64,000 nt of DNA, taken from Pseudonocardia hierapolitana. Lineage in GTDB: Bacteria > Actinomycetota > Actinomycetes > Mycobacteriales > Pseudonocardiaceae. This document shows, in pieces, positions 1 to 64,000 of this stretch; position 1 is the stretch's first letter, and each line of letters opens with the position of its first letter. Under the pieces are notes generated by a model. The model was not told the origin of the DNA. It was given only the letters and a program-made list of their open reading frames with translations, and searched no databases. Location: the NCBI RefSeq assembly GCF_007994075.1, contig NZ_VIWU01000001.1, forward strand, positions 3,658,001 through 3,722,000. The letters run 5' to 3'. Both the position numbers and the translations under genes were made by a program.

Positions 1-3995
<3,995 letters not shown>

Positions 3996-4058
3996 CGATA
4001 AGGCCGGGGCGCCGGTCTCAGGCAAGCAACGTCTTTCGGACCCCTCTTGACCGCCAGT

Positions 4059-4074
4059 GTGTGAGCGCTCACAC
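4059..4074. promoter_or_regulatory. LacI-type operator 2
   Basis: GTGTGAGCGCTCACAC, a perfect 16-bp palindrome about 40 bp upstream of the first ABC permease. Its centre is 78 bp from operator 1. The pair covers both divergent promoters. Confidence 0.82.
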
Positions 4075-4113
4075 TTGCGGCCGCGGCGTGGCGACGATCG
4101 AGGAGGATCGCCG

Positions 4114-5034
4114 ATGGCGGTTGCGAGCCATGGCACGGTCGTGCGGGAGCATGCGCACCCGTCCCGGCGGCGAGCCCTCACCGGGTTCTTGTTCTTCGCC
4201 CCGTTCCTGCTCGTGTTCGTCGCCGCGATCGTCGCGCCGCTGCTGTACGCGCTGGTCCTGAGCCTCTTCCGGCGGCGGCTGATCGGCGGCACCACGTTCG
4301 TCGGCCTGGACAACTACCTCCGCGCCGCCGTGGACCCCGAGTTCATCGCCGGGCTCGGGCGCGTCGCGCTGTTCCTGGTCTTCCAGGTGCCGGTGATGCT
4401 GCTGCTCGCGCTGTTCGTGGCGCTGGCGATCGACAGCAGGCGGGTGTGGTGGCCGAAGCTGTTCCGGCTGGGCGTCTTCGTGCCCTACGCGGTACCCGCC
4501 GTGGTGGGCACGCTCATGTGGGGCTTCCTGTACGGCGGCCAGTTCGGTCTCACGGGGCAGATCGCCGACGCGTTCGGCGTCGACCCACCGGACTTCTTCG
4601 GGCAGACGCTCATGCTGCCTGCGCTGGCCAACATCGTCACCTGGCAGTACGTCGGCTACAACATGCTGATCCTCTACGCGGCGCTGCGCGCGATCCCGCA
4701 CGACCTCTACGACGCGGCCGAGGTCGACGGAGCGGGTGAGTTCCGGAAGGTCTGGAGCGTCAAGCTGCCCGCGCTGCGCCCCGCGCTGCTGCTCGCGACG
4801 ATCTTCTCGGTGATCGGCAGCTTCCAGCTCTTCACCGAGCCGAAGGTGATGGCGGACCTCGCGCCCGCCGTGATCACCACCTCGTACACGCCCAACATCT
4901 ACGCCTACGAGCTCGCCTTCAACGGCCAGCTGGTCGACTACTCGGCCGCGCTCTCCGTGCTGCTCGGCGTGGCGACGATCGTCGTCGCCTACGTCGTGCA
5001 GCTGACCACCGCGCGGCGGGAGCGGATCCTGTGA
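4114..5034 (+). CDS. Sugar ABC transporter permease, MalF/UgpA type
   Basis: A 306-residue inner-membrane subunit of a CUT1-type carbohydrate importer. It has six predicted membrane segments, the first at about 22-45, and the cytoplasmic EAA loop (EVDGAGEFRKVWSVKLP, about 203-220) that docks the ATPase. The ATG at 4114 follows GAGGAGG with good spacing and is preferred over longer in-frame starts that would run into the operator. Its TGA overlaps the GTG of the second permease. No ATP-binding subunit is encoded here; an MsiK-like shared ATPase elsewhere is a reasonable inference. The substrate is probably a galactoside or oligosaccharide cleaved by the adjacent GH2 enzyme. Confidence 0.92.
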   Translation: MAVASHGTVVREHAHPSRRRALTGFLFFAPFLLVFVAAIVAPLLYALVLSLFRRRLIGGTTFVGLDNYLRAAVDPEFIAGLGRVALFLVFQVPVMLLLALFVALAIDSRRVWWPKLFRLGVFVPYAVPAVVGTLMWGFLYGGQFGLTGQIADAFGVDPPDFFGQTLMLPALANIVTWQYVGYNMLILYAALRAIPHDLYDAAEVDGAGEFRKVWSVKLPALRPALLLATIFSVIGSFQLFTEPKVMADLAPAVITTSYTPNIYAYELAFNGQLVDYSAALSVLLGVATIVVAYVVQLTTARRERIL

Positions 5035-5954
5035 CCGCCGTGGACACCGCGCCCGCCCAGCGCGCGCGATCGACGCGGCGAGCGGCCGCCGAGGGCGGAA
5101 GCCGCACCCGCAGGCCGAGCGTCGTCCTCACCGCGATGCTGCTCGGCCTGCTGGCCTACTTCCTGCTGCCCCTCGCCTGGCTCGCCATCAACTCGACGAA
5201 GAGCAGCACCGGGCTGTTCGAGAGCTTCGGGCTCTGGTTCGCCGACGACTTCCACCTGTTCGAGAACGTGCGCGACGTGCTGACCTACACCGACGGGATC
5301 TACGTCCGGTGGTTCCTGAACACGGTCGTGTACGCGGTGGTCGGCGCGGGCGGTGCCGCACTGCTCGCGGCGCTGGGCGGCTACGGCGTCGCGAAGTTCG
5401 ACTTCCCCGGTCGGCGGCTGCTGCTCGCGGGCGTGCTCGGCGCGGTGATGGTGCCGGTCACCGCGCTGGCGATCCCCACGTACCTGCTGCTGAGCTCGGT
5501 GCAGCTGGTCGACACGCCGTTCGCGGTGATCATCCCGTCGCTGGCGAGCCCGTTCGGGCTCTACCTGATGTGGATCTACGCGGCCGCGGCCGTGCCCGAC
5601 GAGCTGCTCGAGGCGGCCCGGCTGGACGGCGCCGGTGAGCTGCGGATCTTCTGGTCGGTGGCGATGCGGCTGCTGGCGCCCGGCTTCGTGACCGTGCTGC
5701 TGTTCCAGCTCGTCCACGTCTGGAACAACTACTTCCTGCCGCTGATCGTCCTCAACGACCCGGCCTGGTTCCCGCTCACGGTCGGGCTCAAGCAGTGGAA
5801 CGAGCAGGCCTACGCCGCGGGCGGGGGCGGCGTGGCGGTGTTCAACCTCGTCATCACGGGCTCGCTGCTGGCGATCATCCCGCTGATCGCGGTGTTCCTC
5901 GTGCTGCAGCGGTATTGGCAGGCGGGCATCGCGATGGGCGCCGTCAAGCAGTGA
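5031..5954 (+). CDS. Sugar ABC transporter permease, MalG/UgpE type
   Basis: A 307-residue partner of the upstream permease. It starts at a GTG overlapping the previous stop (GTGA). The N-terminal ~35 residues are Arg-rich and cytoplasmic, followed by about six membrane helices. The EAA loop reads EAARLDGAGELRIFWSVAM at about residue 195. It should form a heterodimeric channel with the first permease. It is followed 31 nt later by the binding protein, giving a three-gene operon controlled by the LacI-type operators. Confidence 0.92.
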   Translation: MTAVDTAPAQRARSTRRAAAEGGSRTRRPSVVLTAMLLGLLAYFLLPLAWLAINSTKSSTGLFESFGLWFADDFHLFENVRDVLTYTDGIYVRWFLNTVVYAVVGAGGAALLAALGGYGVAKFDFPGRRLLLAGVLGAVMVPVTALAIPTYLLLSSVQLVDTPFAVIIPSLASPFGLYLMWIYAAAAVPDELLEAARLDGAGELRIFWSVAMRLLAPGFVTVLLFQLVHVWNNYFLPLIVLNDPAWFPLTVGLKQWNEQAYAAGGGGVAVFNLVITGSLLAIIPLIAVFLVLQRYWQAGIAMGAVKQ

Positions 5955-5985
5955 GTGCCACCGACCCCGGGGAGGACCGAAACCG

Positions 5986-7299
5986 ATGATCCGATCACGG
6001 AGCACGCTCGCGGCGGCATCCGTCGCGCTCGCCATGGCGCTGTCCGCGTGCAGCGGCGGCGATGGTGGCGGGGGCGGTGGCGGCGGGGAGACCTGCGACG
6101 GCCCGCTCACGCTCTGGACCTGGGTGCCCAACATCCAGGCGGCCGTCGACCTGTACGAGCAGTCCCATCCGGGCGTGGACGTACAGGTGTCCAACGTCGG
6201 GCAGGGCGACGAGCACTACACGCAGCTGCGAACCGTGCTCTCGGCCGGCACCGGCGCCCCCGACGCCGTGCAGATGGAGTTCAAGAACATCCCCGCGTTC
6301 ACGCTCACCGAGTCGCTCGTCGACCTCACCCAGTACGGCGCGGCCGACGTGGAGAACCGGTTCCTGCCCTCGGCGTGGCAGCAGGTGAAGTTCGGTGACG
6401 GGATCTACGGCATCCCGCAGGACACCGGCCCCATGATCATGCTGTACCGGCCGGACATCTTCGACGGCCTCGGCATCCCGGTCCCCACCACGTGGGACGA
6501 GTACATCGAGGCGGGCCGGAAGATCCAGGCGAGTGGTCCCGACCGCTTCATCGGGCACCTCGGCCCGGACGACGCCGGCGGCGTCTCGAGCCTGCTGTGG
6601 CAGGCCGGAGCGCGGCCGTTCGAGCTCGAGGGCGAGTCGTCGCTCACCATCGACTTCTCCGACGAGGGCACGGCCACCTGGGTGCGGACGTTCAACACGC
6701 TGGTGTCCGAGCGCCTCGTCGAGCCCGTGCCCGGCTTCACGGACGAGTGGTACCGGGGCATGGCAGAGGGCCGCTTCGCCACCTGGGTGGCCGGTGCCTG
6801 GGCGCCGACGTTCCTGCAGACCGTGATCCCACAGGCCGAGGGCCAGTGGCGGGTGGCGCCGATGCCGAACTACGGCGAGCCGGTGGTGCCCGAGAACGGC
6901 GGCTCGTCCGTGGCGGTCACCACGCAGAGCGAGTGCCCCGCCGCCGCGGCCGAGTTCGCGATCTGGCTGAACTCCGACCCGGCGGCGGCCAAGGCGCTGA
7001 ACGAGACCAGCCTGCTGTACCCGGCCACCCGGGCGCTCGTCGAGGACCCGGCGTGGCTCGCCGCGCCGATGCCGTTCCTCGGCGGGCAGCAGGCCAACCA
7101 GGTCTACGTCGAGGCCTCGAAGCAGGTCTCGGAGGGCTGGCAGTACACGCCCTTCCAGGACTACACCGAGTCCGTCTTCCCCGACACGATCGGGCAGGCG
7201 ATCGTCAACCGCACCGACCTGCAGGCAGGCCTCGACGCATGGGGTGAGCGGCTGCGCGCCTACGCCACGGAGCAGGGCTTCCAGGTCCAGGGCAGCTGA
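5986..7299 (+). CDS. Sugar ABC transporter substrate-binding lipoprotein
   Basis: A 437-residue family 1 extracellular binding protein. It has a lipoprotein signal peptide with lipobox LSAC (Cys22) and then a Gly-rich spacer. The mature protein starts ETCDGPLTLWTWVPN, typical of CUT1 binding proteins, and should deliver the sugar to the two upstream permeases. A GGGGAGGA Shine-Dalgarno precedes the ATG. It is the last gene of the importer operon; a 100-bp gap separates it from a PadR regulator. Confidence 0.93.
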   Translation: MIRSRSTLAAASVALAMALSACSGGDGGGGGGGGETCDGPLTLWTWVPNIQAAVDLYEQSHPGVDVQVSNVGQGDEHYTQLRTVLSAGTGAPDAVQMEFKNIPAFTLTESLVDLTQYGAADVENRFLPSAWQQVKFGDGIYGIPQDTGPMIMLYRPDIFDGLGIPVPTTWDEYIEAGRKIQASGPDRFIGHLGPDDAGGVSSLLWQAGARPFELEGESSLTIDFSDEGTATWVRTFNTLVSERLVEPVPGFTDEWYRGMAEGRFATWVAGAWAPTFLQTVIPQAEGQWRVAPMPNYGEPVVPENGGSSVAVTTQSECPAAAAEFAIWLNSDPAAAKALNETSLLYPATRALVEDPAWLAAPMPFLGGQQANQVYVEASKQVSEGWQYTPFQDYTESVFPDTIGQAIVNRTDLQAGLDAWGERLRAYATEQGFQVQGS

Positions 7300-7361
7300 T
7301 CCTTCGCGCGAACGGCGCTCGGCATCGAGCCGGGCGCCGGTCGACGTCTCCGGACCACGTT

Positions 7362-7379
7362 ATAGTCTGATTGGACTAT
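7362..7379. promoter_or_regulatory. Dyad overlapping the padR promoter
   Basis: ATAGTC-N6-GACTAT, 6-bp perfect arms, 22 bp upstream of the PadR start. The left arm overlaps a good -10 hexamer (TATAGT, 7361-7366), which fits autorepression by the PadR product. Binding is inferred. Confidence 0.6.
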
Positions 7380-7400
7380 TCGAATCGGACCGGAGTCGTC

Positions 7401-7991
7401 GTGAAGCCCGTGAACCTGCTGGGGATGGCCCTGCTGCGACTGCTCGCCGAGCGTCCGCAGCACCCCTACGAGCTGCGGCAGCGCATGCGGGACGAGGGCC
7501 TCGACCGGATGATCAAGGTGACGCACGGTGCGCTGTACTACTCCGTGGAGTCCCTGGTGAAGGCGGAGCTGATCGCCCCGGTCGAGGTGAGCCGTCAGGG
7601 CAGGCGGCCCGAGCGCACCGTCTACGAGATCACCGACGCCGGCCGCGAGGTCGCAGGGGACCGGCTGCGCGAGCTGCTGTCGACGGTCGCTCCGGAGCCC
7701 ACGACGTACGGCGCCGCGCTGGCGTTCCTGTCGCTGGTGCCGCCCACGGACGCGGCGCGCCGGCTCGAGCTGCGCGCCGTGCTGCTCGAAGGCGAGCTCG
7801 CCGCCGCGGGCACGCGCCACGACGCGCTGATCGAGCAGGGCGTTCCGCCAGTGGCGCTCGTGGAGATGCGCCACCACCAGGCACACCTGCGGGCAGATCT
7901 GGAGCTCACCCGCTCGATCCGCGACGACATCAGGAGCGGGCGGATGAGCTGGGAGCCGGTACTCGGATCGGCAGACGGGAGCGAGCGGTGA
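7401..7991 (+). CDS. PadR-family transcriptional regulator
   Basis: A 196-residue protein with the PadR winged helix at the N-terminus (LLGMALLRLLAERPQHPYELRQRM) and a C-terminal helical dimerisation domain (Vir-like, PadR subfamily 2). The GTG at 7401 is chosen because GGAG lies 5 nt upstream. A dyad in the promoter suggests autoregulation. Its stop overlaps the GTG of the next gene (GTGA), so it is co-transcribed with a short-chain dehydrogenase that it probably controls. The ligand is unknown; family members respond to phenolics or drugs. Confidence 0.88.
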   Translation: MKPVNLLGMALLRLLAERPQHPYELRQRMRDEGLDRMIKVTHGALYYSVESLVKAELIAPVEVSRQGRRPERTVYEITDAGREVAGDRLRELLSTVAPEPTTYGAALAFLSLVPPTDAARRLELRAVLLEGELAAAGTRHDALIEQGVPPVALVEMRHHQAHLRADLELTRSIRDDIRSGRMSWEPVLGSADGSER

Positions 7992-8773
7992 GGGTGTGGT
8001 TCGTCACAGGGGCGTCGAGCGGCTTCGGGCTGGAGATCAGCCGGCAGGCCCTCGACCGCGGGGACGCGGTCGTCGCCACCGCGCGCCGCCCGCAGCTGGC
8101 GGCCGCGGCGCTCGACGCTCCGCGAGACCGGCTGGCGGTCGTCCCCCTCGACGTCACGTCGGAGCCCGCGGCGCGGGCGGCCGTCGAGCGAGCGCTCGAG
8201 GCGTTCGGCCGGATCGACGTGCTCGTGAACAACGCGGGCCGAGGGCTGTTCGGGGCGGTGGAGGAGACCACGCTCGGCGATGCCCGCGCGCTCTTCGAAC
8301 CGAACGTGCTCGGTGTACTGGCGGTCACGAGGTCCGTGCTGCCCGTGATGCGCCGGCAGCGGTCGGGCCGCATCGTCATGATGAGCTCGATGGGCGGCTT
8401 CTCGTCCGGGGCGGGGTTCGGCGTGTACGCCGCCAGCAAGTTCGCCGTCGAGGCCATCGGCGAGGCGCTCGCGGAGGAGCTCGCCCCGTTCGGCGTGCGC
8501 GTCACGATCGTGCAGCCGGGCGTGTTCGAGACGGGGTTCGCCGTGTCGAGCTCCGAGAAGGCGAGCGAGCCGATCGCCGCCTACGCGCCTGCGGGGGACA
8601 CCGTCGAGCAGTACGACGACGGCGTCCCCGGCGGGGATCCCGCAGCCGCGGCGGCGGCGATCGTCGGGCTGGCCGACCGGGAGGACCCGCCACTGCGGCT
8701 CCCCCTCGGCGAGGACGCGGTCGCACGGATCCGCGCGAAGGCGGAGGCCGTGCTCGCCGGCCTCGCCCCCTGA
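7988..8773 (+). CDS. Short-chain dehydrogenase/reductase (SDR)
   Basis: A 261-residue classical SDR. The nucleotide-binding TGASSGFG motif is at residues 7-14, NNAG sits near 82, the catalytic Ser is in MMSSMGG and the YAASK motif carries the catalytic Tyr and Lys. It probably uses NADP(H) on a small carbonyl or alcohol; the substrate is not predictable. The GTG start overlaps the PadR stop, indicating coupled translation and a shared regulator. A strong inverted repeat follows the stop. Confidence 0.9.
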   Translation: MRVWFVTGASSGFGLEISRQALDRGDAVVATARRPQLAAAALDAPRDRLAVVPLDVTSEPAARAAVERALEAFGRIDVLVNNAGRGLFGAVEETTLGDARALFEPNVLGVLAVTRSVLPVMRRQRSGRIVMMSSMGGFSSGAGFGVYAASKFAVEAIGEALAEELAPFGVRVTIVQPGVFETGFAVSSSEKASEPIAAYAPAGDTVEQYDDGVPGGDPAAAAAAIVGLADREDPPLRLPLGEDAVARIRAKAEAVLAGLAP

Positions 8774-8780
8774 CTTCCCC

Positions 8781-8829
8781 GACGAGCGGCGCGTTCGTCG
8801 GATAGGTACCGACGAACGCGCCGCTCGTC
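8781..8829. terminator. Bidirectional hairpin between SDR and fadE5
   Basis: A perfect inverted repeat with 21-bp arms (8781-8801 and 8809-8829) and a 7-nt loop. It fills the gap between convergent genes and ends 1 bp before the fadE5 stop. There is no U-tract, so it may work as an actinobacterial I-shaped terminator. Confidence 0.8.
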
Positions 8830-8830
8830 A

Positions 8831-10675
8831 TCAGAACGCGGCTTCCGGGAGATCCATGAGGCTGTTGTCCGTGGCCTCCACCACCGCACGCTGGGCGCTC
8901 AGCTGCGGCAGCACGGACTTGGCGAAGAAGCGCGCGGCGCCCACCTTGCCCTCGTAGAAGGCCACGTCGCGGGCGGAGGGCTCCCCGCCGAGCGCGGTGA
9001 GTGCCACGTCGGCCTGGCGCAGCAGGAGCCAGCCGATCAGCAGGTCGCCGACGGCCATCAGCAGCCGGACGGTGTTCTGCCCGACCTTGTAGAGGCTCGT
9101 CGGATCCTCGGCCGATGCCATGAGGAAGCCGGTGAGGGTGCCCAGCATGCCCTGGACGTCGGCGAGGGCCGTGGCGAGCAGCGCCCGCTCCTCCTTGAGC
9201 CGCCCGTTGCCCGACTCCGAGTCGAGGAACGCCTTGATCTCACCCGCCACGTGGCCGATCGCCTGGCCGTTGTCGCGCACGATCTTGCGGAACAGGAAGT
9301 CCAGCGACTGGATCGCGGTCGTGCCCTCGTAGAGCGAGTCGATCTTCGCGTCGCGGATGTACTGCTCGATCGGGTAGTCCTGCAGGTAGCCCGAGCCGCC
9401 GAGGGTCTGCAGCGAGAGCAGCAGCTGCTCGCTGGCGCGCTCGGAGCCCACGCCCTTGACGATGGGCAGCAGCAGGTCGTTGACCCGCTCCGCGAGCATG
9501 GTGTCCGCTCCGGACGCTTCACCCTCCTTGACCTGGTCCTGGAACGTCGCGGTGTAGGTGTAGAGCGCGCGCAGGCCCTCGGCGTAGGCCTTCTGCAGCA
9601 TGAGGATGCGGCGCACGTCCGGATGGTGCGTGATCGTCACCCGCGGTGCGGTCTTGTCGAGCATCCTCGTCAGGTCGGCGCCCTGCACGCGCTCCTTGGC
9701 GTACTCGAGCGCGGCGAGGTAGCCGGCCGAGAGCGTGCCGATCGCCTTCGTGCCCACCATCATCCGGGCGTACTCGATCACCTGGAACATCTGCGCGATG
9801 CCGTCGTGCACCTCGCCCAGCAGCCAGCCGACCGCGGGGATGCCGTGCTGGCCGAAGGTCAGCTCGCAGGTGGTGGACGCCTTGAGGCCCATCTTGTGCT
9901 CGACGCCGGTGACGAAGGCGCCGTTGCGCTCGCCCGGCTCGCCGGTCTCCGGGTCGAAGTGGAACTTCGGCACGAGGAAGAGCGACAGGCCCTTGGTGCC
10001 CGGCCTCGGCGTGATCCCCGGGCCCTCGGGGCGGGCCAGCACGAGATGCATGATGTTCTCGGTCAGGTCGTGCTCGCCCGAGGTGATGAAGCGCTTGACG
10101 CCGTCGAGGTGCCAGCTGCCGTCGGGCTGCTGGAACGCCTTCGTGCGGCCTGCGCCGACGTCGGATCCGGCGTCGGGCTCGGTGAGCACCATGGTGGCAC
10201 CCCAGCCGCGCTCGATCATGAGTTCGGCCCAGCGCTTCTGCTGCTCGGTGCCGTTGCGGTGCACGACGGCGGCGAAGTTCGGGCCCGCCATGTACATGAA
10301 GGCTGCCGGGTTGGAGCCCAGGATCAGCTCGGACGCCGCCCACTGCACCGTGGCCGGGATGCCGTAGCCGCCGAGCTCGGCAGGCAGGGACAGGCGCCAC
10401 CACTCGCCCTCCCACAGCGCGCGGTAGCTGTCCTTGAGCGACTGCGGGAGCGTGACGGAGTGGGTGGCCGGGTCGAAGACCGGCGGGTTGCGGTCGGCGT
10501 CGGCGAACGACTCCGCGAGCGGGCCGGTGGCCAGGGTGTTCAGCTCGGTGAGCACGCCGCGCACCGTGTCGGCGTCCACGCCGTCGAAGGGAGCAGTGCC
10601 CAGCCGGTCCTGCACCCGGAAGACCTCGAACAGGTTGAACTCGAGGTCCCGCAGGTTGCTCCTGAAGTGGCCCAT
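8831..10675 (-). CDS. fadE5: Acyl-CoA dehydrogenase, FadE5 type
   Basis: A 614-residue flavoprotein of beta-oxidation. It closely resembles mycobacterial FadE5 as I remember it along its length, from the N-terminal [14 protein letters not shown] to the C-terminal MDLPEAAF. Acyl-CoA dehydrogenase N-terminal, middle ([15 protein letters not shown]) and C-terminal domains are followed by an extra helical domain, which explains the length above the usual ~380. The catalytic base is Glu450 in LYEGTTAIQ. The ATG at 10675 has GAGGAG upstream. It should introduce the alpha,beta double bond in acyl-CoAs and pass electrons to ETF. Two copies of a TTAC/GTAA-type dyad upstream suggest control by a TetR-type fatty-acid regulator. 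Confidence 0.94.
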
Positions 10676-10707
10676 CGTGCATCGCTCCTCAGCAGGGTGG
10701 GACGTCC

Positions 10708-10747
10708 TACTCGTCGGTAACCCAAGGGTATTACTCATCGGTAACCC
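10708..10747 (-). promoter_or_regulatory. Tandem operator-like repeats upstream of fadE5
   Basis: Two 16-bp copies, 10708-10723 (TACTCGTCGGTAACCC) and 10732-10747 (TACTCATCGGTAACCC), differ at one base and repeat every 24 bp. Each core is a TTAC-N6-GTAA half-dyad or full dyad. They lie 33-72 bp upstream of the start. Confidence 0.65.
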
Positions 10748-10796
10748 CAGCAAGGTGCGAGCGGGCCGGCAACGCCTGAAGGGCCAGCGAGCCGCC

Positions 10797-10812
10797 GGAG
10801 CGCAGCGGAGGC
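10797..10812 (+). repeat. Dispersed GC-rich 16-mer, copy 1
   Basis: GGAGCGCAGCGGAGGC. The same element with one base changed occurs at 13531-13546 and 28505-28520 on the minus strand, where it provides the Shine-Dalgarno of a gene. This copy is not next to a start codon. Confidence 0.55.
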
Positions 10813-10926
10813 AATCCGGCACGGCCCCGTCCGGGCGATCACACCTTCGAGCCGCAACGTTGTCTGCCGCGTTTGCGTCGCTCATCGTTCGGAGATCAAC
10901 GAGGGGACCGTCGATGGGAGGGCGAG

Positions 10927-11958
10927 GTGTGGGGTCCGGGTGCATCCCGCCGCAACGTCCTCCTCGGCGGGCTCGTCCTCACCGGGACGATCGGCGGCCT
11001 GATCCGGCCTTCCGAGGCGTGGGCCGGACCGGCGGCGACGGCCCCGCCGGTCATCGGCTGCGACGCGTGGGGGGCCCGCGCACCGTCGGGCGTCATCCCC
11101 GTGTGGGACCGGCGGCCGCTGCGGATCATCGTGCACCACACCGCGACGGCGAACGTCGAGGACTACAGCCGGGGCGCCGCCGAGTTCGTGGCCCGCACGA
11201 TCCAGGACTTCCACATGGACCGGCGCGGCTGGATCGACACCGGGCAGAACTTCACGATCAGCCGCGGCGGTCACATCCTGGAGGGCAGGCACGGCAGTCT
11301 CGAGGTGTTGCGCGCGGGCGACCGGCACGTCGAGGGCGCACACTGCACCGGGCAGAACGTCGAAGCCGTCGGCATCGAGAACGAGGGCACCTACACGGCG
11401 CTCACGCCGCCGGACCGGCTCTGGAGCCGGTTGCGGGCCATGTGCGCCTACATCTGCCAGCAGTACGGCATCCCGCCGACCGAGATCGGCGGGCACCGCG
11501 ACTTCAAGGACACGCTCTGCCCCGGTGACGCGTTCTACGCGATGTTGCCGCGGCTGCGCAGCGAGGTCGCGGACGCGCTCGGTCAGCCGCTGTCCGGCCG
11601 GACTGCCCGGCGGGCGTCGTGGCCGCTGCTGCGTCCCGAGAGCTCCGGCCCCGTGGTGCAGGCGGCCCAGCACCTCCTGCGCGCCGCCGGCCTCACCGAC
11701 GTGCAGCCGAACGGCCGCTTCGACGCGCGGACGGTCGCAGCCGTGCGGCAGTACCAGCAGGCGCACCGCACCGAGGAGGTCAACGGGCTGATCGGCGGGG
11801 AGACGTGGCCGTTGCTCGTGACCGCGAAGGGTGCGGACCAGCAGGAGGTCACGCTCGCCGTGCGCGCCCTCACCCCCGACGGCGCCGTGCGCGCCTCCGC
11901 CCTGCCCGGCACGGAGGAGTGGAAGCGCCTGCTGAGCGCCGCCGAACGCCGCCCGTGA
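10927..11958 (+). CDS. Tat-exported N-acetylmuramoyl-L-alanine amidase with peptidoglycan-binding domain
   Basis: A 343-residue protein that cleaves the amide between muramic acid and L-alanine in peptidoglycan. It starts at GTG 10927 (GGGAGG upstream). The N-terminus has a twin-arginine signal (SRRNVLLGG, residues 7-15) followed by a hydrophobic stretch, so Tat export is likely. The PGRP/amidase-2 domain follows, with zinc ligands visible at H70 or H71 (VHHTA), H190 and C198 ([12 protein letters not shown]). The C-terminal ~90 residues form a PG_binding_1 repeat ([14 protein letters not shown]...). It stands alone between two genes on the other strand. Remodelling of the cell's own wall is the most likely role. 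Confidence 0.9.
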
Positions 11959-11976
11959 GGGCGATCCGCCCGGTAA

Positions 11977-12789
11977 TCAGGTGCGGTTGCGGTCCTCCCA
12001 GACCTTCCAGGGCGCGTCGCCCTTGGCCCAGAGTGCGTTGAGCGCCTGGTAGTCCTTGTAGGTGTCCATCGCGGCCCAGAAGCCCTCGTGCTTGTTCACC
12101 GTGAGCTGCTTGTCGCGGGCGAGGCGCTGCAGCGGTTCCGCCTCGAGGAACAGGTCCTCCTCGTCGTCGAGGTAGTCGTCGAGGAACGACTTCTCGAACA
12201 CGAAGTACCCGCCGCTCACCCAGCCCGTGACCTGGGTGGGCTTCTCGTTGAACTCCGCGACGACGTTGCCGTCGACCTGCATCTCGCCGAACTTCGACGT
12301 GGGGTGCACGCCGGTGACGGTGCCGATGCGGCCGCCGTCGGCGTGGACCTTCGCGAGGTTCCCGATGTCCACGGCGCTGACGCCGTCGCCGTAGGTCATC
12401 ATGAACTGCGGGGTGTCGATGTAGTCGCGGATGCGCCGCAGCCGCGCGCCGGTGCCCGCCTCGAGGCCGGTCTCGGCGAAGGTGATCTCCCAGTTCTCGT
12501 CGGCCACGCCGTTGCGGAACCACGGCTGGTGGTCACCCTCGGAGAGCGAAAGGGTGAAATCGGACATGTGTGCCCGGTAGTCGAGGAAGAACTGCTTGAT
12601 CTCCCAGCCCTTGTAACCGAGGCAGAGGATGAAGCGGCGGTACCCGTAGTGGCTGTAGAGCTTCATGATGTGCCACAGGATCGGGCGTCCGCCGATGTCC
12701 ACCATGGCCTTCGGCAGGCGTTCGCTCACCTCGCGGATACGGGTGCCCTGTCCGCCGCACAGGATGACAACGGGAGTGTCGTAGTCCAT
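11977..12789 (-). CDS. rfbF: Glucose-1-phosphate cytidylyltransferase
   Basis: A 270-residue enzyme that makes CDP-glucose from CTP and glucose-1-phosphate. The nucleotidyltransferase signature LCGGQGTRIREVSERLPKAM is at about residues 10-30, followed by family-typical FWAAMDTYKD and GGYFVFEKSF blocks. Length matches RfbF (about 257). CDP-glucose is the precursor of 3,6-dideoxyhexoses and other deoxysugars, but no CDP-glucose 4,6-dehydratase (RfbG) is nearby. The gene is 31 nt downstream of a second CTP-dependent transferase on the same strand, so both probably serve a surface glycopolymer. Confidence 0.92.
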   Translation of the reverse strand: MDYDTPVVILCGGQGTRIREVSERLPKAMVDIGGRPILWHIMKLYSHYGYRRFILCLGYKGWEIKQFFLDYRAHMSDFTLSLSEGDHQPWFRNGVADENWEITFAETGLEAGTGARLRRIRDYIDTPQFMMTYGDGVSAVDIGNLAKVHADGGRIGTVTGVHPTSKFGEMQVDGNVVAEFNEKPTQVTGWVSGGYFVFEKSFLDDYLDDEEDLFLEAEPLQRLARDKQLTVNKHEGFWAAMDTYKDYQALNALWAKGDAPWKVWEDRNRT

Positions 12790-12820
12790 CAGGAAGCGTG
12801 TCCCTCCGATGTATGGGGAG

Positions 12821-13528
12821 CTACTCGGTGTGGTCGGCGAGGCCGGCCGCTCGATCCGATGTCGTAGTGCATGCCGGGCTCGGGGAGCAAATCTCGTGAA
12901 GGACGAGACGTTCTGCTATCGCAAGCTCCTGCGGAGTCGTCACATGGACGTTGCCCACGTCACCCGAAACGGTGACGACGCGGTGGCCCCGTTCGACCAG
13001 CAGCCCCGAGTTCTCGACCGGACGCGGCCGGTCGGCGTGCACGGCGCGTAGCACGTCCGCGCGGAACGCCTGGGGTGTCTGCGTGAGCACGAGCTCGTCC
13101 TTCGGCAGTGTCTCGACCACCTGGCCGTCGCGGACCCGCTGCACGACCTCGAGCACCGGGATCACCGGCACGGCGCCGTCGGCGCCGCCGCGCACGGCCT
13201 CCACCACGGCGTCGAACAGCGCGTCGGATGCCAGGGGGTGGGCCGGGTCGGCAACGGCGACGATCGCCGCGTCGGCGGGTACGGCCGCGAGCCCCGAGCG
13301 GAGCGACTCCGACTGGTGGTCGCCACCTTCGGCGACGGCGTCGACCGGCTCGCCCGTCCACGCGCGTCCCGGAGGCAGCACGAGCACGACGCCGTCGCAG
13401 GTGCGGCGCGCGGCCGCCACCGTGCGGGCCACCATCGGCACGCCGCCGACGTGCTCGAACTGCTTGGCCCGCTCGCCGAACCGCCGAGAGGCCCCGCCGG
13501 CCAGCACGATCGCCCAGACTGCGCTCAC
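12821..13528 (-). CDS. IspD/TarI-type cytidylyltransferase
   Basis: A 235-residue CTP:sugar-alcohol-phosphate or methylerythritol-phosphate cytidylyltransferase. It has the Gly-rich CTP loop (LAGGASRRFG) with the KQF Lys, a VAVADPAHPL stretch where IspD usually has HDAARP, and the QTPQAFR motif. The GTG at 13528 has GGAGG 6 nt upstream; the longer frame is not protein-like. Pairing with RfbF and the absence of ispF argue that this makes a CDP-activated polyol for a wall polymer (TarI-like) rather than an isoprenoid precursor. IspD function cannot be excluded. Confidence 0.75.
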   Translation of the reverse strand: MSAVWAIVLAGGASRRFGERAKQFEHVGGVPMVARTVAAARRTCDGVVLVLPPGRAWTGEPVDAVAEGGDHQSESLRSGLAAVPADAAIVAVADPAHPLASDALFDAVVEAVRGGADGAVPVIPVLEVVQRVRDGQVVETLPKDELVLTQTPQAFRADVLRAVHADRPRPVENSGLLVERGHRVVTVSGDVGNVHVTTPQELAIAERLVLHEICSPSPACTTTSDRAAGLADHTE

Positions 13529-13530
13529 TT

Positions 13531-13546
13531 GCCTCCGCTCCGCTCC
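13531..13546 (-). repeat. Dispersed GC-rich 16-mer, copy 2
   Basis: On the minus strand GGAGCGGAGCGGAGGC, ending just before the ispD-like GTG and supplying its Shine-Dalgarno. It is followed on the far side by a GC-rich tract also seen at copy 3. Confidence 0.55.
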
Positions 13547-13706
13547 GGCGGGCTTGCGGGCCCTACGAGGCGCCGCCTTCCGCAAGCCACTACGGCATCG
13601 TTCCGGACGGATGCCGGCCGCCGTGATCGTGCCACTCACCTGATCGGGGGGGACCGCTGGGCACACGCCGCGGCCGCCGGACGCCGGCCGCCACACCGCT
13701 GGTGAG

Positions 13707-13712
13707 TAATCT
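13707..13712 (+). promoter_or_regulatory. -10 element for a leaderless transcript
   Basis: TAATCT, ending 7 nt before GTG 13720. No Shine-Dalgarno is present, so transcription probably begins at or near the start codon. Confidence 0.5.
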
Positions 13713-13719
13713 CCGATCA

Positions 13720-16386
13720 GTGTCGACGCGTACCCAACCGGCGCCGCGAGCGTCGGAGAGGCTGCTCACGGGCTCGCCCGTGGCGCGTCGGCTCCTGCAC
13801 GAGGCCGCTGCGCGTTCCACGTCGACGCGCCGGGTGGACGTGATCGGTCCGGGCGGGCACGGCAAGTCCGCGTTGCTCGACGCGCTCGCCGCGGCGTTCG
13901 CGGCAGCGGGCCTGACCGTCCACCGGGACATCGCCGGTCTCACGGAGCTGGGAGCCGACGACGCGCTCCTGCTCGACGACGCCCACCTGCTCCCCCCGGA
14001 CGCCCTGGATCGGCTCGCGGTGCTCGCGGCGGCGCCCCGCGGCCACCTGGTCGTGGCACACCGGCCGTGGCCGCGGCCGCCCGGCACCGCCGCGCTCGGG
14101 AGCGCTCTCGCGGCCACCCGCCCGCCCGTGGTGCTGGAGGCGCTCGACCGCACCGGCGTCGCGGCGCGGGCCGCTCTGCTGCTTGGGGGTGACGGTCCGC
14201 CCGCGGAGCTGGTGGACCACGTGTTCGAGCAGACCGCAGGCCTGCCGGCGCTGGTCGATCGGCTGCTCGGGGCGCTCCTGGAACGGACCGGGTCGGACTG
14301 CGTACGGGGCGTGCCGCTGCCCGCCGAGCCGCCTGCCGGCCTGCTGGTGCAACTCGGCTACCTGGTGCACGGCCTCGGCGACGGGGTGGGCGCCCTGCTC
14401 GTGGCTCGCGCGCTCGGTGCCCCACTGGAGTCCGAGGTGCTCGTTCCGCTGCTGGGGCTCTCCCCCGACGACGGCGCGGCACAGCTCGACGAGCTGCTGG
14501 AGGCCGCGCGGGCCGCGGGCATGCTCACCGGCGACGGGAGGGCCGTCCCGCTCGTCTCCGCTGCTGTGCTGGCGCGCACCCCGCAGGCGTCCCGGGTGGA
14601 ACTGCGGCGCACCCTCGCCGAGATCGAGCTCGACCGCGGGGGCAACGTGCTCGCCGCGGCCCGCGGCCTGCTGGGCACGGGAGCCAGCGGATCCAGGGTC
14701 GCGGCCGTGTTCACCTCGGCCGCCGAGGAGGCGTTGCGCACCGGGTCACCGGCCGCGGGCGAGCTGTTCGACGCCGCCGTGCGCGCCGGGAGCCCCGCGC
14801 TCGGTCTCGCGGCCAGCCGCGCCGAGGCCGCCGTGCTCACCGGCGACCTCGACCTCGCGCTCACCCAGGCCGACCAGGTGCTCTCCGATCCCGACCGGGT
14901 GCTGCCCGCGGAGGCGGTGCGGGCCGGCACGGTCGCGGCCGCCGTCCTCGCCCACCGGGGGTTGCTCGGCCGCAGCGCGGACGTGTACCGGTGGATGAGC
15001 ACGGCGCTGGAGCCCGCCATGGGCCCCACCGCCGTGCTCGCCGTGCCCGCGCTCATCGGCACCGGCGCGCTCGACGAGGCCGGCAAGCTGCTGGAGGCGC
15101 CCGCGGCGGGCAACGGCATCCCGGTGCGCCCGCCCACCCTGCTGGCAGGCGCCGAGGAGCTGATGGCCCAGGGCGTCTACGACTCGGTGGCCGGGTCGCC
15201 CACCGCGGCGCTGTCGCAGCTGACGCGCGCGGCGTCGCTGCTGGAGGCCTCGCAGCGGGCGGCGCTGCTGCCGGACACCCCGGCCGCGCTCGCGGCGCTG
15301 GTCGCCGTGCACTGCGGTGAGCTCGACGTGGCGCAGTCGGTGCTGGAACGCGCCCTGCGGGTCGGGCTGGGCGGGCGCGGGTCGGTCACCCGCCACCGCC
15401 TCCTGCTCGGTTGGATCGCGCTGTTCCGCGGTGCCACCGGCGCCGCGCGTTCGGCACTCACCCTTGCCTCACCGCCGGGCGCCGTCCTGGAACCGCGCGA
15501 CGAGCTGCTGGCGGCGGCCCTGGACGTCGCGCTCGCCCGGCGGGCCGGCGACCTCGCCGTGCTCATGACGGCATGGGGCCGGGCGCGCGAGGCGATCGTG
15601 CGGCACCCGGTGGACCTGTTCGTGCTGCAGCAGCTCGGCGAGCTGTGGGTGGCCGCCACCAGGCTGAGGGAGTCGAGCTGGGTGCGTCCGCACCTCGACG
15701 AGGCCACCGACCTGCTCTCCCGGCTCGGCGACCCCGCGCTGTGGGCGGCGCCGCTGCACTGGTCGGGCCTGCAGGCCGCGATCCTGTCCGAGAACCGCGA
15801 GGCGGCGAAGCGGCACGCGGCGGCGCTCGAGGCGGCGGCCAACGGCAGCCGGTACGCGGCCGCGATGGCCTCGGCCGCCCAGCACTGGGTCCGGCTCCTG
15901 GACGCAGAGGTCGACGCCGCGGGCGTGGAGGCGGCCGCCCGTGGGCTGCACGCCGTCGGGATGGCGTGGGAGGGCGGCAAGCTCGCGGGCCAGGCCGCGA
16001 TCCGCACCCGCGACCGCAAGGCCATGACGGCCCTGCTCGGATGCGCCCGCGCGCTGCAGAGCACGGGTCCCGCATCGCGCACCGTGGCGGTGGAGGCCGA
16101 CACCGACGGCGGCCCGCGCACGGTGCCGGACACCACCGCGGAGGCCGAGCCCCTGCCGGATCCGGTGTCCGACGGCGCCGAGGGCCCGCTGAGCGACCGC
16201 GAGCGGGAGGTGGCCGGGCTCGTGCTGGAGGGCCTGACCTACCGGCAGATCGGCGAGCGCCTGTTCATCTCGGCCAAGACCGTGGAGCACCACGTCGCGC
16301 GGATGCGTCAGCGCCTCGGCTCGGGCAGCCGCGGCGAGCTGTTCGCCCACCTGCGCCAGATCGTCGGGCCCGGCACCGAGGCCTGA
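13720..16386 (+). CDS. IniR-like ATPase/LuxR-family transcriptional regulator
   Basis: An 888-residue regulator. Residues 43-50 (GPGGHGKS) are a Walker A loop and LLLDDAHLL is a Walker B, giving an N-terminal STAND-type ATPase. A long Ala/Leu-rich helical-repeat region (about 280-780) looks TPR-like. The C-terminal ~65 residues are a LuxR helix-turn-helix (LSDREREVAGLVLEGLTYRQIGERLFISAKTVEHH, quoted in part: TYRQIGERLF). The architecture matches the mycobacterial regulator of iniBAC (IniR), and iniC/iniA homologues follow 1.6 kb downstream. GTG 13720 is preferred because of the -10 seven nt before it; GTG 13702 is in frame. It likely senses a wall-stress signal and activates the ini-like genes. 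Confidence 0.8.
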   Translation: MSTRTQPAPRASERLLTGSPVARRLLHEAAARSTSTRRVDVIGPGGHGKSALLDALAAAFAAAGLTVHRDIAGLTELGADDALLLDDAHLLPPDALDRLAVLAAAPRGHLVVAHRPWPRPPGTAALGSALAATRPPVVLEALDRTGVAARAALLLGGDGPPAELVDHVFEQTAGLPALVDRLLGALLERTGSDCVRGVPLPAEPPAGLLVQLGYLVHGLGDGVGALLVARALGAPLESEVLVPLLGLSPDDGAAQLDELLEAARAAGMLTGDGRAVPLVSAAVLARTPQASRVELRRTLAEIELDRGGNVLAAARGLLGTGASGSRVAAVFTSAAEEALRTGSPAAGELFDAAVRAGSPALGLAASRAEAAVLTGDLDLALTQADQVLSDPDRVLPAEAVRAGTVAAAVLAHRGLLGRSADVYRWMSTALEPAMGPTAVLAVPALIGTGALDEAGKLLEAPAAGNGIPVRPPTLLAGAEELMAQGVYDSVAGSPTAALSQLTRAASLLEASQRAALLPDTPAALAALVAVHCGELDVAQSVLERALRVGLGGRGSVTRHRLLLGWIALFRGATGAARSALTLASPPGAVLEPRDELLAAALDVALARRAGDLAVLMTAWGRAREAIVRHPVDLFVLQQLGELWVAATRLRESSWVRPHLDEATDLLSRLGDPALWAAPLHWSGLQAAILSENREAAKRHAAALEAAANGSRYAAAMASAAQHWVRLLDAEVDAAGVEAAARGLHAVGMAWEGGKLAGQAAIRTRDRKAMTALLGCARALQSTGPASRTVAVEADTDGGPRTVPDTTAEAEPLPDPVSDGAEGPLSDREREVAGLVLEGLTYRQIGERLFISAKTVEHHVARMRQRLGSGSRGELFAHLRQIVGPGTEA

Positions 16387-16402
16387 GACGGCCACCCGTA
16401 TC

Positions 16403-16969
16403 TCAAGCCGGCTTGTGGCGCTGGTAGTGCCGGGCGACCCGGACGCGGTTGCCGCAGCGGGTGGCGGAGCACCAGCGGCGGCGAGGGTGGGCCGGGACGA
16501 ACAGCATGACGCAGCCGTCGGCCTCGCATTGACGGACCTTGGTGACGAGGGGGCCGGCCAGGAACTCGGCGCAGGCCTCGGCGAGCCATGCGGCCAGCTG
16601 TTCGGCGGGTGTCCCCGTGCGGCGGCGCGTCGCGGTGACCGCCGTGCCGCCCCAGGCGAGCTCGAGAACCGCGGGCGCGAGGCGCTGGGCCCGGTTGAGG
16701 GCGTCCAGGTCGTCCGCTGACGGCCGCTCGCCGCGGCGGACGCGGTCGAGGGCGTGGGCGACGTGGTCCCGGACGTTCCGGACGGCCTCGAGGCCGTCGA
16801 CGCCCGGTTCGGTGTCCGCCAGCTCGGCCGCCTCGCCGAACCGTTCGGACTGCAGCACCAGCCAGCTGCTCAGATCGGCGGGGGTGACCAGCAGATCGCC
16901 CGCGACCGGGTGGGTGTTCACCAGGTCCAGGGCCAGCGGTTCCCCGGTCAACGGGATCAGGTAGCTCAC
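16403..16969 (-). CDS. CGNR zinc-finger protein with ABATE domain
   Basis: A 188-residue putative stress-induced transcriptional regulator. The N-terminal ABATE domain begins GEPLALDLVNT. The C-terminal ~45 residues are a CGNR treble-clef zinc finger: two Cys in QCEADGC, then WCSATRCGNR, followed by a basic tail likely to bind nucleic acid. GTG 16969 is chosen because a TAACAT -10 lies 7 nt upstream and family members start there. It is divergent from an alpha/beta hydrolase, which it may regulate. It sits between the IniR-like gene and iniC but need not belong to that system. Confidence 0.85.
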   Translation of the reverse strand: MSYLIPLTGEPLALDLVNTHPVAGDLLVTPADLSSWLVLQSERFGEAAELADTEPGVDGLEAVRNVRDHVAHALDRVRRGERPSADDLDALNRAQRLAPAVLELAWGGTAVTATRRRTGTPAEQLAAWLAEACAEFLAGPLVTKVRQCEADGCVMLFVPAHPRRRWCSATRCGNRVRVARHYQRHKPA

Positions 16970-16976
16970 CGGGCTA

Positions 16977-17051
16977 ATGTTACATCGGGCCGTTGACAGG
17001 TTAGTCAGCCGGCGGCTATACCTAACGCAATATCTTCGACAGAAAGCGTTA
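16977..17051. promoter_or_regulatory. Divergent promoters of the CGNR gene and the hydrolase
   Basis: On the minus strand TAACAT (16977-16982) sits 7 nt before the CGNR GTG. On the plus strand TTGACA (16993-16998) and TATACC (17017-17022) are 18 bp apart, a near-consensus housekeeping promoter for the hydrolase. An inverted repeat TAACGC-N17-GCGTTA (17023-17028, 17046-17051) follows the -10 and could bind a repressor. Confidence 0.65.
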
Positions 17052-17054
17052 GCC

Positions 17055-17948
17055 ATGGTCTCCCCCCTGATCGCCCGCACCGCCCACCGCCACCTCGACG
17101 TCGACGGGGTCCGGGTCTTCTACCGCGAGTCGCTGCCCGAGCGGTCGGATGCGCCGGTGCTGTTGCTGCTGCACGGCTTCCCGTCCGCCTCTCACCAGTT
17201 CCGGCGCCTCATCGACGTCCTGGGCTCCCGTTACCGGCTCGTCGCGCCCGACTATCCCGGCTTCGGGCACACCGAGGCCCCGGAGGACTTCGCCTACTCC
17301 TTCACCCGGCTCGCCGACGTCACCGAGGGCTTCGTGCGGGCGCTCGGCCTCACCCGATTCGTCATGTACGTGTTCGACTTCGGCGCGCCGGTCGGTTTCC
17401 GGCTCGCCGAGCGGCACCCCGAGTGGATCGCGGGCCTGGTCGTGCAGAACGGCAACGCCTACGACGAAGGACTGTCCGACGGCGCCCGTGACTTCATCGC
17501 GCTGCGCCGCGAGACGCCAGGAGCCCACGAGTCGATCCGTGATCTGCTGACCCCCGCCGGTACGCGCATGCAGTACGAGACCGGCGTGCGCGAACCGGCG
17601 GCACTGGCCCCGGACGGCTGGACGCTCGACCAGTACTTCCTGGACCTACCCGGCCGCAAGGAGGCGCAGCTCGCGCTGGCGTTCGACTACCACTCGAACG
17701 TCGAGCGCTACGAGCGTTGGCAGAGCTGGCTGCGCACGTACACCCCGCCCACGCTCATCACGTGGGGCGTCGGCGACCCGTTCTTCCCCGAGCCCGGCGC
17801 CCGCGCCTACCTGCACGACCTCCCGGAGGCCGAGCTGCACCTGTTCGACGCAGGCCACTTCGCCCTGGAGACCCACCTGCCGGAGATCGCCCCGCTCGTC
17901 GCCGACTTCCTCGACCGCACCTGGAACCGGACGGGTGTTCCCCGCTAG
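17055..17948 (+). CDS. Alpha/beta-fold hydrolase, epoxide hydrolase/haloalkane dehalogenase type
   Basis: A 297-residue hydrolase. The oxyanion-hole motif HGFP is followed by a nucleophile elbow VFDFGAP with Asp (D108) rather than Ser, an acid D241 (GVGDPFF) and a catalytic His H268 (DAGHFALE). An Asp nucleophile points to epoxide hydrolase or dehalogenase chemistry through an ester intermediate. The cap domain lies at about 135-215. The ATG at 17055 has a weak ribosome site; a strong TTGACA promoter lies upstream. It is divergent from the CGNR gene. Substrate unknown. Confidence 0.86.
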   Translation: MVSPLIARTAHRHLDVDGVRVFYRESLPERSDAPVLLLLHGFPSASHQFRRLIDVLGSRYRLVAPDYPGFGHTEAPEDFAYSFTRLADVTEGFVRALGLTRFVMYVFDFGAPVGFRLAERHPEWIAGLVVQNGNAYDEGLSDGARDFIALRRETPGAHESIRDLLTPAGTRMQYETGVREPAALAPDGWTLDQYFLDLPGRKEAQLALAFDYHSNVERYERWQSWLRTYTPPTLITWGVGDPFFPEPGARAYLHDLPEAELHLFDAGHFALETHLPEIAPLVADFLDRTWNRTGVPR

Positions 17949-17980
17949 CAGGCGCCCGCGCACAAGATCGGCGGTACAAC

Positions 17981-17997
17981 GGCGCCGTGGCGGCGCC
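17981..17997. terminator. Short hairpin between convergent genes
   Basis: GGCGCCG-TGG-CGGCGCC, a 7-bp perfect stem with a 3-nt loop, 33 bp after the hydrolase stop and 6 bp from the iniC stop. Confidence 0.5.
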
Positions 17998-18002
17998 CCT
18001 CG

Positions 18003-19499
18003 CTACTCGCCGTAGGCCTGGCGCATGCCGGCGAGGATGCCCTCGCAGCTGCGAACCACCTCGCGCGACACGTCGGCGACCGCACGGCTGGACATCGGGC
18101 TCTCGCCCCTGCGCCGCCAGCGACCCGCCGCGTCGAGGGCGGCGTCCCACACCTCCTGCGGGCCCGCGTCGGGCTCCAGGCCGAGCCGGGCCGCGGCCGA
18201 CCCGCCGTCGCCGCCCAGCAGCCGCTCGGCCTCCTGCAACACGTCCTTGGGCAGCTTGATCGCGCCGGCGCGCAGTGCGGAGAGCAGCCGAAGCTCGGCG
18301 AACTCGTGCGCTCCCGCGAGGATGCGCTCCACGTCGGCCGCGAGCGGCGCGGTGTCCGGACGGGGTTCGCGGGTGAGCACCAGGTCGACCGCCAACAGCG
18401 CCGACCGCGCCTTGAGCAGGTCGCGGCGCTCCGTGAACTGCGTGGCGAGCACGCTGCGCAGCTCGTCGAGGCCGCTGCGCTTGACGAGCTCGGCCGAGAT
18501 GGCGTTCGGGTCGGTCATGCCCTGGCGGATCAGCGTGGTCGCAAGCCGCACGCCGAACATCCCGAACCGCTCCATCAGCTGGGCACGGGTCTGCGAGTCG
18601 GGGGCGTCGCGCGCGTCGAGCTCGGTGCGGGAGAACCGGTCGGCCGACAGCAGCATCGACTCGATGTCAGACCGGGGCATCGCGGCCAGCGCGGTGAGCG
18701 CGGTGAACTCGCCCTGGCGCATCGTGCGGCCGGTCTGGGCCAGCAGTCCCGCGACGGCCACCACGGTCTGGCACAGCCCGCGGATCTTGTCGTCGGCCCG
18801 GTAGCGCCGGGCGATCTTCCGGGCGGACGTGAGCGCGTTCAGCCGGCCCGCGCCGATCTCGTCGGCACGCGAGAGCACGCCGATCGTGTTCACCGGCGTG
18901 GCCCGGGCGACGCCCTGGTCGAAGAACGACTCGAGGAATCGCACGTCCGTGTTGTGCAGGTGCCGCATCAGGTAGATGACGGCGTCGGCCTGGGTGGGGG
19001 CGTCCTCCGGCGCGAGGAACGCGCCCGCACGCGACGACGTGTCCGCCGACAGCGATGCGATGCCCGGGGTGTCGATGAGCGTCTGCGTGCGCAGGCTCTG
19101 CGACGGCCATTCCACCTCGAGCTTGTCGACCTTCTCCACCGGATAGCCGTGCAGGTCGAACGAGAGCCCACCGGTGGAGCGGTTGATCGTGAGCTGCTGC
19201 GGCTCCGAGCCGCGCGGGTACATCGTGACGCGGGGGAACTGGGCATCGACGTACCAGGTGACGACGCGCGTGCACTCGCCGGCGTCCGTCGGGGCGATCT
19301 GCTCCCCGACCAGCGCGTTGAGCAGCGTCGACTTGCCCGCCTTCACCTTGCCGGCGATGGCGACCCGCAGCGGCTCGTCGAACCGCTGGAGGTTGTGGGT
19401 GAGCCAGCCGTGCGCCTGCGGGCTGTCCTGGTAGGCCTCGATGGCGTGGCGCAGCAGGATCCGGACCGCGGCGCCGAGCGGGGGTGCGGGCGCACTCAT
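18003..19499 (-). CDS. iniC: Dynamin-like GTPase IniC
   Basis: A 498-residue dynamin-family GTPase, close to mycobacterial IniC (about 490). The P-loop GKVKAGKS is at 50-57, the G3 motif DTPGIASL follows at about 140 and a weak G4 (SRADEI) at about 210. The C-terminal half is helical, as in bacterial dynamin stalks, with no obvious membrane helix. Its ATG overlaps the TGA of iniA (ATGA), so the two GTPases are made together and probably act as partners at the membrane. In mycobacteria this pair is induced by wall-active drugs and has been linked to membrane fission and drug tolerance. Confidence 0.9.
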   Translation of the reverse strand: MSAPAPPLGAAVRILLRHAIEAYQDSPQAHGWLTHNLQRFDEPLRVAIAGKVKAGKSTLLNALVGEQIAPTDAGECTRVVTWYVDAQFPRVTMYPRGSEPQQLTINRSTGGLSFDLHGYPVEKVDKLEVEWPSQSLRTQTLIDTPGIASLSADTSSRAGAFLAPEDAPTQADAVIYLMRHLHNTDVRFLESFFDQGVARATPVNTIGVLSRADEIGAGRLNALTSARKIARRYRADDKIRGLCQTVVAVAGLLAQTGRTMRQGEFTALTALAAMPRSDIESMLLSADRFSRTELDARDAPDSQTRAQLMERFGMFGVRLATTLIRQGMTDPNAISAELVKRSGLDELRSVLATQFTERRDLLKARSALLAVDLVLTREPRPDTAPLAADVERILAGAHEFAELRLLSALRAGAIKLPKDVLQEAERLLGGDGGSAAARLGLEPDAGPQEVWDAALDAAGRWRRRGESPMSSRAVADVSREVVRSCEGILAGMRQAYGE

Positions 19500-21319
19500 G
19501 CGGCACCTCCCGCCGTCACGGCCGGTCGTCTGTCGCTCACGAGCGCCTTGGCGCGCTGCGCCATGCCGTCGATGCGGGCCAGCTCGGCCTTGAGGTCCTT
19601 GATCCGCTTCTCCCGGCCTGACGTGTTGGTCTTCAGGGCGTTCTGCGCGGCCTGCACCGATGCGGCGATCGAGGTGCTCATCTCCTCGGCGAGCGCGCTG
19701 AAGTGGTCGCGCAGCTGGCGCTGGGTGCGCCGCAGCATGTCGGTGGAGTCCTTGCCCACCTGGAACGTGACCTCGTCGATGTGCTTGCGCACCCCGTTCT
19801 TCGCGTCGCTGCGGCGCTTCTGCAGCATCCGCTTCTTCTCGTCGCGCACGGCCTTGATGCCCAGGAGCACGCCGGCCGGGGCGCCCGCGAAGATCGGCAG
19901 CCCGGCCAGCGTGCCCAGCATGCCGAACATCAGCATGCCGCCGTAACCGCCCTGCATGCCTTTGAGGAGCTGTCCTCCGCGGGTGAGTTTCTCCACCTCC
20001 GGCTTGGTGAGCGCGTCGACCTTGCCGGCGATGCCCTCGTCGTCGAACCTCAGCTCGGGCATGGCGATGTCGGCGCCCGCCGCGAAGTGCTCGGCCACCT
20101 GCGCCGCGAGCCAGCGCGCCCGCTCGGCCGCCCAGACGAAGTTGGCCGATGCCGCCGAGGAGATCTGCTGGTGGAACCAGTCGGAGAACTGTTCCCACAC
20201 CTCGGCCGGGTCGGAGTCGTCGATGAGCTGCTCGGCCTCGCGCCCGATCGTGCGCAACCGGTCGCGCAGGTCGTAGCCGATGTCGGACTGGAGGTCGGCC
20301 ACGCCGTCGTTCAGGGTGATCTGCCAGCGGGACGAGCGCTGCTTGAGCTCGTCGGCACGTGCCTTCGCCTTGGTCAGGTCCTCGACGAGGGCGTTGACCT
20401 TCTGCGGGTCCTCCAGGATGGAGAGCTCGGCCTTCATGCCGGACGACAGCTGCTCGGCCACCGAGAGCACGTCGTGGCTCGTGGAGCGCCGGTCGAGCTC
20501 GTCGGACTGCGCCACGACCTTGTGCAGCAGGTAGTCGACGAGCGGCTTGAAGCCGGACTCGTCCATCAGCTCGGTGTCCTGCTCCTTGGCCGCGTGCAGC
20601 CGCAGCACCGACGACACCGGGAAGATCTCGGCGTCGACACCCGCCCTGCGGAGGTGGCCGCGGTCGAGCTCCTCGATGCGCCGCCAGTGCGGGTAGAGGT
20701 CGGTCTTGGTGAGCACGCACGCGACGTTGGGGCACAGCTTCATCGCCGCGTCGAGGAACTCGAGCTCGGGGGCGGTGTACTCCTGGGCGGCGTCGGAGAC
20801 GAGCAGCACGGCGTCGGCGCCGGGGAGGGCGGACATCGTGGCCGCGCCGTGGGCCGATCCGAGGCCTCCGACGCCCGGGGTGTCGACGAGCACCAGCCCG
20901 CCGGACAGCAGCTTGCGCGGCAGCCCCACCTCGGCGTAGCTGATCAACGCCTTGTTGCCCGGGTTGCCCGCCTCGGAGACGTGCTGTGCCAGCTGGGTGG
21001 CCTGCACCGCGGTGCGCTCGGCGGAGTCGGCCGACTCGCTCTCGCGCACCAGCTCGGCCTTGGTGGTCTCGGCGTACTTCACCACGGTGGGCACCGCGGT
21101 GGCGACGTCGTCGTCCACCGGGCACACGGGGGCGTTCACCAGCGCGTTGACCAGCTGGCTCTTGCCCTGCTTGAACTCGCCGACGATGAGCACGCGCACA
21201 TCGGGGTCGGCGAGCCGCTTGCGGGTCTGGAGCAGTCGCCCACCGAGGTCGGGACGCTCGTAGGCGGTGGTTGCTTTCAGCGCGAGGTCGACCAACTCGA
21301 CCGCTGCGGGAACCGCCAC
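19496..21319 (-). CDS. iniA: Dynamin-like GTPase IniA
   Basis: A 607-residue dynamin-family GTPase (mycobacterial IniA is about 640). Motifs: G1 GEFKQGKS (47-54), G2 Thr in AVPT, G3 DTPGVGGL, G4 TKTDLYPHW. A hydrophobic, Gly-rich segment at about 458-486 (MLMFGMLGTLAGLPIF) looks like the membrane-inserting tip of IniA. The ends are helical. The start is GTG 21319 with GAAGGA upstream. It overlaps iniC and lies 174 bp downstream of an iniB-like gene on the same strand, reproducing the iniB-iniA-iniC order, though a strong hairpin sits in that gap. Inferred role: membrane remodelling under envelope stress. Confidence 0.92.
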   Translation of the reverse strand: MAVPAAVELVDLALKATTAYERPDLGGRLLQTRKRLADPDVRVLIVGEFKQGKSQLVNALVNAPVCPVDDDVATAVPTVVKYAETTKAELVRESESADSAERTAVQATQLAQHVSEAGNPGNKALISYAEVGLPRKLLSGGLVLVDTPGVGGLGSAHGAATMSALPGADAVLLVSDAAQEYTAPELEFLDAAMKLCPNVACVLTKTDLYPHWRRIEELDRGHLRRAGVDAEIFPVSSVLRLHAAKEQDTELMDESGFKPLVDYLLHKVVAQSDELDRRSTSHDVLSVAEQLSSGMKAELSILEDPQKVNALVEDLTKAKARADELKQRSSRWQITLNDGVADLQSDIGYDLRDRLRTIGREAEQLIDDSDPAEVWEQFSDWFHQQISSAASANFVWAAERARWLAAQVAEHFAAGADIAMPELRFDDEGIAGKVDALTKPEVEKLTRGGQLLKGMQGGYGGMLMFGMLGTLAGLPIFAGAPAGVLLGIKAVRDEKKRMLQKRRSDAKNGVRKHIDEVTFQVGKDSTDMLRRTQRQLRDHFSALAEEMSTSIAASVQAAQNALKTNTSGREKRIKDLKAELARIDGMAQRAKALVSDRRPAVTAGGAA

Positions 21320-21392
21320 GCCGGTCCTTCCCTCCTCGTCGTCAGATGCTGACCCTCGCCCCGATACTGGCTCACCGGATCGGCCGCTACGA

Positions 21393-21440
21393 CACCGGCC
21401 CCGCCACCTCGGGTACTCCCGTGGGGTGGCGGGGCCGGTG
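21393..21440 (-). terminator. Hairpin between iniB-like 1 and iniA
   Basis: Perfect 16-bp arms (21393-21408, 21425-21440) with a 16-nt loop, 54 bp past the iniB-like 1 stop. It would end or attenuate transcription before iniA, setting a higher level of the IniB-like protein than of the dynamins. Confidence 0.7.
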
Positions 21441-21493
21441 GCGCGTCACCCGGGGAGGCTACAGCGCCGGTCACCGGGCGGTGCGGCCAGTGA

Positions 21494-22378
21494 TCAGACG
21501 ACCTCGGCGCTGTAGGACTCCTGGGTGCTGGCGTGGCTGTCCGTCGTGGTCGTGTCGTTGTCCACGTAGGTGCTGTTGTCGGCGCCGTCCTGGTAGGAGC
21601 TGTACGAGTCGTTGTCCTCGGTGACCGAGGTGTCCTGCCAGTCGGCCGTGGTGTTGCCGGAGTCGTTCGTCGAGTTGTCGCTCGCGTCGACGGCCGTGTC
21701 GTTGTCCTCGCGGTTCGAGTTGTCGACGGCAGAGCTGCCGTCGACCGCGAGGGAGCTGCCGTCGTCGACGGAGACGTCGCCGTCGATCTCGGTGGAGGAG
21801 GTGTCGCCCTCGCCGAAGCCGACGGTGTTGTCGTCGCCGTCCACGACCTCGTTGTCGTCCCCGTCGATCGAGGTGTTGTCGTCCCCGTCCACGTTGTCGT
21901 CGCCGACGATGTTGTCGTCGCCCGTCGTGATGTCGGAGTCCTCGATGTCGTCGCCCGCCGCCACCGAACCGTCGCCGGAGGCCACCACGGAGTCGACGTC
22001 GATGTCCTGGTCGAAGTCACCGCCACCCGTGTCGATCTGCTGGTTGATCGAGTTGTCGGTGATCGTGTCGCCCTCGTTGGTGATGTAGTTGTTGGTGACG
22101 TAGGTGTCCAGGTAGCGGATCGCGGCCTCCTGGTTGCTCTCACCGGGCTCCGGCGCGGGCGCGGGCGGCGGCGGGGGCACGTGAACGTGGTTGCCGCCGG
22201 TGTTGTACTCGCGGCTGAAGTCGGCGTCCTGCCGGTCCTGCAGCAGGACCAGTGCCTCACGGATGTCTTCGGGCGACACGTCCCCGCACGAGGCGAGGAA
22301 TCCCTCCGGGTCCTCGCGGTACGCGCTCGGGTCGCGGAGCAGGTTGAGGAGCAGTTCGAGCAGGTTCGTCGTCGACAT
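21494..22378 (-). CDS. IniB-like protein 1 with Asp/Asn-rich repeat region
   Basis: A 294-residue, very acidic protein. Residues 1-60 (LLELLLNLLRDPSAYREDPE...) match the IniB N-terminal domain, a small helical module shared with the two other copies here. A FSREYNTGGN motif and a Pro linker follow. The rest is low-complexity Asp/Asn/Gly/Ser/Thr with recurring GDDN units every 5-7 residues (GDDNIVGDDNVDGDDN), suggesting a beta-solenoid with stacked Asx residues or metal binding. No signal peptide or membrane helix is seen. It lies upstream of iniA/iniC on the same strand, the position of iniB in mycobacteria. Function unknown; a scaffold for the dynamins is possible. Confidence 0.82.
   Translation of the reverse strand: MSTTNLLELLLNLLRDPSAYREDPEGFLASCGDVSPEDIREALVLLQDRQDADFSREYNTGGNHVHVPPPPPAPAPEPGESNQEAAIRYLDTYVTNNYITNEGDTITDNSINQQIDTGGGDFDQDIDVDSVVASGDGSVAAGDDIEDSDITTGDDNIVGDDNVDGDDNTSIDGDDNEVVDGDDNTVGFGEGDTSSTEIDGDVSVDDGSSLAVDGSSAVDNSNREDNDTAVDASDNSTNDSGNTTADWQDTSVTEDNDSYSSYQDGADNSTYVDNDTTTTDSHASTQESYSAEVV
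22026..22094 (-). repeat. 69-bp near-identical segment shared by iniB-like 1 and 3
   Basis: Matches 23883-23951 with one mismatch in 69 bp. It encodes the TNEGDTITDNSINQQIDTG block. Identity at third codon positions over such a stretch points to recent duplication or gene conversion. Confidence 0.85.
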
Positions 22379-22425
22379 CGTGGCTCAACTCCATGGGTGG
22401 GGATGCCGGGTTCGGGGTCGTCCGG

Positions 22426-22544
22426 CGTTGGTCCGAACGCTATGGCTATCGGCCATCCGGGCCATCGGGGATCGCCCAGAGTCCGGGATTCGCACCCGTA
22501 CGGGGATCCGGGGCCCGCCCCGTAGGGGGTTCGGGGATAGGGGG
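22426..22544 (-). promoter_or_regulatory. Putative control region of iniB-like 1
   Basis: Contains three elements also present upstream of iniB-like 3: a CGTT-N6-AACG dyad (22426-22439), a 15-mer GATCCCCGATGGCCC on the minus strand (22459-22473) and a G-rich motif TTCGGGGATAGGGGG on the plus strand (22530-22544). A perfect palindrome CCCGTACGGG (22495-22504) and a CGGGG-cccg-CCCCG hairpin (22509-22522) are also here; the latter could end the iniB-like 2 transcript. Confidence 0.6.
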
Positions 22545-22558
22545 AAACCGGGAGGGGA

Positions 22559-23170
22559 TCAAGCCCCTTCGGACCCGGGCGGGCCGCCGTCGGGGCCGTC
22601 CGCTGCGTCCTCGGAGAGGTCCGCGAAGCTCGTGAACGCGCCGAGGTCGTCGACGTCGTCGAAATCGTCGAGGTGGCCGATGTCGTCGAGGTCGGCGGTG
22701 ATCTGGTCGTCGCGACCGTGATCCGGCTCGGCGGCGGCCCATCCGCCGATCGCGTCCGCCGGCTCCGACCCGGCTCCGTACCCGGTGGCGTCACCGGCTC
22801 CGAAACCGCCGAGCGGAACCCCGCCGAGGTCGTGGTCCTGGTCGTCGGCGGGGTCGGTGTCGGGGTCTGCCCACTGCTCGGCCACAGGGTCGTGCGGGCC
22901 CGCGAGGTAGCGGGCCAGGTACTCCACGGCGGCCTCGTGGCCGTCGCCGGCAGGCGGAGGTGGCGGCGGGGCGGTCGTGGCGTCGAAGGAGTAGTCGACG
23001 GTCTGGGTGTCCTGCACGAGCACGAGCGCGTCGTGCACGTCGGCGGGCGTGAGACCGGCCAGGCCGTGGGCCGTGAGCGTGCCCTGCGGGTCGTGCCCGA
23101 AGTCGCCGCGCAGCCCTGCGTCGGTGAGGAGCGCCTGCAGGAACTCCATCAGGGACAGCGTCTCGGCCAT
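22559..23170 (-). CDS. IniB-like protein 2 (N-terminal domain with acidic tail)
   Basis: A 203-residue protein. Residues about 6-65 are the IniB-type helical domain (LMEFLQALLTDAGLRGDFGHDP...LTPADVHDALVLVQDTQTVDYS), clearly related to copies 1 and 3. The tail differs: a Pro run, then Asp/Gly/Ala-rich acidic sequence without the GDDN repeats. No signal peptide or membrane segment. The ATG at 23170 has GGAG upstream and places the domain at the N-terminus as in the other copies. It lies between the two repeat-bearing genes, all on the same strand. Function unknown. Confidence 0.78.
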   Translation of the reverse strand: MAETLSLMEFLQALLTDAGLRGDFGHDPQGTLTAHGLAGLTPADVHDALVLVQDTQTVDYSFDATTAPPPPPPAGDGHEAAVEYLARYLAGPHDPVAEQWADPDTDPADDQDHDLGGVPLGGFGAGDATGYGAGSEPADAIGGWAAAEPDHGRDDQITADLDDIGHLDDFDDVDDLGAFTSFADLSEDAADGPDGGPPGSEGA

Positions 23171-23299
23171 CGACTGGTCTCCGTGCGTGGTGGGATCGGA
23201 CAGAACGGTAGGTCCGGGACGGCCCGCGGCAATCGGGGATGCGGCACCGTCCACCGATCCCGCATTAGGGGATCCGGCCATCGGGGTGGTCCCGCAACG

Positions 23300-23340
23300 C
23301 CGCGACCCCGCCCCCGGCGATGCCGGTGGCGGGGCCGCGG
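23300..23340 (-). terminator. Nested hairpin downstream of iniB-like 3
   Basis: Outer 13-bp arms (23300-23312, 23328-23340) with one mismatch enclose an inner hairpin CCGGC-GAT-GCCGG (23314-23326). It starts 14 bp past the iniB-like 3 stop and lies before iniB-like 2. Confidence 0.65.
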
Positions 23341-23353
23341 TCGGCGCAGTCGA

Positions 23354-24223
23354 TCAGGCCTGGATCGAGACGTCCGAGTCGACGCTGCTGTGGTCGTCCG
23401 TGCTGGTCGAGTCGTTGTCCTCGCGGTAGCTGTTGTCCGAGCTGTCCTCGTAGTTGCTGTACGAGTCGTTGTCCTCGCTGGTCGAGTTGTCCTCCCACGA
23501 GGAGGTCTCGTTGAACGAGTCGTTCACCGAGTTGTCGCTGGCGTCGATGTCGGTGTCGTTGTCCTCGTAGTTCGAGTTGTCGACCGAGGAGCTGCCACCG
23601 ATCGCGAACGAGCTGCCGTCGTCGACGTTGACGTTGCCGTCGATCTCGGTCGAGGACACGTCGCCGTCGCCGAAGCCGGTGGTGTTGCCGTCGCCGACCA
23701 CGGCCGAGTTGCCGTCGCCGGAGATCGAGGTGTTGCCGTCACCCTCGATGTTGTTGTCACCGACGATGTTGTCGTTGCCGGTGGTGATCGTCGAGTCCTC
23801 GATGTCGTCACCGGCGGCCACGGCGCCGTCACCCGAGGCGACGGTGGAGTCGACGTCGATGTCCTGCTCGAAGTCGCCGCCGCCCGTGTCGATCTGCTGG
23901 TTGATCGAGTTGTCGGTGATCGTGTCACCCTCGTTGGTGATGTAGTTGTTGTAGATGTACTTGCTGACGTAGTCGGCCGCCGACTCGGAGCCGTCCACCG
24001 GCTCGGGGGCGGCGATGTTGACCTCGTTGCCGCCGGTGTTGTACTCGCGGCTGAAGTCGGCGTTCTGGCTGTCGTCGTGCATGAGTTCGAGCGCGTCCCG
24101 GACGTCGTCAGCGCTGAGGTTGCCCAGGCCGGCGTCGTCGAGGGCCTGGTCCGGGTTGTCCGCGAAGTCCTGGCGGGCCTCGTCGTCGGAGAGCAGGTTG
24201 AGAATGAACTCCATGAGCGTCAT
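23354..24223 (-). CDS. IniB-like protein 3 with Asp/Asn-rich repeat region
   Basis: A 289-residue acidic protein, full-length paralogue of copy 1. The IniB-type N-terminal domain is at 1-60 (LMEFILNLLSDDEARQDFADNPD), followed by FSREYNTGGN and then GDGN/GDNN repeat units and a C-terminal SxDNDS-rich region (SEDNDSYSNYEDSSDN). No secretion signal is evident. The ATG at 24223 is fixed by GAGGAGA upstream; longer frames run through G-rich promoter sequence. It is divergent from the Hsp70-like gene across a 265-bp region and shares promoter elements with copy 1. It may form a rigid or metal-binding solenoid; function unknown. Confidence 0.82.
   Translation of the reverse strand: MTLMEFILNLLSDDEARQDFADNPDQALDDAGLGNLSADDVRDALELMHDDSQNADFSREYNTGGNEVNIAAPEPVDGSESAADYVSKYIYNNYITNEGDTITDNSINQQIDTGGGDFEQDIDVDSTVASGDGAVAAGDDIEDSTITTGNDNIVGDNNIEGDGNTSISGDGNSAVVGDGNTTGFGDGDVSSTEIDGNVNVDDGSSFAIGGSSSVDNSNYEDNDTDIDASDNSVNDSFNETSSWEDNSTSEDNDSYSNYEDSSDNSYREDNDSTSTDDHSSVDSDVSIQA
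23883..23951 (-). repeat. Second copy of the 69-bp shared segment
   Basis: Partner of 22026-22094, one mismatch, same reading frame within iniB-like 3. Confidence 0.85.
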
Positions 24224-24267
24224 GCCGATGTCTCCTCTGGGTTGCGTCACTGCGGTTGGGTAGGCCG

Positions 24268-24379
24268 CGTTGAACACAACGTAGGGCGCAGGAGTTGCTG
24301 GGCCATCGGGGATCCCCCACAGTTGCGGGAAGCCTCCGTTCGGGGGATTAGGGGGACCCCCGATAGGGGGACTCGGGGG
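24268..24379. promoter_or_regulatory. Divergent control region of iniB-like 3 and the Hsp70-like gene
   Basis: Holds the CGTT-N6-AACG dyad (24268-24281), the shared 15-mer (24300-24314, GATCCCCGATGGCCC on the minus strand) and TTCGGGGGATTAGGGGG (24339-24355). Four G5 tracts on the plus strand (24342-24346, 24351-24355, 24366-24370, 24375-24379) could fold a G-quadruplex, and CCCCC-GATA-GGGGG (24357-24370) can form a hairpin. Closer to the Hsp70-like start there is a GACCGGT direct repeat (24449-24455, 24461-24467). Confidence 0.6.
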
Positions 24380-24488
24380 AGGTCCTTGGTCCAATAGGGC
24401 CCGCGGAGGGGGCTAACGACAGGCCGGGAGCCCGCGATGCGATGGTGGGACCGGTCTGCTGACCGGTTGTCGGGGTGAGGGGAAAGGT

Positions 24489-26387
24489 ATGGCGTACCAG
24501 CTCGGGATCGACCTGGGGACGACGTTCACCTGCGCCGCAGTGTGTCGCTCCTCGGGCAACCGCTGGGGAGAACCCGAGGTCGTCACCCTCGGTAGCCGCG
24601 GCGCCACGGTCCCGTCGGTCGTGTTCGTCGGGCAGGACGGCGCGATCGTGGTCGGTGAGGCCGCCGAACGCCGGGCCCTGACCGACCCGGACCGGGTGGT
24701 CCGCGAGTTCAAGCGCCGCATCGGTGATCCGACTCCCGTGATGGTGGCGGGCCGGCCGTGGGCCCCGCAGGACCTGTCCGCGTGGCTCGTCCGCTGGGTG
24801 GTCGACCGCGTGGCGGAGCGTGAGGGCGGTCCCGCCGAGCGGATCGCCGTCACCCACCCCGCCGCATGGGGGCAGCACAAGAAGGAACTGCTGTCCGCCG
24901 CCCTCGCCAACCAGGGCCTCACCGTCACGTTCATGGCCGAGCCGCAGGCAGCCGCCACGAGCTACGCCGCGAACGAGCGGGTGGCCGCCGGGTCCACGAT
25001 CGCCGTCTACGACTTCGGCGGCGGCACGTTCGACGCCGCGATCGTGCGCAAGGGCGACGTCGACTTCAGGCTGGTCGGGAGGCCGGAGGGCCTCGAGCGG
25101 CTCGGCGGCATCGACTTCGACCAGGCCGTGTTCGAGCACGTGCTCGAGGGCATGCCCGACGCCTTCGCCGAGCTCGACGACACCGATCCGGCCGTGCTCT
25201 CGGCCGTGGCGCGCATCCGGCGCGAGTGCACCGAGGCCAAGGAGGCCCTCTCCAGCGACACCGAGGTGTCGATCCCGGTGCTGCTCCCCTCGTCCCGCGG
25301 TTCCGTCCGGCTGCACCGCAGCGAGTTCGAGGCGATGATCCGCCCGCAGGTGGAGGACACCGTCGCGGCGCTGCGATCCGCGGTGATCTCGGCGGGCTTC
25401 GCGCCGGACCAGCTCACCGCCGTGCTGCTCGTCGGCGGCTCCTCGCGGATCCCGCTCGTCGCACAGCTGGTCTCCGAGCAGCTCGGCCGGCCCGTCGCGG
25501 TGGACGCCGACCCGAAGAACGCCATCGCCAAGGGTGCTGCTCTCTCGCTGGCGCCCCAGCCCGCCGCGGCGCCTGCGGGCGCCCCGGCGATGCCGCCGGC
25601 GGCACCGCCTGCCCGGCCGCCGCGGATGGCTCCGCCGCCTCCCGGAATGCCGGGAATGCCCTACAGCGGGCCGTACAACGAGGCCCCCTACAACGACGGT
25701 CCCTACAACGACGGTCCCGGCGCCCCGCCGCCTCACGGCGCCCGCCCCGGCCCGTACGGGCCGCCGGGCCGCCCCGCTCCCGAACCGGCTGCCGCGATGC
25801 TCACGGAGCCGGTCCAGCAGCGGTCCCGGCACGCCCACCAGCAGCCGGAGCCGGAGTGGGACTACGACGACTACGACGACCGCGAGCCGGATCTGCCGCA
25901 GCGGCGCCGGCCCAGCGCGATGGTGATCGGGCTGGGCGCGCTGCTGGCCGCGGGCGCCGTGGTGCTGGCGTTCGTCCTGTGGCCGACCGGATCTGCCACG
26001 CCCGCGGACAGCACGGGTAGCGAGAGCACCCTCTCCGACTCCGCGCCGTCCGACTCCGGCGGGAGCAGCGGTGGCGGCCGCAGCTCCGGCGGCGGGAACG
26101 AGCCGGGCGCCGCGGTGCCGCCGCCCGGCGAGGCGACCAGCGGTCCGACGACCTCCGCGGAGGAGGAGCCGCCGGCCGCGACCAAGACGACGACCAAGGC
26201 CAGCGAGCCCACGAAGGACAGCGACGCGACCAAGGAGCCCGACAGCGACTCCGAGGGCGACTCGAGCGGCAGCGACTCCGACTCCGAGTCCGGTGGTGGG
26301 GGCGAGGGCGACAGTAACGCGGCCGGTCCCGCTGCCGATCTCGAGCAGGTGGGGCCCGAGGCCCCGGCGGATCCGCCGACCCTCTGA
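24489..26387 (+). CDS. Membrane-anchored Hsp70-type ATPase without substrate-binding domain
   Basis: A 632-residue protein. Residues 1-355 are an Hsp70/actin-fold ATPase: phosphate-1 loop GIDLGTTFTCA, connect motif YDFGGGTFDAA, adenosine motif LLVGGSSRIPL. The peptide-binding domain of DnaK is missing. Instead a Pro/Tyr/Asn-rich linker (about 360-470, with repeats such as APYNDGPYNDGP), one membrane helix at about 478-500 after Arg residues, and a Ser/Thr/Asp/Glu/Gly-rich tail (500-632) probably outside the cell. GAGGGGAAAGG precedes the ATG. It is divergent from iniB-like 3 and is followed 31 nt later by a small membrane protein. It may couple a cytoplasmic ATP switch to the wall; not a general chaperone. 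Confidence 0.88.
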   Translation: MAYQLGIDLGTTFTCAAVCRSSGNRWGEPEVVTLGSRGATVPSVVFVGQDGAIVVGEAAERRALTDPDRVVREFKRRIGDPTPVMVAGRPWAPQDLSAWLVRWVVDRVAEREGGPAERIAVTHPAAWGQHKKELLSAALANQGLTVTFMAEPQAAATSYAANERVAAGSTIAVYDFGGGTFDAAIVRKGDVDFRLVGRPEGLERLGGIDFDQAVFEHVLEGMPDAFAELDDTDPAVLSAVARIRRECTEAKEALSSDTEVSIPVLLPSSRGSVRLHRSEFEAMIRPQVEDTVAALRSAVISAGFAPDQLTAVLLVGGSSRIPLVAQLVSEQLGRPVAVDADPKNAIAKGAALSLAPQPAAAPAGAPAMPPAAPPARPPRMAPPPPGMPGMPYSGPYNEAPYNDGPYNDGPGAPPPHGARPGPYGPPGRPAPEPAAAMLTEPVQQRSRHAHQQPEPEWDYDDYDDREPDLPQRRRPSAMVIGLGALLAAGAVVLAFVLWPTGSATPADSTGSESTLSDSAPSDSGGSSGGGRSSGGGNEPGAAVPPPGEATSGPTTSAEEEPPAATKTTTKASEPTKDSDATKEPDSDSEGDSSGSDSDSESGGGGEGDSNAAGPAADLEQVGPEAPADPPTL

Positions 26388-26418
26388 GACACCGAAACAC
26401 CGAGAAGGGAATACCGCC

Positions 26419-26682
26419 GTGCTGCGGATGGGAGCGTTGGTCGTCGGCCTGGAGCTGGCGGCCTTGCTCGTGGCGTACGGGTACTTCGGGTGGCCGATCC
26501 TGGTGATCGGGGTGCCCGTGATCGTCCTCACGCTGATCGCGCTCCTGGTCGTCCGCGCTTCGGAGGCACCGCGCCGGAAGCTGGAGGAGCATCGGGCGTC
26601 CCGCTGGGACCCCGATGCCGCGCTCCCCGGCGGCCTGATGAGCGGCTTCTTCGAGGTCTCCAGGCAGCGTCCCCGGCCCTGA
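26419..26682 (+). CDS. Small membrane protein downstream of the Hsp70-like gene
   Basis: An 87-residue protein with two hydrophobic segments (about 5-20 and 24-47, GWPILVIGVPVIVLTLIALLVV) and a basic, Trp-containing C-terminal tail facing the cytoplasm. GTG 26419 has AGAAGGGA upstream. The gap to the Hsp70-like gene is 31 nt, so they are probably one transcript. I do not recognise a family. It could be a membrane partner of the anchored ATPase. Confidence 0.7.
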   Translation: MLRMGALVVGLELAALLVAYGYFGWPILVIGVPVIVLTLIALLVVRASEAPRRKLEEHRASRWDPDAALPGGLMSGFFEVSRQRPRP

Positions 26683-26721
26683 CGCGAGCCCTGACCACGA
26701 CCGGTCGCGGCCCAGTGAGGC

Positions 26722-27552
26722 ATGCTGAACGCCGTGCTGGTGGGGATCCTGTTCGCAGCTGTTGCGATGGTCCTCAACAGCTGCGGGGCGTTGCTCCAGG
26801 CGGCCGGTGCCCGCCGGGCCACGCGTACCAGACCTGCGGCCGTTCAGCCGCGCTACCTCGCCGGGATGCTGCTGGACCTGGTGGCGTGGGGATGCGCCGT
26901 CATGGCGTTGCGGGTGCTGCCGGTGTTCGCGGTCCAGGCCGTGATCGGGGGCACGATCGCGCTCACCGCGCTGGTGAGCGCCCGGTTGATCGGGGCCCGG
27001 CTGCCGATGACCACGCGGCTCGCCGTCACCGGATGCCTCGCCGGCCTGGTGCTCGTCGCCGCCAGTGCGGGCAGCGAGCGACCCCCGGTGCACCGGCCGG
27101 GCGTCGACGTCGTACTGCTGGCGTCCGTTCTCCTGCTGGCGGTGGGCGTGCTCATCCTCCGGCAGGGCAAGCACGCTTGGCCGCTCGCCATCGCGTCGGG
27201 CCTCGGGTTCGGGGGCGGCGCCGTGTCGGTGCGCGCCGCGCACGTCCAGACCGGTGAGGGGCTCGACCTCGCGCTCCTGCTCGGGCAGCCCTCGACGTAC
27301 CTCGTGGTCGGGTTCTGGCTGGTCGGCATGGTGGGCTACACGGCGGCGCTCTCCCGGGGCGAGGTCGGCGCGGTCACGGCGGTCTTCACGGTCACCGAGG
27401 TGCTCCTGCCGGGCATGGTCGGGATCTGGCTGCTGGGCGACCCCGTGCGGCCCGGCTGGGGCTGGGTGCTCGCGCTCGGGCTCGCGGCGGCCCTCGCCGG
27501 CACCGTCGTGATCGCGAAGGCCCCACCGTTGCGGCCGCGCCGCACTAGGTGA
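26722..27552 (+). CDS. Multi-pass membrane protein, DMT/NIPA-like
   Basis: A 276-residue integral membrane protein with about nine or ten hydrophobic helices and an internal two-fold pattern, resembling drug/metabolite transporter superfamily proteins without a clear EamA signature. A 39-nt gap separates it from the previous gene. The ATG at 26722 has GAGG only 1 nt upstream, so GTG 26734 may be the real start. Its last 8 nt overlap the end of the convergent WYL regulator gene. Substrate unknown. Confidence 0.78.
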   Translation: MLNAVLVGILFAAVAMVLNSCGALLQAAGARRATRTRPAAVQPRYLAGMLLDLVAWGCAVMALRVLPVFAVQAVIGGTIALTALVSARLIGARLPMTTRLAVTGCLAGLVLVAASAGSERPPVHRPGVDVVLLASVLLLAVGVLILRQGKHAWPLAIASGLGFGGGAVSVRAAHVQTGEGLDLALLLGQPSTYLVVGFWLVGMVGYTAALSRGEVGAVTAVFTVTEVLLPGMVGIWLLGDPVRPGWGWVLALGLAAALAGTVVIAKAPPLRPRRTR

Positions 27553-28501
27553 CCGCGCGTCCCAGCCGGTCGCGCAGCCCCGCGCAGTACTCCGCGAAGC
27601 CCGCAGGCTCCTCGACGCGGAACTCGACGCCGAGGATCGCGGTCGTGACCGCCAGCCACTCGAACGAGTCGACCCAGGTCGTGTAGCGGCAGCGGTCGTC
27701 GTCGATCCGTTCGAGCGTGCCGTCCTGGTGCGCGAGGCGGTCGATCATCTGCCGGTACGGGGCGATGAAGGTCAGCACGGCGCGATGTCGCGGGGCCTTC
27801 AGCCTCGCGTCGAGGTAGGCGGCGGCCGACTCGGCGGGCAGCTCGCGGGGCGTGAACCGCTCGCCGGTGGTGCGGGCGCCCGTCACGCGGTCGAGCCGGA
27901 ACGTCCGCCAGTCACCGCGGTCGAGATCCCAGCCCAGCAAGTACCAGCTCCGGTCGGCGAGCACCTGCCGGTACGGCTCCACCCGTCGTTCGGTCGGCTC
28001 CCCGTCCCGGGAGCGGTAGCCGAACACGAGCCGTTCGTGCTGCTCCGCGGCCGTTCCGACGAGGCTCAGCAGCCGCGTGCTCACCGCGGCGCCCGGGGCG
28101 GGCGCGGTCTCGGTGGCCCGGTGCAGGGCGGTGACCTTGCGTCGCAGCCGGGCCGGGAGCACCTGCTCCAGCTTGCGCAGGGCGCGGGACGCCGCGCCCT
28201 CCTCGTCGTCGATCCGGGTCCGGCCGCCCGCTGCGAGCCGCAGCCCGACCGCGATCGCGACGGCCTCGTCGTCGTCGAGCAGGAGCGGCGGCATCGCCGT
28301 GCCGGCCACCAGCTGGTAGTGACCACCCGGACCGGGTCGGGCCTGCACCGGGTAGCCGAGCTCGCGCAGCCGGTCGATGTCGCGGCGCAGCGTGCGCGGG
28401 CTGGTGCCGAGCCGGGACGCCAGATCAGCCCCGCTCCACGTGCGGCCGTCCTGCAGCGTGGACAGCAACGCGAGCATCCGTCGGCTCGGGTCTGTACCCA
28501 T
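27545..28501 (-). CDS. WYL-domain transcriptional regulator (DeoR-type HTH)
   Basis: A 318-residue regulator. The N-terminal winged helix (RRMLALLSTLQDGRTWSGADLASRLG) is followed by a WYL domain (DRSWYLLGWDL; WYL in the motif) and a WCX domain at the C-terminus (RCRYTTWVDSFEWLAV). WYL regulators often respond to DNA damage or bind nucleic-acid ligands. GGAGG precedes the ATG. It is divergent from a UvrA paralogue with 110 bp between them, containing GGCCAG-GAT-CTGGCC (28574-28588), a candidate operator. The 3' end overlaps the convergent transporter gene by 8 bp. Confidence 0.9.
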   Translation of the reverse strand: MGTDPSRRMLALLSTLQDGRTWSGADLASRLGTSPRTLRRDIDRLRELGYPVQARPGPGGHYQLVAGTAMPPLLLDDDEAVAIAVGLRLAAGGRTRIDDEEGAASRALRKLEQVLPARLRRKVTALHRATETAPAPGAAVSTRLLSLVGTAAEQHERLVFGYRSRDGEPTERRVEPYRQVLADRSWYLLGWDLDRGDWRTFRLDRVTGARTTGERFTPRELPAESAAAYLDARLKAPRHRAVLTFIAPYRQMIDRLAHQDGTLERIDDDRCRYTTWVDSFEWLAVTTAILGVEFRVEEPAGFAEYCAGLRDRLGRAVT

Positions 28502-28504
28502 CTC

Positions 28505-28520
28505 GCCTCCGCTTCGCTCC
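28505..28520 (-). repeat. Dispersed GC-rich 16-mer, copy 3
   Basis: GGAGCGAAGCGGAGGC on the minus strand, directly upstream of the WYL-regulator ATG and containing its Shine-Dalgarno. Copies 1 and 2 are at 10797 and 13531. Confidence 0.55.
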
Positions 28521-28573
28521 GGCCCGCAAGCGCTCCCGGAGCTTTCGACACAGAACATCCAGGCATGAGATGT

Positions 28574-28605
28574 GGCCAGGATCTGGCCGCGATCGTTCGT
28601 AGCGT
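28574..28605 (+). promoter_or_regulatory. Operator-like dyad and -10 upstream of the UvrA paralogue
   Basis: Dyad GGCCAG-GAT-CTGGCC at 28574-28588, then TAGCGT at 28600-28605, 6 nt before the ATG. No ribosome site is visible, so a leaderless message is likely, with the dyad covering the -35 area. Confidence 0.5.
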
Positions 28606-28611
28606 GACGGT

Positions 28612-30882
28612 ATGGATGTCATCCGCGTGGTGGGCGCCAGGGAGAACAACCTGCGCGACGTCACCGTCGAGATCCCGAAGGGCAGGCTCACGGTCGTGAC
28701 CGGGGTGTCCGGGTCGGGGAAGTCGTCACTCGTGTTCGACACGATCGCCGCGGAGTCGCGACGGCAGCTCGGCGAGATGTTCCCGGCGTTCGTGCGCAAC
28801 CGGCTCACCCACCAGGGCCAGCCGGACGTGGACGTGCTGGAGAACCTCTCGGCCGCGATCGTGGTCGACCAGCGCCGCATCGGGGGGAACGCACGCTCTA
28901 CGGTCGGCACCGCCACCGACATCGCCCCGTTGTTGCGGCTGCTGTACTCGCGCGTCGCGACGCCGCACGTCGGGTATTCGCCCGCGTTCTCGTTCAACGA
29001 CCCGAGCGGGATGTGCCCGCGGTGCGAGGGGCTCGGATCGGTGGTCGACATCGACGTCGACCGGCTGGTCGACCGCGATCGATCGCTCGACGAGGGCGCC
29101 ATCCGCATGTCGACCTTCCAGCCCGGCACCTACCGGTGGAAGCGGTACGTGCACTCGGGTCTCGTCGACCGCGCGAAGCCGCTGCGGGACTACCGCCCCG
29201 ACGAGTGGGACGCGTTGCTGCACGCCGAGGAGATGACCCCGCCGAGCCCGGACCCCGAGTTCCCGCGTACCGGCACCTACCTCGGCGTCATCCCCCGGAT
29301 CCGGCGCGACTACCTGGCGGGCGGGCACTCGAAGGTGCCGCGGCGCGTGCGCGAGGAGGTCGAGCGGCTGGTCACCCGCCTGCCGTGCCCGGAGTGCCAC
29401 GGCGCCCGGCTGAACGCCGCCGCCCGCAGCGCGACGATCGACGGCCGCAGCATCGTCGACTGCGGCCGCCTCGAGCTCGGCGACCTGGCCGCGTTCCTGC
29501 GCACGATCGAGCTCCCGGTGGCGGCACCGATCGTGCGAGCCGTCGTGCACCGGCTCGACGCGCTCGTCGACGTCGGGCTCGGGTACCTGAGCCTCGACCG
29601 CGAGACCCCGACGCTCTCCGGCGGTGAGGCGCAGCGCATCACGATGGTCCGCCAGCTCGGCAGCAGCCTCACCGACCTCACCTACATCCTCGACGAGCCG
29701 AGCGCAGGGCTGCACCCGCACGACGTGGACCGGCTCATCGGGCTGCTGCGCCGGTTGCGCGACAAGGGCAACACCGTGCTCGTGGTGGAGCACGACCGGG
29801 ACGTGATCGCCGCGGCCGACCACGTCGTCGACCTGGGCCCGGGCGCAGGCACCGCGGGCGGCCGGGTCCTGTACACCGGTGACGTGGCCGGGCTGACGCG
29901 CTCGGACACGGCCACCGGCCGGGCACTGCGCAGCCGCCCGGTGCTCAACCGCTCGCCCCGCAGGCCGACCGGTGAGCTGCGGATCGGGGGTGCGTCTCTG
30001 CACAACCTGCGCGACGTGGACGTGACGGTGCCGCGCGGGGTGCTCACGGTCGTCAGCGGTGTCGCGGGTTCGGGCAAGAGCACGCTGGTCACCGAGGTGC
30101 TGCCGCGCGTCCACCCGGAGGTGCTGGTGGTGGACCAGTCCCCGCCGCGCGGGTCCCGCCGCTCCACCCCCGCCTCGTACCTGGGGGTCCTCGATCCGCT
30201 GCGGGCAGCGTTCGCTAGGGCGAACGGCGTGCCCGCGGCCCTGTTCAGCCCCAACTCCGCCGGTGCGTGCCCGGTGTGCCGGGGCCGCGGCGTGATCGAG
30301 ACCGATCTCGCGTTCCTCGATCCCGTCAGCACCGTCTGCGAGGCGTGCGGCGGTTCGCGCTTCTCGGACGAGGCGCTGCGCCACCGGCTGCACGGCCGCA
30401 CGATCGCCGACGTGCTCGCCCTCACCGTCGACGAGGCGCGTGCGGTCCTGCCCGCGGTGCGGCCTGCGCTCGATCGCACGGTGGACGTCGGGCTCGGTCA
30501 CCTGACACTCGATCGCCCGCTCACCACCCTCTCCGGTGGGGAGCGGCAGCGGCTGAAGCTCGCCGCCGAGCCCGCCGTCGAGGGTGGTGTGGTCGTGCTC
30601 GACGAGCCGACCGCCGGTTTGCACCCGAGCGACGTCGCGCGGCTGCTCGAGGTCCTGCACCGGCTGGTGGAGCGCGGCAGCACGGTCGTGGTGGTGGAAC
30701 ACGACCTCGACGTGGTCGCCCGGGCCGACCGGGTGATCGAGCTCGGACCGGGGCCGGGTCGCGAGGGCGGGCGGATCGTGTTCACCGGCACCCCGTGCGC
30801 CCTCGTGGCGCACGAGGCCTCGATCACCGGGCGGCACCTGCGGCGTGCGCTCGCCCCTGAACGATGCGGTGCCCGCCTCTGA
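28612..30882 (+). CDS. UvrA-like ABC ATPase, class II (UvrA2-type)
   Basis: A 756-residue double ABC ATPase of the UvrA family. Walker A loops lie at about 31-38 (GVSGSGKS) and 483-490 (GVAGSGKS), with signatures LSGGEAQRI and LSGGERQRL and zinc-finger Cys pairs (CPRC, CPEC, CPVC, CEAC). It is about 200 residues shorter than canonical UvrA; the missing length falls in the UvrB-binding region of domain I. Such paralogues are linked to DNA damage or resistance to DNA-binding drugs. The divergent WYL regulator probably controls it. The ATG follows a -10 by 6 nt. Confidence 0.9.
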   Translation: MDVIRVVGARENNLRDVTVEIPKGRLTVVTGVSGSGKSSLVFDTIAAESRRQLGEMFPAFVRNRLTHQGQPDVDVLENLSAAIVVDQRRIGGNARSTVGTATDIAPLLRLLYSRVATPHVGYSPAFSFNDPSGMCPRCEGLGSVVDIDVDRLVDRDRSLDEGAIRMSTFQPGTYRWKRYVHSGLVDRAKPLRDYRPDEWDALLHAEEMTPPSPDPEFPRTGTYLGVIPRIRRDYLAGGHSKVPRRVREEVERLVTRLPCPECHGARLNAAARSATIDGRSIVDCGRLELGDLAAFLRTIELPVAAPIVRAVVHRLDALVDVGLGYLSLDRETPTLSGGEAQRITMVRQLGSSLTDLTYILDEPSAGLHPHDVDRLIGLLRRLRDKGNTVLVVEHDRDVIAAADHVVDLGPGAGTAGGRVLYTGDVAGLTRSDTATGRALRSRPVLNRSPRRPTGELRIGGASLHNLRDVDVTVPRGVLTVVSGVAGSGKSTLVTEVLPRVHPEVLVVDQSPPRGSRRSTPASYLGVLDPLRAAFARANGVPAALFSPNSAGACPVCRGRGVIETDLAFLDPVSTVCEACGGSRFSDEALRHRLHGRTIADVLALTVDEARAVLPAVRPALDRTVDVGLGHLTLDRPLTTLSGGERQRLKLAAEPAVEGGVVVLDEPTAGLHPSDVARLLEVLHRLVERGSTVVVVEHDLDVVARADRVIELGPGPGREGGRIVFTGTPCALVAHEASITGRHLRRALAPERCGARL

Positions 30883-30889
30883 GCCGGGG

Positions 30890-31525
30890 TCAGGGGCCCA
30901 CGGCGACCATCGTCCGGTGGTGCCGCGGAGATTCCGCCTCGTCGACGAGGGCGACTGCGAGATCGGCGTAGGAGAACGACCCGGGTGACGGCACCAGTAG
31001 CGTCTGGCCGCCGGTGCGGTAGCGGCCGGTGCGGGCGGCGCTCTCGTCGAGGAACACCGGCGGCGGTGCGAGCACGACCCAGTCGATCGAGGCATCGGCG
31101 AGCACGTCGAGCTGGGCGACGTGGCCGAGCGCGAAGGCCCGGTGGTCTGCCGGGAAGGCCGGGTCGTCGAGCATGCGGTGGCCCGGCTCCACCTCCAACG
31201 CCGAGCCGATCCCCACGAGGACGAGCCGGGAGACGCCCACCTCGGTCAGCCCGGCCACCAGCGCCCGCGTCGCCGCCGTGTAGAACTCGACGGCCGGCAC
31301 GTCGAGCCGGGCCGCCGCGGTGATCGCCGCGTCGTGCCCGGTGGCCGCCGCGGCCACGCTCGCCGGGTCCGTGACGTCTCCGCCGACCACCGTGATGCGC
31401 CGGTCCGCGAACCGGCTGTCCGGGGTGCGCGTCACGGCCGTGACGGCGTGCCCGCGCGCCGCGGCTTCCTCCACCACCCTGCGACCGGCCCGACCACCAG
31501 CTCCGAAGACCACGATCTTTCCCAT
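30890..31525 (-). CDS. NAD(P)-binding protein, NmrA/atypical SDR type
   Basis: A 211-residue Rossmann-fold protein. The N-terminal dinucleotide motif VFGAGGRAGRRV is at residues 5-16; the rest resembles NAD(P)H-binding flavin-reductase/NmrA-like proteins. No classical YxxxK motif, so it may be a redox sensor rather than an oxidoreductase. The ATG at 31525 lies 7 nt after a TAGCGT -10 (31533-31538 on this strand), so the message may be leaderless. It is divergent from an HxlR regulator, a common pairing. Confidence 0.85.
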   Translation of the reverse strand: MGKIVVFGAGGRAGRRVVEEAAARGHAVTAVTRTPDSRFADRRITVVGGDVTDPASVAAAATGHDAAITAAARLDVPAVEFYTAATRALVAGLTEVGVSRLVLVGIGSALEVEPGHRMLDDPAFPADHRAFALGHVAQLDVLADASIDWVVLAPPPVFLDESAARTGRYRTGGQTLLVPSPGSFSYADLAVALVDEAESPRHHRTMVAVGP

Positions 31526-31532
31526 GGGACGC

Positions 31533-31596
31533 ACGCTAGGAGCCGGGTGGCCGGTTCCCGCAACGATAGTGGCCGCGACCAGCACGGACGTACGCT
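31533..31596. promoter_or_regulatory. Divergent leaderless-type promoters
   Basis: Minus strand TAGCGT (31533-31538) 7 nt before the NmrA-like ATG, and plus strand TACGCT (31591-31596) 6 nt before the HxlR GTG. The two promoters share the 77-bp gap. Confidence 0.5.
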
Positions 31597-31602
31597 CGCC
31601 GC

Positions 31603-31968
31603 GTGCCCGAACCGCTCGACCCCGACATGTTCGCCTGCTGTGCCGACCACACCACGCTCCCGGTCCGGATCGGCGACAAGTGGACGGCGAAGATCCTCGT
31701 CTGCCTGCGCGACGGCCCGCGCCGGTTCTCCGAACTGCAGGTCCCGCTCGCGCCCATCACCCCGAAGGTCCTCACCGAGTCGCTGCGCGCGATGGAGCGC
31801 GACGGGCTGGTCACCCGCACCGCGCACCCCGGAATCCCGCCGCACGTCGAGTACGCCCTCACCGCGCTCGGCCGCTCGCTGTTCGCGCCGCTCGCCGCCT
31901 CGTGCGCCTGGAACGCCGCGCACGGCGAGGAGCTGCGGAAGGCCCGGGAGGCCTACGTGCGGCAGTGA
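31603..31968 (+). CDS. HxlR-family transcriptional regulator
   Basis: A 121-residue winged-helix regulator. The N-terminus has an adjacent Cys pair (FACCADHTT) in place of the usual single Cys, followed by the HxlR core WTAKILVCLRDGPRRFSELQ. Redox or electrophile sensing through Cys is known in the family and is possible here. It starts at GTG 31603, 6 nt after TACGCT. It probably controls the divergent NmrA-like gene. Its 3' end overlaps the convergent phosphotransferase-like gene by 16 bp. Confidence 0.87.
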   Translation: MPEPLDPDMFACCADHTTLPVRIGDKWTAKILVCLRDGPRRFSELQVPLAPITPKVLTESLRAMERDGLVTRTAHPGIPPHVEYALTALGRSLFAPLAASCAWNAAHGEELRKAREAYVRQ

Positions 31969-33164
31969 GCGAGCGCCTCACGGATCTGGTCCGCCGGATC
32001 GCCTTCGTGGTAGCGCCGCTCGTCCGGCTCGATGCCGTCGAGGAACCGCTGGTAGGTGAGTGCGGCCTCGAGGTGCTGGACGGGCCGCACCAGCTCCGCG
32101 GCCCTGTCCGGGTCGCATCCGGGTACCGCGGCGCGCCACTCGGCCGCCCACAGTTCCGCGGCAAGCTCGGCCAGCGGGGCCGGTAGCCATCCGGCGAGCC
32201 GCAGAACGTCGCACGCGGGGTGGCCGCGGCTGCCTTCGCACCAGTCGAAGACGACGTGGCGCCGACCGTCGGAGCGCCAGTTGCCCGGGTGGAAGTCGCC
32301 GTGCAGGAGGGTCTCGGGCAACCCCGCGGCGGCGATCGCGGCCGCGCGGTGCGGCAGCTCGGCCACGACGCGGGTGAGCGCCTGCCGCTCGGCGGCGTCG
32401 AGCTCGCCGGTCACGTCCGGAGCGAGCAGGCGTTCGGCGCGGGCGGCGAGCGTGGAGACCCGGCGGTCGGGCAGAGCGGGCAGTGCGTGTCCGGCGAGCG
32501 CGGCCTGCACGGTGACGTACCGAGGCAACACCCCGCCGATCGTGGATGCGTCGGCATCCCAGCAGTCCCTGCCGGGCACGTCGGCCATCAACGTGCACCC
32601 GCCGTCGGTGGTGGAGGCCAGCACCGTGGGAACGAGGTCCGGGTCGTGCTGGGCCACGTAGCCGGCGGCCAGCGCCTCGGGCCCGAGGAACGGAGGCGTG
32701 CACTTGATCCAGACGGGTCCGGCCGTGGTGGGCAGCCGGTAGAGGCAGGAGAGGTTCCACGACTTCACCTGCACGGGTGGGCCGGTGAGCGGCTGCTCCA
32801 GCGCGCGCAGCTCGGCCGCCGCCCAGTCCAGCACCCGCGCAGGCCCGCCGGGCTCCGCCCAGCGCATCCGGTGCTCCTGCGGTGCGAGCACACCGGGATC
32901 GGGAGCCCCGTCCCATTCCGGTGGCGACGTCGGTGGGGTCAGCGCCTCGGCCACGTAGGTCACCTCGCCGCCGCGCATCCCGATGCCGGTGGCCGTGACC
33001 ATGCGGAGCACGGCCGTGCGGGCGCCGAGCCGCCGATCCAGCTCGGCCGCGACCGGCTCGACGTCCGACCACCACGGGCTCGTCACCTCGAACGGGGGCA
33101 GCACGCCGAGGAGGGCGCCGTCGTGCACCACGAGTGCGCGCACCCGGCGACCGGTCGGTTCCAC
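31953..33164 (-). CDS. Aminoglycoside-phosphotransferase-family protein with N-terminal extension
   Basis: A 403-residue protein. The C-terminal half is an APH/choline-kinase fold with LLHGDFHPGNW (catalytic Asp in HGDFHPGN) and a metal-binding Asp in VFDWCEGS. The N-terminal ~130 residues form a separate domain with a PFEVTSPWWSDV stretch, found in actinobacterial members whose substrate is unknown. GTG 33164 is preferred over ATG 33227: GGGAGGA lies 8 nt upstream, and the earlier ATG would abut the dinB ATG and sit inside a LexA box. The start matters because it frees 63 bp for the divergent promoters. Antibiotic resistance should not be assumed. Confidence 0.78.
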   Translation of the reverse strand: MEPTGRRVRALVVHDGALLGVLPPFEVTSPWWSDVEPVAAELDRRLGARTAVLRMVTATGIGMRGGEVTYVAEALTPPTSPPEWDGAPDPGVLAPQEHRMRWAEPGGPARVLDWAAAELRALEQPLTGPPVQVKSWNLSCLYRLPTTAGPVWIKCTPPFLGPEALAAGYVAQHDPDLVPTVLASTTDGGCTLMADVPGRDCWDADASTIGGVLPRYVTVQAALAGHALPALPDRRVSTLAARAERLLAPDVTGELDAAERQALTRVVAELPHRAAAIAAAGLPETLLHGDFHPGNWRSDGRRHVVFDWCEGSRGHPACDVLRLAGWLPAPLAELAAELWAAEWRAAVPGCDPDRAAELVRPVQHLEAALTYQRFLDGIEPDERRYHEGDPADQIREALAHCRT

Positions 33165-33220
33165 GAGCCCGATCCTCCCGTTGCGGACAACGGGTTTCTC
33201 GCGGTTGTCGGCGGTCGATG

Positions 33221-33234
33221 CGAACATATGTTCG
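33221..33234. promoter_or_regulatory. LexA (SOS) box at dinB
   Basis: CGAACATATGTTCG, a perfect 14-bp palindrome matching the inner ten defined bases of the actinobacterial SOS box TCGAAC-N4-GTTCGA. It overlaps the dinB ATG and lies 56 bp upstream of the preferred start of the divergent gene. Confidence 0.82.
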
Positions 33235-34424
33235 TGCCTGGCGAGGCCTCCATCCTCCATGCCGATCTCGACGCGTTCTACGCCTCGGTCGAGCAGCGCG
33301 ACGACCCGCGGCTGCGCGGGCGGCCGGTGATCGTCGGCGGGGGCGTGGTGCTGGCGGCCAGCTACGAGGCCAAGGCGTGCGGGGTGGCCACCGCCATGGG
33401 CGGCCGGCAGGCACTCGCCCTGTGCCCGCACGCGATCGTCGTCCCGCCGCGGATGTCGGCGTACTCGGCGGCCAGCAAAGCCGTGTTCGAGGTGTTCCGG
33501 CAGACCACGCCGCTGGTGGAGGGCCTGTCGATCGACGAGGCGTTCCTCGACGTCGGCGGCCTGCGCCGGATCTCCGGCCCTCCGATCGACATCGCGGTGC
33601 GGTTGCGCAGGGAGGTGCGCGAGCGCGTCGGCCTGCCGATCACCGTGGGTGTGGCCCGCACGAAGTTCCTGGCCAAGGTCGCGAGCGGGGTGGCCAAGCC
33701 AGACGGGCTGCTCGTCGTCCCGCCCGACGGGGAGCTGGCCTTCCTGCACCCGCTCGCCGTGGAGCGGCTGTGGGGCGTCGGTCGCATCACGGCGGCCAAG
33801 CTGCGCGAGTACGGCATCTCGAGCGTGGGTGAGGTCGCCGCGCTCCCCGAGTCCGTGCTGGTGTCCACGCTGGGTCGAGCGCTGGGCCGCCATCTGCACG
33901 CGCTCGCCCGGGGCAGCGACCCGCGTCCGGTCGTGGTGGGCCGCAGGCGCGGCTCGATCGGCTCCCAGCGGGCCATCGGGCGCGGCCCGCACACGCCGGA
34001 GAGCATCGACGCCGTGGTCGTCGGGCTGGTCGACCGCGTCACGCGCCGCATGCGGAAGGCCCACCGCGTGGGCCGCACCGTGATGCTGCGGTTGCGGTTC
34101 GCCGACTTCTCCCGCATCTCCCGCTCCCACACCCTCGCCCAGCCGGCGTCGGGCACCACCGAGGTGCTCGCCGCGGTACGCGCGCTCGTCGCCAGGGCGC
34201 AGCCGCTCATCAGGGAGCGGGGGTGCACGCTCGTCGGCATCGCCGTGGGCAACCTCGACGACGACGCAACGGTGCAGCTCGAGCTGCCGTTCGACGAGGG
34301 CGACGCCGATGCCCTCGACACCGCGCTGGACGAGGTGCACCGGCGGTTCGGCACCTCGGCGGTCACGCGGGCGGTGCTGCTCGGCCGCGACCAGGGCCTC
34401 ACGGTGCCGCTGTTGCCCGACTGA
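33228..34424 (+). CDS. dinB: DNA polymerase IV (Y family)
   Basis: A 398-residue error-prone translesion polymerase. The catalytic carboxylates are in HADLDAFYASVE (D13) and SIDEAFLD (about 101-108). Fingers, palm, thumb (GVARTKFLAKVASGVAKPDGL) and little-finger domains are all present. The ATG at 33228 is embedded in a LexA box; GTG 33234 is an alternative just downstream. There is no ribosome site, so the message may be leaderless. SOS control is predicted from the box. No beta-clamp motif assignment was made at the C-terminus. Confidence 0.93.
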   Translation: MFVPGEASILHADLDAFYASVEQRDDPRLRGRPVIVGGGVVLAASYEAKACGVATAMGGRQALALCPHAIVVPPRMSAYSAASKAVFEVFRQTTPLVEGLSIDEAFLDVGGLRRISGPPIDIAVRLRREVRERVGLPITVGVARTKFLAKVASGVAKPDGLLVVPPDGELAFLHPLAVERLWGVGRITAAKLREYGISSVGEVAALPESVLVSTLGRALGRHLHALARGSDPRPVVVGRRRGSIGSQRAIGRGPHTPESIDAVVVGLVDRVTRRMRKAHRVGRTVMLRLRFADFSRISRSHTLAQPASGTTEVLAAVRALVARAQPLIRERGCTLVGIAVGNLDDDATVQLELPFDEGDADALDTALDEVHRRFGTSAVTRAVLLGRDQGLTVPLLPD

Positions 34425-34465
34425 TCCACGGGGCCACTTCGCTGTCGTGCCGGCGGTACACCTGG

Positions 34466-35170
34466 TCAGTGGCGTGCGAGCAGCAGCGCGCCGCGTTTGG
34501 TCACCGGTAGCGGGAGCGGGCCGCGCGCCGCGACCGCGTCGGCGAGGCGGCCGGCGTCGTCCGGTGGCACGAACCGGGCGCGCAGGTAGTCCCGCACGGC
34601 GTCGCGGTCGGGGAGCGTCACGAGCGGGGCGTCCCACGCCTCGACGGTCACGGCGCCGAACACGGCCGCCACGATGCCGCCCGCGTTCTCGGCGTCGAAG
34701 GTTCCCGGCGTCGGCCGCCAGAACGGTGCCAGCTCGGGTGAGTCCGAGCGCGCCACCGTCCCGGCGACGAAGAGCCCGTCCGGTCTCAGGACCCTGCGCG
34801 CCTCGCGGAGCGCGACCGCCGGCCGGTCGAGGTGGTAGAGCACGTTGACCATGACTACCGCGTCGACGCTCGCGTCCGCCACCGGGAGGGCCGCGATGTC
34901 GCCGCGCACGACCGGTCCGTGCGCGCGGGCGGCCGCGACCATCGGGACGGCCGCGTCCAGCCCGATGACCTCCAGGGGGTAGCCGGCCGCGCCCGCGGCG
35001 AGGGCGCCGTCGCCACAGCCCGCGTCGAGCACGGTGGTGACGCCCGCCGCCAGGAGGTGCTCGACGATCCGGGCCTGCAGGTTCACCCCCGGCGCGCAGT
35101 GCGCGGCCGTCACGCGCATGCCCAGCCGATACCGCTCGGGGTCGGCGTCGTAGTCGCGCGGTTCCGGCAT
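34466..35170 (-). CDS. Class I SAM-dependent methyltransferase
   Basis: A 234-residue methyltransferase. Motif I is VLDAGCGDGALAAGA (about 47-60), with the acidic loop VIGLDAAVPM and post-motif VNVLYHLDRP following. The fold is Methyltransf_11/25-like; small-molecule or tRNA substrates are possible. The ATG at 35170 starts MPEPRDYDADPERY. It is divergent from a GNAT gene with 38 bp between them and convergent with dinB. Confidence 0.86.
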   Translation of the reverse strand: MPEPRDYDADPERYRLGMRVTAAHCAPGVNLQARIVEHLLAAGVTTVLDAGCGDGALAAGAAGYPLEVIGLDAAVPMVAAARAHGPVVRGDIAALPVADASVDAVVMVNVLYHLDRPAVALREARRVLRPDGLFVAGTVARSDSPELAPFWRPTPGTFDAENAGGIVAAVFGAVTVEAWDAPLVTLPDRDAVRDYLRARFVPPDDAGRLADAVAARGPLPLPVTKRGALLLARH

Positions 35171-35208
35171 GCGTTGATCTCCGAGGGCTCTCTGGACACG
35201 ATGAGGGT

Positions 35209-35691
35209 ATGGATCGACCACGGGTGACGCTGCGCGCGATGACCGAGGACGAGTACCGCTCGTACGTCGACGAGGTGCAGGCCGCGGTCGTCGCGGAGCT
35301 CGTCGCGACGATGCCCGAGGAGGAGGCCCGCGCCAAGGCCGCCGGCGGGATCGCGCACTACCTGCCCGACGGTGTCGCCACCCCGAACCACACGCTCGTG
35401 ATCGCCGAGGACGCCGCGGGCACGCCCGTCGGGAACGCGTGGGTGGGACCCGACCCGAACCGCGCCGAGGGTTCCGACGCCGCGTGGCTGTACGACATCA
35501 ACGTCCACCAGCGCGCCCGCCGCAAGGGGTACGGCTCGGCGATCCTCGCCGAGGTCGAGGCGCTGGTCGTGCGCGACGGCAAGGCTCGCCTCGGCCTCAA
35601 CGTCGTCGGCACGAACGAGGCGGCGATCGCGCTGTACCGCAAGAGCGGCTATGCCGTCGCGACGATTCAGATGTCCAAGCCGCTCCCGTAG
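35209..35691 (+). CDS. GNAT-family N-acetyltransferase
   Basis: A 160-residue acetyltransferase. The acetyl-CoA pyrophosphate-binding loop is RARRKGYGSAIL (about 103-114), with an NxxxxxxYxxxGY block (NEAAIALYRKSGYAV) at the end. The N-terminal half (EDEYRSYVDEVQ...) defines the substrate site and is not recognisable. The gene is divergent from a methyltransferase. Substrate unknown. Confidence 0.88.
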   Translation: MDRPRVTLRAMTEDEYRSYVDEVQAAVVAELVATMPEEEARAKAAGGIAHYLPDGVATPNHTLVIAEDAAGTPVGNAWVGPDPNRAEGSDAAWLYDINVHQRARRKGYGSAILAEVEALVVRDGKARLGLNVVGTNEAAIALYRKSGYAVATIQMSKPLP

Positions 35692-35727
35692 GGGGGGCGC
35701 ACCCCGAAACCCGGTCCGCAGGCTCCC

Positions 35728-35781
35728 TAGAATCGTCGGGTGCCGTGGCCGCCCGCAGGAAGCGCCGAACCCGGTGGGTAG
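35728..35781 (+). promoter_or_regulatory. -10 element and possible leaderless mini-ORF before the DUF2332 gene
   Basis: TAGAAT (35728-35733) is followed after 6 nt by GTG 35740, which opens a 13-codon ORF ending at TAG 35779-35781. That mini-ORF ends 8 nt past the GTG of the DUF2332 gene in another frame, an arrangement suited to translational coupling. Confidence 0.4.
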
Positions 35782-36841
35782 GGCCCGCACACTCGCCCAG
35801 GTGTACCGGCGCTTCGGTGAGGCCGACGCCGCCGGAACGTCGCCGCTGTACGAGCGCGTCGCCGTCGCCCTGAGCGAGTCCGACGAGGCGCTGCGCGCCA
35901 TCGAGGCGGCTCCTGCCCGCAAGCGGCACCCCGCGGTGATCCTCGCCGCGCTGCACGACCTCGCCCTCGCCGGACGCGCCCCGGCGCTCGCCGCCGCCTA
36001 TGCCGCTGCGGACGGCGACGCCGCCGCGCGCGCGGCGATCGACACGCTGCTGCGGATGACCGAGTCGGTCGTGGCCGTCGCCGCGCGCCGGCGGCCGCGG
36101 ACGGACGAGACCGGACGCTGCCCCGTGCTGTATCCGGCCATCGCCGAGGCGGCGCGCCGGGTGGGCGCGAATGCGGTCGGGCTGATCGACGTGGGCTGCT
36201 CGGCCGGGCTCAACCTCAACGTCGATCGCGTCGGCATCACCTACAGCAACAGACAGGTGCTGGGCGACCCGGCGTCTCCGGTGCAGATGTCGTCCTCGGT
36301 CGTGGGAGACCGGTCCATCCCGACGCGGGCGATGCCCGAGGTGGTCGCCCGGGTCGGCGTCGACCTCGATCCGGTCGACGTGACCGACGCGGACGAGGCC
36401 CGGTGGTTGCGCGCCTGCCTGTGGCCGGACCAGCCGGAGCGGGCGGCGCGGCTCGACGCGGAGATCGCGTTGGCGGCGACGGCCCCTCCGCTGCTGCTGC
36501 GAGGTGACGCCCTCGAGGTGCTGCCCGACGCCTTCGCCCGGGTGCCCGCGGACGCCCTGCCTGTCGTCACCACGACGTGGACGCTGTCGCGCCTCCCGCT
36601 CGAGAGCCGCCTGCGTTTCCTGCACCGCCTCGACGAAGCGGCGACCCGCCGGGCGGTGGCGTGGGTGTCAGCGGAGGGGGTCGGGGTCGCGCCGGCGATA
36701 CCGACGCTGGGCGATCGCCGGGCCTCCGGCCACAGCATCATCGGCCTGGCGGTGTTCGACGCGTCGACCCTGCGCACCGAGGCCGTCGGCCGCTGCTGGT
36801 CGCAGGGCCGCTTGCTGGCGTGGCTGGCCGACTCCGACTGA
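35774..36841 (+). CDS. DUF2332-family protein
   Basis: A 355-residue member of the DUF2332 family, common in actinobacteria and without a known function. Conserved blocks include the N-terminal YRRFGEADAAGTSPLYERVA, the central LIDVGCSAGLNLNVDR, which resembles a SAM-binding motif I, and VTTTWTLSRLPLESR near the end. A methyltransferase-like fold is therefore likely but unproven. The GTG at 35774 is chosen to keep the family N-terminus; AGGAAG lies about 10 nt upstream. It is convergent with a RibD-like gene. Confidence 0.85.
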   Translation: MGRARTLAQVYRRFGEADAAGTSPLYERVAVALSESDEALRAIEAAPARKRHPAVILAALHDLALAGRAPALAAAYAAADGDAAARAAIDTLLRMTESVVAVAARRRPRTDETGRCPVLYPAIAEAARRVGANAVGLIDVGCSAGLNLNVDRVGITYSNRQVLGDPASPVQMSSSVVGDRSIPTRAMPEVVARVGVDLDPVDVTDADEARWLRACLWPDQPERAARLDAEIALAATAPPLLLRGDALEVLPDAFARVPADALPVVTTTWTLSRLPLESRLRFLHRLDEAATRRAVAWVSAEGVGVAPAIPTLGDRRASGHSIIGLAVFDASTLRTEAVGRCWSQGRLLAWLADSD

Positions 36842-36867
36842 CCGTCGAGGCTGATGGGTCGACGCGA

Positions 36868-37443
36868 TCACTTCCGGACCCGGAAGCGCAGGTGGAGCAC
36901 CCGGTCGCCCTGGACGACCTCGTCGGGGTCCTCGAGCAGGACCTGCTTCGAGAGCCGGCCGAAGTAGCGCTTGCCCGTGCCGAACACCACCGGCACCACG
37001 TCGAGTGCGACCTCGTCGACGAGCCCGGCCTCGAAGATCTGCCCGCCGACGTCACCCGCCGCGATCGAGACGGTCCGGTCCCCGGCGAGCTCCTTGGCGA
37101 GGCGCACGGCATCGCTCACGTCGTCGACGAAGTGGAACGGCGCGGAGGTGTCCCAGCCATCGGGCGCCGGCCGGTGCGAGACGACCACGCAGTGGTCTCC
37201 CGCGGGAGGCCTGCCTCCCCAGCCGTCGGTTATGTCGAAGACGTGCCGGCCGACGACCAGCGCGCCGATCGCGTCCAGCATCGGCCGGTAGTAGTCGTAG
37301 GACCGCCCGGTGACGAGCGGGCCGTTCTCGTACAGCGGCCTGTCACCGGTCCCGAACCAGTCGAACAGCGGTCCCACCTGGTCGTCGTCCGTCGCGATGA
37401 ACCCGTCGACCGACACGATCGTCTGCATGACCACCTTGCTCAT
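36868..37443 (-). CDS. Dihydrofolate reductase-family protein (RibD C-terminal type)
   Basis: A 191-residue protein of the RibD_C/DHFR-like fold. It starts VVMQTIVSVDGFIATDDDQ, typical of this family, and has the NADPH-site block IAAGDVGGQIFEAGLVDEV. These proteins are thought to be reductases of unknown substrate rather than true DHFR. It is 44 nt downstream of an AraC-type regulator on the same strand, so the two probably form an operon. The start ATG is preceded by AGGATCGGGG. Confidence 0.87.
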   Translation of the reverse strand: MSKVVMQTIVSVDGFIATDDDQVGPLFDWFGTGDRPLYENGPLVTGRSYDYYRPMLDAIGALVVGRHVFDITDGWGGRPPAGDHCVVVSHRPAPDGWDTSAPFHFVDDVSDAVRLAKELAGDRTVSIAAGDVGGQIFEAGLVDEVALDVVPVVFGTGKRYFGRLSKQVLLEDPDEVVQGDRVLHLRFRVRK

Positions 37444-37487
37444 GCCCCGATCCTGGCCGGCGTCCGCGCGAGCCGGCTTGTAGAAAA

Positions 37488-38315
37488 TCACACGGGCGGC
37501 AGCGGCCCGACGTCGAGAGCGTTGTCGGGATGCTCGGCGGCGAATCGTCGGCGCAGGTCGAGGTACGCCGTGGGCGTGAGCCCGGTGAACCGCTGCAGCT
37601 CATGGGTGAAATGGGGCTGGTCGTAGTAGCCGGCCCGATGCGCGACCTCCGCCCAGTCGACGTCGCAGGCGGGGTTGATCGATCTGACGACCTCGGCGAA
37701 GCGGTACGTGCGCGCGAGGCGCTTCGGCGTGGTCCCCACCAGGTGCTTGAACCGCGCGGTGAGATGTGTGCTGCTGACGCCGGCCGCGTCGGTCAGCCTT
37801 GCGATGGAGAGGCTGCCCGCGCTCCGGCCGATCCGGGTGCTCGTGTCGTGCACCAGTCCGAGCCCGGCCACCGGCCTCGCGCGGGCCAGGAGCGCGGCTT
37901 CGAGGATATCCAGCATGGCCGCGGGTGTGGCGGCGTCATCGAGCCGGTCGGCCAGCTCCTTCGCAAAAGCGCCCCAGACCGCCTCGACCGGAACCGGCAG
38001 ACCGAGCATCGCCGCCGGCACGCCGGTGAGCGGCACCAGCCCCCACGGCTTGAGGTGTACGCCGACCGACCTCGTGTTCCGGGGGTACTCGAAGGTCGTC
38101 CGACAGGCAGGCGTCGCCCACACGCACCCGTCCGCGAAGTCCTCGCTGCCGCCCGGGTGGGTGACCCGGAACGGGGCTGCGAGATTGATGATCACCAGCG
38201 CCGAGGGCATCGGGGGGATCGTGAGCCGTGGGTATGGCGGTGTGCCGGCGAGGTAGTAGAGGTCGTCCACGATGGAGGCCAGCGCAGGCGCCGGCGCCCG
38301 GGCGACGTACTCCAT
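37488..38315 (-). CDS. AraC-family transcriptional regulator
   Basis: A 275-residue regulator. The N-terminal cupin-like effector domain (DUF6597-type: PPMPSALVIINLAAPFRV...) is followed by an AraC double helix-turn-helix (LTDAAGVSSTHLTARFKHLVG and AHRAGYYDQPHFTHELQRFTG). The ATG at 38315 lies 6 nt after GATACT (38322-38327 on this strand), suggesting a leaderless transcript. It lies upstream of the RibD-like gene and probably regulates it. Confidence 0.87.
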   Translation of the reverse strand: MEYVARAPAPALASIVDDLYYLAGTPPYPRLTIPPMPSALVIINLAAPFRVTHPGGSEDFADGCVWATPACRTTFEYPRNTRSVGVHLKPWGLVPLTGVPAAMLGLPVPVEAVWGAFAKELADRLDDAATPAAMLDILEAALLARARPVAGLGLVHDTSTRIGRSAGSLSIARLTDAAGVSSTHLTARFKHLVGTTPKRLARTYRFAEVVRSINPACDVDWAEVAHRAGYYDQPHFTHELQRFTGLTPTAYLDLRRRFAAEHPDNALDVGPLPPV

Positions 38316-38464
38316 CCGTCGAGTATCACGGCGTCGGCACTGCCCCGCGAGCGTCCACGGCGCGGGCCGTGTCTGCACGGTTGGTGGGCCGGCTCCGCTG
38401 TCACCGTCTCTGCCCGCCGCGTGGGTGGCGGGTCTGCGAGTCCGACCGCGCAGAGGGCTGCGTG

Positions 38465-38920
38465 CTAACCGGTCTTCTGCACGCGGGTGGTGTCGGCGTC
38501 GAGGACGGTGCCGTCGGCGCCGGTCGGTGCGAACTCCGGAACCGGGGTGCCGTGCTGGTCGACGAGGGTGGAGTGGGTCTCGCCGGGGGCGAAGGCGTGG
38601 CGTTCTCCCCACTGTCGCAGCGTGAGGATGACGGGGAAGAGGTCGCGCCCGGCGTCGGTGAGCACGTACTCCTGGCGGCGGCCCGATGGTGCGGCGCGCT
38701 GGGCGAGTAGCCCGTGAGCGGTGAGCTTGCGGAGGCGGTCGCTGAGGATGTTGCGGGCGATGCCGGTGCGTCGCTGGAACTCGGTGAACGAGCGCGCCCC
38801 GTCCATCGCGTCGCGGACGACGAGGAGGCTCCACCTGTCACCGACGAGGTCGAGCGTGCGGGCCACGGGGCAGTCGGCGTCGGTCCAGGCGAGGTCCGGC
38901 GGGCGCGTGGCACGCGACAT
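38465..38920 (-). CDS. HxlR-family transcriptional regulator
   Basis: A 151-residue regulator. The HxlR core reads DCPVARTLDLVGDRWSLLVV with the conserved Cys at about residue 17, then FTEFQRRTGIARNILSDRL. A C-terminal extension of ~45 residues is typical of the longer subgroup. The ATG at 38920 is fixed by GGGAGGT 4 nt upstream. It is divergent from an MFS exporter with an 88-bp gap and probably represses it. Confidence 0.9.
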   Translation of the reverse strand: MSRATRPPDLAWTDADCPVARTLDLVGDRWSLLVVRDAMDGARSFTEFQRRTGIARNILSDRLRKLTAHGLLAQRAAPSGRRQEYVLTDAGRDLFPVILTLRQWGERHAFAPGETHSTLVDQHGTPVPEFAPTGADGTVLDADTTRVQKTG

Positions 38921-39008
38921 GACACCTCCCGATGAGTTGCGGATTGAAACCATCCTGCCGTACGGTCCGATTGGTTGCAAACTGCTACTGATTGGGAGTT
39001 GGACGGCG

Positions 39009-40211
39009 ATGGGTGGGTGGCGGCGGTTGCTGCTCGCGGTGGTGTGCGGTGTCGCTGTGGCGAGCATCTACGCCGCGCAGCCGGTCCTGGAGCCGATGGG
39101 ACGCGATCTCGGTGTGTCGGCAGCGCTCGCCGGGTGGATCGTCGCGGCCGGCCAGGTCGGATACCTGGCCGGGCTGGTCCTGCTGGTTCCGCTCGGGGAC
39201 GTGGTCGACAGGCGCAGGCTCATCGCCGTGCACCTGGCGCTCACCGCGGGGGGCATGATCTTGACGGCCTCGGCGTCCGCCGCATGGGTGGCGTTCGCGG
39301 GGCTCGCCGCGGCCGGGGTGTTCGCGGTCGTGGTTCAGACGACGGTGGCCTACGCCGCGTCCGTCTCGCCGCCTGCCGAACGCGGACGGAACATCGGTGT
39401 CGTGACCTCGGGCGTCGTGGTCGGCATCCTCGGTGCGCGGGTCGTCACCGGCGCGCTCGCGCAGCTGTGGGGCTGGCGGAGCGTCTACGCCGTGCTCGCG
39501 GTGCTGTCGCTGGGGCTCGCGGCCCTCGTCCTCGTCGTCCTGCCGTCGGAGGGGCGCACGAACCGCACCACGGGGTACGGGCCGGCCGTCGTCTCACTCG
39601 GCGGGCTGTTCGGGCAGCGACTCTTCCTGACGCGCGGGCTCATCGCGTTCTTCCTGTTCGCATCGTTCGGAACCCTGTGGAGCGGACTGTCCCTGCCGCT
39701 GGCGGACCCGCCTTGGCAGCTGAGCGAGAGCCAGATCGGACTGTTCGGCATCGCCGGGCTCGCCGGCGCGCTCGGCGCGGCCCGCGCGGGACGGTGGGCG
39801 GATGCGGGACGGGCGGCCCCGGTCACCGGCCTCGCGCTCGGCCTGCTCATCCTCTCGTGGGCAGCGATCGCGCAGCTGTCGTGGTCGCTGTGGCCCCTCG
39901 TCGTCGGAATCGTGGTTCTCGACTTCGCCGTCCAGGCGGTGCACGTGAGCAACCAGCACCTGCTCACCGCCGCGCATCCGGATCGCACCAGCAGCGTCAT
40001 CGGCGGCTACATGGTCTTCTACTCGCTCGGCTCCGCCCTCGGCGCAGTCGCGACCACCGCCGTCTTCACCGCCCACGGCTGGGCGGGCTCCAGTCTCCTC
40101 GGGGCCGGATTCGCGGCCTGCGCGTTGGCCGTGTGGGCGACCGGCAGGCGGCATCACGGGGCCGGGCAAGCGGTCCGCACCAGCTCCGCGACCGCTTGGT
40201 CCGTCACGTGA
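39009..40211 (+). CDS. MFS transporter (DHA1-type efflux)
   Basis: A 400-residue transporter with twelve predicted membrane helices. It has the MFS motif A-like loop GDVVDRRRLI between helices 2 and 3, and motif C-like GGMILTASASA. Similar proteins are annotated as arabinose or drug efflux permeases. The ATG at 39009 has GGGAG 10 nt upstream; longer in-frame starts cross the promoter. The divergent HxlR regulator probably controls it. Substrate unknown. Confidence 0.88.
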   Translation: MGGWRRLLLAVVCGVAVASIYAAQPVLEPMGRDLGVSAALAGWIVAAGQVGYLAGLVLLVPLGDVVDRRRLIAVHLALTAGGMILTASASAAWVAFAGLAAAGVFAVVVQTTVAYAASVSPPAERGRNIGVVTSGVVVGILGARVVTGALAQLWGWRSVYAVLAVLSLGLAALVLVVLPSEGRTNRTTGYGPAVVSLGGLFGQRLFLTRGLIAFFLFASFGTLWSGLSLPLADPPWQLSESQIGLFGIAGLAGALGAARAGRWADAGRAAPVTGLALGLLILSWAAIAQLSWSLWPLVVGIVVLDFAVQAVHVSNQHLLTAAHPDRTSSVIGGYMVFYSLGSALGAVATTAVFTAHGWAGSSLLGAGFAACALAVWATGRRHHGAGQAVRTSSATAWSVT

Positions 40212-40233
40212 TTGGAGTGGTCCCGGACCGAGA

Positions 40234-40638
40234 TCAGGGAGAGGCGGCGGGGCCGAGAAGGTCCCAACGGTTGCCGGCGACGTCGCGGAAGACGGCGACC
40301 CGGCCGTAGGGCTCAGTTCGGGGCTCGGTGAGGAACTCGACGCCGGCGGCGTGCATTCGCCGGAAGCTGGCGTCGAAGTCATCGACGCGGAGGAAGAAGC
40401 CGACCCGACCGGCGTGCTGATTGCCGATCGCAGCGATCTGGTGTTCGCCGTCGGCGCGGGCGAGGAGGATGCCGGTCTCTGCGCCCGGCGGGCGGACGAC
40501 CACCCAGCGCTTGGGACGGCCGTCGTTGGTGTGGGCCGGCGAGTCCTCGGCCAGCTCGAATCCCAGCGCCTGGGTGAAGAAGGCGATCGCGTCGTCGTAG
40601 TCCTCGACGATTATCGCGGTGAGCTGCAGGACTGCCAT
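40234..40638 (-). CDS. VOC-family protein (glyoxalase/bleomycin-resistance fold)
   Basis: A 134-residue vicinal-oxygen-chelate protein with two beta-alpha-beta-beta-beta modules (MAVLQLTAIIVEDYDDAIAFFTQALGFEL and VGFFLRVDDFDASFRRMHAAGVEFL). The metal-ligand pattern is incomplete (a His near 65 and a Glu near 110 are candidates). The ATG at 40638 places the usual start of the fold at residue 1; the longer frame is not conserved-looking. It is convergent with the MFS gene. Confidence 0.87.
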   Translation of the reverse strand: MAVLQLTAIIVEDYDDAIAFFTQALGFELAEDSPAHTNDGRPKRWVVVRPPGAETGILLARADGEHQIAAIGNQHAGRVGFFLRVDDFDASFRRMHAAGVEFLTEPRTEPYGRVAVFRDVAGNRWDLLGPAASP

Positions 40639-40885
40639 GAACGCAACGATGACAGCATCTGGTTTCGCGGGCGGTGGCAGCAGGTGGAGTGGCGTTGCAG
40701 CGGACGCGCTGGTGTTCACCGGCGTGCAGGGTCGGGCGCTGTTACGGGGATCTGGAGTCAGCGGGTGACCGTCTGTTCGCTCTCGTGGATGAGCACCGGG
40801 GCCGGCGGCGCGCATCCGAGGGTGACGAGGTCGCTTCCTAGTTGCTGTGCTGTTGCTGCGAGCCCTGTCGACCATGGGAACGATG

Positions 40886-40926
40886 AAGGCCCAGCTCCGG
40901 TGTGGACACCGTGTGAGCTGGGCCTT
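40886..40926 (-). terminator. tRNA-Gly terminator
   Basis: A 12-bp perfect outer stem (40886-40897 with 40915-40926) encloses a second 6-bp stem CGGTGT-GG-ACACCG. On the minus strand it begins 8 nt past the tRNA 3' end and is followed by CCTT. A strong intrinsic-type terminator. Confidence 0.85.
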
Positions 40927-40934
40927 TGCGGTGG

Positions 40935-41005
40935 AGCGGATGACGGGAATCGAACCCGCGTTCTCAGCTTGGGAAGCTGATGTTCTACCATTGAACTACA
41001 TCCGC
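40935..41005 (-). tRNA. tRNA-Gly (anticodon CCC)
   Basis: A 71-nt cloverleaf. Acceptor GCGGATG pairs with CATCCGC, the D arm contains TTCAATGGTAGAA, the anticodon stem is TCAGC/GCTGA with loop TTCCCAA (anticodon CCC, reads GGG), and the T arm has GTTCGATTC. No CCA is encoded. Discriminator T. Confidence 0.95.
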
Positions 41006-41018
41006 ATGGTGCGATCGA

Positions 41019-41049
41019 AGCCTAGCATCTCACGCTGCGTCACCGCCAA
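41019..41049 (-). promoter_or_regulatory. Putative tRNA-Gly promoter
   Basis: On the minus strand TTGGCG (41044-41049) and TAGGCT (41019-41024) with a 19-bp spacer; the -10 ends 13 nt before the mature tRNA 5' end. The spacer is longer than usual. Confidence 0.4.
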
Positions 41050-41188
41050 GCCCCGTTGCGTACGACCATCAGGGTGGTTCTCACCCTTTCGGAACCAGTA
41101 GTTGAGACGGACTCTCGACGCCCGGTCCATGCCAGGTTCACACTCCAGGGACCCGTCAGGCCAGCTCCCCCGGCCGAAGGATCTTGCC

Positions 41189-42319
41189 ATGACCGAGTTC
41201 GAAACGTCGCTTGGCGCGCTCCCCGACCCCGAGCACGACCACGACGTCCTGCTCGTTGCCGGCAGCCTCCCCGAGGTGGCGCGGCTCGCGCCGGTCTCCA
41301 CCGCGTTCGCCGAGGCCGACCGCATCCGCGCCATCACGGTCGCGACAGGACCCGACCCGATGTCGGTCCACGAGGCCTTCGAGGCGCTCGGGGTGCCTGC
41401 GGACGTCACCGTGCTGCTGCGGGAACCGCCTGCCCCGCACCCCGCCGCCATAGCGGCCACGCTCATGGCGCGCCTCGACGAGGTGCTCGTCGATCTCGAC
41501 CCGTCGGCCGTGATGGTCTACGGCGGTGGCATGACCGCGGCGGTGGCCGCACAGGTCGCGTTCTGGCGGCAGATCCCGGTTGTGCACCTGCAGAGCGGGG
41601 TGGCCACCGACGACCTGCTGTGCCCCTTCCCGCAGGAGGCCAACCGCCGCATCATCGGCCAGCTCGCGTCGCTGTTCCTCGTGGCGGAGCAGTCCGGGAC
41701 GGGTAGCTCGGTGGGGCCGAACGCGATCGCGGTCGGCGAGACCATGACGGCCAACCCGCAGCCCGCCGACCTGTGGTTCGCGCGCCTCGTGCGGCGGGTG
41801 TGGGCCGGCGGGCCGCGCCTGGTGCTGGTCGGGCTGGACCGCAACGACTCGCTCGGCGTGCTCGCCGGTCTCCCGGACCTCCTCGAGCACGAGCCGGGCA
41901 TCGAGATCGTGGTGTTCGGGAAGCTCGCCGGTCACGGCGCCGCCTACCCGTTGCTGGAGCACGAGCGGGCTAGGGTCGTGAGCAGCATGCCGCTCGCGGA
42001 GCTGGTGCAGCTGGTCGCCGCGAGCGCCGTGCTCGTCTCCGACGACCCCGACCTGGTGGCCGACGCGCCCGGGCTCGGCACGCCTGCCGTGCTCGTCGAC
42101 GGGCCGAACATCCCGCAACCGGGCGACTCGATCCGCAGCATCCTGAGCCCGGCCGTCATGACCACGGTCCGGCAGATCATCGCCACTGCCGGGATCACCC
42201 CCGTCACCCCGTCGGACGGGCTCGCGGCCGCGCGCGTCGAGCAGGCGGTCGCGTGGATGTTCGGGCTGTGCCCGTCGCCGCTGCTCGGCTCGCAGTCCCC
42301 GACGAACACCCAGGTCTGA
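41189..42319 (+). CDS. WecB-like protein lacking epimerase catalytic residues
   Basis: A 376-residue protein with the two Rossmann-like halves of UDP-GlcNAc 2-epimerase (WecB). The region equivalent to the family motif HxExGxR reads HLQSGVA (Q135 instead of Glu), and the THRxEN His position reads GLDRND (D217 instead of His), while FPQEANRR keeps Glu (E150). The C-terminal GTP site-like block ADAPGLGTPAVLVDG is recognisable. With two catalytic positions changed it is probably not an active hydrolysing epimerase; a binding or regulatory role is inferred. CGAAGGA precedes the ATG. It is followed after 18 nt by dcd. Confidence 0.75.
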   Translation: MTEFETSLGALPDPEHDHDVLLVAGSLPEVARLAPVSTAFAEADRIRAITVATGPDPMSVHEAFEALGVPADVTVLLREPPAPHPAAIAATLMARLDEVLVDLDPSAVMVYGGGMTAAVAAQVAFWRQIPVVHLQSGVATDDLLCPFPQEANRRIIGQLASLFLVAEQSGTGSSVGPNAIAVGETMTANPQPADLWFARLVRRVWAGGPRLVLVGLDRNDSLGVLAGLPDLLEHEPGIEIVVFGKLAGHGAAYPLLEHERARVVSSMPLAELVQLVAASAVLVSDDPDLVADAPGLGTPAVLVDGPNIPQPGDSIRSILSPAVMTTVRQIIATAGITPVTPSDGLAAARVEQAVAWMFGLCPSPLLGSQSPTNTQV

Positions 42320-42325
42320 ACTAGC

Positions 42326-42331
42326 TACCCT
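42326..42331 (+). promoter_or_regulatory. -10 element for dcd
   Basis: TACCCT, 6 nt before the GTG start of dcd, which has no ribosome site. It indicates a separate leaderless dcd transcript. Confidence 0.5.
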
Positions 42332-42337
42332 TGCGCG

Positions 42338-42919
42338 GTGCTGCTGTCCGACGGTGACCTGCGCAAGGAGATCGACGCCGGTCGGCTGGTGCTCGACCCG
42401 TGGGACGAATCGATGCTCCAGCCGTCGAGCATCGACGTGCGCCTCGACCGCTTCTTCCGCGTCTTCCAGAACTCCCGCTACACCCACATCGACCCGGCCC
42501 AGCAGCAGGACGAGCTGACCTCGCCCGTCGAGACCCAGGGCGACGAACCGTTCGTCCTGCACCCCGGGGAGTTCGTGCTCGGCTCGACCTTCGAGGAGGT
42601 CGCGCTGCCCGACGACCTGGCCGGCCGGCTCGAAGGCAAGTCGAGCCTCGGGCGGCTCGGCCTGCTCACCCACTCGACGGCCGGCTTCATCGACCCCGGC
42701 TTCACCGGGCACATCACCCTCGAGCTGTCGAACGTCGCGAACCTGCCGATCACCTTGTGGCCGGGGATGAAGATCGGGCAGCTCTGCCTGTTCCGGCTCT
42801 CCAACCCCGCCGAGCGGCCCTACGGCAGCCAGGGCGTCGGCTCCCGCTACCAGGGGCAGCGGGGCCCGACGCCGTCCCGGGCCTACCGGAACTTCCACCG
42901 GGCCGACACCCGGCGCTAG
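42338..42919 (+). CDS. dcd: dCTP deaminase (probably bifunctional, dUMP-forming)
   Basis: A 193-residue enzyme of the dUTPase/dCTP-deaminase fold. Conserved blocks: [62 protein letters not shown] (quoted part: [12 protein letters not shown], with the catalytic Glu in HITLELSN) and the C-terminal [10 protein letters not shown] flap. Actinobacterial Dcd enzymes convert dCTP directly to dUMP; that bifunctionality is assumed from the family. GTG 42338 follows a -10 by 6 nt. The stop codon lies in one arm of a large hairpin shared with the convergent gene. Confidence 0.95.
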
Positions 42920-42995
42920 TGCTTCCCGCCGGAGGTTCGTCGGGGGTATCGGTGGCCGCCGAGACCCTTGGCGAACTTCCGGCGGGGAGCACTAG
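42916..42995. terminator. Bidirectional terminator spanning both stop codons
   Basis: Two 24-nt arms (42916-42939 and 42972-42995) pair with two mismatches that are G-U in the plus-strand RNA. The dcd TAG (42917-42919) is in the left arm and the TAG of the convergent methyltransferase gene (42992-42994, read on the minus strand) is in the right arm. The 32-nt loop has further pairing potential. Confidence 0.85.
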
Positions 42996-43624
42996 CTGCG
43001 GCTCGCGCGGTAGAAGGTGGTGCGGAGGCGGCCGCGCTCGCCGGTCCGCACGTCGGTGAGGCCGGCTTCGCGCATGCGGTCGGGGATGCCCTCGCCTGCG
43101 TTGTCCCGCAGGTACTCGCTGCGCGCCATCCGGTGGCGGAAGCCGCCCCCGTGGTGGCCGGCGATGTCGACCAGGTGAAGCTGCCCGCCCGGGCGCAGTA
43201 CGCGACGGATCTCGGCGAGCGCGCGGTGCTTCTCCGCGTCGTCGAGGTGGTGGAACATGAACGCGGAGAGCACCCGGTCAACGCTCTCGTCCGGATAGGG
43301 CAGCTCGCCCGCCTTCCCCTGGTCGAAGCGCACGGGGCGGCCCGCGCGCTCGGCCTTGCGGCGGGCCCGGGCGAGGGCGAGCGGGTCTGGGTCGATGCCG
43401 ACCAGTTCCGCGTCGGGATGCATGCGGTGCGCGCGGAGCGCGAGGTTGCCGGTGCCGCAGCCGATCTCGAGCACCCGGTGCCCGGGTTCGATGGCGGCCA
43501 GCTCGACGAGGCGCCGGTGCACGCGCGGTGCGCCCAGCAGCCAGGTGAACGGGTCGTAGAGCGGCAGCAGCCGGTCCCTGCCCATCGCGGGCAGGTAGTC
43601 GTGCTCGTGATGGCTGTGGGCCAT
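42992..43624 (-). CDS. Class I SAM-dependent methyltransferase
   Basis: A 210-residue Methyltransf_11/UbiE-like enzyme. Motif I VLEIGCGTGNLALRA is at about 49-63, then VGIDPDPLAL, and post-I block RVLSAFMFHHLDDAEK. A His-rich N-terminus (MAHSHHEHDY) may bind metal. The gene is divergent from an AraC-type regulator with only 34 bp between the starts, holding TGTGAC-N11-GTCACA, so the regulator probably controls it. Substrate unknown. Confidence 0.87.
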   Translation of the reverse strand: MAHSHHEHDYLPAMGRDRLLPLYDPFTWLLGAPRVHRRLVELAAIEPGHRVLEIGCGTGNLALRAHRMHPDAELVGIDPDPLALARARRKAERAGRPVRFDQGKAGELPYPDESVDRVLSAFMFHHLDDAEKHRALAEIRRVLRPGGQLHLVDIAGHHGGGFRHRMARSEYLRDNAGEGIPDRMREAGLTDVRTGERGRLRTTFYRASRS

Positions 43625-43643
43625 GGCGGCGGTCCCTCTCGGA

Positions 43644-43666
43644 TGTGACGATGTTCCGATGTCACA
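43644..43666. promoter_or_regulatory. Dyad between methyltransferase and AraC gene
   Basis: TGTGAC (43644-43649), 11 nt, GTCACA (43661-43666). It overlaps the AraC ATG, so either it acts as a downstream operator or the real AraC start is further in. Confidence 0.5.
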
Positions 43667-44660
43667 CTCCAGGCTGGAGGGGTCGGAACCTGCTGCCAAG
43701 GGACGTTCGTCGGAGGTGCCAGGACTATCTTCGGTCCTCGTTCGAACGGCGGCCGGCAGCGGTGTGCCGGTCTACGGCTACCGCCGGGTGCCCGGAGTCC
43801 CACCGGTCGGTGTGGTCCGCGTTCGGGACGGCCACACGAGGCCGGACATCGTTCCCCCCAGCCCGCACGCCCACGACTTCCTCGTGCTCGTGTACGTCGA
43901 GCGCGGCGGTGGACGGGTGCGGCTGGACGACCGGGAGTGGCAGGTGGAGGCCGGTGACGTGCTCTTGGTGGCCCCCGGCGAGGTGGTCACGTTCGTCGAG
44001 CGCGAGCTGCACGCCGCCGACGGCTGGTCGGTGTACTTCCCGGCCGACGTGATGGAGCCGGGTGACCTCGGCGCGTTCCTGTCATGGCGGGCCCATCCCC
44101 TGCTCTTCCCCTTCGTCAGGGGTGTGGCGGGCGGGGCCCAACGGCTGCACGTCCCGCCGGGCGAGCGTCCCGCGTTCGTCGAGCACATCGTCGCGGTCGA
44201 GCGGGAGGTGCGGGAGCGGCGCGACGGGTGCAACGAGGCCGCGATCGCGCACCTCACCCTGCTGCTCGTCGCGGTCTCGCGGCTCGCGGCCGACCTCTCC
44301 GACGGGCTCGTCCTCCGCGACGAGCCGCAGCTCGCGGCCGTCTTCGACGCGATCGAGGCAGGCTTCCGCGGACCGCTGACCCTCTCGGACGTCGCCGCGA
44401 CGGTCGGCCTCACGCCGGGCCACCTCACCACCGTGGTGGGGCGCAAGACCGGCCGCACGGTGCAGCAGTGGATCACCGAACGGCGGATGGTGGAGGCGCG
44501 GCGGTTGCTCGCCGAGACCGAGCTGACCGTCGAGGCCGTCGGCACCCGCGTGGGCTACCGGGACCCCGGCTACTTCGCCCGGCGGTTCCGGCGCGCCCAC
44601 GGCGCTTCACCGCTCGAGTGGCGCCGCGCCGGAGCGCCGCAGAGGGGGAGAACACAGTAA
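43659..44660 (+). CDS. AraC-family transcriptional regulator with cupin domain
   Basis: A 333-residue regulator. An AraC_binding cupin at about 60-150 (HAHDFLVLVYVERGGGRVRLDDREW) precedes an AraC helix-turn-helix pair at the C-terminus (LSDVAATVGLTPGHLTTVVGRKTG; AVGTRVGYRDPGYFARRFRRAHG). The ATG at 43659 lacks a clear ribosome site and sits in a dyad; a later GTG is possible. It is divergent from the methyltransferase and followed by a membrane protein that has its own -10. Confidence 0.86.
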   Translation: MSHSRLEGSEPAAKGRSSEVPGLSSVLVRTAAGSGVPVYGYRRVPGVPPVGVVRVRDGHTRPDIVPPSPHAHDFLVLVYVERGGGRVRLDDREWQVEAGDVLLVAPGEVVTFVERELHAADGWSVYFPADVMEPGDLGAFLSWRAHPLLFPFVRGVAGGAQRLHVPPGERPAFVEHIVAVEREVRERRDGCNEAAIAHLTLLLVAVSRLAADLSDGLVLRDEPQLAAVFDAIEAGFRGPLTLSDVAATVGLTPGHLTTVVGRKTGRTVQQWITERRMVEARRLLAETELTVEAVGTRVGYRDPGYFARRFRRAHGASPLEWRRAGAPQRGRTQ

Positions 44661-44663
44661 TCT
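44658..44663 (+). promoter_or_regulatory. -10 element for the next membrane-protein gene
   Basis: TAATCT, overlapping the stop codon of the AraC gene and ending 8 nt before GTG 44672. Another leaderless arrangement. Confidence 0.45.
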
Positions 44664-44671
44664 CGGGCCGC

Positions 44672-45583
44672 GTGGAACCGCCGCGCGAACCCGGCCGCCC
44701 CCCGTGGCTTCCCGAAGCGCGTCCGGCGTACCCGCCGCCCGTGCCGGTCCCGCCCGGCCCGGCCCCGGGCAACGGCTCGCGGCCGCCCCGCCCGCGGTTC
44801 GACTGGCGACGCTTCTCCCGCTCGCCCCGGGGAGCAGCCGGGCTCGCCGTCCTGGCGGCCGCCCTGCTGCTCTGGCCGTTCGCCGGCTTCTCCTGGATCC
44901 CCTGGATGATCGGGATCGCCGCTCTCGTCGTGCTGCGGTTGTTGCGGCTCGACGGCCCCCTCCGCGGCTGGGACATCCCGCTCGCCGGCCTCGCCGTCGT
45001 CATCGGGCTGATGGTGAGCACCGGGCCGTGGGCGTGGGCCCTCGCCGCGAGCATCGGCGTCCTGCTGGCCGGGCTCGCCCAGCTGCCCTGGTGGCGGCTC
45101 GCGGCCGTCGGGGCGGTGCTGTGCGTGGTGAGCGGGATCGGCTTCGGCCTGTCGGTCCACCAGGACCGGGTCGAGCTGGAGCAGATCCAGGCCAGGGCCG
45201 GCGATCCGATGCGCGTACAGCTGGGCGAGACGCGGGCCGCCCGGGTCCTGCCCGCAATCCTCACTGCCGTGCAGGAGGACGACGCAGACCCGATCTGCCG
45301 CCTCCTCACGCCCGAGGCGGAGGCTCAACTCCTCGGGGCCGTGCGCACGGGGAGTTGCCCGGATGCCGTGGCTGAGCTGCACCGCCGGGTCTCGGGGGCG
45401 CCTGGCCAGGACGAGAAGAGCGTGCCCCAGCCGCAGTCATCCCCGGACGGCCTGGTCGTCGACGCGTGCTCGACGGCATGGTCGAGCGCCGCCGGGCGGG
45501 AGGTCGGACGCATCCTGATCATGCAGACCGACCCGGCCGTCCAGCGCTTCGCCGTGCGTGGCTTCGCTCCCTGCGCGGGCTGA
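44672..45583 (+). CDS. Membrane protein with proline-rich N-terminus, unknown function
   Basis: A 303-residue protein that I do not recognise. The cytoplasmic N-terminal ~45 residues are Pro-rich (YPPPVPVPPGPAPG), followed by four membrane segments (about 55-165) and a soluble C-terminal domain of ~135 residues with four Cys (ICRLL, GSCPDA, DACSTA, APCAG) that could form disulfides outside the cell. The GTG start lies 8 nt after TAATCT. It is convergent with the Fe-S reductase gene, 27 bp away. Confidence 0.7.
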   Translation: MEPPREPGRPPWLPEARPAYPPPVPVPPGPAPGNGSRPPRPRFDWRRFSRSPRGAAGLAVLAAALLLWPFAGFSWIPWMIGIAALVVLRLLRLDGPLRGWDIPLAGLAVVIGLMVSTGPWAWALAASIGVLLAGLAQLPWWRLAAVGAVLCVVSGIGFGLSVHQDRVELEQIQARAGDPMRVQLGETRAARVLPAILTAVQEDDADPICRLLTPEAEAQLLGAVRTGSCPDAVAELHRRVSGAPGQDEKSVPQPQSSPDGLVVDACSTAWSSAAGREVGRILIMQTDPAVQRFAVRGFAPCAG

Positions 45584-45610
45584 GAGGCGCTTCCGCGCTA
45601 CACCGACCCG

Positions 45611-48022
45611 TCAGCGCTCCTGATCGTGCGCTGATCCGTCGGCGTGGGCACCCTTCGGCTCGGCGCCTCCGGTCCCGGCGCCGCCGACCGAGACGTCGCC
45701 CGCCGGATCCGCCTGGGCGGCGGCCTCGTCGCCAGGACCGTTCGCGCGCGTGCCGCTGGCCGGGGTCGTCTCCGCGGTGTGCGGCGCCCCGGCGCCTAGG
45801 GTGTCGACCGCGTCGGTGACGTGGCCGTTCTCGGTCGCGTCACCGCGCTTGACCGCGGCGAGCAGCATCTGCGACACGTCGAGGATCTCGACGCCTCCGC
45901 CCTTGTCCTCGCTCTGGCGCTGCGTGAGGCCGTCGGAGAACATCACGCGGCAGAACGGGCAGCCGGTGGCGATCTTCTCGGCGCCGGTGCCGAGCGCCTC
46001 GTCGACCCGCTCGAGGTTGACCCGCTTGCCGATCTTCTCCTCCATCCACATGCGGGCGCCGCCCGCGCCGCAGCAGAAGGACCGGTCGGCGTGCCGGGGC
46101 ATCTCGGCGAGCTTCACGCCGGCGGCGCCCACGAGCTCGCGGGGTTCGGCGTAGACCTCGTTGTGCCGGCCCAGGTAGCACGGGTCGTGGTAGGTCACGT
46201 CGGTCATCGCGTCCGGGGCGGAGACCGGCACCAGCTTGCCCTCGCGGACCAGCTTGTTGAGCAGCTGGGTGTGGTGCACCACCTCGTAGTGCCCGTCCAG
46301 CTGCGGGTACTCGCGGCCGAGCGTGTTGAGGCAGTGCGGGCAGGTCGTCACGATCTTGCGGGTGCCCGGCTCCCGACCCTCGAACACCGCGTTGAGGACC
46401 TCGACGTTCTGCTGCGCGAGCATCTGGAACAGGAACTCGTTGCCCGAGCGGCGCGCCGGGTCACCGGTGCACGACTCCTCGGGGCCGAGCACCACGTAGT
46501 CCACGCCGGCGCGGTGCAGCAGCTCGGCGGTGGCGCGGACGGTCTTCTTGGCGTTGTCGTCGAACGCGCCCGCGCAGCCGACCCAGAACAGGTACTCCGT
46601 GTCGGCGGACAGCTCGCCGTCGAAGACCGGGACCTCGAAGTCGAGGTTCTTGGTCCACTCGAGCCGGTCCTTGGCGTTCTGGCCCCAGGGGTTGCCCTTG
46701 TTCTCCAGGTTGCGGAACAGCACGCCGAGCTCGGACGGGAACTCCGACTCGATCAGCACCTGGTGGCGGCGCATGTCGACGATGTGGTCGACGTGCTCGA
46801 TGTCGACGGGGCACTGCTCCACGCACGCCCCGCAGGTGGTGCACGACCAGAGCACGTCGGGGTCGATCACCCCACCCTGCTCCAGCGTGCCCACCAGCGG
46901 ACGGCCGGCCTGCTCGGGGCCGGAGCCGCGCACGCGCTCGAAACCGGACTCCGGGACGCCGTGGCCGGGGTGCGCGGTCAGGCCGGCGGAGAAGTCGATC
47001 GACCCCTCCTCCGGGGCGTCCTTGCCGCCGATGATGTAGGGGGCCTTGGCGAGGAGGTGGTCCCGCAGGTCCATGATCACGAGCTTCGGGGACAGCGGCT
47101 TGCCGGTGTTCCACGCCGGGCACTGGCTCTGGCAGCGGCCGCACTCGGTGCAGGTCGCGAAGTCGAGCATGCCCTTCCAGGTGAAGTCCTCGACCTTGCC
47201 GCGGCCGAACGCCGCCTCGTCGGGCGGGTCCTCGAAGTCGATCGGCTTGCCGTCGTGCTCGATCGGCTGCAGCGGGCCCAGCGCCTTGGGCAGCCGCTTG
47301 GCCGACACGTTGAGCGGGGCGGTGAAGATGTGCAGGTGCTTCGAGTAGGCGATGATCACCGTGAACACGAGCATCACGCCGATGTGCAGCAGCAGCCCGA
47401 CGCTCTCCAGCACGAACAGCGTGGGCTCCGACAGGCCGGAGAACAGCTGCCCGACCGCCAGTGAGACGAACGCCCCCGATTCGTAGGGGAACACGCCCAG
47501 TGCGGAGGACGCGCCGCGGAAGAAGAACATCGTCCACAGCACGTTGAAGATCATGAACAGGATCAGCCAGGCGCCCCCGGTGTGCGAGCCGTAGAACCGC
47601 GACGCCCGCTCCAGCCGCTGCGGGGCGTTGCGGATGCGGATCACCGAGAACACGGCAAGCGAGATGAGCGCGGCGGAGGCGATGAAGTCCTGCAGGAACC
47701 CGAGGACGGGCCAGCGGCCGATCAGCGGGATGTGGAAGTCGTGGTCGAACAGCGCGCCGTACGCCTCGAGGTAGACCGTGATCAAGATCACGAACGCCCA
47801 GAACGTGAAGAAGTGCGCCAGCCCCGGCACCGACCACCGCAGCAGCTTGCGCTGGCCGAACACCTCCACGAACTGCGCTTTGATCCGCTCGTTCACCTGC
47901 TGGAGCCGGTCACGCGCCGGTTGGCCGGACCTGATCAGCGTGTAGAGCCAGTAGGCGCGGCGGCCGGACACCGCCAGTGCGAGCACTGTCATCGCCAGGC
48001 CGATGACGAGTCGGACAACCAC
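45611..48022 (-). CDS. Membrane-bound (Fe-S)-binding reductase, HdrD/GlpC-like
   Basis: An 803-residue protein. About five membrane helices in residues 1-260 (NarI-like haem-binding region) are followed by two 4Fe-4S motifs (CTECGRCQSQCP and CTTCGACVEQCP) and two CCG domains (TTCPHCLNTLG; FCCGAGGARMW) as in heterodisulfide reductase HdrD. A ~100-residue low-complexity tail ends the protein. The GTG at 48022 has GGGAGGA upstream. It matches the mycobacterial Rv0338c type, an essential iron-sulfur reductase of unknown partner. It probably moves electrons between the quinone pool and a cytoplasmic thiol or acyl substrate. Confidence 0.92.
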   Translation of the reverse strand: MVVRLVIGLAMTVLALAVSGRRAYWLYTLIRSGQPARDRLQQVNERIKAQFVEVFGQRKLLRWSVPGLAHFFTFWAFVILITVYLEAYGALFDHDFHIPLIGRWPVLGFLQDFIASAALISLAVFSVIRIRNAPQRLERASRFYGSHTGGAWLILFMIFNVLWTMFFFRGASSALGVFPYESGAFVSLAVGQLFSGLSEPTLFVLESVGLLLHIGVMLVFTVIIAYSKHLHIFTAPLNVSAKRLPKALGPLQPIEHDGKPIDFEDPPDEAAFGRGKVEDFTWKGMLDFATCTECGRCQSQCPAWNTGKPLSPKLVIMDLRDHLLAKAPYIIGGKDAPEEGSIDFSAGLTAHPGHGVPESGFERVRGSGPEQAGRPLVGTLEQGGVIDPDVLWSCTTCGACVEQCPVDIEHVDHIVDMRRHQVLIESEFPSELGVLFRNLENKGNPWGQNAKDRLEWTKNLDFEVPVFDGELSADTEYLFWVGCAGAFDDNAKKTVRATAELLHRAGVDYVVLGPEESCTGDPARRSGNEFLFQMLAQQNVEVLNAVFEGREPGTRKIVTTCPHCLNTLGREYPQLDGHYEVVHHTQLLNKLVREGKLVPVSAPDAMTDVTYHDPCYLGRHNEVYAEPRELVGAAGVKLAEMPRHADRSFCCGAGGARMWMEEKIGKRVNLERVDEALGTGAEKIATGCPFCRVMFSDGLTQRQSEDKGGGVEILDVSQMLLAAVKRGDATENGHVTDAVDTLGAGAPHTAETTPASGTRANGPGDEAAAQADPAGDVSVGGAGTGGAEPKGAHADGSAHDQER

Positions 48023-48453
48023 GGCTTTCCTCCCAGGGCTGGCGCCGCGGGTGGTGGACCGCGGGCCGTTGCGGAGCAGGGTAGACCCGTGCTCCCCGCC
48101 GGCCGGCTGCATCGTTCCGGCTGATCAGGCCGCAACCTACTCGCCGGTAACAGCGGAGCGCGATGTGACCCTAACCCGCCGTCGGGGATCGCGCCGCCGG
48201 GTACGAGGCGGAAATTCGTCACTCAACCGGTCCAGATCGAGGGCTCTCGATCTTCTCGTTCACCCCTGCGGCGCGCCGAATTGCTGTCCGTGTCACTCGG
48301 CTCTGACGCGCGGGCGACCCTCTATGCTCGCCCTGGTCAGCATGGTCTACTCGGGCGCGAAATGCCCGACAGTCCAGGGTCGGGCGTCCACCAGCCCGAG
48401 GTGGTCGGGTACGCGGCGAACTCGGGTTGGCAGCGCCACGAGGAGGAGCCGTC
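48023..48453. other. 431-bp intergenic region, divergent promoters
   Basis: No convincing gene. It separates the Fe-S reductase start from the secretion-like operon. TATGCT (48323-48328) is a candidate -10 for the operon, and TCGGGC-N7-GCCCGA (48351-48369) is a short dyad or hairpin in the leader. AGGAGGA at 48441 serves the first operon gene. I see nothing else recognisable. Confidence 0.5.
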
Positions 48454-48714
48454 ATGACCGGACCACAGGTGCTCGTACTGCAGGCGCAGGCTCTGAGCAC
48501 CGGCGGTCTTCAAGGGTGGATCCAGGACAACGTGATCCCGCTCATCCTGCTCGGCATCGCGATCATCCTCCTGTGGATAGGGGGCAAGGGGGACAACGCG
48601 GGCGTCGCGCGCCGCAGCGTCGGCCTGATCGTCGGCCTCATCGCCCTCGGCATCGCGGTGTCCGGCAACGGCCCGGAGATCGGCAGCTTCCTGGCCGGCC
48701 TCCTCGTCGGGTGA
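48454..48714 (+). CDS. Small two-helix membrane protein, VirB2/TrbC-like
   Basis: An 86-residue protein with two hydrophobic helices (about 27-46, NVIPLILLGIAIILLWIGG, and 56-75) joined by a short polar loop and preceded by an amphipathic N-terminus. This is the pattern of TrbC/VirB2-type pilins and small subunits of Gram-positive type IV systems. It is the first gene of a tightly packed operon that continues with PrgI- and VirB4-like genes. The ATG has AGGAGGA upstream; its TGA overlaps the next ATG by 1 nt. Assignment rests mainly on topology and order. Confidence 0.7.
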   Translation: MTGPQVLVLQAQALSTGGLQGWIQDNVIPLILLGIAIILLWIGGKGDNAGVARRSVGLIVGLIALGIAVSGNGPEIGSFLAGLLVG

Positions 48715-49178
48715 TGCTGGTCCGCACCGACGACGAGATCTATCGCGTCGACTCCGTCTGGCTCGGGCCGCCGCGCGCCACGTTCCCCTGGCGTGCGAGG
48801 TACGTGAGCTACGGGCTCGGCCTCCTTGTCATGATCGTGATCATGTTCGTCCAGCGTCGGGTCGGGATCGGGCTCGACTTCTTCTCGGTCGCGTGGGCGC
48901 TCGTGCTCACCGTGCTGATCACGCGGTTCATCGGCCAGCGCATCGACTACGAGCGCCCGCTCGGGCAGGTCGTCGGGCTCTTCCGGCACGAGATCACGGG
49001 GCCGCGCAGGCGCACGGCCGGGACGGGCGGGGTGATCCGCTCGAGTCACGTCCGGGTCGGTCCGGTGGCCGGATCGCGCAAGACGCGCCGCGCCTCGCCC
49101 CGGCGCGGGGTGCAGCAGCAGGCAGGGCGCCGGGTGCAGCCCGGCAGCCGGAAGGGACATTCGCGTGTCACGAGGTGA
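48714..49178 (+). CDS. PrgI/VirB3-like membrane protein
   Basis: A 154-residue protein. After ~30 residues there are two adjacent membrane helices (YGLGLLVMIVIMFV and FSVAWALVLTVLITRF), then a basic cytoplasmic tail rich in Arg, Gln and Gly. Two N-proximal helices and a position just before the VirB4-type ATPase gene match PrgI/VirB3 proteins. The last 14 nt overlap the ATPase gene. Sequence similarity to known families was not recognised directly. Confidence 0.68.
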   Translation: MLVRTDDEIYRVDSVWLGPPRATFPWRARYVSYGLGLLVMIVIMFVQRRVGIGLDFFSVAWALVLTVLITRFIGQRIDYERPLGQVVGLFRHEITGPRRRTAGTGGVIRSSHVRVGPVAGSRKTRRASPRRGVQQQAGRRVQPGSRKGHSRVTR

Positions 49179-52100
49179 CGCGGGCCGGAGACCCAACGAG
49201 CGCGCGAGCCGGCGCCGCGGTCGTGCGCTCGCAGGGGACGGCGGGCTGCCGACGTACGAGCCCAACATCGCGCTGCGCTCCATCGAAGGGCACCTGACCC
49301 GCACCGGCACGCAGGTCATGGCCTGGTACCGGCTCGCGGCGCAGGCGTGGAGCTTCCGCAGCGACTCCCAGCGCGAGGCGTTGATCCGCCAGATCGCGGC
49401 GCAGCTCGGCGAGCTGCAGGGCCGCTGGCTGCACCTGCGTGTCACCACGCGGCCCTACCCCGTGCACATGTGGGCGGAGTCGTTCGACCACAACGCGCTC
49501 GGCCGGATGCCCGACGTCGCGGGTGCGCTCGGCTGGGACGGTTTCCTCGAGGGCGAGCAGCGCCACCTGATGGGCCTGTCCATGTCGGACAAGGAGGTGT
49601 TCCTCGGCATCGAGGTGTCCGGGCGCCGCACCCTGGACCGGTGGGTCGAGCGCGCCGCCCCGGTGCTCGGCAAGGTCGCTCCGGCCGCGGTCCGCGCGGA
49701 GATCGCCGCGCTGTCCTCGGAGGTCGCCCACCTGGACGCGCTGGTCGCCGGGGCAGGGCTCGACGCCGTGCCGGCCTCGTCCGACGACATCGCGTGGCTG
49801 ATGCACCGGTCCTGCTCGCTCGGCCTGCCCGCGCCGCGCACGCTGAACGTCGTGCCGGGCGGGTCGCACCGGTGGGAGACCGAGGACCTCGCCGCGTTCA
49901 CCGACGGCGTCGAGATGCACCAGGAGCCCTACGCCCCCACCGTGCAGGTGGTGGGGCGGCTGCGCGCGCAGACGGTGAGCCGGAACGTCGCGGTCCTCTC
50001 GCTCGGCCTGATGGAGGGCCTGCGCATCCCCGAGGTCGACGACCCGTGGATGCAGCACTCGGACCGGCTGCCCTTCCCGGTGGAGTGGTCGGCGCGCATC
50101 TACGTGCGCAAGCCCGAGGAGGTCGCGGGCGAGCTGCAGCGCCAGATGGGCAAGGTGCGCAGCCAGATCCGGCACTACACCCACGACCACGACCTCGACC
50201 CGCCGATGTCGCTCGCCCGCCAGGCCGACCGCGTGCTGGAGGTCGAGGACGAGCTGACGAGCGGGCTCACCCAGCTCAACACGCGCCTGTACGGCTGGTG
50301 GCGGATCGCCGTCTCCGGCAAGGACGAGGCCGAGGCCATCAGCCGCGCCCAGCAGGTGCTCGACGTCTACCGGCCGAAGGTGCAGATCGAGCACCCCGAG
50401 GCCCAGTACCGCTACGCGCGCGAGTTCATCCCGGGCGAGCCGCTCGCGTCCACCGCGTACCGCAGGCGTGGTTCGGTCATGTGGGCCGCGGCGGCCGTGC
50501 CCGCAGCCACCGCCTCCGTGGGCGACCGGCGCGGCATCATGATCGGCGAGACCTGCACCGCTACGCGGCGACCGGTGGCCTGGGACCCGTGGCTCGCCCA
50601 GGAGGTGCGCCGCGCCTCCGGGCTCACGGCCGTGGTCGGTGGCCTCGGGTCCGGGAAGTCGTTCCTGACCGGCCTGATCACCTACAAGACGCTGCGGGCG
50701 GGGGCGCGCTGGACGCTGCTGGACCCGTCGGGTCCGCTCGCACAGCTCACCCGTCTGCCCGAGCTGGCGCCGTTCTCCCGGCACATCAACCTGCTGCGGG
50801 CCGACCCGGGCATCCTCAACCCCTACCGCGTGGTCGCCGAGCCGCGTCCGGAGCACTTCGCCGACGAGGAGGACCCCGAGCGGGCGTGGCGCCGGGAACG
50901 GTCGCTCGCCGCGGCCACCCGCCGCAGGCTCGTCCTCGACGTCCTCACCGGGCTGCTGCCCTACGACGTCGCCCGGATCCCGCACACCCGGATCGTGCTG
51001 CTGCGTGCGGTGCGGGAGGTCGGCGGCGCTCCCGACCGGCACCCGGGCCAGGTCATCGACGTGCTGCGCCGCCACGCCCGCGACGGCGAGGACCACGCCG
51101 GTGTCGTGGCCGACTTCCTGTCCGAGCGGCGGGAGCTGCCGCAGGCCGCCCTGTTGTTCCCGGACACCTCCCGCGACGACCCGTGGCAGGCCGACCGCGA
51201 CTACCGCCTCACGGTGCTCACGATGCAGGGCATGACGCTGCCCCGGCCCGGCAGCCCGCGCGAGGAGTGGACCGACGCCGAGGCCCTCGCCGTCGAGCTG
51301 CTGAACCTCGCCTCCTGGCTCACGCAACGCACGATCTACGACGCCGACCGGAACCTGCGCAAGGGTGTGGCGCTGGACGAGACGCACTTCCTGTCGCAGG
51401 TGCCCACGGGCAAGGTGCTGATCGACCGGCTCGCCCGTGACTCCCGCAAGTTCAACGTCCGCGCGCTCTTCGCGTCGCAGCTGGCGGGCGACCTGCTGCG
51501 CGTCTCTGGGTTCGCGTCGCTGGTCAACGCCGTGTTCGTCGGCCGCACCGACGACGAGGAGGCCCAGCGGGACGCGCTGCGGCTGCTCAAGGTGCCCACC
51601 GGCGTGGGATACGAGCAGATGCTCGGCACCCTGTCGCCGCGCCCGCGCAACGACGACCGGCCCGACGACACCCCGCGCCAGTTCATCTTCGCCGACGGCC
51701 ACGGCGGCGTGGAGAAGATCCGGATCGACCTCGAGGCACCGCACCTCGAGCACGTCCGGGAGGCCCTCGACACCAACCCGGACGCGAACCGGATCTCCGT
51801 GAGCGGCGCACCGGTCGTCACCCCGCCCGCGGTGCGCGCGTCCGACGAGCAGGCGCCACCTCGCCGGGTGGTGCTCGGCCGCCCGGTCGGCCCCGTCGTC
51901 GACGTGGGTGGCGACCTCGGCGAGGATCTCGTGCCCGTGCCCGCCGAGCTCGACGGTGACGAGGAGTTCGAGGACCTCGACGACGTGGATGGCCTGCTCG
52001 TCGGCCGTCCCGGCGCCGCCGCCCGCAACGGCGACGGCCCCCGGCTGCGCCACGACGAGGATCTCGACCTGCTGGGCGACGTCGACCCGGGCATGGACCC

Positions 52101-52197
52101 GGACGTGGACCTCGACGAGCCGTCCGCGCCGCCCGGCGAGAGCAACGGTCACTCCGCCGAGGGCCGCGTACCGGCGGCCGGGGAGGCCCGTCGGTGA
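49165..52197 (+). CDS. VirB4/TraC-like type IV secretion ATPase
   Basis: A 1010-residue ATPase. The N-terminal ~450 residues are the VirB4/TraC-type domain; the motor domain follows with Walker A GGLGSGKS (492-499) and Walker B VALDETHF (D738/E739). The C-terminal ~150 residues are acidic and low-complexity (DLDDVDGLLVG...). It should energise assembly or export by the membrane channel encoded around it. GTG 49165 overlaps the previous gene by 14 nt; the TGA overlaps the next start (GTGA). No VirD4-type coupling ATPase is seen nearby. Confidence 0.85.
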   Translation: MSRGDAGRRPNERASRRRGRALAGDGGLPTYEPNIALRSIEGHLTRTGTQVMAWYRLAAQAWSFRSDSQREALIRQIAAQLGELQGRWLHLRVTTRPYPVHMWAESFDHNALGRMPDVAGALGWDGFLEGEQRHLMGLSMSDKEVFLGIEVSGRRTLDRWVERAAPVLGKVAPAAVRAEIAALSSEVAHLDALVAGAGLDAVPASSDDIAWLMHRSCSLGLPAPRTLNVVPGGSHRWETEDLAAFTDGVEMHQEPYAPTVQVVGRLRAQTVSRNVAVLSLGLMEGLRIPEVDDPWMQHSDRLPFPVEWSARIYVRKPEEVAGELQRQMGKVRSQIRHYTHDHDLDPPMSLARQADRVLEVEDELTSGLTQLNTRLYGWWRIAVSGKDEAEAISRAQQVLDVYRPKVQIEHPEAQYRYAREFIPGEPLASTAYRRRGSVMWAAAAVPAATASVGDRRGIMIGETCTATRRPVAWDPWLAQEVRRASGLTAVVGGLGSGKSFLTGLITYKTLRAGARWTLLDPSGPLAQLTRLPELAPFSRHINLLRADPGILNPYRVVAEPRPEHFADEEDPERAWRRERSLAAATRRRLVLDVLTGLLPYDVARIPHTRIVLLRAVREVGGAPDRHPGQVIDVLRRHARDGEDHAGVVADFLSERRELPQAALLFPDTSRDDPWQADRDYRLTVLTMQGMTLPRPGSPREEWTDAEALAVELLNLASWLTQRTIYDADRNLRKGVALDETHFLSQVPTGKVLIDRLARDSRKFNVRALFASQLAGDLLRVSGFASLVNAVFVGRTDDEEAQRDALRLLKVPTGVGYEQMLGTLSPRPRNDDRPDDTPRQFIFADGHGGVEKIRIDLEAPHLEHVREALDTNPDANRISVSGAPVVTPPAVRASDEQAPPRRVVLGRPVGPVVDVGGDLGEDLVPVPAELDGDEEFEDLDDVDGLLVGRPGAAARNGDGPRLRHDEDLDLLGDVDPGMDPDVDLDEPSAPPGESNGHSAEGRVPAAGEARR

Positions 52198-54122
52198 TGT
52201 CCGGAGGCCTCCCGGCAGCCGAGGGCTGGCTGCCGGTCGCCCTGGTGATCGCGGCGGCCGTCACCGTCGCGTTGCGTCGCCGCCGCGCCCGGCGGCATCG
52301 CGGAGTTCCCGGCGCGCGGCCGCGCAGGCGCATGGCGGTGCTGGTCGTCGCCGGGCTCGTCGGCGGCTCGGTCCTGCTCGGGCAGCCCGCGTTCGGGCAG
52401 GGCTTCGACTGCAGGGAGTCGCCGGAACCGGACCGGCCGGGCACCGGGCTCGTCGGGTCGCTCGACGCGCCGCGGGCGTCGGGCGGGGTCGAGGGAAGCG
52501 TCTACCGCGAGGTCGGCTACGCCGGGCTCGTCTGGCACAACTACGACATCGGGTGCGCCGGCGCGGCGTTCAACCCGTCGACCACCACCGACACCTGGCT
52601 GGGCAACCAGGCCCTGAACGTCGCGAAGTTCGTGGTCGGCGGCGTCAACTGGGCGCACTACCTCATCGCCGACGGCGGCGAGCTGCTCTCGCCGCTCGAC
52701 CAGCTGATCGGCGACGGCACGCGGGCGATGTACGACGCGGTGTTCACCACCTTCATCGGCCCCGTGCTGTTGGTGCTGGCCGTGATCCTCCTGGTGCTCG
52801 CGCTGCGCGGTGACCTGGCGCGTCAGACGCAGCGGGCGGCGCTCGCCGTGGTGGCGCTCGTCGTCGGGTCCGCGGCCTACCTGGCGCCGGTCGACTGGGC
52901 GAAGGCGGCCGATGGCCTGCTGCTCGACGGCGTCACCCAGATGCAGGAGGGCTTCCTCGGCCAGGTCGGCCTCGGCACGAGGGACACGCTGCCGACGGTG
53001 CTCGTCGACCAGGTCGTCTACCAGAACTGGCTGCGCGGCGAGTTCGGCGCGCCGGACGTACCGCAGGCCCAGGAGCTGGGCCGCGACCTGCTGCGGGCGC
53101 AGACGTTCACCATCAACGAGGTCGCCGAGCGCCGGGACACCTTGGCGCTGGCCGAGCAGAAGAAGGCCGACTTCGCCGCGATCGCAGCGCGCATGGGCGA
53201 CCGGTACCCGTACTTCCAGGGCGAGGCCGGCAGCCGCGTCGGCGCAGGCGTCCTGGCGGTCGTCCAGGCGATGTGCATCGCGCTGTTCCAGCTCCTGTCC
53301 AAGGTGCTCGTGCTGGTGGCGATGCTGGTGCTGCGGTTGATGGTGATGACGGCACCCGCCGTCGCCGTCGTCGCGATCCTCAAGCCGGACATCATGCCTG
53401 CGCTGCTGCGCGTCGCGGGCGCGGCGATCGTCAACACGCTCGTGGTCGGGGCGCTCGCCGGCCTGCACGCGCTGCTGGTCGTGTCGCTCTTCCGGCCCGG
53501 TTCGGGGATCGACCTGTGGCTGGCGCTGCTCGTCACGGGTGTGGTCACGGTGGTCCTGTGGGCCGTCGCGCGGCCCTTCCGGCGGCTCGTGTCGATGGTG
53601 TCGCTCACGCGCGAGCAGTTCGGCGGCATCGTGCCGGGCGCAGGCACCGGGCCGCTGTCGCGGGTGTGGCAGCGGGTGCGTGGCGCCCCCGAGGGCGCAG
53701 ACGATCGCCAGACCCGGTGGTGGGACGAGCGGCGCGGTGCGATGGCGAGCGCGGGCCGTTCCGAGGGACTGCGGCCGGAGTCGGAGCCCGGCCTGCGGGT
53801 GTCCGCGCCCGCCGCGGACGTGCCTGCGCCCAGGACCGCGGGGGCGGACAGGTCGTCGCCCGCGTTCGTTCCGAGCGCGCGCCGCCCGGCGTTGCCTGCG
53901 CCTCCCGACGACGGGGTGGCGACCGGCGGGATGCCGAGCTGGAACGACTCCGGCGACGTGGACGACCGGGTGATCTACCGCAGGCCCGACGCCGTGCCGC
54001 TGCGCCCCGGCGACGTCCGCCCGGTGCAGGCCGAGATCGTGGACGGCGTGCCGGTCTACCGCATCTACCGGCCGCGCGCGGAGCAGACGGTCCACTTCCC
54101 CGGCGGCGGCCGTGCCGATTAG
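52194..54122 (+). CDS. VirB6/TrbL-like polytopic membrane protein
   Basis: A 642-residue protein. An N-terminal membrane anchor and a second hydrophobic segment with a signal-like AFGQ end (about 45-70) precede an extracytoplasmic part with two Cys, then a cluster of about six membrane helices (about 185-470) and a Pro/Arg-rich cytoplasmic tail. This topology fits the VirB6/TrbL channel subunit of type IV systems. GTG 52194 is 7 nt from GGGAGG; ATG 52197 is an alternative. It overlaps both neighbours. Confidence 0.78.
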   Translation: MMSGGLPAAEGWLPVALVIAAAVTVALRRRRARRHRGVPGARPRRRMAVLVVAGLVGGSVLLGQPAFGQGFDCRESPEPDRPGTGLVGSLDAPRASGGVEGSVYREVGYAGLVWHNYDIGCAGAAFNPSTTTDTWLGNQALNVAKFVVGGVNWAHYLIADGGELLSPLDQLIGDGTRAMYDAVFTTFIGPVLLVLAVILLVLALRGDLARQTQRAALAVVALVVGSAAYLAPVDWAKAADGLLLDGVTQMQEGFLGQVGLGTRDTLPTVLVDQVVYQNWLRGEFGAPDVPQAQELGRDLLRAQTFTINEVAERRDTLALAEQKKADFAAIAARMGDRYPYFQGEAGSRVGAGVLAVVQAMCIALFQLLSKVLVLVAMLVLRLMVMTAPAVAVVAILKPDIMPALLRVAGAAIVNTLVVGALAGLHALLVVSLFRPGSGIDLWLALLVTGVVTVVLWAVARPFRRLVSMVSLTREQFGGIVPGAGTGPLSRVWQRVRGAPEGADDRQTRWWDERRGAMASAGRSEGLRPESEPGLRVSAPAADVPAPRTAGADRSSPAFVPSARRPALPAPPDDGVATGGMPSWNDSGDVDDRVIYRRPDAVPLRPGDVRPVQAEIVDGVPVYRIYRPRAEQTVHFPGGGRAD

Positions 54123-54708
54123 GACGCCGCACGGCCGGTCCGCTGCGTACCGGGCGATCTGGGCGTGGCCGTTGCGGTCACCGTTGCGGCTCGCGGTCAC
54201 GACGGCCCTCGTGATCGCCGTGGCGGTGGGTGCGACCTTCGCGATCGCCGCGCTCGGCCCGGGGCGTGCGGCCAGCGGACCTGCGGATGCCTCCGGCGGG
54301 CTCACGTCGGATGGCCGCGCACCGGCGGCCGCCCGCACGCCGACGCCGACGATGCTGCCGCCGGTCCCCGAGCTCACCCCGTCCCAGCTGCCGCTCTCCG
54401 CGGCGCCCAGGGCGGCGGTCGAGGTGGCCGCGCGGTGGGCAGGGGCGTGGGTGCGCCCGCGGGCGGGCACCACCGCGCAGGAGTGGCTGGACGGCCTGCG
54501 CAGCACCACCACCGACGAGTACCTCGGGGTGCTCTCGGGGGTGGACCCCGAGAACATCCCCGCGACGCGTGTCACCGGCGAGCCCCGCCCCGTTCGGGTC
54601 GCCGCGCGCTCGGTGCAGGTGGAGGTGCCGACCGACAGGCTGAAGCTGCTCGTGCTGGTCGTGCGCACCGAGGACGGCTGGCGCGTCGCCGGCTACGACC
54701 GGGAATGA
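54112..54708 (+). CDS. VirB8/TcpC-like single-pass membrane protein
   Basis: A 198-residue protein with a short cytoplasmic N-terminus, one membrane helix (about 26-48, LAVTTALVIAVAVGATFAIAAL), a Pro/Thr-rich linker and an NTF2-like extracytoplasmic domain (AAVEVAARWAGAWVRP... to VLVVRTEDGWRVAGYD). This architecture is that of VirB8/TcpC assembly factors in type IV systems. GTG 54112 overlaps the previous gene by 11 nt. Confidence 0.75.
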   Translation: MPIRTPHGRSAAYRAIWAWPLRSPLRLAVTTALVIAVAVGATFAIAALGPGRAASGPADASGGLTSDGRAPAAARTPTPTMLPPVPELTPSQLPLSAAPRAAVEVAARWAGAWVRPRAGTTAQEWLDGLRSTTTDEYLGVLSGVDPENIPATRVTGEPRPVRVAARSVQVEVPTDRLKLLVLVVRTEDGWRVAGYDRE

Positions 54709-54726
54709 GACGGCGGGGCACACGAG

Positions 54727-55746
54727 ATGCGCACCTTGCGTCCGCTGCGGCTGCTCCTGCCGGTCGTCGTCCTCGTCGCGGCGCTCGGCCTCTTCCTCGG
54801 CGTCGGTTTCATGGCCTTCACCGCGAGCACCGGCGGCTTCAGCGGCGGGACACCCGGTTACGGCGCGTGTGATCCCAGTGTGCGCGCCCCGGTCGGTCCA
54901 CTGGCCGGTAGCCGGGCCGGTACCCGGATCGGTGACCTGAGCGATGAGCAGCGGCGGAACGCGGCAACGATCATCGGGGTCGCCCGTGACATGGGGGCGC
55001 CGCCGCGGGCGTGGCTGATCGCGCTCGCCACGGCGATGCAGGAGTCGACGCTCCGCAACATCAACTACGGGGACCGCGACTCCCTCGGGCTCTTCCAGCA
55101 GCGCCCCTCGCAGGGATGGGGTTCGCCGGCCCAGGTCACCGACCCTGTCTACGCCACGCGCATCTTCATCGAGCGCCTGCTGGAGGTCCCGGCCTGGGAG
55201 GCCATGCCGGTCACGGTGGCGGCGCAGACCGTGCAGCGGTCCGCCTTCCCGGACGCCTACGCGAAGTGGGAGGGCCTCGCCGCCGAGCTGGTGCAGGAGC
55301 TCGCGGACGTCGCCGACCCGACGGGCTGCGGGCGCACCGCGGTGCTGCCGGAGGGCGTGGCGGGCGCGGCGATCGCGTTCGCGCTCGGTGAGGTGGGCAA
55401 GCCCTACGTCTGGGGCGCCACCGGCCCGAACACCTACGACTGCTCGGGTCTCATGCTGCGCGCCTTCCAGGCGGCGGGGATCAACCTGCCGCGGGTGTCG
55501 CGCCAGCAGTTCTACGCGGGCGGGCACGTCCCGATCTCCCAGGCGCAGCCGGGTGACCTGCTGTTCTACGCCACCGACCCGTCCGATCCCTCCACGATCC
55601 ACCACGTCACGATGTACCTGGGCGACGACCAGATGGTGGAGGCGCCCTACACCGGCGAGCAGGTGCGGGTACGGCCCGTGCCGTGGAACTTCAAGGAGCT
55701 CGTGCCGCTCGCGACGCGCCCGGGCACCACGCCGAACACCGCATAG
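54727..55746 (+). CDS. Secreted NlpC/P60 peptidase with lytic-like domain (VirB1-type)
   Basis: A 339-residue wall hydrolase. After an N-terminal signal anchor, a lysozyme-like segment (AWLIALATAMQESTLRN, E106; LGLFQQRPSQGWG) precedes a C-terminal NlpC/P60 domain with C239 (YDCSGL) and H293 (HHVTMYLG). It probably cuts peptide crosslinks in peptidoglycan to let the secretion-like channel pass the wall, as VirB1/CwlT-type proteins do in conjugative systems. It lies 18 nt after the VirB8-like gene. Confidence 0.88.
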   Translation: MRTLRPLRLLLPVVVLVAALGLFLGVGFMAFTASTGGFSGGTPGYGACDPSVRAPVGPLAGSRAGTRIGDLSDEQRRNAATIIGVARDMGAPPRAWLIALATAMQESTLRNINYGDRDSLGLFQQRPSQGWGSPAQVTDPVYATRIFIERLLEVPAWEAMPVTVAAQTVQRSAFPDAYAKWEGLAAELVQELADVADPTGCGRTAVLPEGVAGAAIAFALGEVGKPYVWGATGPNTYDCSGLMLRAFQAAGINLPRVSRQQFYAGGHVPISQAQPGDLLFYATDPSDPSTIHHVTMYLGDDQMVEAPYTGEQVRVRPVPWNFKELVPLATRPGTTPNTA

Positions 55747-55803
55747 CGGTCTCGATACTGTCGGCCTCGGCCACCAGCACGACCAGGAGTCAGTGAGTCA
55801 GAC

Positions 55804-56232
55804 ATGCCCCCCGACAGCTCCGTCCCGGCATCCACCACGCCGGTGCAGGACTACCTCGACCGGCCCGCACTCGGTGCGACCGAGGACCACCTCGTGGTGC
55901 CGCGCTCGCTCGCGCAGTCGATGCCCCTGCGTTGGCAGCAGGTGTTCGTCGGGCTGCTCGCCGACCTGCACGACGCGTACGGGCACCTGCCGTGGCCCGA
56001 CTACAAGGTGGTGCCGAGCCGCTGGGAGCTCCTGGTCGACCTCGACGAGGAGCAGCTCGCAGCCGCGGGCTACCACGCGGACCTCGGTCCGGAGGGGCAG
56101 CTGGAGTACGCCGACGCGGACGAGAACGTGGTGGCCGACCCGGAGCACCACCGGGTGCTCGCCCCGGTGGAGGACCCGCTGCCGCCGGCCTCGGCGGGCC
56201 GCGTGGAACCGCGCCCGGCCGCCCCGCTGTAG
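55804..56232 (+). CDS. Hypothetical protein at the end of the secretion-like operon
   Basis: A 142-residue acidic soluble protein that I do not recognise. The middle is Trp/Tyr-containing and looks folded (LRWQQVFVGLLADLHDAYGHLPWPDYKVVPSRWELL); the last ~45 residues are Pro/Ala/Glu-rich. No signal peptide or membrane segment. It lies 57 bp after the NlpC/P60 gene on the same strand, with AGGAG somewhat far from the ATG. A cytoplasmic accessory of the operon is possible. Confidence 0.65.
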   Translation: MPPDSSVPASTTPVQDYLDRPALGATEDHLVVPRSLAQSMPLRWQQVFVGLLADLHDAYGHLPWPDYKVVPSRWELLVDLDEEQLAAAGYHADLGPEGQLEYADADENVVADPEHHRVLAPVEDPLPPASAGRVEPRPAAPL

Positions 56233-56316
56233 CCGCCCCGGATCCGCCGGTCGGGCGGCCGGTCGAGGCGGGCCGGGAACACGATCGCATTCCCCTGCGT
56301 TGGACGGGTCGAGCAA

Positions 56317-56337
56317 GTTGAGCGTGGCCGACTCAAG
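56317..56337 (+). promoter_or_regulatory. HspR-binding HAIR box 1
   Basis: GTTGAGC-N7-ACTCAAG against the HAIR consensus CTTGAGT-N7-ACTCAAG: right half exact, left half 5 of 7. Confidence 0.8.
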
Positions 56338-56372
56338 ACGTCAGGGGCGCGGTGAGCCGCGCCCGTGGCAGA

Positions 56373-56393
56373 CTTGAGTGAAGGCAGCTCAAG
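56373..56393 (+). promoter_or_regulatory. HspR-binding HAIR box 2
   Basis: CTTGAGT-N7-GCTCAAG, 13 of 14 consensus bases, 26 bp upstream of the dnaK start. With box 1 it predicts HspR autorepression of the operon. Confidence 0.9.
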
Positions 56394-56419
56394 CTACCCC
56401 ATCATCGGAGGCACACACC

Positions 56420-58284
<1,865 letters not shown>

Positions 58285-58288
<4 letters not shown>

Positions 58289-58974
58289 CGACCCACGACC
58301 GCAACGAAGGCGCCGAGAACGGCGACGGGGAGCGGGTCGTGGTCCGGGACCGGCGCCGGATCGACCCGGTCACCGGCGAGGTGCGGCCCCCGGCCGAGCG
58401 GTCGGCCGGGGCCGGCCCCGACGCACCGGAGCAGCCCGCCGAGCAGGCTGTCGGACCGGACTCCGTCGCGGCCGCTGAGCTCGCTTCGCAGGTCGCCGAG
58501 CGCACCGCCGACCTGCAGCGGGTCACCGCGGAGTACGCCAACTACCGGCGGCGCGTCGAGCGCGACCGGGAGAGCGTGCTGGTCGGGGCCCGTGTGCAGT
58601 TCGTGTCCGAGCTGCTCACCGTGCTCGACGACCTCGACCGCGCGGAGGCCCACGGCGACCTCACCGGCCCGTTCAAGTCGGTGGCCGACAAGCTGGTGGC
58701 CGTCACCCAGAAGCTCGGGCTCGAGCCGTTCGGGCTGGAGGGCGAGCCCTTCGACCCGTCCGTCCACGAGGCCGTGCAGCACGAGGCCAGCACCGTCCAG
58801 GGGCCCACGGTCACCGTGGTCTCCGCGGTGCTGCGCCGCGGCTACCGCATCGCCGACCGCGTGCTGCGGCCGGCGATGGTCACGGTGGCCGACCGTGCCG
58901 ACGACCTGGCGCAGGCCGACCCCCGGAACGGCGACGCCACCACCACACCAACCGATCCGGCCGTAGAGCCCTGA
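58285..58974 (+). CDS. grpE: Nucleotide exchange factor GrpE
   Basis: A 229-residue GrpE. A long variable acidic N-terminus precedes the coiled coil ([30 protein letters not shown], quoted part: [11 protein letters not shown]) and the beta-wing domain ([37 protein letters not shown]). It releases ADP from DnaK. The GTG start overlaps the dnaK stop (GTGA). Confidence 0.96.
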
Positions 58975-58993
58975 GACAGGCAGAGGAGGCGGA

Positions 58994-60178
58994 GTGACCC
59001 AGCGGGACTGGATCGAGAAGGACTTCTACCGCGAGCTGGGCGTCGCCTCCGGCGCCTCGGCGGACGAGATCAAGAAGGCGTACCGGAAGCTCGCTCGCGA
59101 GCTGCACCCGGACGCCAATCCCGGCGATGCCAAGGCCGAGGCCCGATTCAAGGCCGTGTCCGAGGCGTACGGGGTGCTGTCCGACGAGAAGAAGCGCCGC
59201 GAGTACGACGAGACTCGTGCGCTCTTCGCCGGTGGCGGCGGGTTCGGCGCCGGGGGCTTCCCCGGTGGCTTCGGGTCCGGCGCCGCCGGTCAGGGCTTCG
59301 ACCTGAACGACCTGTTCGCACGGGCCGGGACCGGGGGAGCCCCCGGTCCCGGCGGGCTCGGTGACCTCTTCGGTGGCCTGTTCGGCAACCGGGGCGCCGG
59401 TCCCACCACCACCCGCAGCCAGCGGGGAGCCGATGTCGAGAGCGAGCTGCGGATCGACTTCGTCGACGCCGTGCGCGGGGCCGAGGTGCAGCTGCGGCTC
59501 ACCTCGCCCGGCCGCTGCGAGCGCTGCGGCGGCACCGGGTCGCGGCCGGGGAGCACCCCGCGCACGTGCCCCACGTGCGGTGGTGTCGGCCTGGTGAGCC
59601 GCAGCCAGGGCGCGTTCGCGTTCTCCGAGCCGTGCCGCGACTGCCGCGGCACCGGCCGGATCATCGACGACCCGTGCCCCGATTGCGCAGGCGACGGCGT
59701 GAGCACGCGCACCCGCACGATCACCGTGCGCATCCCGGCAGGGGTGGCCGACGGTCAGCAGATCCGGCTCAAGGGCCAGGGCGAACCGGGCCGGGGCGGC
59801 GCACCGGCGGGCGACCTGTACGTGAAGGTGCACGTCACGCCCCACCGGCTCTTCGGCCGGTCGGAGCGCAACCCGGACGACCTCACGCTGACCGTTCCGG
59901 TCACCTACCCGGAGCTCGTCCTGGGGAGCACGGTCACCGTGCCCACGCTCGATTCCACGGTGTCGCTGCGGGTCCCGGCCGGCACGGCGAGCGGCCGTAC
60001 CTTCCGGGTGCGCGGGCGCGGGGTGCAGCGCAAGGGCAAGACGGGCGACCTGCTCGTCACCGTCGAGGTGGCGGTGCCGTCCCGGCTCGACGACAAGGCC
60101 ACCGAGGCGTTGGAGTCCTACGCAGAGGCCACGAAGGAGTTCGACCCGCGAGCCGACCTGCTCGGAGGTGCGCGATGA
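58994..60178 (+). CDS. dnaJ: Co-chaperone DnaJ (Hsp40)
   Basis: A 394-residue type I DnaJ. J domain with HPD at residues 38-40, a Gly/Phe-rich region (about 80-135), four CxxCxGxG zinc repeats ([32 protein letters not shown]) and the C-terminal substrate domain. It stimulates DnaK ATPase. GTG 58994 has AGGAGG upstream. Its TGA overlaps the hspR ATG. Confidence 0.97.
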
Positions 60179-60612
60179 CCACCGATGGCCACGGGCTGCC
60201 GCCCGGCACGAACATGGACAGCCCCATCTTCGTGATCTCCGTGGCGGCCGAGCTCGCGGGCCTGCACGCCCAGACACTGCGCAGCTACGACCGGCTGGGG
60301 CTGGTCAGCCCCGGCCGGGCGGCCGGCGGTGGGCGGCGTTACTCGCCGCGCGACATCGCGCTGCTGCGCGAGGTGCAGCGGCTCTCCCAGGAGCAGGGCG
60401 TCAACCTGGCCGGCATCAAGCGGATCATCGAGCTGGAGCAGGTGGTCGACGAGCTGCGTGGTCGCCTGGAGGAGCTGGAGCAGGAGCTGGCCGCCGCCCG
60501 CGTCGCCGCCGAGCAGGCCGCGGCCGCGGTGCACGCCTCGTACCGGCGTGACCTGGTGCCGGTCGACCGGCGCCAGGCACTCGTCGTCTGGCGGCCGAAG
60601 CCACGCAAGTAG
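60175..60612 (+). CDS. hspR: Heat-shock repressor HspR (MerR family)
   Basis: A 145-residue MerR-type repressor. The winged helix reads [29 protein letters not shown] (quoted part: [18 protein letters not shown]), followed by a coiled coil ([18 protein letters not shown]) and a basic end. It binds HAIR sequences, two of which lie upstream of dnaK, closing a feedback loop in which DnaK acts as co-repressor. ATGA overlap with dnaJ. Confidence 0.95.
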
Positions 60613-60625
60613 CAGGTCCTGCTGG

Positions 60626-61891
60626 TCACGGCGAGGCCGTCAGCGAGCCGCGCCGGGCCAGCATGCTGATGATCACGGCGCTCGCCGCGGGCACGCCCGC
60701 GAGCACCAGCCATGGCACGGCCGGTGCCGCCACCGCGGGGTCGAGCAAGGCACCCACCACGGTGCTGCCGGCGAGCACGGCGACCCCGCCGGCCGAGGAC
60801 AGCACCCCGAAGTAGACGCCGAGCCGCCGCTCGCCTGCGAGCCGGGGGACGAGGTCCTGGGCGACGGGGACGGCGAGCATCTCCCCGGCGGTGAGCAGCA
60901 CGACCATCGTCACGGCCGGCCACAGCGGCACGCCTGCGGTGGATCCGGGCAGCAGCACGGCGATCGCCACCGTGAGGAACGACAGGGCCATGAGCCCGAA
61001 TCCGAGCACGATCGCGCGAGCCGCACCGATCCGGCGGCCCCACCGGGTAGCCGGCAGCTGCCCGGCGATCACCATCACGGAGGCGAGCACGAAGAGCCAG
61101 CCCAGTGCGGCCTGATCACCGGTGGCCCTGCGCAGCTCGGCGGGCAAGGCCAGGTAGAGCTGGTTGTAGCAGAGCAGGTAGCCGGAGTAGCCCGCCGCGA
61201 ACGCCATGAACCGCCGGTTGCGCACCACCTCGGCCCACCCGGCGAGCACGCGCTCGCCGGCGTGCTGCGGGGGTCGGCGCGGCAGCCACCGCAGGTGGGC
61301 GAGACCGATCAGCACGAACACGACGGCGGCCACGAGACACGAGAGCCGGAACCCGACGGCGAGCAGCGACGCGCCGAGAAGTGGCCCCACGACGGTGCCG
61401 ACCTGGCCGCTGATCGCGAGCATCGCGAACACGTCCGCCCGGGCGGGCCCGCCCGCCTCCGCCTGCTCGCCGGCCTCCCGGGCGAGGGACGACTCCACGG
61501 CAGGCGAGAACAGGGCTGCTGCGAACCCGGTCAGCATGGCGCCTGCGAGCACGGCCGGCAGGCTCTCGGCGATCCCGAGCAGGACGAAACCGGCGGCCCG
61601 GAGCGCGCAGCCGGCGAGGACGACCGGCTTCGCGCCGATCCGGTCGGTGAGCGTGCCGCCGACGACGAACAGGCCCTGCTGGCTGAAGGTGCGCAGGCCG
61701 AGTACGAGCCCGACCACCGCGCCGGCGAGCGCGAGGTTCTCCGTGAGGTGCGTCGCCAGGTAGGGCAGCACCATGTAGAAGCCGATGTTGAAGGCCAGCT
61801 GGGTGAGCACGAGGAGCCGCATGACCCGGGGCAGGCGGCCGAAGTCGCGCAGCGCACCGAAGCGGCGCCCCGCAGGCGCGGTGGTCGTCAT
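60626..61891 (-). CDS. MFS transporter
   Basis: A 421-residue transporter with twelve predicted helices, resembling the MdtH-like and actinobacterial drug-export group. The loop 2-3 motif GGTLTDRIGAKPVVL is motif A. ATG 61891 is preferred; it follows TAGTAG (61901-61906) by 9 nt, with TTGGCA 18 bp further up, so a separate leader is short or absent. An in-frame ATG at 61900 is possible. It is convergent with hspR (13 bp) and divergent from the peptide-binding protein gene. Confidence 0.86.
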   Translation of the reverse strand: MTTTAPAGRRFGALRDFGRLPRVMRLLVLTQLAFNIGFYMVLPYLATHLTENLALAGAVVGLVLGLRTFSQQGLFVVGGTLTDRIGAKPVVLAGCALRAAGFVLLGIAESLPAVLAGAMLTGFAAALFSPAVESSLAREAGEQAEAGGPARADVFAMLAISGQVGTVVGPLLGASLLAVGFRLSCLVAAVVFVLIGLAHLRWLPRRPPQHAGERVLAGWAEVVRNRRFMAFAAGYSGYLLCYNQLYLALPAELRRATGDQAALGWLFVLASVMVIAGQLPATRWGRRIGAARAIVLGFGLMALSFLTVAIAVLLPGSTAGVPLWPAVTMVVLLTAGEMLAVPVAQDLVPRLAGERRLGVYFGVLSSAGGVAVLAGSTVVGALLDPAVAAPAVPWLVLAGVPAASAVIISMLARRGSLTASP

Positions 61892-61900
61892 TGCTGCCAA

Positions 61901-61999
61901 CTACTAGCATCTGCCGCAAGGATGTGCCAAAGCCGGGCTGGTATGCATCCATGCACGTAAGTGCACTTATTTGACAGGTTGTACATACCTGCAGATGAT
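61901..61999. promoter_or_regulatory. Divergent promoters of the MFS and ABC importer genes
   Basis: Minus strand: TTGGCA (61925-61930) and TAGTAG (61901-61906), 18-bp spacer. Plus strand: TTGACA (61971-61976) with GATGAT (61994-61999), 17-bp spacer. A dyad TGCAC-GTAA-GTGCA (61952-61965) lies between and may bind a shared regulator. Confidence 0.55.
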
Positions 62000-62036
62000 C
62001 CGTGCGCCGCCTCCCCGATCGTGTGAAAGGCCCTCG

Positions 62037-63578
62037 ATGCGCAGCGCACACCTGCACCGGTGCTCCGTCCTCACGGTCGTGGTGACGGTGCTGGCACTCT
62101 TCGCCGCGTGCGGTCGCGGGCCGGGCACGGACGGCGGCACGCCGGTGCCGGACGGCGAGCTGCGGATCGCCCCGCAGTTCTCCCCGCGCTCGGGGTACGC
62201 GATCGACACCGACGACCCGTACATCCTCACCCAGCTCGGCGTCACCGAGGCGCTGACCAGCGCCACGGCCGACGGGCAGGTGCGCCCGGCGCTCGCGGAG
62301 TCCTGGACGCAGGTCGATCCGCTCACCTGGCGGTTCGTGCTGCGTGCTGGAGTGACGTTCCACGACGGCACTCCATTGACGCCGGCCGCCGTCGTCACGG
62401 CGCTCGGCCATGTGGCCGGGGTCGCGGCGCCGCCGCGGGCGCTGCGCGGGCTCGGCCTGACCGTCGTCGAGGACGGCGCGAACTCCGTGCAGGTCGCGAC
62501 GACGCATCCGGACCCGATCCTGCCGCTGCGGATGAGCAGCCCGAACGCTGTGATCCTCGCCGCGTCCGCCTACACCGGCGGCGCGCCTTCCGTGATCGGG
62601 ACGGGCACCGGGCCCATGCGGCTCACCGCGGTGGAGGGCGCGCAGCGGGCATCGCTGGAGCGGTTCGACGGCTACTGGGGCGGCCGGCCTGCGCTCGCAC
62701 GGGTGACCACAACGTTCGTCACGGACCCGGCCGCACGAGCTCTCGCGCTCCGGGCAGGCGACGTCGACATCGCACAGGGGCTGCCGGAGTCGTCGCTGCT
62801 GGAGTTCTCGGCGGGTTCGGGGTTCGACGAGCAGACGGTCGCCGCTCCCCGCACGGTCTTGCTGCTGCTGAACCAGTCGGCCGCCCCGTTCTCCGACCCG
62901 CGGATCCGGCAGGCGGTCGCACGAGCCGTCGATCGCACGGCGCTCGCCGAGCAGGCGCTGGCGGGGTCGGCGATCCCGGCCTCCGAGCTGTTCGGCCCCG
63001 CGGTCGCGTGGGGCGCCCACGAGCCGCCGCCCGCGCCCGACATCGAGGGAGCCAAGGCGCTGCTCGTCCAGGCCGGGCACGGTCCCGACAACCCGTTGCC
63101 GGTGCGGCTCTGGACCTACCAGAACCGCCCGGAGCTGCCCACGCTCGCCACGGCCGTGCAGGCGATGCTGCGCGAGGTCGGCATCGACGCCGAGATCCGG
63201 ATCGGCGAGTACGGCACCCAGGAACCGGAGGTGCTCGCGGGCCGCTACGACATGTTCCTGCTCTCCCGCAGCTACCTCACGGATGTGCCGGACGCGGGCG
63301 CGACGCTGCGGAGCGACTACGCCTGCGACGGCTCCTACAACCTCAACCACTACTGCTCGCCCGCGTTCGACTCCTTGGTCGCCAGGCTCGACACGGCCAC
63401 GGATGCCGGCACGCGTCAGGACGTCTTCCGCGCGGCCGCCCGCATGCTCGTCGACGACGTGGTCGGCGTTCCGCTCGTGCACTCGCAGGAGAACGGCGTC
63501 TCCCGGAACGTGGTCGGCTACACGCTCGACCCGATGGCGAAGCAGCTGGTGACGTCGCAGCTCGCCGTCACCGGATGA
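62037..63578 (+). CDS. ABC transporter substrate-binding lipoprotein, family 5
   Basis: A 513-residue solute-binding protein of the oligopeptide/nickel family. The signal peptide ends at FAAC (Cys25), probably lipidated although Phe at -3 is unusual. Family-5 blocks are visible: PALAESWTQVDPLTWRFVLR, VTFHDGTPLT, and RYDMFLLSR. GAAAGG precedes the ATG. The TGA overlaps the ATG of a permease gene (ATGA), so an importer operon begins here. Substrate (peptide, nickel chelate or opine) is not predictable. Confidence 0.9.
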   Translation: MRSAHLHRCSVLTVVVTVLALFAACGRGPGTDGGTPVPDGELRIAPQFSPRSGYAIDTDDPYILTQLGVTEALTSATADGQVRPALAESWTQVDPLTWRFVLRAGVTFHDGTPLTPAAVVTALGHVAGVAAPPRALRGLGLTVVEDGANSVQVATTHPDPILPLRMSSPNAVILAASAYTGGAPSVIGTGTGPMRLTAVEGAQRASLERFDGYWGGRPALARVTTTFVTDPAARALALRAGDVDIAQGLPESSLLEFSAGSGFDEQTVAAPRTVLLLLNQSAAPFSDPRIRQAVARAVDRTALAEQALAGSAIPASELFGPAVAWGAHEPPPAPDIEGAKALLVQAGHGPDNPLPVRLWTYQNRPELPTLATAVQAMLREVGIDAEIRIGEYGTQEPEVLAGRYDMFLLSRSYLTDVPDAGATLRSDYACDGSYNLNHYCSPAFDSLVARLDTATDAGTRQDVFRAAARMLVDDVVGVPLVHSQENGVSRNVVGYTLDPMAKQLVTSQLAVTG

Positions 63579-64000
63579 TCATCCGTCGCCTCGTGTCGCT
63601 GCCCGCGGCCGTCCTGGTCGCGTCCGTGCTGATCTTCCTGCTGCCGCGGCTCGCCGGCGTGGACACCGTCCGTGCCGTGCTGCGGACCCGGGTGGCGGAG
63701 GCCGAGCCCGACCCGGTGGTCGCGGCGCGGGTGGCCGCCGAGCTCGGGCTCGACCGACCGTTGCCGGAGCAGTTCCTCCGCTGGTTCGGGCACGTCCTCA
63801 CCGGCGATCTCGGGCTGTCGTACGCGACCCGCGCGCCCGTTGCCCCGCAACTCACGTCGGCGCTCGGCGTGTCTGCGGTGCTCACGGTGCTGGCGCTCGC
63901 GCTCGCCGCGGCGATCGGGATACCCGCCGGGGTGCACGCGGCCCGCCGCCCGGGAGGGCTGGTGGACCGGATCGTGACGGTGACGTCGGTGCTGGGGGTC
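63575..64000 (+). CDS. ABC transporter permease, DppB/OppB type (partial)
   Basis: The first 142 codons of a permease cut off by the window end. It has an N-terminal membrane helix (LVSLPAAVLVASVLIFLLPRL), the periplasmic loop with AAELGLDRPLPEQFLRWFGHVLTGDLGLSY typical of DppB (quoted part: GLDRPLPEQFLRW) and the start of the core domain. It overlaps the binding-protein gene and should pair with a DppC-type permease and ATPases beyond the window. Confidence 0.9.
   Translation, partial: MIIRRLVSLPAAVLVASVLIFLLPRLAGVDTVRAVLRTRVAEAEPDPVVAARVAAELGLDRPLPEQFLRWFGHVLTGDLGLSYATRAPVAPQLTSALGVSAVLTVLALALAAAIGIPAGVHAARRPGGLVDRIVTVTSVLGV

Follow-up and report, generated by a model that had tools for sequence, protein, structure and literature searches.

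An Hsp70-fold gene is retained beside the iniA–iniC dynamin pair across actinobacterial families

In the 64,000-nucleotide stretch of Pseudonocardia hierapolitana DNA analyzed here (the window), the dynamin genes of an ini locus are accompanied by a gene for an Hsp70-type protein that lacks the substrate-binding domain (SBD). This gene is kept beside iniA–iniC across families, and its promoter region, which carries conserved boxes, is common with iniB. Because many actinobacterial families have an Hsp70-like gene beside their iniA–iniC genes, we suggest that it is a neglected core part of the ini system. Our preferred reading, which we consider about as probable as its negation, is that ini is an envelope-stress module with the SBD-less Hsp70-fold protein as a core member, providing a switch or platform for the dynamins, IniB, and IniR; we infer that the protein is such a switch or platform and no folding chaperone.

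The focal locus sits in a Pseudonocardia-type genome, and every gene reported in the first-pass annotation is present: an IniR-like regulator, iniA and iniC overlapping by 4 nt, three IniB-domain genes, a divergent Hsp70-type gene, and a small membrane protein. The adjacent dynamin pair by which the ini (iniBAC) system is recognized is found on the reverse strand as an iniA-like (19496..21319; Dynamin_N 74.5 bits) and an iniC-like (18003..19499; 48.3 bits) dynamin-family GTPase gene, their reading frames overlapping as ATGA. The focal IniA matched the solved IniA 6j72 with 441.8 bits and has a dynamin-type profile with the G1 and G3 motifs, which simple patterns detected in 183 and 154, respectively, of 195 IniA sequences. 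The focal IniC shows the G1 pattern and satisfies the Dynamin_N profile; the G4 pattern [TN]K[TACSV]D was found in none of the 161 IniC sequences examined, the focal one included. Campylobacter Cj-DLP1/2 and Streptomyces DynA/DynB are likewise encoded by two adjacent dynamin genes and are thought to hetero-oligomerize, but the available portion of the paper on them has no IniB or IniR genes and confines "Hsp70" to its reference list (PMC6104087).

Upstream of the dynamins and on the same strand lie the three genes with an IniB N-terminal domain, two scoring above the 40-bit IniB_NTERM cut-off and one below it. IniB-like 3 (23354..24223; 56.4 bits), which opens the iniB–iniA–iniC strand, combines the N-domain with a repeat core; its match to the Rv0340 family is weak (24.3 bits, cut-off 100), and AlphaFold2 was confident in its N-terminal helical domain only (mean pLDDT 47, pTM 0.24). 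IniB-like 1 (21494..22378; 33.0 bits, under the cut-off) has a helical N-domain and a conserved GD/N-rich repeat core and is 64% identical to IniB-like 3 in alignment, while IniB-like 2 (22559..23170; 46.8 bits) continues from the N-domain into an acidic tail, the repeat core missing. The triplicate IniB noted earlier thus stands for the focal locus but is a local expansion: none of 65 order-sample loci has three IniB-domain genes, and among 63 Hsp-linked loci of the named set, which comes mostly from the focal clade, we counted three such genes in 7, two in 15, one in 31, and none detected in 10. Neither an IniA nor an Hsp70 match was present in 19 of 53 regions centered on IniB.

The Hsp70-type gene (24489..26387, forward strand; PF00012) is transcribed divergently from the iniB strand. 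We counted its relatives in an order sample of 80 regions hand-picked for diversity, the main counts excluding five loci without iniC and four with less than 6 kb upstream (three of these four with a divergent Hsp70). A divergent Hsp70-like gene lay within 6 kb upstream at 62 of 71 iniA–iniC loci, and at eight of the remaining nine an Hsp70-like gene was found elsewhere in the fetched DNA. In the named set, excluding 26 loci with less than 6 kb upstream (15 with a divergent Hsp70) and three without an adjacent iniC, the gene was within 6 kb and divergent at 49 of the 51 remaining loci. Lone dynamins without iniC had such a gene at none of five order-sample loci, a weak control as all are from one genus; of the three named-set loci classified as having no iniC next to iniA, two have Hsp70, one of them with an IniC match upstream (L157) and the other cut by a contig end (L167). 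In the class sample, IniA matches at E ≤ 1e-40 occurred in 27 of 196 genomes. Three loci lie outside the order: an Hsp70-like gene is divergent at L262 and on the same strand at L264, and none was seen in the approximately 7 kb upstream at L263. The data support a conserved unit of the dynamin pair, the IniB protein or proteins, IniR, and the Hsp70-type gene. Lack of conserved co-localization in related genomes had been named beforehand as a finding that would refute an Hsp70-containing ini machine; the idea survived this test, although the Hsp70 gene, being order-wide, is no addition of an "enlarged" locus.

Synteny could also be passive, the Hsp70-type gene being the remnant of a local dnaK duplication left in place. 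The window does contain dnaK itself, at a distance of some 30 kb, and at L210, L213, L220, L225, L226, and L227 dnaK is within approximately 10 kb downstream of iniA. Against this, other focal neighbors are not conserved: 10 other window genes recur at 0 to 5 of the 71 order-sample loci each (IspD 0, CGNR 0, alpha/beta hydrolase 1), compared with 68 of 71 for IniR and 69 of 71 for Hsp70. The focal genome furthermore has Hsp70 genes beside dynamin pairs at three other places. Its eight strong Dynamin_N matches form four pairs, and each pair is within 10 kb of a non-DnaK Hsp70-family frame, of which there are eight in 8.86 Mb. The partners also tend to agree by module: in multimodule genomes, IniA and Hsp70 share their nearest outside locus in 19 of 29 modules, and across 170 loci the Spearman correlations of distances were 0.71 for IniA–Hsp, 0.84 for IniC–Hsp, and 0.91 for IniA–IniC, values inflated because some genomes entered twice (e.g., L064 and L099). 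Paralogous ini modules, Hsp70 included, thus tend to be inherited as units, and we regard passive synteny, already disfavored, as highly improbable.

In the Mycobacterium-type genus, an Hsp70-like gene was found within 8 kb at 75 of 83 iniA places, among the matches listed; of the other eight, three are on separate contigs and five depend on matches beyond those listed. Phylogenetic profiling in this genus did not tell iniA carriers apart from other genomes, as Hsp70-like relatives are nearly ubiquitous (matches to the mycobacterial Hsp70-like protein in 115 of 118 genomes, vs. 82 of 118 for iniA), and co-localization was therefore used. The same numbers indicate that the Hsp70-like family also works outside ini. 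Among the papers listed by our searches of the open-licence PMC literature, none describes an order-wide association of Hsp70 with the dynamin pair, and a single sentence connects a dnaK-like gene with the ini locus. Two statements of the first-pass annotation on mycobacteria, on a single iniB and on the lack of an Hsp70-like part, nevertheless have to be corrected from the available portion of one paper: a second IniB-related gene, iniB*, is described beside iniB, and a "dnaK-like" gene is in print alongside M. smegmatis iniR (Boot 2017, PMC5760070). As far as the accessible text of the published descriptions goes, the focal locus resembles the mycobacterial iniR–iniB*–iniB–iniA–iniC locus (PMC5760070; PMC6715688) in its IniR-type regulator, IniB N-domain genes, and IniA–IniC pair, and the M. 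smegmatis locus in the dnaK-like gene beside iniR. It differs in that its IniR is convergent behind iniC instead of upstream, that it has three IniB-domain genes, that its Hsp70-type protein has intact ATPase residues and a small membrane protein gene behind it, and that its IniR and IniB-like 1 score under curated cut-offs.

The intergenic region between the Hsp70-type gene and IniB-like 3 (24224..24488) contains blocks conserved in relatives. Of 58 such regions in the order sample, 52 contain the word CCCCTAA, in comparison with 2.75 in shuffles, the word having been discovered and counted in one and the same set. A pattern of three CCCC(T/G)A boxes has six matches genome-wide, three of them at the focal locus: one cluster 5' of IniB-like 1 (22523..22543, reverse strand) and two overlapping matches in the divergent promoter (24306..24369, reverse strand), a candidate IniR operator. 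The triple box was not found in the two paralogous modules of the focal genome, and a two-box search of the window gave a weak signal (two matches with 0.39 expected, a number reached by 5 of 100 shuffles). A CCCCTAA-type box marks the promoter common to the Hsp70-type gene and iniB.

The regulator gene (13702..16386, forward strand) encodes a STAND/LuxR-type protein with a GerE/LuxR C terminus (PF00196) that matches the NCBIfam IniR model NF038181 over positions 3 to 825 of 827. At 425 bits, it does not reach the equivalog level of 750 bits, and on sequence grounds it is classed as IniR-like and not called an equivalog. Its position bears on an alternative that we consider unlikely, in which the Hsp70-like protein acts as a sensor for IniR: it would bind the regulator, either membrane-bound or in the cytoplasm, in the way that the maltose transporter retains MalT, and would release or activate it under wall stress, and the proximity to the dynamins would be a by-product of common regulation. 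In the order sample, Hsp70 is followed by IniR on one strand at 60 of 65 loci (frames read stop to stop, spacing approximate), and where this order holds the association could be with IniR alone; degenerate ATPase sites would suit a binding platform; and Boot et al., in the available portion of their paper, likened IniR to MalT and placed sensing in the periplasm (PMC5760070). On the other hand, 40 of 63 loci in the named set have IniR behind iniC in convergent orientation, and Hsp70 still stays divergent to the iniB strand. The DNA fetched for L229, L230, L242, L248, and L264 (the last a 10-kb piece) contains a dynamin pair and Hsp70 without any match to IniR, and the dynamin pair at 5.94 Mb of the focal genome has an Hsp70 nearby with an IniR match of just 19 bits.

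The focal Hsp70-type protein consists of an ATPase domain, a disordered Pro-rich linker, one transmembrane (TM) helix, and a low-complexity Ser/Thr/Pro/Glu-rich tail. The Hsp70 profile match stops at position 370 of 599, with no SBD match by profile, and AlphaFold2 predicted a confident ATPase domain from 1 to approximately 355 and a helix at 477 to 496, the rest being disordered. The nucleotide-binding domain fold is common with DnaK/Hsp70 chaperones (best Foldseek TM-score 0.86, against a DnaK chain and normalized by target length), unlike which the protein has no SBD but a single TM helix, a low-complexity tail, and a family-typical RxGDxxP pattern. Among distinct Hsp70-like sequences, this pattern is found in 68 of the 73 that are intact and in 51 of the 69 that are degenerate; it is absent from the focal genome's own DnaK. 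We scanned 185 Hsp70-like frames, some of them truncated at contig ends, and one matched a DnaK SBD; that one is unlinked (L080).

Hsc70 acts on clathrin coats, and an ATP-driven remodeler dismantling dynamin or IniB assemblies in a similar way, a specific form of the first-pass idea, would agree with the DnaK fold and with the intact equivalents of D10, K71, E175, D199, T204, and D206 in the focal protein. We find this improbable: the SBD is missing, the scanned ini genes and neighbors gave no J-protein or GrpE match above cut-off, and at least one of the six catalytic positions is changed in 52 of 60 distinct order-sample sequences, where the locus is kept nonetheless. The latter count covers Hsp matches above 75 bits, DnaK-like ones left out, with columns from one alignment of distant sequences in which single positions may be misplaced. 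A TM segment passed the hydropathy cut-off in 48 of 77 order-sample proteins; a wall-facing receptor is not the universal form, as the other 29 are below it. The earlier description of an "ATP-driven transmembrane factor" hence fits the focal protein in both parts but is not the conserved property, because the ATPase residues are mostly lost outside the focal clade and some relatives are without a TM helix.

In the preferred reading of a switch or platform, the focal protein would hold a cytoplasmic nucleotide-binding domain on one TM helix with the tail facing the wall. The state of the wall would determine the site and timing of membrane assembly for the IniA/IniC pair and the IniB scaffold, and IniR would raise the dose of the module. 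The iniBAC promoter is described as the mycobacterial promoter that first-line wall drugs induce the most (PMC5760070). In most relatives the switch would be without ATPase residues, presumably a binding platform. The conserved, often membrane-bound Hsp70-fold partner offers a concrete candidate for the as yet missing factor that senses wall damage or recruits the ini dynamins to it, and the two would make a bacterial pairing of a dynamin with an Hsp70-type protein. More tentatively, and with considerable doubt, actinobacterial dynamin pairs may commonly use a dedicated Hsp70-fold partner, forming a membrane machine of dynamin A, dynamin C, and an Hsp70-fold switch whose wall-facing tail would let damage gate membrane fission or repair; its mycobacterial form would be nucleotide-dead and pass as "dnaK-like."

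Directly 3' of the Hsp70-type gene, an ORF called from sequence on the forward strand (26419..26682 with a GTG start, or from 26428 with an ATG) encodes the small hydrophobic membrane protein. Relatives were found at 0 of 69 order-sample loci outside the genus, and within the genus they lie behind Hsp70 genes.

All parts of the ini-like locus described in the first-pass annotation were found in the window by profile matches and sequence. Three IniB-domain genes followed by iniA and iniC occupy the minus strand, the latter two having an ATGA in common; the plus-strand Hsp70-type gene is divergent to the first iniB and is followed immediately by a small membrane ORF, and the IniR-like gene is convergent on the far side of iniC. 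The genes between IniR and iniC, a CGNR/ABATE gene and an alpha/beta hydrolase, recur at 0/71 and 1/71 order-sample loci, respectively. The host genome is 8.86 Mb, and the closest named relatives at the locus are Pseudonocardia species. As the window also contains a gene for an Fe-S/CCG-domain protein (45611–48112) and dnaK (56378–58288), both of which neighbor iniBAC in Mycobacterium tuberculosis, it may have kept the ancestral neighborhood.

The co-localization check proposed in that annotation was run on three sets, and the Hsp70-like gene proved to be kept beside iniA-iniC in each. Among named loci found through IniA (set (a), the best 80 of 442), a divergent Hsp70-like gene lies within 6 kb at 49 of the 51 iniA-iniC loci having at least 6 kb upstream, the exceptions being L105 and L147, of which L147 has an Hsp70 5.2 kb downstream. 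The order sample (set (b), 80 regions selected by hand to be diverse, almost all of them from the order's 112 IniA-positive genomes of 248) gave a divergent gene within 6 kb at 62/71 iniA-iniC loci; for eight of the nine misses the fetched DNA contains an Hsp70-like gene in another position (on the same strand, at a greater upstream distance, or past iniC), and for one, L244, it contains none. In the Mycobacterium-type genus (set (c)), an Hsp70-like match lies no more than 8 kb from iniA at 75 of its 83 places. When, to control for synteny in general, genes of the window were sought at the set (b) loci, IniR was found at 68/71 and Hsp70 at 69/71, and ten other flanking genes at 0–5/71 each, IniA and IniC being at 71 by choice of the set.

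Some counts go against a simple picture. Among the IniB-centered regions from relatives, 19/53 are without IniA and Hsp70 matches, so IniB-domain genes also occur apart from the module; lone ones were seen at L051, L053, L054, L070, and L074–L078, among others. In set (a), Hsp70 is present at two of the three loci for which no adjacent iniC was scored (L157 and L167, one scored so through gene order and the other through a contig end), and at none of the five lone dynamins without iniC in set (b), all from one genus. Of 118 genomes of the Mycobacterium-type genus, 115 have between one and seven matches to the mycobacterial Hsp70-like family, and genomes of this genus without iniA also carry relatives. 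These results touch the controls and IniB, not the Hsp70–dynamin link.

A dnaK-like gene beside iniR is reported for M. smegmatis by Boot et al. (PMC5760070), whose Fig. 2 legend refers to genes inserted in that species; the Hsp70-like component thus cannot be placed outside the described mycobacterial system, as had been claimed. Our counts indicate that such a gene is not restricted to a single species. Since the open-licence PMC literature searched yielded no account of this broader association, the finding extends a known system by an unrecognized core component and does not amount to a system of a new kind.

The focal Hsp70-type protein matches Pfam HSP70 in two stretches, the best covering residues 85–352 and reaching profile position 370 of 599, and its DnaK catalytic-set residues are intact. 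AlphaFold2 (28-sequence alignment) gives block-mean pLDDT mostly above 90 as far as residue ~355; beyond it the model is disordered apart from a helix at 477–496, and the disordered tail is long and of low complexity; three positive charges precede the helix and none follow it within 12 residues. Foldseek groups the domain with DnaK-type nucleotide-binding domains, and a DnaK substrate-binding domain query against 185 Hsp70-like frames gave a single match, L080, a frame of the same genome that is unlinked. IniA cuts membranes in vitro in a GTP-dependent manner (PMC6715688). Given its ATPase domain, the charge bias around the helix, and the tail, the focal protein would act as a receptor, recruiter, or clamp. 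The proposed "ATP-driven transmembrane factor" fits the focal protein, with its intact catalytic residues and helix, but not many relatives: catalytic positions are altered in 52 of 60 distinct order-sample proteins and 29 of 77 fall below the TM cut-off, which limits the receptor, recruiter, or clamp reading as well. Judged from the sequences, the constant part of the family is the domain itself; RxGDxxP (119/142 distinct sequences) and the loose pattern PxxW (133/142) are candidate contact surfaces. Hsp70-like proteins from several genera (L231–L234, L236, L254, L255, and others) stop shortly past the ATPase domain and show no TM by hydropathy. As for the dynamins, the G1 pattern is present in all 161 IniC proteins examined and missing in 12 of 195 IniA sequences; the G4 pattern [TN]K[TACSV]D occurs in 0/161 IniC proteins, whose nucleotide preference may therefore differ.

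The Hsp70–iniB intergenic regions share a promoter signal. CCCCTAA occurs in 52 of 58 order-sample regions versus 2.75 in dinucleotide shuffles, and TCCCC(G/T)A is oriented towards iniB in 83 occurrences and in the opposite direction in 10. The pattern of three CCCC(T/G)A boxes has six matches in the focal genome, three of them in the focal locus at two places, against five for the reversed control pattern. As M. tuberculosis IniR binds upstream of iniBAC by ChIP (PMC5760070), we regard these boxes as a candidate operator for IniR. Alternatively, the Hsp70-like protein could be a sensor for IniR and its closeness to the dynamins a by-product of common regulation, a reading kept alive by gene order: IniR sits behind Hsp70, with both in the same orientation, in 60 of the 65 order-sample loci.

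Some genomes hold two or three modules, those of the focal genome lying at 3.68, 2.41, and 5.63 Mb. Paralogues differ alike in IniA, IniC, and Hsp70 (0.46, 0.41, and 0.44 between the window and L079, the second module). In multi-module genomes, IniA and Hsp70 have the identical nearest outside locus in 19/29 modules; in several of the rest they disagree among close relatives only, and L067, L207, L208, L248, and L151 show no clear agreement. Distances of the three proteins correlate at 0.71 to 0.91, values in which some genomes are counted twice and which common ancestry alone inflates. The eight strong Dynamin_N matches of the focal genome form four pairs, all within 10 kb of one of its eight non-DnaK Hsp70-family frames; two weak matches covering 32–38 of 168 positions were left out. 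A fifth, degenerate case (L082 7930–11346, 5.20 Mb) has a 1139-residue Hsp70 frame with a C-terminal beta-propeller, near an ORF whose match covers just the later part of IniA (residues 321–541). At L084 5446–11312 (5.94 Mb), a distant dynamin pair is followed by a 743-residue Hsp70-type frame; this region has no IniB match and an IniR match of just 19 bits. In L079, the space that separates iniB from its divergent Hsp70 gene seems to contain one more small acidic repeat ORF.
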